Below are positions 1 through 21,728 of a stretch of DNA of 21,728 nucleotides, one piece after another. The notes beneath the pieces were generated by a model. That model made no database searches. It saw only the letters and a program-made list of their open reading frames with translations, and had not been told where the DNA came from. A program made the position numbers and the translations under genes. Position 1 is the first letter of the stretch; each line of letters starts with the position of its first letter. The stretch is from positions 1-21,728 of the forward strand of contig URTH01000009.1 in the NCBI GenBank assembly GCA_900550775.1. The letters run 5' to 3'. Source of the stretch: an uncultured Eubacteriales bacterium (GTDB lineage: Bacteria; Bacillota; Clostridia; Monoglobales; Monoglobaceae).

Positions 1-337
1 GATTTCGGCGTGGGCAAGAGACGGCTTAACGGACGATCAGATCGCGAACAACATGGGCATATCAAGAAGTACGCTAAGCGAATGGAAAAAGAAATTCCCG
101 GACATTTCGGACGCCTTAAAAAGAAGCAAGGCGGTTGTTGACATCGAGGTTGAGAACGCACTCTATCAGGCGGCGCTTGACGGCAATATGACGGCCATTA
201 TTTTTTGGCTGAAAAACAGAAAGCCCGAAAAATGGCGCGACAGGCAGCAGGTTGAAATGAGCGGTGAGGTAGGCCGCGGTAATCCGTTTGAGGGACTTAC
301 CACCGAGGAATTAAAGAAGTTGGCCGGCGATGGATAA
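1..337 (+). CDS. Terminase small subunit (5' truncated by the window edge)
   Basis: The reading frame is open from base 2, so the gene starts outside the window; the ATG at 53 is an internal Met. The visible part begins with a helix-turn-helix (DGLTDDQIANNMGISRSTLSEW), the DNA-recognition fold of phage small terminases that bind the pac/cos site. A helical part follows (DALYQAALDG-like; EVENALYQAALDG) with the typical FWLKNRKPEKWRDRQQVE segment, and then an acidic tail. The protein would recruit the large terminase to concatemeric DNA. The stop overlaps the large terminase start by 8 nt, so the two are probably translationally coupled. Family assignment is firm; the cutting strategy (pac or cos) cannot be told. 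Confidence 0.9.
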   Translation, partial: ISAWARDGLTDDQIANNMGISRSTLSEWKKKFPDISDALKRSKAVVDIEVENALYQAALDGNMTAIIFWLKNRKPEKWRDRQQVEMSGEVGRGNPFEGLTTEELKKLAGDG

Positions 338-1727
338 AAACATTGTAAACGGGGCGATGATTGAACTTGCAAGACGTGAGTTTTGGTATTACTGTCGTGT
401 GATGGCCCCCGATTTTTATAAGCCTGAACGGGGCTACTTAAAAACGCTGTGTGATGAATTTCAAACATTTATCGGAAGCGACGACAGAATCCTTGTCGTA
501 AACGTTCCGCCGCGGTTTGGAAAATCGAGGACGGCGCAGATGTTTACCCAGTGGTCGCTTGGAAGAAACAAATCCTTAAAGGTTATGACCGGCTCATACA
601 ATGAAACGCTGTCAACGGTGTTTTCCAAGAATGTGCGCAATGCAATTGATGAGAAAAAAGCGGATGCGAACAAAACCGTTTATTCGGACATATTCCCCGA
701 TGTTAAAATCAAGCACGGGGACGGCGCGATGAACCTGTGGAGCCTGGAGGGCGGCTACAACAATTATCTTGCAACATCGCCGAGCGGAACCGCGACAGGC
801 TTTGGATGTGATTTGATGATTTTGGACGATCTTATTAAATCCGCATTGGAGGCGCATAACGAGGATTTGCTTGAAAAACACTGGGAATGGTTTGTAAATA
901 CCATGCTTTCAAGACTTGAAGAGGGCGGAAAAATCATTATTATTATGACGCGCTGGGCGACAAGGGATTTGGCAGGACGAGCGATGCAATTCTTTAAAGA
1001 CGAGGGCTGGAGATGCCGTCAGGTGATGATGCCGGCGCAATATCCGGACGGTTCCATGCTTTGCAGTGATATTCTGTCTGAAGATTCCTACCAGGCAAAG
1101 ATTCGGGCAATGGGCGAGGATATTGCAAAAGCAAATTACCAGCAAATGCCGATTGATATGAAAGGACGGCTTTATTCATCGTTTAAAACCTATGAAACGC
1201 TGCCAAACGACAAACACGGCAATTCGTTGTTTACGGTGGTAAAGTCATACTGTGATACGGCGGATACCGGTGCGGATTATCTGTGTAACATTATCTATGG
1301 CGTATATCATAAAGAGGCGTATGTCCTGGATGTGTATTATACAAAAGACGGAATGGAAATCACGGAACCGGAGACGGCGAAGCGTCTGATGCGCTTTGGC
1401 GTGAACGAAGCGGATATAGAGAGTAATAACGGCGGCCGCGGTTTTGCGAGAAATGTGGAGCGGGAGCTTTCGCAGCTTGGCTCAAACCGCACAAAAATAA
1501 ACTGGTTTTACCAGAGCAAGAATAAAGCAGCACGAATTTTATCAAACAGCACATGGGTTATGTCGCACGTTTATTATCCGGTAAACTGGAAGGATCGGTG
1601 GCCGGAATATTATGACGCGATGACAAACTACCAAAAAGAAGGAAGAAATAAGCATGACGATGCCCCGGATGCAACCACGGGCATTGCCGAAAAGGCGGAC
1701 AGGCCGGATTTGTTTAGTTTTAAATAG
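330..1727 (+). CDS. terL: Terminase large subunit (packaging ATPase/nuclease)
   Basis: This is the packaging motor: an N-terminal ATPase drives DNA into the prohead and a C-terminal RNase H-like nuclease cuts concatemers. Walker A is PPRFGKS at residues 60-66. Walker B is LMILDD at 162-167. A coupling motif IIIIMTRW lies near 202-209. Candidate nuclease metal ligands are Asp309/Asp312 (CDTADTGAD), Glu364 (DIESNNGG) and Asp443/Asp444/Asp447 (HDDAPDA). At 465 aa the length is normal and nothing appears to be missing. The ATG overlaps the end of the small subunit gene, and the portal gene starts 13 nt downstream. Confidence 0.96.
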   Translation: MDKNIVNGAMIELARREFWYYCRVMAPDFYKPERGYLKTLCDEFQTFIGSDDRILVVNVPPRFGKSRTAQMFTQWSLGRNKSLKVMTGSYNETLSTVFSKNVRNAIDEKKADANKTVYSDIFPDVKIKHGDGAMNLWSLEGGYNNYLATSPSGTATGFGCDLMILDDLIKSALEAHNEDLLEKHWEWFVNTMLSRLEEGGKIIIIMTRWATRDLAGRAMQFFKDEGWRCRQVMMPAQYPDGSMLCSDILSEDSYQAKIRAMGEDIAKANYQQMPIDMKGRLYSSFKTYETLPNDKHGNSLFTVVKSYCDTADTGADYLCNIIYGVYHKEAYVLDVYYTKDGMEITEPETAKRLMRFGVNEADIESNNGGRGFARNVERELSQLGSNRTKINWFYQSKNKAARILSNSTWVMSHVYYPVNWKDRWPEYYDAMTNYQKEGRNKHDDAPDATTGIAEKADRPDLFSFK

Positions 1728-1740
1728 CAGGTGAGAGAAA

Positions 1741-3201
1741 ATGATAGAATACAATGCAGGAACAAACCAAGCGATCAAAATCATCGAGGCGGGGGCGGCG
1801 AGTGCAAAGAGCCGGATCGACATCATCTATTATGAGCTTGCGGCGTGGCTAAAATCAGAAACAAGAAAAGAAATGCTGGACGGCTGGAACTATTATGACG
1901 GCAGACAGGATATCTTAGACAAAAGGCGTGAAATGATCAGCGAAAACGGGCAAAAGGTTACGATTTCAGCGCTGCCGAATTCCAGAATCACGGACAACCA
2001 ATACCGAAAGGCGGTCATCCAAAAGACAAATTATCTTTTCGGGCGGCCAATTACCTTTGAGACTGAGAGTAATTCTTATTACGCATTGCTGCAAGGGATT
2101 TTTAACAAACGGTTTCAGCGAATGATAAAAAATGCCGGCATTGATGTCTACAATGGCGGTATAAGCTGGATTTTCCCGTATGTTGATGACGGGCAGCTTC
2201 GGTTTAAAAAGCTGCCGTCCTATAATGTATTGCCGTTTTGGTCGGATGACGAACATACCGAACTTGATCTGGCCGTAATTTATGAACCGGTTATCGCGTA
2301 TGAGGGGCGGAAGAAGAAAACAATCAAAAGGGTCACGGTTCTGGACAGCGAGGGAGCAAAATATTACGTGATGCAGGGCGGCGCCTTGATTCCCGATGCA
2401 GAGCGTGAGGATGAACCGTATCTTGCGATCGGAGATCAGGCGTTTGCATGGGATCGGATTCCCCTTGTTGCGCTAAAGCGCGATGCGCAGGAAACACCGC
2501 TGATCCGCGGTGTGAAATCAATCCAGGATGCAATCAACACCATTTTATCCAATTTTGAGGACAATATGCTGGAGGACATGCGAAACACGATTCTCATACT
2601 CGTTAATTATTCCGGCGAGAATTTGGGGGAATTTCGGCGCAACCTTGCATCTTGCGGCTGCGTAAAGGTAGAGACGGTGGACGGTGTAACCGGTGACGTT
2701 AAGACGCTGCGGATTGAAGTCAATGCAGAGAATTACAAGGCGATACTGGAAGTGCTGAAAAAAGCAATGATAGAAAACACGATGAGTTATGACGCAAAGG
2801 ACGACCGTATCGGAGGCAATGCAAACCAGCTGAATATCATGTCGATGTATAATGACATTGATTTGGACGCGAATAATACTGAGACGGAGGCGCAGGCAGC
2901 CTTTGAGGAATTGCTTGCGTTTGTGAATACCTTTCTTAGGATCACAGGGAAAGGTGATTATGATAACGAAAGCGTAAAGGTTGTATTCAATCGGGATATG
3001 CTGATCAACGAGACAGAAATTATGGAATCGCTCTCAAAACTCGGCTTGCAGTTATCCCAGGAGACGCTGATTAACCAGGTGCCGTACATTACGGATGCAA
3101 AGCTGGAAATGGAACGGATCAAGGCCGAGCAGGAGGAGCAGCGCAGGCTCACAGACGTATACAGCGGCGCATTTGGTAAGCCCAAGGAAAACGAGGAATA
3201 G
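1741..3201 (+). CDS. Portal protein (SPP1 gp6 family)
   Basis: The portal forms the ring at the unique capsid vertex through which DNA enters and leaves. At 486 aa it is the usual size of the SPP1 gp6-like family. Family-typical segments are DNQYRKAVIQKTNYLFGRP (residues 85-103), the VALKRDAQETPLIRGVKSIQDAIN block mid-protein, and helical repeats NNTETEAQAAFEELLAFVN. The C-terminus has a charged, probably coiled-coil stretch (ERIKAEQEEQRRL). It lies between the large terminase and the MuF head protein, the standard position. AGGTGAG just upstream serves as ribosome binding site. The family call is based on sequence style and synteny. Confidence 0.93.
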   Translation: MIEYNAGTNQAIKIIEAGAASAKSRIDIIYYELAAWLKSETRKEMLDGWNYYDGRQDILDKRREMISENGQKVTISALPNSRITDNQYRKAVIQKTNYLFGRPITFETESNSYYALLQGIFNKRFQRMIKNAGIDVYNGGISWIFPYVDDGQLRFKKLPSYNVLPFWSDDEHTELDLAVIYEPVIAYEGRKKKTIKRVTVLDSEGAKYYVMQGGALIPDAEREDEPYLAIGDQAFAWDRIPLVALKRDAQETPLIRGVKSIQDAINTILSNFEDNMLEDMRNTILILVNYSGENLGEFRRNLASCGCVKVETVDGVTGDVKTLRIEVNAENYKAILEVLKKAMIENTMSYDAKDDRIGGNANQLNIMSMYNDIDLDANNTETEAQAAFEELLAFVNTFLRITGKGDYDNESVKVVFNRDMLINETEIMESLSKLGLQLSQETLINQVPYITDAKLEMERIKAEQEEQRRLTDVYSGAFGKPKENEE

Positions 3202-3204
3202 GCA

Positions 3205-4755
3205 ATGAATCACGCGGACTATTGGAAGGAGCGCATCCGGGCATTGGAGAAAGCCAGACATGATAGCAACGGAGGGCTTGTCAAAAGGCTTGAAGCCGAA
3301 CTTGATGTTGCTTTTCGGGAGATGGACGATAAGATATCTGGCTGGTATTCGAGAATTGCGAAAAACAATGCGGTGTCGATGGCGGAGGCGCGCAGGATGC
3401 TTTCTTCCGGCGAACTGAAAGAGTTTTATTGGACGGTTGAGGAATACATAAAAAAGGGCAGAGAAAACGGAATCCGTCATAATTGGGAAAAAGAACTTGA
3501 AAACGCGAGCGCGAGGGTGCATATCAGCAAATTAGAGGCATTGAAAATTGAACTTCGCGGGATTGCCGAGCGGCTTGGCACCAGTGAGGAGGCGCAAATA
3601 AGGCGTCATCTTGCCGCGCAGTATGAGGAAACCTATTATCGTACTGCGTTTGAATTGCAAAACGGGATGGGCGTCTATCAAAGCATGGCAAGCATCGGCC
3701 AAAAGCAATTGGAAACGGTATTGTCAAAACCGTGGACGACGGATAAAAAAACGTTTTCGGACAGAATCTGGACGGACAAGGATGCTCTGATCGACGAGGT
3801 AACCCGTCAGCTTACCAGAAATGTATTGCTGGGAAAACCGCGTGAGGATGCGATAAGAGCGATCGCCAAACGGTTTGACACGTCAAAAAGCAATGCAGCG
3901 CGGCTTGTGCATACCGAAAGCGCATTTGTTTCCGCAGAGGCGGCAAGAGATACATACGCATCTCTTAATGTTGAAAGGTTTGAGGTCGATGCCGCGCTTG
4001 ACGCAAAGACGTGCGGTATATGCGGTGAGATGGACGGAAAGGTTTTTGACAGAAAGGATTATCAGCCGGGGCTTACCGCGAATCCGTTTCATCCGAATTG
4101 CAGATGTACGACCGTGCCGTATATTGATGACGATATCCAGCGAGAACTTGAAAGGAAAACAGGGCGCGCTATACGCAATCCGGAGACGGGTAAAACCGAG
4201 ATTACGGACGCCATGACCTACAAGGAATGGAAAGAGAAATATGTTGACAATTCGGCCGAAAATGGTATAATAGAAACAGGAAGAGGAAGAGCCGTGAGTA
4301 TAAGTAATATAGATAGGCCGATAGAACAACGAAATACCGCAAAAGGAAACCCAAACGCAATATTGCAAATTGGAAGGCCGTTAAACAACAGACAGCAGAG
4401 ACTTCTTGACAGCTTAAATGAATATGATAGCCGAACTGTTGTGAACAAAAAAACAGTTAGTATGAAGGATTTGTCAGCGCTAACCGCGTTTACAGGCGAT
4501 GAATTCGCGATGTTTACCAAGGGCGGCGAAAGACTTATCATACGGGGAAACACGCATAGCGTAAACATTGACGTGAAAAAGGCTCTAGAACTCAGCAAGC
4601 AGGGTTACAGGTGGAGCGGACATACACATCCGGGTGTCGAATGGAACTCTTCAATGCCATCCGGCGGTGATAAAGAAATACTCAAATGTTTCAAACAGGA
4701 AACAAGTGTGATTTACGACTCGAAGGGGAAGTATAGAACTTTTGATAAGGAGTGA
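3205..4755 (+). CDS. MuF-type minor head protein fused to a C-terminal JAMM/JAB-like domain (candidate phage polymorphic toxin)
   Basis: Residues 1-310 form a SPP1 gp7/Mu gpF minor head protein. The signature runs from ARLVHTESAFVSAEAARDTY (232-251) to CGICGEMDGKVFD (270-282) and HPNCRC (296-301), with paired Cys-x2-Cys and Cys-x-Cys. These proteins sit inside the head on the portal and can be ejected with DNA. After a linker (about 311-365) comes an extra domain of about 150 aa. It ends with H473-x-H475, then S486-x2-D489 (SGHTHP...MPSGGD), with a candidate upstream acid at Glu433. This resembles the JAMM/MPN zinc motif (H-x-H-x(n)-S-x2-D), here with 10 residues between His475 and Ser486 rather than the usual 7. 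Variable C-terminal toxin domains on MuF proteins of temperate phages are known. The activity of this one is inference; the domain could instead be a non-catalytic MPN fold. Base composition becomes AT-richer from about 4240. A promoter-like sequence lies inside the gene, and a possible internal GTG start is at 4294. Confidence 0.9.
   Translation: MNHADYWKERIRALEKARHDSNGGLVKRLEAELDVAFREMDDKISGWYSRIAKNNAVSMAEARRMLSSGELKEFYWTVEEYIKKGRENGIRHNWEKELENASARVHISKLEALKIELRGIAERLGTSEEAQIRRHLAAQYEETYYRTAFELQNGMGVYQSMASIGQKQLETVLSKPWTTDKKTFSDRIWTDKDALIDEVTRQLTRNVLLGKPREDAIRAIAKRFDTSKSNAARLVHTESAFVSAEAARDTYASLNVERFEVDAALDAKTCGICGEMDGKVFDRKDYQPGLTANPFHPNCRCTTVPYIDDDIQRELERKTGRAIRNPETGKTEITDAMTYKEWKEKYVDNSAENGIIETGRGRAVSISNIDRPIEQRNTAKGNPNAILQIGRPLNNRQQRLLDSLNEYDSRTVVNKKTVSMKDLSALTAFTGDEFAMFTKGGERLIIRGNTHSVNIDVKKALELSKQGYRWSGHTHPGVEWNSSMPSGGDKEILKCFKQETSVIYDSKGKYRTFDKE
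4244..4271 (+). promoter_or_regulatory. Internal sigma-A-type promoter at the MuF/C-terminal domain junction
   Basis: TTGACA at 4244-4249, a 16-nt spacer, and TATAAT at 4266-4271 are both perfect consensus hexamers. An extended -10 TGn precedes the -10 at 4263-4265. The predicted start is near A4278. It lies in the codons of the linker (VDNSAENGII) joining the head domain to the extra domain. It would transcribe the C-terminal domain, the small gene at 4760 and the RNA at 5044. A Lys-Tyr-Val-Asp...Asn-Gly-Ile-Ile linker could produce part of this by chance, so it needs a transcript test. Confidence 0.6.
4294..4755 (+). other. Possible separately translated C-terminal domain (internal GTG start)
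   Basis: GTG at 4294-4296 is in frame with the head protein (Val364). A purine-rich AAGAGGAAGAG (4281-4291) lies upstream, giving AAGAGG a 7-nt spacing. It would yield a free protein of 153 aa containing only the extra domain with the H-x-H...S-x2-D motif. A transcript from the internal promoter would start about 16 nt before this GTG, which is a short leader. The free form is inference. The alternative is that the promoter serves only the downstream small gene. Confidence 0.3.
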
Positions 4756-4759
4756 TATT

Positions 4760-5029
4760 ATGTGCAAGATGTTTGATGATTGGTCGAAACAGATAGAAGA
4801 ATACTGCATGGAAAACAATCTGAATTTTGAAAAAGCGAAAAAAATGTCAAAATGCTGGAGCAACGATGATATCATTCTTCAGTATTTCAATCCCGAAAAT
4901 GAGAGCGTAAAAAACGGATTAGGTTTGCTCGATGAGACGCCTATGCCGGTCGTTTTGCTGATAACCAAAGATGGAAATAAATTAAAATTTAAACAAACCG
5001 AATATACCCAAAAGTACTTGGCGAATTAA
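4760..5029 (+). CDS. Small hypothetical protein, candidate immunity partner of the MuF C-terminal domain
   Basis: This 89-aa protein has no recognisable catalytic motif. The start at 4760 is chosen because AAGGAG (4747-4752) sits 7 nt upstream; an in-frame upstream codon at 4742 has no ribosome site. The N-terminal half looks helical and charged (MCKMFDDWSKQIEEYC), and the C-terminal half looks beta-rich (PMPVVLLITKDGNKLKF). It follows the MuF fusion gene by 4 nt. A hand count of 4801-4980 gives about 37 % GC, lower than most of the window. This position and size is where MuF polymorphic toxins carry their immunity genes. The immunity role is inferred from position alone; it could be an unrelated accessory protein. 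Confidence 0.75.
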   Translation: MCKMFDDWSKQIEEYCMENNLNFEKAKKMSKCWSNDDIILQYFNPENESVKNGLGLLDETPMPVVLLITKDGNKLKFKQTEYTQKYLAN

Positions 5030-5043
5030 CATATGCAAAGATA

Positions 5044-5144
5044 GGATATTTGAGGTGGAAGAATACGTCCACGTCCACACGCCGATGGTTTGACAAGGGG
5101 AAACCCTGAGAGATGCAGGAGAATTGGACGCCTGCCAAATATCC
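5044..5144 (+). ncRNA. Putative structured RNA of unrecognised class
   Basis: A perfect 9-bp closing helix pairs GGATATTTG (5044-5052) with CAAATATCC (5136-5144). Inside are GTGGA/TCCAC (5055-5059 with 5068-5072, or 5074-5078), AGGG-GAAA-CCCT (5096-5107, a GNRA tetraloop), and GCAGG/CCTGC (5115-5119 with 5131-5135). This is a multi-branched fold of about 100 nt in a non-coding gap. It is followed after 5 nt by a hairpin and a T-rich run, a riboswitch-like arrangement. I do not recognise the class. The helices were found by eye, not by energy calculation. Confidence 0.45.
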
Positions 5145-5149
5145 GAACG

Positions 5150-5180
5150 AGGGACTGCTTATGCCGTCCCTTTCCTTTTG
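5150..5180 (+). terminator. Hairpin with T-rich tail after the putative RNA
   Basis: AGGGAC (5150-5155) pairs with GTCCCT (5166-5171) across a 10-nt loop, followed by TTCCTTTT. It could be a weak intrinsic terminator or the expression platform of the upstream RNA. The interrupted T-tract and short stem make it weaker than the terminator at 5223. Confidence 0.4.
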
Positions 5181-5222
5181 CCCGAAAATAAGGGGAAATA
5201 GGGTATAACAATTCAATAAATC

Positions 5223-5258
5223 AAGCGTTTACATTAAGTTGTAAGCGCTTTTTTTATA
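5223..5258 (+). terminator. Rho-independent terminator
   Basis: AAGCGTTTAC (5223-5232) pairs with GTAAGCGCTT (5241-5250), 10 bp with one G-U, across an 8-nt loop. Seven T residues (5249-5255) close it. It would end transcripts from the internal promoter at 4244. It also sits in the middle of the head operon, so full-length late transcripts would need read-through or antitermination, or a new promoter downstream. Confidence 0.8.
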
Positions 5259-5351
5259 CACAAAATTATCCGCAGCGCACGGAACAAAATATAAGCGCAC
5301 CGCATTACCGGGACTTGCCGGACAAAAAGGACAGCGGTTTTAGGAGGTAAC
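5259..5351. other. Non-coding leader of the scaffold gene
   Basis: Together with 5030-5258 this forms the only gene-free gap above 300 bases. It holds a possible nested hairpin (ACCGC 5299-5303 with GCGGT 5334-5338, enclosing CCGG 5308-5311 with CCGG 5318-5321), and then AGGAGGT at 5342-5348 directly before the scaffold ATG. I see no convincing promoter here. Confidence 0.3.
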
Positions 5352-5954
5352 ATGTTAGAATGGCTCAAAACAGTTTTAGGAGAGGCCTATACCGATGATA
5401 TTGAAAAAAAAGTATCTGACGAGATAGGCAAAAATTTTGTTGCAAGGGCAGACTTCAACGCCAAGCTGGAGGAGATTAAAACGCTCCATACCCAGATCGG
5501 CGAACGGGACACGCAGCTTGAGAACTTGAAAAAGGTTGACGCAGAAGGACTGAAACAAAGGATTACGGAGTTGCAGAATGAAAATAAGAAGGCGCAGGAT
5601 GCATATAATGCCAAACTTGACGAGATTCGGTTTGAACATGCGCTGGAGGCTGCGCTTTCCGGGGCAAAGGCGCGGAATGTTAAGGCGGCAGCCGCACTGC
5701 TTGACCGTGAGACGATTACGTTTAAGGACGGAAAACTTTCAGGGCTTGATGAACAGATTCAGTCTATGAAAAAGGACAATGCGTATCTTTTTGAAGATGA
5801 CGCGGCAAAAAATCCTGTCAAGGGGATGAAACCCATAGGAAGTATGCCGCCGCAACAAAACAACAGCAGCGGCCTCGGCGCTTCTTTTGCGCAGCGGTAT
5901 AACGCAAGGCACGGGGCGGTACAGGAAAACAATCAAAATCAGAAGGGGGAATAG
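5352..5954 (+). CDS. Capsid scaffolding protein (phage Gp20 family)
   Basis: The internal scaffold guides assembly of the major capsid protein and leaves before maturation. It is 200 aa, with the N-terminus MLEWLKTVLGEAYTDDIEKKV and then a long charged coiled coil with heptad-like spacing (about residues 35-95; KLEEIKTLHTQIGERDTQLENL). A conserved helical block ALEAALSGAKARNVKAAAALLD and a Gln/Asn-rich tail follow, typical of the Gp20 family of Gram-positive phages. It carries AGGAGGT 4-5 nt before the ATG. Genes for the decoration-like and capsid proteins follow. Confidence 0.92.
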   Translation: MLEWLKTVLGEAYTDDIEKKVSDEIGKNFVARADFNAKLEEIKTLHTQIGERDTQLENLKKVDAEGLKQRITELQNENKKAQDAYNAKLDEIRFEHALEAALSGAKARNVKAAAALLDRETITFKDGKLSGLDEQIQSMKKDNAYLFEDDAAKNPVKGMKPIGSMPPQQNNSSGLGASFAQRYNARHGAVQENNQNQKGE

Positions 5955-5957
5955 AAC

Positions 5958-6560
5958 ATGGCTTATATCAATAGAAAAGCAACAGAAAAGAGACCGAATT
6001 TTATCGCGAGCGAAGTCGGTCTTGTGTTAAAAACGGTTCAGGTAAACGACACGGGGATTACTGCGGACGAGTATGGCTATAAAACAGTGAAAGGCGGAAC
6101 GGTTTATCCGAGCAACGATGCCGGTGCGAAGGGCATTATCTTTGAAAACGTTGACGTAACACATGGGGAGAGGGCGGCAAGTCTTATTGTCGGCGGCCGC
6201 ATTTACACAGACAGACTGCATACTGCGCCGAGCAGCGCAGCCAAAACGGCGCTTGCGGCAAAAGGAATTGTTTTTGACGATGACGAACCGACAATCTCCA
6301 GGGCGGTTACCAAGGCGAAAGTGTACACGGCCGGAACAACCGCATTTTCTGCATCAGATATTGCGGAGAATGCAGATGGGCTGACGCTTGAAATAACGGC
6401 CATCGGCAGCGATAACGATGCGGAGATTGCCACCGCCGCGCTTACTGCGAAAAAGGTGACGATGACAAAGGTGAAAGCCGGGAAAACGCAGATCACGTGT
6501 ACCGTAACAGACAGCCTTGGCGGCAAGACTGATATCACGGTTCCGGTAGAAATTGCCTAA
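5958..6560 (+). CDS. Putative capsid decoration protein with C-terminal Ig-like domain
   Basis: This 200-aa protein sits between scaffold and major capsid, the usual place for head decoration or fibre proteins. Residues 1-115 (AYINRKATEKRPNFIASEVG ... GGRIYTDRL) form an unassigned Gly/Val-rich beta domain. Residues about 116-200 read as a bacterial Ig-like beta sandwich (LTLEITAIGSDNDAEIA...KAGKTQITCTVTDSLGGKTDITVPVEI). Ig-like domains exposed on capsids are known to adhere weakly to mucus or carbohydrates. The structural role is inferred from position and composition. Confidence 0.7.
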   Translation: MAYINRKATEKRPNFIASEVGLVLKTVQVNDTGITADEYGYKTVKGGTVYPSNDAGAKGIIFENVDVTHGERAASLIVGGRIYTDRLHTAPSSAAKTALAAKGIVFDDDEPTISRAVTKAKVYTAGTTAFSASDIAENADGLTLEITAIGSDNDAEIATAALTAKKVTMTKVKAGKTQITCTVTDSLGGKTDITVPVEIA

Positions 6561-6581
6561 AGAAAGGGAGGATAAAAACTT

Positions 6582-7607
6582 ATGGATATTTTGCAACTTA
6601 TTTCAAACAGAGATCGGCTGGATTTTTCGCAGAATTTATCTGTGAAGAGAAATTACATGGGAGACACCCTGTTTCCTGATGAAAAAACACAGAATCTGGA
6701 GGCAGAGTACCTCAGACTTGCGGACGGGCTGCAACTGCCGACCATGGCGATGGTGCACGGCTTTGATACGGAGGCGGCAATCGGAGATCGTCCTGAACTG
6801 GAAAAGGTCAGAATTGAAAAGCTGCTGATTAAGGAAAAAATCAATCAGACAGAGCGCGTCCAGATGTATCTCCAAAAAGGCGTTTCGGATGAATCGGCGC
6901 TGATCGGTTATGTGTATGACGACATGGGACGGCTTGCGGAATCCGTTAAGACCAGAACCGAGGTTGCGAAAATGGAGGTAATTGCAACCGGAAAGATGAC
7001 GGTAAAAGAAAATAACCTTAATTTTGCGCTGGATTACGATGTGCCGAAGAGTAATTTTAAAAATGTAGATTGGAGCAATGCGGAGGCCGATATCCTTGGT
7101 GATATTCAGGAGATGGCAGATGCCGCAAAGGCGCTCGGAAAGACGGTGAACCGTGCTGTCACGTCAAGCAAGATTGTAGCGCTTATGCGGAAAAACAAGG
7201 GGATTCAGACGGCGATTTACGGCGTAAACGGTGTCGGAACCTTTGTAACTTTGGCAAAGATCAACGATCTGCTTACCGAGATGTTTGGTATTACGATTGT
7301 GACCAATGACGACATGTATCGATACAAAAAAGCGAGCGGCGCGATGGCAACGGAATACTATTTTCCGCGCGATAAATTCTCGCTCGTGTCTGTCGGTATG
7401 GGCGGCAGCGTCGGAACCGGTCTTTGGGGCGTGACCCCCGAAGAGGCAGAGTATGGGGCGTATGATCAAAAATCAGCGGATCAGTATATTACCATTACGC
7501 AGTGGGCAACGCCTGACCCGGTTGCGGTATGGACAAAGGCCTCGGGACTTTTCGTTCCTGTTTTGCCTGACCCTGCCGGGCTGATGATTGCCACGGTTAA
7601 ACTGTAA
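6582..7607 (+). CDS. Major capsid protein (lambda gpE family)
   Basis: This is the HK97-fold shell protein. The N-terminus (MDILQLISNRDRLDFSQNLSVKRNYMGDTLFPDEKTQNLEAEY in overlapping pieces) matches the gpE-type N-arm, followed by LPTMAMVHGFDTEAAIGDRPELEKVRIE. The length of 341 aa is what I recall for lambda gpE. The C-terminal half holds VWTKASGLFVPVLPDP, another family-typical end. AAGGGAGG lies 12 nt before the ATG. It follows the scaffold and decoration genes. No protease gene is visible, in keeping with a separate scaffold. Confidence 0.93.
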   Translation: MDILQLISNRDRLDFSQNLSVKRNYMGDTLFPDEKTQNLEAEYLRLADGLQLPTMAMVHGFDTEAAIGDRPELEKVRIEKLLIKEKINQTERVQMYLQKGVSDESALIGYVYDDMGRLAESVKTRTEVAKMEVIATGKMTVKENNLNFALDYDVPKSNFKNVDWSNAEADILGDIQEMADAAKALGKTVNRAVTSSKIVALMRKNKGIQTAIYGVNGVGTFVTLAKINDLLTEMFGITIVTNDDMYRYKKASGAMATEYYFPRDKFSLVSVGMGGSVGTGLWGVTPEEAEYGAYDQKSADQYITITQWATPDPVAVWTKASGLFVPVLPDPAGLMIATVKL

Positions 7608-7616
7608 GGTGATGCC

Positions 7617-7997
7617 ATGAAGGAGCGGGCAATCACGCTTTTGCAGACGCTTGGGATATTATTGTCTGCAAGAGATATGGATTTGATCGATATCCTATGT
7701 GAAGATGCGGCAGAGGAAATCAAGAATTTCTGCCATCTTTCGCAGGTGCCGAAAGGTTTGGTAAACAGCGCTGCGGACAATGTCTGCGGCGCTTTTATCC
7801 GCCGAAAATTGCTTGCCGGCGAGTTTGTCGGCGCCGATGCTTCAGAAGCGGCAGTAAAATCCTATACGGCAGGCGATATCAGTGTGACCTTTGGCGATGG
7901 CGCCGCAACTGCCGCCCAGCGGTGGGAGCAGCTGGCAAACGCCCTTGAGGGCAGCGGAAAGGAGCGGTGGACATGCTTCAGACGGATTCGCTGGTAA
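7617..7997 (+). CDS. Head-tail connector protein (SPP1 gp15 / HK97 gp6-like)
   Basis: This 126-aa mostly helical protein forms the connector ring below the portal. The N-terminal helix (MKERAITLLQTLGILLSARDMDLIDILCEDAAEEIKNFC in pieces) matches the family pattern of a small protein with an Asp/Glu-rich helix and N-F-C-H. A middle stretch SYTAGDISVTFGDGAA is typical of the connectors' beta loop. AAGGTGATGCC precedes the start. The next gene starts 25 nt before this one ends. Confidence 0.82.
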   Translation: MKERAITLLQTLGILLSARDMDLIDILCEDAAEEIKNFCHLSQVPKGLVNSAADNVCGAFIRRKLLAGEFVGADASEAAVKSYTAGDISVTFGDGAATAAQRWEQLANALEGSGKERWTCFRRIRW

Positions 7998-8356
7998 GCG
8001 CGGTGAGAAAGACCATTGAATCGGCGTATACCGATACCATGACGGTTTTTGTTATGGCCGGCGGTGCCGATGGGCTTTTTGATGATAAAAGCGAGCAGAT
8101 CTCTATTGAGAATGAACCGTGCCGAGTCTCATACAAGACGGATTTAACGGTTTCGCGCGCGGCGGCCGGAGACGGCGCGGCAGATAACGAACAAACTGTA
8201 ATCTTGTTCTGTCGTCCGGAGCTGACCGTTCCGGCAGGGTGCAGGGTCTCGGTCATGCGAAACGGTGTGCAGACGGATTATTGCAGATCGGGCGAGCCGG
8301 CAAGATATGACACGCACCAGGAAATTCCGCTTGCGCTGTTTAAGAGGTGGGCGTAA
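7973..8356 (+). CDS. Head closure protein (SPP1 gp16-like joining protein)
   Basis: The start ATG at 7973 is chosen because AAAGGAG (7958-7964) is 8 nt upstream; the in-frame GTG at 7967 is too close. The 127-aa product (MLQTDSLVSAVRKTIESAYTDTMTVFV ... AGCRVSVMRNGVQTDYCRSG) is a small beta-barrel protein of the head-tail joining family that plugs the connector after packaging. It overlaps the connector gene by 25 nt and shares its last base with the next start. Confidence 0.8.
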   Translation: MLQTDSLVSAVRKTIESAYTDTMTVFVMAGGADGLFDDKSEQISIENEPCRVSYKTDLTVSRAAAGDGAADNEQTVILFCRPELTVPAGCRVSVMRNGVQTDYCRSGEPARYDTHQEIPLALFKRWA

Positions 8357-8775
8357 TGGCGAGATGGGGACGCTGTGATTTTAAACAGTTAAAACGGCTC
8401 AGGGAGCGGCTCGGCGAGTTCGAAAAGGCGGATAAAGACCGTATTTGCACCGATATTGCAAAGGATATTGCGTCGCGGCTTTTGAGGATGGCAAAGAAAC
8501 GCACCCCGGTTGACACGGGGGCGCTCATTGGGTCGTGGGACGAGGAAAACAAACCGCTGACCGTGGAAAAAAAGGGAAATGTGTTTGAGGTCACGGTTAC
8601 CAATTCGATGACCTATGCCAGCTATGTGGAATACGGGCACAGGACGCGCGGCGGCGGTTGGGTCGAGGGCATGTATATGATAACCGTTCCGGAAGAGATG
8701 CTGAAAACGGCGGCGCCCAAAATCATAGAAAGGCACATTGAAAAAGAACTGAAGAGGGTGTTTGACGGTGATTGA
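8356..8775 (+). CDS. Neck/tail completion protein (HK97 gp10-like)
   Basis: A 139-aa protein starting at ATG 8356, which shares its A with the stop of the preceding gene; GAGGTGG lies upstream. The hallmark AKKRTPVDTGALIGSW (residues about 47-62) and VTNSMTYASYVEYGHRTRGGG (about 78-98) are diagnostic of HK97 gp10-type proteins, which attach the tail terminator to the head. A GTG at 8347 would add three residues but has no proper ribosome site. Confidence 0.9.
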   Translation: MARWGRCDFKQLKRLRERLGEFEKADKDRICTDIAKDIASRLLRMAKKRTPVDTGALIGSWDEENKPLTVEKKGNVFEVTVTNSMTYASYVEYGHRTRGGGWVEGMYMITVPEEMLKTAAPKIIERHIEKELKRVFDGD

Positions 8776-9190
8776 TGACATGATTGCCGGGATCGCAAAA
8801 AGGCTCCGCGAGGTCTTGCCGTGCCGGATTTATAAAAATCCCGTGCCGCAAGGGCTGGAGCGACCCTGTTTTTTGATTAACCCGATCTTGTTTACCAGAG
8901 TGCAGCAGCTTGGCACAAGGGAGAGACGCATCTATCCGTTTGATGTGGTTTATTTGCCGAAAACGGAGGATCGGAGCGAGATTTACCGGGTTATGAACGT
9001 GCTGATGCGTGCGCTGCGCATTATTGACACCGATTTTGCCGGCAAGCTGCTGGGGCGCGATATGGAATGCGAAATCATAGACGGCGTATTGCATTTTAGG
9101 GTTCGGTATGATTTTTCGGTCTGCCAAAAACAGAGTACAGACGATCCCATGGAAATTTTAGATGTAAAAGGAGAGCTGAAACATGAGTAA
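8768..9190 (+). CDS. Tail terminator-like protein (XkdJ position)
   Basis: A protein of 140 aa beginning at GTG 8768, preferred over TTG 8762 because GAGGGTG (8754-8760) gives a 7-nt spacing. The product has IAGIAKRLREVLPCRIYKNPVPQGLERPCFLIN, a pattern of small alpha-beta tail terminators in clostridial contractile phages, followed by FDVVYLPK and RVMNVLMRALRIID. It would cap the tail tube end and join it to the neck. It overlaps the neck gene by 8 nt. Family placement is by pattern and synteny. Confidence 0.75.
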   Translation: MIDDMIAGIAKRLREVLPCRIYKNPVPQGLERPCFLINPILFTRVQQLGTRERRIYPFDVVYLPKTEDRSEIYRVMNVLMRALRIIDTDFAGKLLGRDMECEIIDGVLHFRVRYDFSVCQKQSTDDPMEILDVKGELKHE

Positions 9191-9383
9191 TGAGGTGAAA
9201 AAGAACGTCCCGGAAAAGGGAGCCGAGACGGAATGCAAATTCACAAAAGGACAGCTTGTGCAGTCAAAGCGTTTTATAGAAAACTGCGATATTTTATCCG
9301 CGCTGCTGGACAGCGATCAGGAATATACCATTGCACAGGCCGAAGCGGTGATAGATAAATATCTGAAAGGAGGGGTTTCGTAA
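9183..9383 (+). CDS. Small conserved tail-region protein of unknown function
   Basis: A 66-aa acidic/basic helical protein. Its core (FTKGQLVQSKRFIENCDILSALLDS) and C-terminal helix (YTIAQAEAVIDKYLKG) follow a pattern I have seen in proteins directly before tail sheath genes in Gram-positive contractile phages. AAGGAGA precedes the ATG. It overlaps its neighbours by 8 and 1 nt, so it is co-translated with the terminator and sheath genes. No function is assigned. Confidence 0.8.
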   Translation: MSNEVKKNVPEKGAETECKFTKGQLVQSKRFIENCDILSALLDSDQEYTIAQAEAVIDKYLKGGVS

Positions 9384-10693
9384 TGGCACTTGGCGGAGGT
9401 AGTTTTACAACGATGAACAAGATCATGCCCGGCGCGTACATTAATTTTGTCTCGGTCGGAAAGACAGCGCCGACCATTGCAGAACGCGGCATTGTAGCCG
9501 TGCCGATGGAGCTTAATTGGGGGCAGACGGGAGAGATCATAGAGGTTGAGGCAGCGGATTTTATGAAAAGATCGGTTGATCTTTTTGGCTATGACTATTC
9601 GGATGCAAAGATGAAAAACTTCCGTGAGTTATTCCGGGGTGCGAAAACAGTGATGGTATACCGGCTCGGGACGGGCGCAAAGGCGGCATCCAACACCTAT
9701 GCGACCGCCAACTATCCGGGCACAAGAGGAAACGACATTACCATTTCCATCGAATCGAGCGTGGACGATGCAGGAAAGTACATTGTGAAAACAAAGGTTG
9801 ACGGCATCGTATACGACACGCAAACGGTGGCGGAAGCCGGAGGGTTAAAGGCGAACGCATGGGTAACTTTTAAAAGCTCCGCTTCGCTGGCAGCCACAAC
9901 GGGAACGGCGCTGGCGGGTGGCGAGAACGGGACGGTGTCCGGTACGGACTATCAGACGTTTTTAAATAAGCTGGAGGCGTATTCGTTCCACATTTTAGTC
10001 AGTGATGTGACGGAAAAGGCGACCCAATCGCTTTTTGCGGCATACACAAAACGGATGCGCAATGAAGTTGGCGTCAAATTCCAGTGCGTACTGTATCAGC
10101 ACGGGGAAGCGGACGACTACGGCGTAATTTCGGTTGAGAATAGCGTTTTAGACAGCGGTGCAAAGGAGAGCGCGCTGGTATACTGGACGGCCGGGAAGGA
10201 GGCCGGCTGCCCGCTGAGCAGCGGCCTTGCGAATGCCAGGTACGATGGCGAGTACACCGTGAGCGCGGATTACACATCAAAGCAGTTGGAGGCGGCATTA
10301 GCGGCCGGAAAGTTTGTTTTTCACCGGCAGGGCAGTGAAATCCGCGTCCTGGACGATATTAATACGCTGGTGACTACTACGGAAGAGGTCAACGAGGAAT
10401 TTAAGAACAACCAGGTAATCCGTGTAATCGACCAGTTTGCCGGGGATTCGGCGCGTGTTTTTGCCAATAAGTATTACGGAAAGATTAACAATACCAATGT
10501 CGGCAGAAACGCCCTCCGCAATGATATCATCAAAATTCTGGATGAATACGTAAAGCTCGGCGCAGTGGAGGAATACGACCCGGAGGATATCAAGGTTGAT
10601 GTCGGAAATACCAAACGCGATGTAACGCTTGCGGTTTATATCCGGATTGCCGAAACAATGAGCAAGCTGTATATCACGGCACATATTGGTTAA
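9383..10693 (+). CDS. Tail sheath protein (XkdK-like)
   Basis: The sheath is the contractile outer tail layer. The protein is 436 aa, as usual for XkdK. The N-terminus (MALGGGSFTTMNKIMPGAYINFVS) carries the exchangeable strand that links subunits. C-terminal hallmarks are VLDDINTLVTTTEEVNEEFKNNQVIRVIDQ and the closing IAETMSKLYITAHIG, which holds the C-terminal strand. A mid-protein insertion (about residues 105-190) is beta-rich. AAAGGAGG lies before the ATG. Its presence makes this a myovirus-type tail. Confidence 0.95.
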   Translation: MALGGGSFTTMNKIMPGAYINFVSVGKTAPTIAERGIVAVPMELNWGQTGEIIEVEAADFMKRSVDLFGYDYSDAKMKNFRELFRGAKTVMVYRLGTGAKAASNTYATANYPGTRGNDITISIESSVDDAGKYIVKTKVDGIVYDTQTVAEAGGLKANAWVTFKSSASLAATTGTALAGGENGTVSGTDYQTFLNKLEAYSFHILVSDVTEKATQSLFAAYTKRMRNEVGVKFQCVLYQHGEADDYGVISVENSVLDSGAKESALVYWTAGKEAGCPLSSGLANARYDGEYTVSADYTSKQLEAALAAGKFVFHRQGSEIRVLDDINTLVTTTEEVNEEFKNNQVIRVIDQFAGDSARVFANKYYGKINNTNVGRNALRNDIIKILDEYVKLGAVEEYDPEDIKVDVGNTKRDVTLAVYIRIAETMSKLYITAHIG

Positions 10694-10708
10694 AGGAGGA
10701 AACGGCGG

Positions 10709-11188
10709 ATGGATTATGAAAAAATTGATTATATGACGGCCGATAAGGCGATCAGCGGCTCGCAGGGGATGGTTTGGGTTACGTTTAATGATACCAATGA
10801 AAGATTTTCTTTTGGAAGGCTTATTAAGCTGGAGGCAAAGGCAAAGCTGAATAAAACTACCCTCCCTGTCCTCGGAAAGTCAGGAAAGGTGCATAAGGTC
10901 GGCTCCTGGGAAGGGGAAGGCTCGGCAACGCTTTACTATTGCGACAGCGCCATGCGCAAAAGGGTGGCTGCGTACAAAAAGACCGGCAAGATGTTTACCA
11001 TGGACATTGAGGTCTATAACGATGACGAGACGTCAAGCCTTGACGCGCAATGCACCACGCTGAAAAATTGCTTGCTTGACGAAATCGTGCTTGCAAAGAT
11101 TGACGCGGAGGCGGAGTATCTGGATGAAGATATCAGCTTTACGTTTGATGATTTTGATATTCCGGATGCATTTGAGACGCGCTCGTAA
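10709..11188 (+). CDS. Tail tube protein (XkdM-like)
   Basis: A protein of 159 aa forming the inner tube through which DNA passes. The body (GSQGMVWVTFNDTNERFSFGRLIKLEAKAKLNKTTLPVLGKSG in pieces) and the LDEIVLAKIDAEAEYLDEDISFTFDDFDIPDAF ending are characteristic of XkdM-type tubes. AAAGGAGG (from 10694) precedes the ATG at 10709. It lies directly after the sheath gene. A strong hairpin follows at 11200. Confidence 0.93.
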   Translation: MDYEKIDYMTADKAISGSQGMVWVTFNDTNERFSFGRLIKLEAKAKLNKTTLPVLGKSGKVHKVGSWEGEGSATLYYCDSAMRKRVAAYKKTGKMFTMDIEVYNDDETSSLDAQCTTLKNCLLDEIVLAKIDAEAEYLDEDISFTFDDFDIPDAFETRS

Positions 11189-11199
11189 ACAAGACATGA

Positions 11200-11219
11200 G
11201 AGGGGCGGAAACGCCCCTC
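11200..11219 (+). promoter_or_regulatory. GAAA-capped hairpin between tube and chaperone genes
   Basis: A perfect 8-bp GC-rich stem (GAGGGGCG with CGCCCCTC) closes a GAAA tetraloop. No T-run follows, so it is not a classical terminator. It could slow 3' decay or attenuate, raising tube over chaperone expression. The regulatory effect is inference. Confidence 0.6.
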
Positions 11220-11244
11220 GATAAAGATGTAGGGAGATGATATT

Positions 11245-11676
11245 ATGGCAGCAAATTTAAAGGCGTTTTTAAAGGAAAACGCGGTGGTTCGGGACGATGT
11301 TTTTGTGGCAGTCAGCAAGCGGTTTATCGGCGAGGACGGAGCGCCGATCCCGTGGCAGGTTTCGCCGATTACCGCAACGCAGGACGAGGAAGTCCGCAAG
11401 CGCTGCACAAGAAGGGTGCCGGTGCCGGGAAAGAAAAATATGTATCAGCCGGAGATTGACTACGATGCGTATCTGGGGGCGCTGGCGGCGAAATGCACGG
11501 TGTTCCCGAATCTGAACGATGCAGAATTACAGGATTCTTACGGTGTGAAGGGCGCGGGCGAATGCCTGAAAGCGATGCTCGAACCCGGCGAATACTACGA
11601 TTATCTTGCAAAGGTGCAGAAAATCAACGGATTTGATGTAACGATGGACGATAAGGTGGAAGAGGCAAAAAACTAA
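11245..11676 (+). CDS. Tail assembly chaperone, short form (XkdN-like)
   Basis: The in-frame product is 143 aa, binding the tape measure during tube assembly. It contains DVFVAVSKRFIGEDGAPIPWQVSPIT, the EEVRKRCTRRVPVPGKKNMY block and FPNLNDAELQDSYGVKGAGECLKAMLEPGEYYDYLAKVQKINGFD in pieces, all typical of XkdN. A GGGAGATGATATT leader precedes the ATG. It ends one codon after a slippery A AAA AAC, so a second, longer product is expected (see the frameshift entry). Confidence 0.92.
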   Translation: MAANLKAFLKENAVVRDDVFVAVSKRFIGEDGAPIPWQVSPITATQDEEVRKRCTRRVPVPGKKNMYQPEIDYDAYLGALAAKCTVFPNLNDAELQDSYGVKGAGECLKAMLEPGEYYDYLAKVQKINGFDVTMDDKVEEAKN

Positions 11677-11852
11677 TTCGCGGGGGAGACCCCGACAGTA
11701 ACTATGCGTATTATTGCTTACACAAGCTGCATATGCTTCCCTCTGCGTATATTGCCTTGCAGAGGGAAGAGCGTGCGTTTATCATTGCCGCAATCGATAT
11801 TCGCACGGAAGAAGAGGAAAAAGCGAGGAAAGCGGCAAGCCGCAAGCGTTAG
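11245..11852 (+). CDS. Tail assembly chaperone, -1 frameshift extended form
   Basis: A -1 shift on A AAA AAC (11667-11673) bypasses the TAA and rereads from C11673 in a frame open to TAG at 11850-11852. The extra 59 residues begin LIRGGDPDSNYAYYCLHKLHMLPS and end with a Lys/Arg-rich tail, giving a product of about 202 aa. Two-part chaperones made this way (as in lambda G/GT) occur in many tailed phages. The extension has no start codon or ribosome site of its own at its upstream end. Coordinates describe the joined reading (11245..11673 then 11673..11852). Confidence 0.85.
11667..11694 (+). promoter_or_regulatory. Programmed -1 ribosomal frameshift signal
   Basis: A slippery heptamer A AAA AAC (11667-11673) is in the correct zero frame (GCA AAA AAC). 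A 7-nt spacer (11674-11680) precedes a hairpin CGGGG/CCCCG (11681-11685 with 11690-11694) closed by a GAGA (GNRA) tetraloop. This is the standard architecture of an efficient -1 site. The stop codon lies immediately after the heptamer. Confidence 0.88.
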
Positions 11853-11876
11853 CAAGGCGGAGAGGAGATGATAAAA

Positions 11877-14048
11877 ATGGGAACGGTACAGTCATCCATA
11901 CGGATCACCGATGCCATGACAGGGCCGCTGCGGAATATGGATAACGCGCTTCGGACTGTAATCAATTCGTTTGAGACCATGCAGAATAAGTCGGCAAGGT
12001 CGGTGGATACATCGGCAATTGCAAATGCCAGGGCGGAACTTGCTAAGGCGGAGGACGGACTCAGCCGGATAAAGGAACGTATTGAGGATGCCGATGGTGT
12101 CACGCAAAAGGCAAAGACGAGTTCGGGATCACTGCTGAAAACCCTGATGGGTTTTTCGGCGGTGCAAAAGGTGATCGGGCTTGTCACGGATTCGATCGGC
12201 GGCGCGATCAGCCGCATGGACACGATGACAAACTTTCAGCGTAAGATGAGCGTGATGACCGGGAGCAGCGACACGGCAAAGGCGGCCTTGGAGCGGTTAA
12301 AGGCAACAACCAAGGGAACGGCATACGGACTTGATGTAGCGGCTGCCGCTGCACAAAATTTCGTTACCAGAGGCGCCTCAATCGGCACTGCAACGGCACA
12401 GGTTGAAAAGTGGGGCGACGCGGTTGCGTTTTATGGCAACGGTACCAACGAACAGTTTTCTAATGTGATGGACGCGCTCGGCAAAATGCTCTCAAAGGGC
12501 AAGGTCGAAATGGATCAGCTAGACCGTCTGACGGATGCCGGAATCAATGCGGTCGGAATTTATGCGCAGGCGACCGGGACATCGGCCGCCGCGGTGCAAA
12601 AATCGCTTTCTAAGGGCGAGATTTCTTCCCAAAAGTTTATTGATACCGTGTCGACGGCGTTTTCGGAGGGAACGAATGGCGTATTAAATGTAACCGGTGC
12701 GGCCAAAGAGGCCGGCGGAACATGGGCAACAAGCATCGAGAATATGAGGGCGGCCGTCAAGCGCGGCGTCATCTCGATGATAGAAAATGTGAACAATGCA
12801 CTGTCGGCGGCTGGCTTTGGCAGCATATTAACCGGTATACAAAGTTTTGGTACGCTGATGGAGAACATGCTCGGCGGACTTGGCGAAAGAATCGGCATAA
12901 TACTGAACATGTTTTCGCCGCTGCTTCGGATGGTTCGCGCAATCGGCGATTTTTTGGTCAATAACTGGAGCGCTATTGAGCCGATCATCATGGGGATTGT
13001 TACGGCACTTGGCCTTTACAAAGGGGCGCTGATTGCAGTTAGTGCGGCATCCGCCGTTTCGGCTGCCATTAAAACGATCGGAACCGTCGTGGCTGTTGCA
13101 CACGGTGCGGCAATCACAGGCGAAATGCTGGCTACAACAGGTATGACGAAAGCACAGTTATCTTTCAACGCGGCTCTGTATGCATGTCCGATCGTCTGGA
13201 TCATTGCGGCGGTAATTGCTTTGGTGGTTGCCGTTATTGCGATCACCAAAGCCGTGAAAAAGGCGCGCGGCGAATCAATCAGCGCGCTCGGCGCGGTGAT
13301 GGGTGCGGTTTTTGCGGTCGGTGCGGCAATATGGAATGCGTTTGCCGGGTTGGTTAACGGTATTATTCAACTCGTTTGGACAAAGTTCGCTTATCCGGTT
13401 ATCGGTATTGCCGAGTGGATTTTAAACGTGACAAACGGTGGATTCAACAGTTTTGGCGATGCGGTAAAGAACCTGATCGGCAATATCATCGGATGGTTTT
13501 TGTCGCTCGGGCAGGTGGTAACCAAGATCATTGATGCGATTTTCGGAAGTAACTGGACGGGGCAACTGGAAAATTTAAAAAGCAATGTGTTGTCTTGGGG
13601 CAAAAACGAAAATGCAATTACGCTGTCAAGAGAAGCACCGACGGTTTTAAAACGGATTGAATATGGCGCCGCATACAACAAAGGGGCAAGCATGGGTGAT
13701 TCCTGGGCAAAAAAAGCCGGGGGACTGTTCCAGGCAGGCAATGACAAATGGTCTGATTTGATGGGAAATGCGCTGGAAGATACGGGGTTGGTTGCGGATA
13801 TGAACGATATCACCGGCAACACGGCGGCGCTGAAGGATCAGGTTTCAAACCTTGGTGCGGACGTATCGGTCCTGCGCAGTCTTGCGGAACGGGAGGCAAT
13901 CAACCAATTTACCACCGCGAGCGTTCAGGTGGACATGCACAACGTCAATCATTTATCGAGCGACATGGATATCGACGGCATGGTGAACCAACTGGCTAAG
14001 CTGACCGGGGACGCTTTGGCAATCACGGCCGAGGGGGTGCATGTTTAA
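11877..14048 (+). CDS. Tail tape measure protein
   Basis: A protein of 723 aa that sets tail length and is injected. The ATG at 11877 is preferred because AGAGGAG (11861-11867) is 9 nt upstream; an in-frame ATG at 11868 would add three residues. A helical N-terminus precedes a tape-measure core (about 100-290) with GKMLSKGKVEMDQLDRLTDAGI and KGEISSQKFIDTVSTAF, the conserved block of the family. Hydrophobic segments, about residues 370-409, 433-458 and 470-499, could insert in the host membrane on injection. At about 1.5 angstrom per residue the tail would be near 110 nm, an estimate only. It follows the chaperone region, the usual order. Confidence 0.93.
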   Translation: MGTVQSSIRITDAMTGPLRNMDNALRTVINSFETMQNKSARSVDTSAIANARAELAKAEDGLSRIKERIEDADGVTQKAKTSSGSLLKTLMGFSAVQKVIGLVTDSIGGAISRMDTMTNFQRKMSVMTGSSDTAKAALERLKATTKGTAYGLDVAAAAAQNFVTRGASIGTATAQVEKWGDAVAFYGNGTNEQFSNVMDALGKMLSKGKVEMDQLDRLTDAGINAVGIYAQATGTSAAAVQKSLSKGEISSQKFIDTVSTAFSEGTNGVLNVTGAAKEAGGTWATSIENMRAAVKRGVISMIENVNNALSAAGFGSILTGIQSFGTLMENMLGGLGERIGIILNMFSPLLRMVRAIGDFLVNNWSAIEPIIMGIVTALGLYKGALIAVSAASAVSAAIKTIGTVVAVAHGAAITGEMLATTGMTKAQLSFNAALYACPIVWIIAAVIALVVAVIAITKAVKKARGESISALGAVMGAVFAVGAAIWNAFAGLVNGIIQLVWTKFAYPVIGIAEWILNVTNGGFNSFGDAVKNLIGNIIGWFLSLGQVVTKIIDAIFGSNWTGQLENLKSNVLSWGKNENAITLSREAPTVLKRIEYGAAYNKGASMGDSWAKKAGGLFQAGNDKWSDLMGNALEDTGLVADMNDITGNTAALKDQVSNLGADVSVLRSLAEREAINQFTTASVQVDMHNVNHLSSDMDIDGMVNQLAKLTGDALAITAEGVHV

Positions 14049-15199
14049 TGTATTCACTGTATCTTGCAGGAACCAGAATGCCGGTGCCGCCCGAAAAGAT
14101 TGAGATTGCCACAAAAGGCAAAAACGAGACCGTGACGCTGATTAGCGGCGAAGAGGTCAATCTGATTAAAAAGCCGGGGCTTTCGGAGTGTTCCTTTGAA
14201 CTATTGCTCCCGGCGCATCCGTACCACTTTGCATTTTACGAAGCCGGGGTATTTCAGACGCCGGACTACTATACCGAACTGTTTGAATTTTTAATGACAA
14301 GTGAAAGCTACTTCTGTCTGGATTTGTACCGGGAAAGCCCGGACGGAGCGGAACAGCTTCGGCATATCAATATGCCGGTCACTTTAGAAGAATACAGTGT
14401 TGCGGAAAACGCGGAGGATGGACAGGATTGGGTGGTAAAGCTCAAATTGAAATACTATCGTGCGTACGGAACAAAGGTTTTGGTGCCGAACGCAAGCGGC
14501 AGCGGATATACGGTTGCGCGCGTCGACACCAAGGAGGCGGTGCGTGTTGTTGTGACAAAAAAGGATGATACGCTGCAAAGCATCTGCCTGAGGGAATTTC
14601 AGAGCGATGCCAAGGAATATCTGGACAAGGTGTACCGGCTGAACAAGGCGACCTTCGATCAGTACAATAAGGGCGATGTCTCCTATATTGTTGAAAACCC
14701 GGAGGAATGGGAGGCCGATGCCATGACGCTGAAATCCAATATTGCGGCGCTTGTGGATAAGGCGTTCCTTGGCGGTCACCGCGACGGCCTTGCGGAAAGC
14801 GATCCGGGTCTGCACTGGTCGCAGCCGTATCTCGTTTCCTTGCAGGACAAGGATGCGATTTCAAACTGGCGCGTCTGGGCGTATGGGGACGAGGGTGCGG
14901 CCTCGTGGCTTGATCTGGAAAGCGGCCTGGTGACGCAGGCGTATATGATGGCTCTTGTTGATAAGATCACCGGCGGCACGTGCTACAAATACGTTGACCG
15001 CATTTGCGATCACTGGGGGAGAAATCACCTGGACAGCCTTTGCGACAAGGGGATGATAAAGAATCCCGAAAAGTGGGAAAACTTTCAGGCTCCGGTTGAA
15101 AACAGCAATGCGTTGTCTTTGGTCAATCAAGCGCTTGCGGCAACGATTGACAAGTACAGGGTATATCCAGGCATGCGCCTTTTGCTTTGGGAAAAGTAG
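14048..15199 (+). CDS. XkdP-like baseplate protein with LysM split by SLH-like repeats
   Basis: A 383-aa protein next to the tape measure. Residues 1-150 are an XkdP-type N-terminal domain that attaches to the tube tip or hub. A LysM-like fold then starts (VRVVVTKKDDTLQSICLREF, 165-184, to YRLNKATF about 196-203) and resumes only at the end (YRVYPGMRLLLWEK, 370-383). Between them about 160 residues look like two to three repeats with HW..xLxSLxDKxxI and a later MALVDK-type helix. Copies are seen at 256-310 and 322-366, and a third partial end at 217-242. This recalls S-layer homology (SLH) modules. LysM and SLH both bind cell wall polymers. The insertion is unusual; its function is inferred. 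The start shares a base with the tape measure stop. Confidence 0.82.
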   Translation: MYSLYLAGTRMPVPPEKIEIATKGKNETVTLISGEEVNLIKKPGLSECSFELLLPAHPYHFAFYEAGVFQTPDYYTELFEFLMTSESYFCLDLYRESPDGAEQLRHINMPVTLEEYSVAENAEDGQDWVVKLKLKYYRAYGTKVLVPNASGSGYTVARVDTKEAVRVVVTKKDDTLQSICLREFQSDAKEYLDKVYRLNKATFDQYNKGDVSYIVENPEEWEADAMTLKSNIAALVDKAFLGGHRDGLAESDPGLHWSQPYLVSLQDKDAISNWRVWAYGDEGAASWLDLESGLVTQAYMMALVDKITGGTCYKYVDRICDHWGRNHLDSLCDKGMIKNPEKWENFQAPVENSNALSLVNQALAATIDKYRVYPGMRLLLWEK

Positions 15200-15239
15200 C
15201 GTATTTCATATATTTTGATAGAAAAAGGCTGGTGGTTTT

Positions 15240-17270
15240 GTGGCAGGGGAAATTAACAAGGCGGTGCAATGGGCACTCTCAATCGCAGAAAATAACGCTT
15301 ATACCTATGTGTGGGGCGGCTGGGGATTGGCAGACGGCGGCTATGACTGCGGACATTTTGTGATTGAGGCATATCAAAATGCAGGCGTATTTGTAAGGAG
15401 TGCAGGGGCAACCTTTACAGGCGATATGCGCCAGGCATTTTTAAAATGCGGATTTCAGGATGTGACGGCATCGGTCAATCTGAAGAGCGGAACCGGCCTC
15501 AAAAAGGGTGATGTTTTGCTGAATGAAAGCAAGCACAGCGCCCTTGTCCAGGAGGATGGCGGAAAGACGGTGGAGGCACATGGAAAAGAAAAAGGCATTG
15601 TGGCCGGCTATCCCTATCGTAACTATCCATGGGATTGCGTACTGCGATACACAAAGGACGTCGGGACAGAAGAGACTTATACGAATTTCCCTTGCTATAA
15701 GCTATCCGATCCTGCCATTTTGGATATTGCGACCATGATTACGGGCGAGCAGGGTGGAGAGGATGTGCTGGCGTGCAGACAGGAGGCCTCGCAGCTTGCA
15801 AACCTCAACGAGGTGACGCGCGGAAGAAGCAATACCGAGGCAGATATTATCAAAACACTGCATGACGGATGGTACAGTGCAAACAGCTGGAAACGCGGCT
15901 GCACCCAGACGGCGGTGGACGCTGCGCGGTTTGTTTTAATCGAGGGAAAGCGCGTTCTGCCGCGTTATGTCACAGAGCATGACACCTTTCCCGGTGACAT
16001 TCAGGGCGCAAAAGAGCGCAGGGCATATACGCCGCGCACGACAAAGGTCAAAAACGTATACGGCAGCGAGTACACCTTTTACGCGTTTTTCGGCAGCCAA
16101 AAGGATAAGGACATTGCCGGATATTTTGAGAAGGACTATAAAAAGTACAGCGGTGACGTTCCGTATGCGCCGGGTATGGTCCCGGCCGGCGGAAGCACGG
16201 TGAGTCAGCAATCCAAACAGATTACGGCGAGTCGTATTGCAGGTGAGGCCGGCGGCCGCGGCGAGGCAAGAGATAACCCGGTGCGCGGAAAAAATACGCT
16301 GGGCGGCGAGGTTGAGTTATACATCATCAACCATGACGGAAAGATCATGTTTCCCGTTGTCAGCGGCACGGTGAACCTGGAATCGTGCCGGCGCGGAAGT
16401 CCGGGAAAACTTAGCTTTTCGGTTCTAAAGACGGCCGAACTTGATTTTTTGAACGGGGCACAGGTTGTTTTAAAGAGCTGTGACATAGAGATGTTTTACG
16501 GGTTTGTCTTTGAAAAGGAAAAAGGCAAGGATGATACGATCAAGGTGACTGCATACGATCAGATGCGGTATTTTAAAAATAAGGATTGCTATGTATACGA
16601 AAATAAAACGGCAGCAGAACTCGTGAAGATGATCGCTGACGATCACAACCTGGTTTGCGGAGCGCTGGCGGACACCGGGTATAAGATACCGCTTCGGGTT
16701 GAGGATAATGCAACCCTGTTTGATATTGTGCAAAACGCCTTTGATCAAACGCTTTATCAAACGGGCGAGATGTTTGTGCTTTATGACGATTTCGGAAAAC
16801 TCTGTATTAAAAACCCCAAGGACTGGATTTTTGATCTTGTCATTGACGAAGAAACGGCGCTTAACTATACCTATCAGGCATCCATCAACGATGATGTGTA
16901 TTCCAGAATCAAATTGTACTATGACAACGAAGAAACCGGAGAAAGAGAGGTCTATATCCATAATAATGAAGAGAAAATCAACCGCTGGGGCGTTCTGCAA
17001 ATGTGTGACAGTATTGATGACGGCGAGGACGGAGCGAGCAAGGCGGCGCTTCTTGCGGCGTTGTACGGTCAGGAATCGCGGTCTCTTGAAATAAAGGACG
17101 CGTTTGGATCACCGCTGATTAAGGGTGGGTGTAGTGTATGCGTTATGTTGAATGTCGGCGAGAGGATCATCAATCATTTTATGCTGGTTGAGAGCGTCAA
17201 ACACAAGTTTTCGGGAGGAAACCATAGGATGGATTTAACGTTGTTGGGAGGTGACATACAAAATGAATAA
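15240..17270 (+). CDS. XkdQ-like tail hub with N-terminal NlpC/P60-type and second wall-hydrolase-like domain
   Basis: A 676-aa fusion beginning at GTG 15240 after a weak GGTGG site. Residues about 1-140 look like an NlpC/P60 or CHAP amidase/endopeptidase: Cys37 in YDCGHF, His99 in SKHSALV and His114 in VEAHG are candidate catalytic residues. Residues about 150-290 resemble a SleB/lysozyme-like hydrolase, with ITGEQGGEDVLACRQEASQL and Glu170 as candidate catalytic acid. Residues about 355-676 are the XkdQ/gpD hub (GEVELYIINHDGKIM; VTAYDQMRYFKNKDCYVYEN). The fused enzymes would open peptidoglycan at the tail tip during injection. The hub assignment is firm and the two hydrolase calls are moderate. 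Confidence 0.9.
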   Translation: MAGEINKAVQWALSIAENNAYTYVWGGWGLADGGYDCGHFVIEAYQNAGVFVRSAGATFTGDMRQAFLKCGFQDVTASVNLKSGTGLKKGDVLLNESKHSALVQEDGGKTVEAHGKEKGIVAGYPYRNYPWDCVLRYTKDVGTEETYTNFPCYKLSDPAILDIATMITGEQGGEDVLACRQEASQLANLNEVTRGRSNTEADIIKTLHDGWYSANSWKRGCTQTAVDAARFVLIEGKRVLPRYVTEHDTFPGDIQGAKERRAYTPRTTKVKNVYGSEYTFYAFFGSQKDKDIAGYFEKDYKKYSGDVPYAPGMVPAGGSTVSQQSKQITASRIAGEAGGRGEARDNPVRGKNTLGGEVELYIINHDGKIMFPVVSGTVNLESCRRGSPGKLSFSVLKTAELDFLNGAQVVLKSCDIEMFYGFVFEKEKGKDDTIKVTAYDQMRYFKNKDCYVYENKTAAELVKMIADDHNLVCGALADTGYKIPLRVEDNATLFDIVQNAFDQTLYQTGEMFVLYDDFGKLCIKNPKDWIFDLVIDEETALNYTYQASINDDVYSRIKLYYDNEETGEREVYIHNNEEKINRWGVLQMCDSIDDGEDGASKAALLAALYGQESRSLEIKDAFGSPLIKGGCSVCVMLNVGERIINHFMLVESVKHKFSGGNHRMDLTLLGGDIQNE

Positions 17271-17598
17271 TCCGGGCGGAGATATGCGGACAATGCTAAA
17301 ATGGGTGGAATCTATCCGTAAAATTGTCGTAAAAACCATTGATGCACTTCATTTGCCGAAAGTGTTGCAGGGAAAGGTGCAGGAGACAGCGCCGCTAAAG
17401 ATTTTTGTGGATGCAAAACTGATTCTTCCGGATCAGTGCCTGATGGTGCCATCGTATTTAAGGCCGATGACGGCTTATACCGAGGAGAATCCCCCGGTAA
17501 AGGTGAACGTTGATAACGGGCTGCATAAGGGAGATAAGGTTATCCTTGTGCAGGTACAGGGCGGACAAAAGTATGTTGTCTTGGGGGTGATGCCATGA
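17263..17598 (+). CDS. XkdR-like baseplate wedge/spike accessory protein (DUF2577 type)
   Basis: The ATG at 17263 follows GGGAGGTGA (17246-17254) by 8 nt; an in-frame GTG at 17251 would lie inside this ribosome site. The 111-aa protein begins MNNPGGDMRTMLKWVESIRK and ends with a beta-rich YTEENPPVKVNVDNGLHKGDKVILVQVQGGQKYVVLG in pieces, the OB-like pattern of XkdR. It would attach to the hub. It overlaps the hub gene by 8 nt. Confidence 0.85.
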   Translation: MNNPGGDMRTMLKWVESIRKIVVKTIDALHLPKVLQGKVQETAPLKIFVDAKLILPDQCLMVPSYLRPMTAYTEENPPVKVNVDNGLHKGDKVILVQVQGGQKYVVLGVMP

Positions 17599-18008
17599 TA
17601 CCGTCTGTCGCAGTTACTCCGGAATGGTTTGAAACCGCAAGAGAAAAGACGGAGCAATCCAAAACGTATCGCATCAACTTTGAATCCGGAAGAATCGAAG
17701 AGAGCATTGATCGGATTGAGTCGGTGCGGCAAAGCATCTATTGTATCTTTCGCACCGAGCGGTACGAATGGCTGATTTATAGCAGAAGTTACGGGATTGA
17801 ACTTACGGATCTGTACGGAAAAGACCGGAGATTTGTCATTCCGCAGCTTATGAGAAGAATTGAGGATGCACTTTGCCAGGATGACAGGATTGTCGGTGTT
17901 TCGGACTTTCAGTTTTCAAGGCCTGCGCACGGTGCAATTGGTGTTGCGTTTTGGGTCAGCACCATTTATGATGAATCGATTAAAATTGAAGATAAGGTGG
18001 TGGTGTAA
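17595..18008 (+). CDS. XkdS-like baseplate protein (DUF2634, gp25-like)
   Basis: A 137-aa protein that overlaps the previous gene by an ATGA. The core TYRINFESGRIEESIDRIESVRQSIYCIFRTERYEWLIYS in pieces and SYGIELTDLYGKDRRFVIPQL match XkdS/gp25-like wedge proteins that start sheath assembly. It ends one base before the next ATG. Confidence 0.9.
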   Translation: MIPSVAVTPEWFETAREKTEQSKTYRINFESGRIEESIDRIESVRQSIYCIFRTERYEWLIYSRSYGIELTDLYGKDRRFVIPQLMRRIEDALCQDDRIVGVSDFQFSRPAHGAIGVAFWVSTIYDESIKIEDKVVV

Positions 18009-19100
18009 ATGTACGAGGACAAAAGCTATCAAAATGTTTTAAGCAGTTTATTGTCTTACGTTCCCCATGACCTTGACAAGCGTGAGGGATCGGTGATCTA
18101 TAACGCGCTTGCGCCTGTGGCAATGGAGATTACAAAATTATATCAGGATATGGGTGAAATATTAAATGAGACATTTGCAGATACGGCAAGCCGTTATTAT
18201 CTGGTAAAGAGAGCGGCTGAGCGCGGCGTTGCGCCGAGAGGCGCGACCTATGCAGTGGTAAAGGGGAAATTTGACATTGAGATTCCGATCGGAAAGCGGT
18301 TTTCCGGCGGCGCCATGAACTATACCGTAAAAGATAAAATAGAGGACGAGGAAGAAAGCGCCTTGTACTATTACCGCCTGGCATGTGAGAGCCCCGGCAG
18401 TGCCGGAAATTGGTATACCGGGCAGCTTGTTCCGATCAGCGAGGACGATCTTGGCGGATTAACCATTGCGGAAATCACCGAAGTGTTGGTGGGCGGTGAG
18501 GATGAAGAGGACACCGAGAGCTTTCGGCAGAGATATTTTTCCGGGATTACGTCACAGGCGTTTGGCGGCAATGAGGCAGACTATATCGAAAAGGTCTCTG
18601 CGCTTCAGGACGTGGGCGGTGTCCGGGTATACCCGGTATGGAACGGCGGTGGCACTGTGAAATTGGTTATTGTAAACTCAGACTGCGCCGTCCCTTCCGA
18701 TGCGCTTGTTACATCGGTACAGGAGGCCGTTGACCCGTCTGATTCTTCCGGCGATGGGATTGGCATCGCGCCGATTGGCCACAGCGTGACCGTTCAGGCA
18801 GCTGTCGCGGACACGGTCAATATCGCGCTGTCGTGCACTTATGAAACAGGAAGTGCATGGGACGATGTAAAGGGGAACATAAAGATCGTTGTTGATGATT
18901 ATCTGGCAGAGCTGAATCAGTCGTGGAAGATGCCGGATAAGGAAAAAATCGTGGTACGGGTTTCTCATCTGGAAAGCAGAATCTTAGGTGTTGGCGGTAT
19001 CAAAGACGTCACGGCGGTAATCAATGCGACGGCAGGAAATCACGAGGCGCCGGAGACGGCAGTCGTAAAACTCGGAACGCTTTCGGAGGTGACCGTATGA
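18009..19100 (+). CDS. Baseplate J-like protein (XkdT)
   Basis: A 363-aa gpJ-family wedge protein. The N-terminus (SYVPHDLDKREGSVIYNALAPVAMEI) and the central EDEEDTESFRQRYFSGITSQAFGGNEADYIEKVSALQDVGGVRVYPVWNGGG in pieces are diagnostic. It bridges hub and fibre network. The start directly follows the stop of XkdS; the end overlaps XkdU by an ATGA. Confidence 0.95.
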   Translation: MYEDKSYQNVLSSLLSYVPHDLDKREGSVIYNALAPVAMEITKLYQDMGEILNETFADTASRYYLVKRAAERGVAPRGATYAVVKGKFDIEIPIGKRFSGGAMNYTVKDKIEDEEESALYYYRLACESPGSAGNWYTGQLVPISEDDLGGLTIAEITEVLVGGEDEEDTESFRQRYFSGITSQAFGGNEADYIEKVSALQDVGGVRVYPVWNGGGTVKLVIVNSDCAVPSDALVTSVQEAVDPSDSSGDGIGIAPIGHSVTVQAAVADTVNIALSCTYETGSAWDDVKGNIKIVVDDYLAELNQSWKMPDKEKIVVRVSHLESRILGVGGIKDVTAVINATAGNHEAPETAVVKLGTLSEVTV

Positions 19101-19651
19101 ATCTTCCCGTCAATCTGATTGCATATCTTCCCGATTTTCTGCGGGATATTTACGAATATAAGGTTTTGATGACGGCGGCAGGCGGAGAACTTGGCCTTTT
19201 GGAACAGGCGCGCAGGCAGAATCTTGCCAATACGTTTGTTGACAGTCTTGATGAAGAGGGCGTTTTGCGCTGGGAAAACATGCTTCACATTGAGGCCGAA
19301 ACGGGCGATAGCACGGCGGATCGCATGTTCCGCATTAAAATGTATCTTGCCGGTGATCGCCCGTATACCTATAATGCGCTGAAAAAGCAATTGCAGCAGC
19401 TGTGCGGAGGCGTGCAAGGCGTCAATGTAACGCTGGATGCATCGAAATATACATTACGCATCCTGATTTCATTGACCGCAAAGAGCCAGGCAGCGGCGGC
19501 AGAAAAGTTAATCAGAAAAATGTTGCCCTGCAACATGATTCTGGATATCGGCCTTAAATACAATCAATATGAGACGCTGGCGTCTTATACCTACGCACAG
19601 CTAGAAGCATACAATTATAAAGATTTGCGCGAGAGCGTTCTGGGAGGATAA
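19097..19651 (+). CDS. XkdU-like baseplate protein (DUF2313, gpI-like)
   Basis: A 184-aa protein with LPDFLRDIYEYKVLMTAAGGELGLLEQARR and a conserved middle LRWENMLHIEAETGDSTADRMFRIKMYL, as in XkdU. These complete the baseplate wedge and link to fibres. Its ATG overlaps the gpJ stop. It ends 2 nt before the next gene. Confidence 0.92.
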   Translation: MNLPVNLIAYLPDFLRDIYEYKVLMTAAGGELGLLEQARRQNLANTFVDSLDEEGVLRWENMLHIEAETGDSTADRMFRIKMYLAGDRPYTYNALKKQLQQLCGGVQGVNVTLDASKYTLRILISLTAKSQAAAAEKLIRKMLPCNMILDIGLKYNQYETLASYTYAQLEAYNYKDLRESVLGG

Positions 19652-19653
19652 CG

Positions 19654-20514
19654 ATGAAATATACAACAAACTACAATTTAAAAAAGCCGGACGAGACAGA
19701 TTTTTATAGTGTGGAGCATGCGAATGCCAATATGGACGCAATCGATGCGGCACTAAAAGCAGAAGTGGACGCACGGGAAACACTTGCCGCATCGGTTTCA
19801 AAAATTTCGCTCACGCCGCCCACGCTGACGGCGGCAACGCCCAGGGGAACCAAAATCGGGACAAGCGGCTGGACGGGGACGGGATTCTTCTGTACCGACA
19901 CCAATGTACTGTACAAAACAGAGGACAATACCCTCCCAAATTACAACTCGTACACGCGGTTTTGTCTGCGCCCGGCTGATTTATCAAGCCGTTCGTATTT
20001 AAACTGGACGCCGTATTATACATCCGGCAGCACGGAGATTGAATTTGTGTGGTCACCGGCACGCGGGCTTTATGAGGCTCTCGTCCCGGTCAAGGACGGC
20101 ACGGCGGAGGCATATATCAGCACATACATCACATGGAAGTACCATCCACCCGTTCAAATCCGCTACGGCAAGGCAACCAACTACTTTAACGCATATGACC
20201 CGGCCGGTGAATCGCATGACGGTTATACGAATTTTACCATTGCCAAACGTCCAAAGCATAATATCCGCGATTTTTCCGGGATGCTCACAAAATACGATTA
20301 CGATATTTTGGCATGCTACAGCGCGGAATGGAATGTGTTTGACAATCTGTATCATGATTTAACCGAAACGGAGCGGAGCATGCTGCTCCTTGCCTGGGAT
20401 GTGACCGGGGACGGCTCTGCGCCCGGCGTGGATGCCCTGCATATCTCAAAACGGGTCATCAACCAGATTACCACGCCGCTGCCGATTGAAACCATCGACA
20501 ATTTCAGCGATTAA
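19654..20514 (+). CDS. Tail fibre-like protein
   Basis: A 286-aa protein following XkdU. Its N-terminus (YTTNYNLKKPDETDFYSVEHANANMDAIDAAL) is the standard baseplate-attachment stretch of XkdV-type fibres. Residues about 55-235 form an aromatic-rich beta domain (ARGLYEALVPVKDG; YISTYITWKYHPPVQIRYG) that I do not recognise and that may bind a receptor. The C-terminus (TETERSMLLLAWDVTGDGSAPGVDALHISKRV in pieces) is unknown. GGGAGGATAACG precedes the ATG. Confidence 0.8.
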   Translation: MKYTTNYNLKKPDETDFYSVEHANANMDAIDAALKAEVDARETLAASVSKISLTPPTLTAATPRGTKIGTSGWTGTGFFCTDTNVLYKTEDNTLPNYNSYTRFCLRPADLSSRSYLNWTPYYTSGSTEIEFVWSPARGLYEALVPVKDGTAEAYISTYITWKYHPPVQIRYGKATNYFNAYDPAGESHDGYTNFTIAKRPKHNIRDFSGMLTKYDYDILACYSAEWNVFDNLYHDLTETERSMLLLAWDVTGDGSAPGVDALHISKRVINQITTPLPIETIDNFSD

Positions 20515-20528
20515 GGAGGTGACGAGCT

Positions 20529-21134
20529 ATGCAAGTTACGATACCGGTTACGCTGGATGTGGGGTGCGGCACGGTGCGGCAGCGGATCGTTGCGCATCAG
20601 TTTGACAACGAAACGCGAATCCTGGCTGTGACGCTGACAAACGGCGGCATGCGGATGACGATTCCCAAGACGGTCACGGCGGTATTGTCCTGCAAAAAGC
20701 CGGATAACACCTATACCCAGACCATCGGCACGGTTTTAGAAGATGGCGGCGCGGCGTTTACCCTGTCCGGCAACACGCTGGCGGTTCCCGGTACGGTTCG
20801 CGCCGAGGTGCAGATCAGAGACGGCGACAAGCTGCTGACCAGCGCGGAGTTTGAAATCCGGGTGCCGCCGCAGGTGGTCGAGGATGGGCTGATCGAATCC
20901 TCCGATCAGTCGGACGTGCTGGGGCGGTTGATTGAAGAGACCGGCGAGGCCATTGCGGATTTAAACCGTCGTGTTGAAAGCGGCGAATTTAAAGGCGAAA
21001 AAGGCGACAAGGGCGATGTGCAGTTTGCAACCTTTGAGATTAACCCGTTCAGCGGCAATCTCTTGATGCACACCACGCCGAATGTCACGGTACAGTTTCG
21101 GATTAAAAATCAATATTTGGAGGTGGAAATTTAA
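20529..21134 (+). CDS. BppU-type upper baseplate/fibre protein with short collagen-like stub
   Basis: A 201-aa protein with AAGGAGGTGA (20514-20523) upstream. Residues 1-120 match the BppU N-terminal fold (RIVAHQFDNETRILAVTLTNGG; TVRAEVQIRDGDKLLTSAEFEIRV), which holds receptor-binding fibres on the baseplate. A helix (VLGRLIEETGEAIADLNRRVE) and four Gly-X-X units (GEFKGEKGDKGD, about 156-168) follow, and then a short beta tail. It overlaps the next gene by one base. Confidence 0.85.
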   Translation: MQVTIPVTLDVGCGTVRQRIVAHQFDNETRILAVTLTNGGMRMTIPKTVTAVLSCKKPDNTYTQTIGTVLEDGGAAFTLSGNTLAVPGTVRAEVQIRDGDKLLTSAEFEIRVPPQVVEDGLIESSDQSDVLGRLIEETGEAIADLNRRVESGEFKGEKGDKGDVQFATFEINPFSGNLLMHTTPNVTVQFRIKNQYLEVEI

Positions 21135-21728
21135 TGGCAACGACAATTTTGGGAAAGGTCGGTATCTCCCCGAAAGGGGACTATGACGAAACTTCGTCCT
21201 ACGAGGTGTTGGATGCCGTACGCTTTGGCGGCAGCAGCTACCTGTGTCTTATGCCATGCACCGGCATACCGGTGACCGATAAGGCGTATTGGATGTGCCT
21301 TGCGGAAAAGGGCGACACCGGCGCCAAGGGCGAAAAGGGGGAAAAAGGCGCACAGGGCGAGACCGGCGCGCCGGGCAAGGATGGACAGGACGGCGATAAC
21401 GGCATCACGCCGCACATCGGAGAAAATGGAAACTGGTATCTTGGAGAGACTGATACGCAAAAGCCAAGCCGCGGCGCAAAGGGCGATCGGGGAGAAAAAG
21501 GGGATCGTGGAATCCAGGGCGAACAGGGAATCCAGGGCGCAAAAGGGGAACAAGGCGAGCAGGGAATCCAGGGCGTAAAAGGAGACAAGGGCGAACAGGG
21601 AATCCAGGGCGTAAAAGGAGACAAGGGCGAAAAGGGGGACAAAGGAGAACCCGGCGCAGACGGCCTGGATATCTTCACCGTCCAAAACGGTATCACGGGC
21701 AGCAGCCTTGTTTTGACCGACCACACCG
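21134..21728 (+). CDS. Collagen-like tail fibre / receptor-binding protein (3' truncated by window edge)
   Basis: The frame is open from ATG 21134 (sharing a base with the preceding stop) to the end of the window. Residues 1-60 (MATTILGKVGISPKGDYDET, then SSYEVLDAVRFGGSSYLCL) resemble small carbohydrate-binding modules found on phage fibres. Then come Gly-X-Y blocks: about 11 triplets near residues 60-92 and about 22 triplets near 117-182, separated by a TPHIGENGNWYLGETDTQKPS spacer (residues in overlapping pieces). The remaining tip domain is outside. Collagen-like fibres on Firmicutes phages trimerise and carry receptor domains. The 3' end and tip specificity cannot be judged. Confidence 0.9.
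   Translation, partial: MATTILGKVGISPKGDYDETSSYEVLDAVRFGGSSYLCLMPCTGIPVTDKAYWMCLAEKGDTGAKGEKGEKGAQGETGAPGKDGQDGDNGITPHIGENGNWYLGETDTQKPSRGAKGDRGEKGDRGIQGEQGIQGAKGEQGEQGIQGVKGDKGEQGIQGVKGDKGEKGDKGEPGADGLDIFTVQNGITGSSLVLTDHT
21524..21631 (+). repeat. 36-nt tandem repeat within the collagen-like fibre gene
   Basis: Two identical 36-nt units occupy 21560-21595 and 21596-21631, preceded by an imperfect copy at 21524-21559. Each encodes 12 residues (four Gly-X-Y triplets, QGIQGVKGDKGE type). Slippage between copies would keep frame and change fibre length. Confidence 0.85.

Follow-up and report, generated by a model that had tools for sequence, protein, structure and literature searches.

The window, by which we mean the whole stretch of 21,728 nucleotides that was analysed (contig URTH01000009.1 of assembly GCA_900550775.1, from an uncultured Eubacteriales bacterium), carries a phage head operon in which a portal gene (1741-3201; PF05133, 3.5e-73) lies directly upstream of a MuF gene that starts at 3205. 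The features considered here are as follows.

3205..4755, + strand: MuF (SPP1 gp7-like) minor head protein with a predicted C-terminal JAMM-like domain, 516 aa (PF04233, TIGR01641)
4244..4271, + strand: predicted promoter TTGACA-16-TATAAT with an extended -10, within linker codons of the MuF gene and kept in relatives
4282..4296, + strand: Shine-Dalgarno-like AGAGGA and in-frame internal GTG (4294-4296), SD duplex -8.7 kcal/mol
4294..4755, + strand: internal open frame for the free C-terminal domain, 153 aa, with the E / HxH / S / D set
4760..5029, + strand: small partner gene, 89 aa, its GGAG at the end of the domain frame
5045..5143, + strand: skipping-rope RNA (Rfam RF02924), 49.9 bits against a gathering score of 36.7
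5150..5171, + strand: second hairpin with a T-rich tail, directly 3' of the RNA, -13.8 kcal/mol
5223..5255, + strand: intrinsic terminator, the unit's end, with an 11-bp stem (5223-5250) and a T run
5352..5954, + strand: capsid scaffolding protein, the next gene of the head operon (PF06810, E 1e-44)

The PF04233 match covers residues 198-303 of the fusion protein (E 2.2e-15), and MuF proteins with little or no extension stop just past a ...YKEWKEKYVD motif that here occupies residues 339-348. Across 68 sequences of the C-terminal domain, E70, H110, H112 and S123 are invariant and D126 is present in at least 90%; by this E, HxH, S, D active-site set we class the domain, from its sequence, as JAMM-like. 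Structure matches to the JAMM fold include ubiquitin-like deconjugases (5lda and 9ea4 BubCD), with no Foldseek match to the domain at an E below 0.046. No JAB family is among the eight Pfam families matched by the 68 members (E up to 0.1), and no named toxin family was found for the domain in Pfam or NCBIfam.

The preliminary description of this DNA had placed a TTGACA-16-TATAAT promoter with an extended -10 at the joint between MuF and the extra domain, and direct reading bears this out, with TTGACA at 4244-4249, a 16-bp spacer, TATAAT at 4266-4271 and TG at 4263-4264. On both strands of window positions 1-20000 it was the sole 12/12 among 27 promoter-like matches; because shuffled sequences gave 22.9 +/- 5.2 such matches, the weaker ones carry no meaning. 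Synonymous recoding of the window junction peptide (3000 recodings) produced 12/12 in about 1% of cases and 10/12 in 47%, and for dinucleotide shuffles of the junction (3000) the expected value for 12/12 was 0. The internal GTG position is M in the two closest relatives (P0001 and P0002), and an in-frame GTG with a Shine-Dalgarno sequence downstream of the promoter means that the unit may be able to encode the C-terminal domain alone too. The intrinsic terminator reported about 1 kb downstream was also found, its T run comprising seven T (5249-5255), the first two of them inside the stem. The low GC attributed to the unit was confirmed as well, at 0.39-0.44 versus about 0.45-0.58 elsewhere in 500-base windows, with one further dip in the window (0.42 at 16501-17000).

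The small gene begins 4 nt past the stop of the domain gene, and its 89-aa product has 31 homologues and yielded no clear fold. In 80 of 91 loci a gene of 45-125 codons comes directly after the domain; the partner is, judged from sequence, probably an immunity protein. The unit had been described as holding only the extra domain, a small gene and a putative RNA; the two genes were borne out, and the RNA is corrected to RF02924, scoring above the gathering cut-off and lying 3' of the partner gene and 5' of the scaffold gene. An RNA model (R1) built from six hits was used to search the loci and, with L008 counted apart, scored strongly in 12 of 98 sources: the window, L004, L132, L133, L138, L156, L159, L161, L164, L176, L181 and L186, among which L132/L133 and L156/L176 are near-duplicates. 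In several loci the RNA lies directly 3' of the partner gene (ORF2), and in L164 its copy is more than 4 kb further downstream; L008 carries the RNA though its C-terminal domain differs. A second source set held it in 1 of 97 cases, 7 of the 12 whole genomes searched held 1-5 copies, and five scaffold proteins sought near RNA copies gave matches in 3 of 18 fetched loci. The RNA is thus present in a minority of units and also beside another domain, and it was rejected as part of the cassette proper; it is not specific to the domain/partner cassette.

Loci with the same domain, which are related to one another, were compared as a non-redundant set of 91 from 99 scored loci, identical junctions having been dropped; four loci without a scorable upstream region and L150, without a domain hit, stood outside the 99. 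A junction promoter of at least 10/12 was present in 62 of the 91 loci and a full 12/12 in 37, versus 154 of 4550 (3.4%) and 20 of 4550 control windows from the same loci. Thirty-eight of the 62 promoters lay in frame 1 with a spacer of 16 and 15 in frame 0 with a spacer of 17, the other nine differing. The hexamers occurred in VDN, LTN and GYN frames as well as upstream of out-of-frame stand-alone copies, and the domain's junction promoter was seen on MuF, minor-capsid-2 and portal proteins. A start codon followed the promoter in 58 of the 62 loci, including 15 of the 16 long-frame fusions among them, and 51 of these 58 had a Shine-Dalgarno sequence at -6 kcal/mol or below, versus 32% of best-of control stretches; in this domain family, ribosome site and in-frame start stand at a near-fixed distance from the promoter. 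A terminator was found within 350 nt in 53 of 75 loci versus 66 of 331 random windows. Ten of the 26 long-frame fusions of the domain were without a match of at least 10/12, the promoter count among the 26 being 16 in the main stretch and 20 in a longer stretch.

A codon test on promoter-selected loci is partly circular, and in its place stands a test on 60 linkers picked on the protein alone, by the tripeptide [GD]I[IMLV] (of 103 loci, 38 were left out for want of this tripeptide and 5 for an identical key). The Gly/Asp codon ended in T in 60 of 60 linkers (16.5 expected), the first Ile was ATA in 60 of 60 (21.3 expected), and TATAAT was formed in 51 of 60, versus 25 of 248 occurrences of these tripeptides at other places. 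Among protein-selected long-frame fusions, TATAAT was present in 17 of 18, and a -35 of at least 5/6 accompanied it in 15. A codon alignment of 58 loci gave excess identities of 0.75 and 0.81 at the two codons that carry most of the -35 and of 0.71, 1.00, 1.00 and 0.55 at those that carry the TG and the -10, with 0.13 and 0.04 at mid-spacer codons and a background mean of 0.07 (sd 0.15) over 149 domain columns; codons -5 and -2 were also high (0.69 and 0.71), and the hexamers give no account of these two. The earlier test, whether the hexamers are held beyond the encoded residues, thus came out positive in both the 60 linkers and the 58-locus alignment. As far as sequence comparison can show it, the DNA of the two hexamers is more constrained than the protein requires, and their spacing in the predicted sigma-A promoter falls within 16-18 bp, with conservation in relatives. 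The proposal of a self-contained unit of domain and small gene likewise draws good support from the hexamer constraint, the small gene and the terminator.

The promoter extends to unrelated domains. MuF genes with other C-terminal domains were drawn from the best 80 of 573 candidates, and in that selection a promoter of at least 10/12 was present in 27 of 61, versus 5.5 expected from synonymous recoding. Portal fusions with other domains had it in 10 of 10 (12/12 in 8 of them) and minor-capsid-2 fusions in 2 of 3 (both 12/12), that is, in 12 of 13 together. These 13 came from 25 loci, and the 10 that form the larger group have a portal protein as their head; left out were L311, L317, L318 and L323 (same domain or self), L314 and L326 (duplicates), L316 (truncated) and L331-L335 (extension under 60 aa). 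With one vote per domain cluster, at least 11/12 was reached in 9.3 of 24 versus 1.2 expected, the MuF genes again coming from the best 80 of 573. Within the same best 80 of 573, a small gene lay downstream of other MuF domains in 30 of 33 cases without and 24 of 26 with the promoter, and a terminator followed the small gene in 23 of 30 without and 28 of 32 with it; these near-equal frequencies indicate that small gene and terminator are uncorrelated with the promoter on other MuF domains. ADP-ribosyltransferases made up 7 of 33 promoter-negative versus 1 of 26 promoter-positive MuF extensions (best 80 of 573), so the junction promoter is not universal. Where other domains are fused, the promoter usually has no internal start close by. 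The preliminary description had called a promoter inside a structural gene's linker an unusual arrangement; it is less so than that, recurring on three kinds of phage head protein and having a precedent in Salmonella Rhs (PMC7043789). The deposited Streptococcus phage MissB1 shows a junction of similar make, with TTGATA-16-TATAAT.

Taken together, these results place a predicted consensus sigma-A promoter at the boundary between the head protein and an exchangeable domain, and we put at about two in three the probability that the unit is a capsid-linked cassette of polymorphic-toxin type with its own transcription signals; its toxin/immunity role, like its transcription, its timing in the lysogen and its toxicity, we infer. 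One frame would give two products. Late lytic transcription would yield the long MuF-domain protein, which would enter the capsid, its MuF part being a minor head protein, and the capsid-borne domain would be carried toward the next host cell. In a lysogen, or whenever the late genes are silent, the junction promoter would instead drive a short mRNA for the small partner protein, most likely an immunity protein or antidote; the same mRNA may, in this domain family, also give the free domain, so that the pair could act like a toxin-antitoxin unit. Because fusions with other domains usually lack a nearby internal start, the promoter there would serve mainly the downstream immunity gene. A promoter upstream of the swap point would also have any newly landed domain and immunity pair expressed at once. 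It is an even bet whether the junction promoter belongs to a capsid-toxin platform as such (MuF, minor capsid 2 and portal) and not to one cassette, each incoming toxin/immunity pair being lysogen-expressed on landing, which would make exchange safe for the host and hence frequent.

The alternative already raised, that linker codons form a promoter by chance, draws on the VDN..ENGIIE peptide, which favours promoter-like strings in the recoding frequencies given above, and on a short MuF protein (L002) that has GTTGAC from ordinary VD codons. We reject it as highly improbable: the hexamers stay while the peptide changes across frames and out-of-frame stand-alone copies, synonymous bias and codon-identity peaks fall on them, and the excess over recoding recurs in non-homologous domains (for MuF, within the best 80 of 573). 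Just as little credit goes to reading the conserved DNA as a site for recombination or protein binding in domain swapping and not as a promoter; the site does lie at a boundary joining unrelated head parts and domains, and the adjoining codons -5 and -2 are conserved along with the hexamers, but conservation centres on two sigma-type hexamers 16-17 bp apart, the mid-spacer codons are free, and ribosome site, start and terminator follow at fitting places. The domain might instead have arrived as a stand-alone gene whose promoter and start were kept, the promoter now being idle in fusions. Stand-alone copies indeed adjoin ordinary chromosomal genes (e.g., acetate kinase, tRNA synthetase and RecQ), and 11 of 19 have a promoter of at least 10/12, with Shine-Dalgarno sequence and start placed as in the fusions; yet the hexamer sites are held while the domain's other synonymous sites stay close to background, nearly all protein-selected long-frame fusions keep TATAAT and most the -35 as well, and the promoter is common to unrelated domains on the same head gene, which makes such a relic improbable.

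Somewhat more weight goes to another reading, still unlikely, in which the promoter would chiefly produce the JAMM-like enzyme in free form, or else the skipping-rope RNA; that product would serve regulation or counter-defence in the lysogen, and ORF2 would be a partner, not an immunity gene. The deconjugases among the structure matches, the internal start and ribosome site retained in fusions, and the RNA directly after ORF2 in several loci agree with this. Against it, a domain followed by a small gene is the usual toxin/immunity layout, one relative of the domain is fused to an RHS/Tc-type protein (L225), most of the searched loci are without the RNA, and PADLOC gave no match for the four proteins scanned.

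If the toxin/immunity reading of the cassette holds, it bears on a question that the relevant passages of the MuF-toxin papers leave aside: they have the immunity protein supplied by the prophage and give no word on how its gene is transcribed with the silent late genes in front of it. A promoter conserved at the joint would be a simple answer, since it would allow expression of the gene beside the tail, and in this locus perhaps of the tail too, with the rest of the phage head off. It would also provide a DNA signature by which to find capsid-borne toxins with domains that no database holds, and phage head proteins would join the delivery systems, of which Rhs is the known one, whose tip domain can also live as a free protein.

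The locus shares with the MuF polymorphic toxins of temperate phages (Jamet et al. 2017, PMC5576092) the MuF head domain beside a portal gene, the variable C-terminal domain and the small gene just downstream. To what that paper describes, in whose main text neither "promoter" nor "transcri" occurs, our analysis adds the predicted junction promoter, the internal start and the closed transcription unit, and the pattern here is also found on minor-capsid-2 and portal proteins. With the Tox-JAB-1 and Tox-JAB-2 toxin domains (Zhang et al. 2012, PMC3482391), where toxin JABs are suggested to be possible nucleases, the domain shares the E, HxH, S, D set and the C-terminal position; it differs from Tox-JAB-2 in that none of the 68 members matches DUF4329 in Pfam at E up to 0.1. 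The closest precedent lies in the internal promoters of Salmonella Rhs toxins (PMC7043789): there, too, a long toxin gene contains a promoter ahead of its toxin tip, together with an internal start, and tip and immunity gene are transcribed while the delivery part is not. The same layout of promoter, ribosome site and start in a long frame, upstream of the tip, was found here, a start following the promoter in 58 of 62 promoter-bearing loci and in 15 of the 16 long-frame fusions among them. The Salmonella case concerns a Type VI/Rhs delivery protein of Proteobacteria with a CTG start and a transcription start site mapped by 5' RACE, whereas the present one concerns phage head proteins with ATG or GTG starts and many domain types, known from bioinformatics.

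The gene order in the window was terminase, portal, MuF, small gene, RNA, terminators, scaffold and capsid, with a tail sheath beyond, and the features were located as follows.

1741-3201, SPP1-type portal
3205-4755, MuF minor head protein
4244-4271, promoter TTGACA-16-TATAAT, its first base inside the VD codons of the linker motif
4294, in-frame GTG, with AGAGGA, 3' of the promoter
4755, stop codon of the C-terminal domain
4760-5029, small gene ORF2, starting four nucleotides past the domain stop
between ORF2 and the terminators, skipping-rope RNA (Rfam RF02924)
5223-5255, intrinsic terminator; a hairpin also lies directly 3' of the RNA, ahead of it
5352-5954, scaffold (PF06810)
6582-7607, capsid (PF03864)
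9383-10693, contractile-tail sheath

The MuF domain proper stops near residue 303 of the window protein and the ...YKEWKEKYVD motif occupies residues 339-348; in other phages, MuF proteins that lack an extension or have only a short one end directly past this motif. In the 20 kb of the window scanned, 4244-4271 was the sole match to all 12 bases of TTGACA plus TATAAT (12/12). The promoter spacer holds a perfect 10-bp palindrome (TTCGGCCGAA, 4251-4260) which, since the spacers of relatives differ, is probably not a conserved operator. Elsewhere in the window, one tail gene (15240-17270) fuses an NlpC/P60-like endolysin domain and a YqbQ-like domain, and the last gene (21134-21727) has collagen-like Gly-x-y repeats and runs past the window end.

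The preliminary description had allowed that the linker codons form a promoter by chance. We fetched the DNA of relatives of the JAMM-like domain (the C-terminal domain of the window MuF), inspected the joint in each and counted 91 non-redundant loci. The junction matched at 10/12 or better in 62 of the 91, at 11/12 or better in 54 and at 12/12 in 37, compared with 154, 37 and 20 of 4550 random windows from the same loci, respectively. Additionally, the match is not tied to one peptide: among the 62 promoter-bearing loci, linkers of the VDN/IDK/LDK type (38) place TTGACA in frame 1 and leave a 16-bp spacer, LTN-type linkers (15) place it in frame 0 and leave 17 bp, and nine loci use other frames or spacers. 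In five stand-alone copies of the domain (L170, L171, L193, L209 and L211) the promoter lies outside any long frame.

Codon choice bears on the same question. Among 60 non-identical loci whose linkers were picked on protein only ([GD]-I-[IMLV]), the Gly/Asp codon ended in T in all 60 (16.5 expected) and the first Ile was ATA in all 60 (21.3 expected); TATAAT was formed in 51 and TATATT in the remainder, versus TATAAT in 25 of 248 occurrences of those tripeptides at other places in the 60 loci. The second Ile codon, with its third base outside the hexamer, was freer yet still biased (45/55 vs. 17.6 expected). We also scored excess codon identity column by column in a codon alignment of 58 loci, where relatedness is controlled because one tree is common to all columns. 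The two codons holding most of the -35 scored 0.75 and 0.81, two spacer codons 0.13 and 0.04, the codons holding the TG and -10 scored 0.71, 1.00, 1.00 and 0.55, and four codons of the Shine-Dalgarno (SD) region 0.38-0.55, against a mean of 0.07 (sd 0.15) over 149 domain columns. Codons -5 (0.69) and -2 (0.71), which adjoin the hexamers, were also high, and this the hexamers do not explain; three high domain columns (171, 180 and 182) lie near the end of the frame, and the last ones would be held because they also encode the small gene's SD. In four of five columns 5' of the -35 the commonest residue reached only ~0.2, so the shared segment starts at the promoter. Taken together, the alignment check that had been proposed indicates that the hexamers are held at synonymous positions; by these comparative tests on JAMM-like-domain loci the junction promoter is real, and the chance alternative is rejected.

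The stretch had also been described as a self-contained unit, and its parts recur in most relatives. An in-frame start codon lies 9-38 nt past the -10 (mostly 19 or 22) in 58 of the 62 promoter-bearing loci, with a mean SD duplex energy of -9.1 kcal/mol (51 of 58 at -6 or below, as against 32% of control stretches at their best start). In 80 of the 91 loci a gene of 45-125 codons has its start no more than 60 nt from the domain stop. Terminators fall within 350 nt past the small gene in 53 of 75 loci, versus 66 of 331 random windows and versus 18 of 75 loci with one between the promoter and the end of the small gene; in long-frame fusions a terminator follows the small gene in 17 of 23. The unit is self-contained in most relatives; it may use its promoter in lysogens and have toxin and immunity roles.

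The putative RNA of the preliminary description proved to be a known one, skipping-rope, and its place as a defining part of the unit was rejected. A covariance model based on six Rfam hits detected it in the window and in another eleven related loci, two being near-duplicates. In several of these it lies directly 3' of the small gene. It also occurs in L231 and in L008, where MuF bears a HEFGH-type domain. Downstream of the RNA, the window, L004, L161 and L008 have a PF06810 scaffold gene. The RNA thus accompanies these units, and head operons, only as an occasional passenger. Rfam 14 draws a pseudoknot for this RNA, and a published study lists it with the non-coding RNAs of phages. A tandem pair occurs at L181:7965-8215, and a second pair lies elsewhere in that genome, on another contig. 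In L161, GP20-b (RF03003, 7142-7206) lies between the skipping-rope RNA (5') and the scaffold gene (3'), so that two structured RNAs are stacked at the head-operon position.

The upstream part of 26 long-frame fusions of the JAMM-like domain matched Phage_min_cap2 (10), Phage_Mu_F (9), Phage_portal (2; L135 and L183) and VG15 (1), and that of L225 had RHS and Tc-type matches. In L225 (379-6591, a Pseudohongiella assembly) the domain tips a long protein with RHS repeats and weak Tc-type matches, a small gene coming next, and this copy lies outside phages. We compared 19 further copies that do not form a long fusion in their own frame and that lie within 150 nt of another gene's end. Their neighbours were mostly of chromosomal kinds: among 25 of 31 families listed, acetate kinase occurred three times, and tRNA synthetase, RecQ, histidine kinase, transposase and others once each. 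Of the 19 copies, 11 had a promoter of at least 10/12. The pair thus occurs in two forms, a free operon and a fusion to a head protein, under the same control signals.

MuF genes with other C-terminal domains were represented by 69 non-redundant loci on viral contigs, drawn from the best 80 of 573 candidates plus six others; 61 had extensions of at least 60 aa, and the JAMM-like domain was absent from all 61. Promoter matches at these joints exceeded every expectation (see table).

Junction matches in other-domain MuF loci (best 80 of 573 candidates, plus six)
Sample: 10/12; 11/12; 12/12
Observed, of 61 joints: 27; 15; 5
Expected by synonymous recoding, same 61 peptides: 5.5; 1.35; 0.16
Expected by dinucleotide shuffles, same 61 joints: 1.7; 0.09; 0.01
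Control region 600 nt upstream, of 61: 3; 0; 0
Control region inside extension, of 55: 4; 2; 0

Recognisable domains in promoter-bearing MuF extensions (n = 26) included glutamine deamidase (4), toxin deaminase (2), Ntox50 (1) and ADP-ribosyltransferase (1), and in promoter-less ones (n = 33) ADP-ribosyltransferases (7) and CdiA_C (1). In L001 (3285-4135) an ADP-ribosyltransferase-like MuF extension is broken by a frame break; its joint reads GTGACA-17-TATAAT in AT-rich surroundings. Eight named or deposited phages were looked at: Streptococcus phage MissB1 (linker DKTIKDGII) and MT835552 scored 11/12, Javan355 and FNU_1P 10/12 (FNU_1P 8/12 when a narrower span was scored), and phiC2, phiJH1301-1, Lj771 and Osiris 7-9.

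The pattern reaches beyond MuF and minor capsid 2, the head of the larger other-domain fusion group being a portal protein rather than minor capsid 2. In the L135 family (L317-L330; PF04860), head parts are 67-97% identical, many different C-terminal domains follow one promoter-carrying linker, and other-domain fusions reached at least 10/12 in 10 of 10 and 12/12 in 8 of 10, so that portal proteins appear to be toxin-domain carriers alongside MuF. L331-L335, more distant portal relatives whose extensions are short, scored 7-10. Among other-domain fusions of the L004-family minor-capsid-2 gene (PF06152), two of three had the promoter, both 12/12. When the C-terminal domains of 105 fusions were grouped into 24 clusters with one vote per cluster, 14.3, 9.3 and 5.1 votes passed at 10/12, 11/12 and 12/12, versus 4.5, 1.2 and 0.15 expected by recoding.

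As to which gene the promoter serves, only 5 of 38 promoter-bearing other-domain fusions had, within 60 nt, an in-frame start preceded by a good SD, whereas 15 of 16 promoter-bearing long-frame fusions of the JAMM-like family had a start. Expression from the promoter would hence mainly benefit the gene that follows the domain and, in the JAMM-like family, the domain as well. Counting against service of the downstream gene, neither that gene (24/26 MuF extensions with the promoter vs. 30/33 without) nor a terminator past it (28/32 vs. 23/30) correlates with the promoter in other-domain fusions.

In the open-access literature searched on internal promoters with polymorphic toxins and on promoters with prophage head toxins, we found no account of this pattern in phage head genes. 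Neither "promoter" nor "transcri" occurs in the main text of Jamet et al. (PMC5576092), and in two later MuF-toxin papers "promoter" refers to plasmid constructs. Tox-JAB domains were described by Zhang et al. (2012; PMC3482391). The closest precedent that we found is Salmonella rhs, whose genes have internal promoters and internal starts and for which a toxin-antitoxin role is described (Starsta et al., 2020; PMC7043789).
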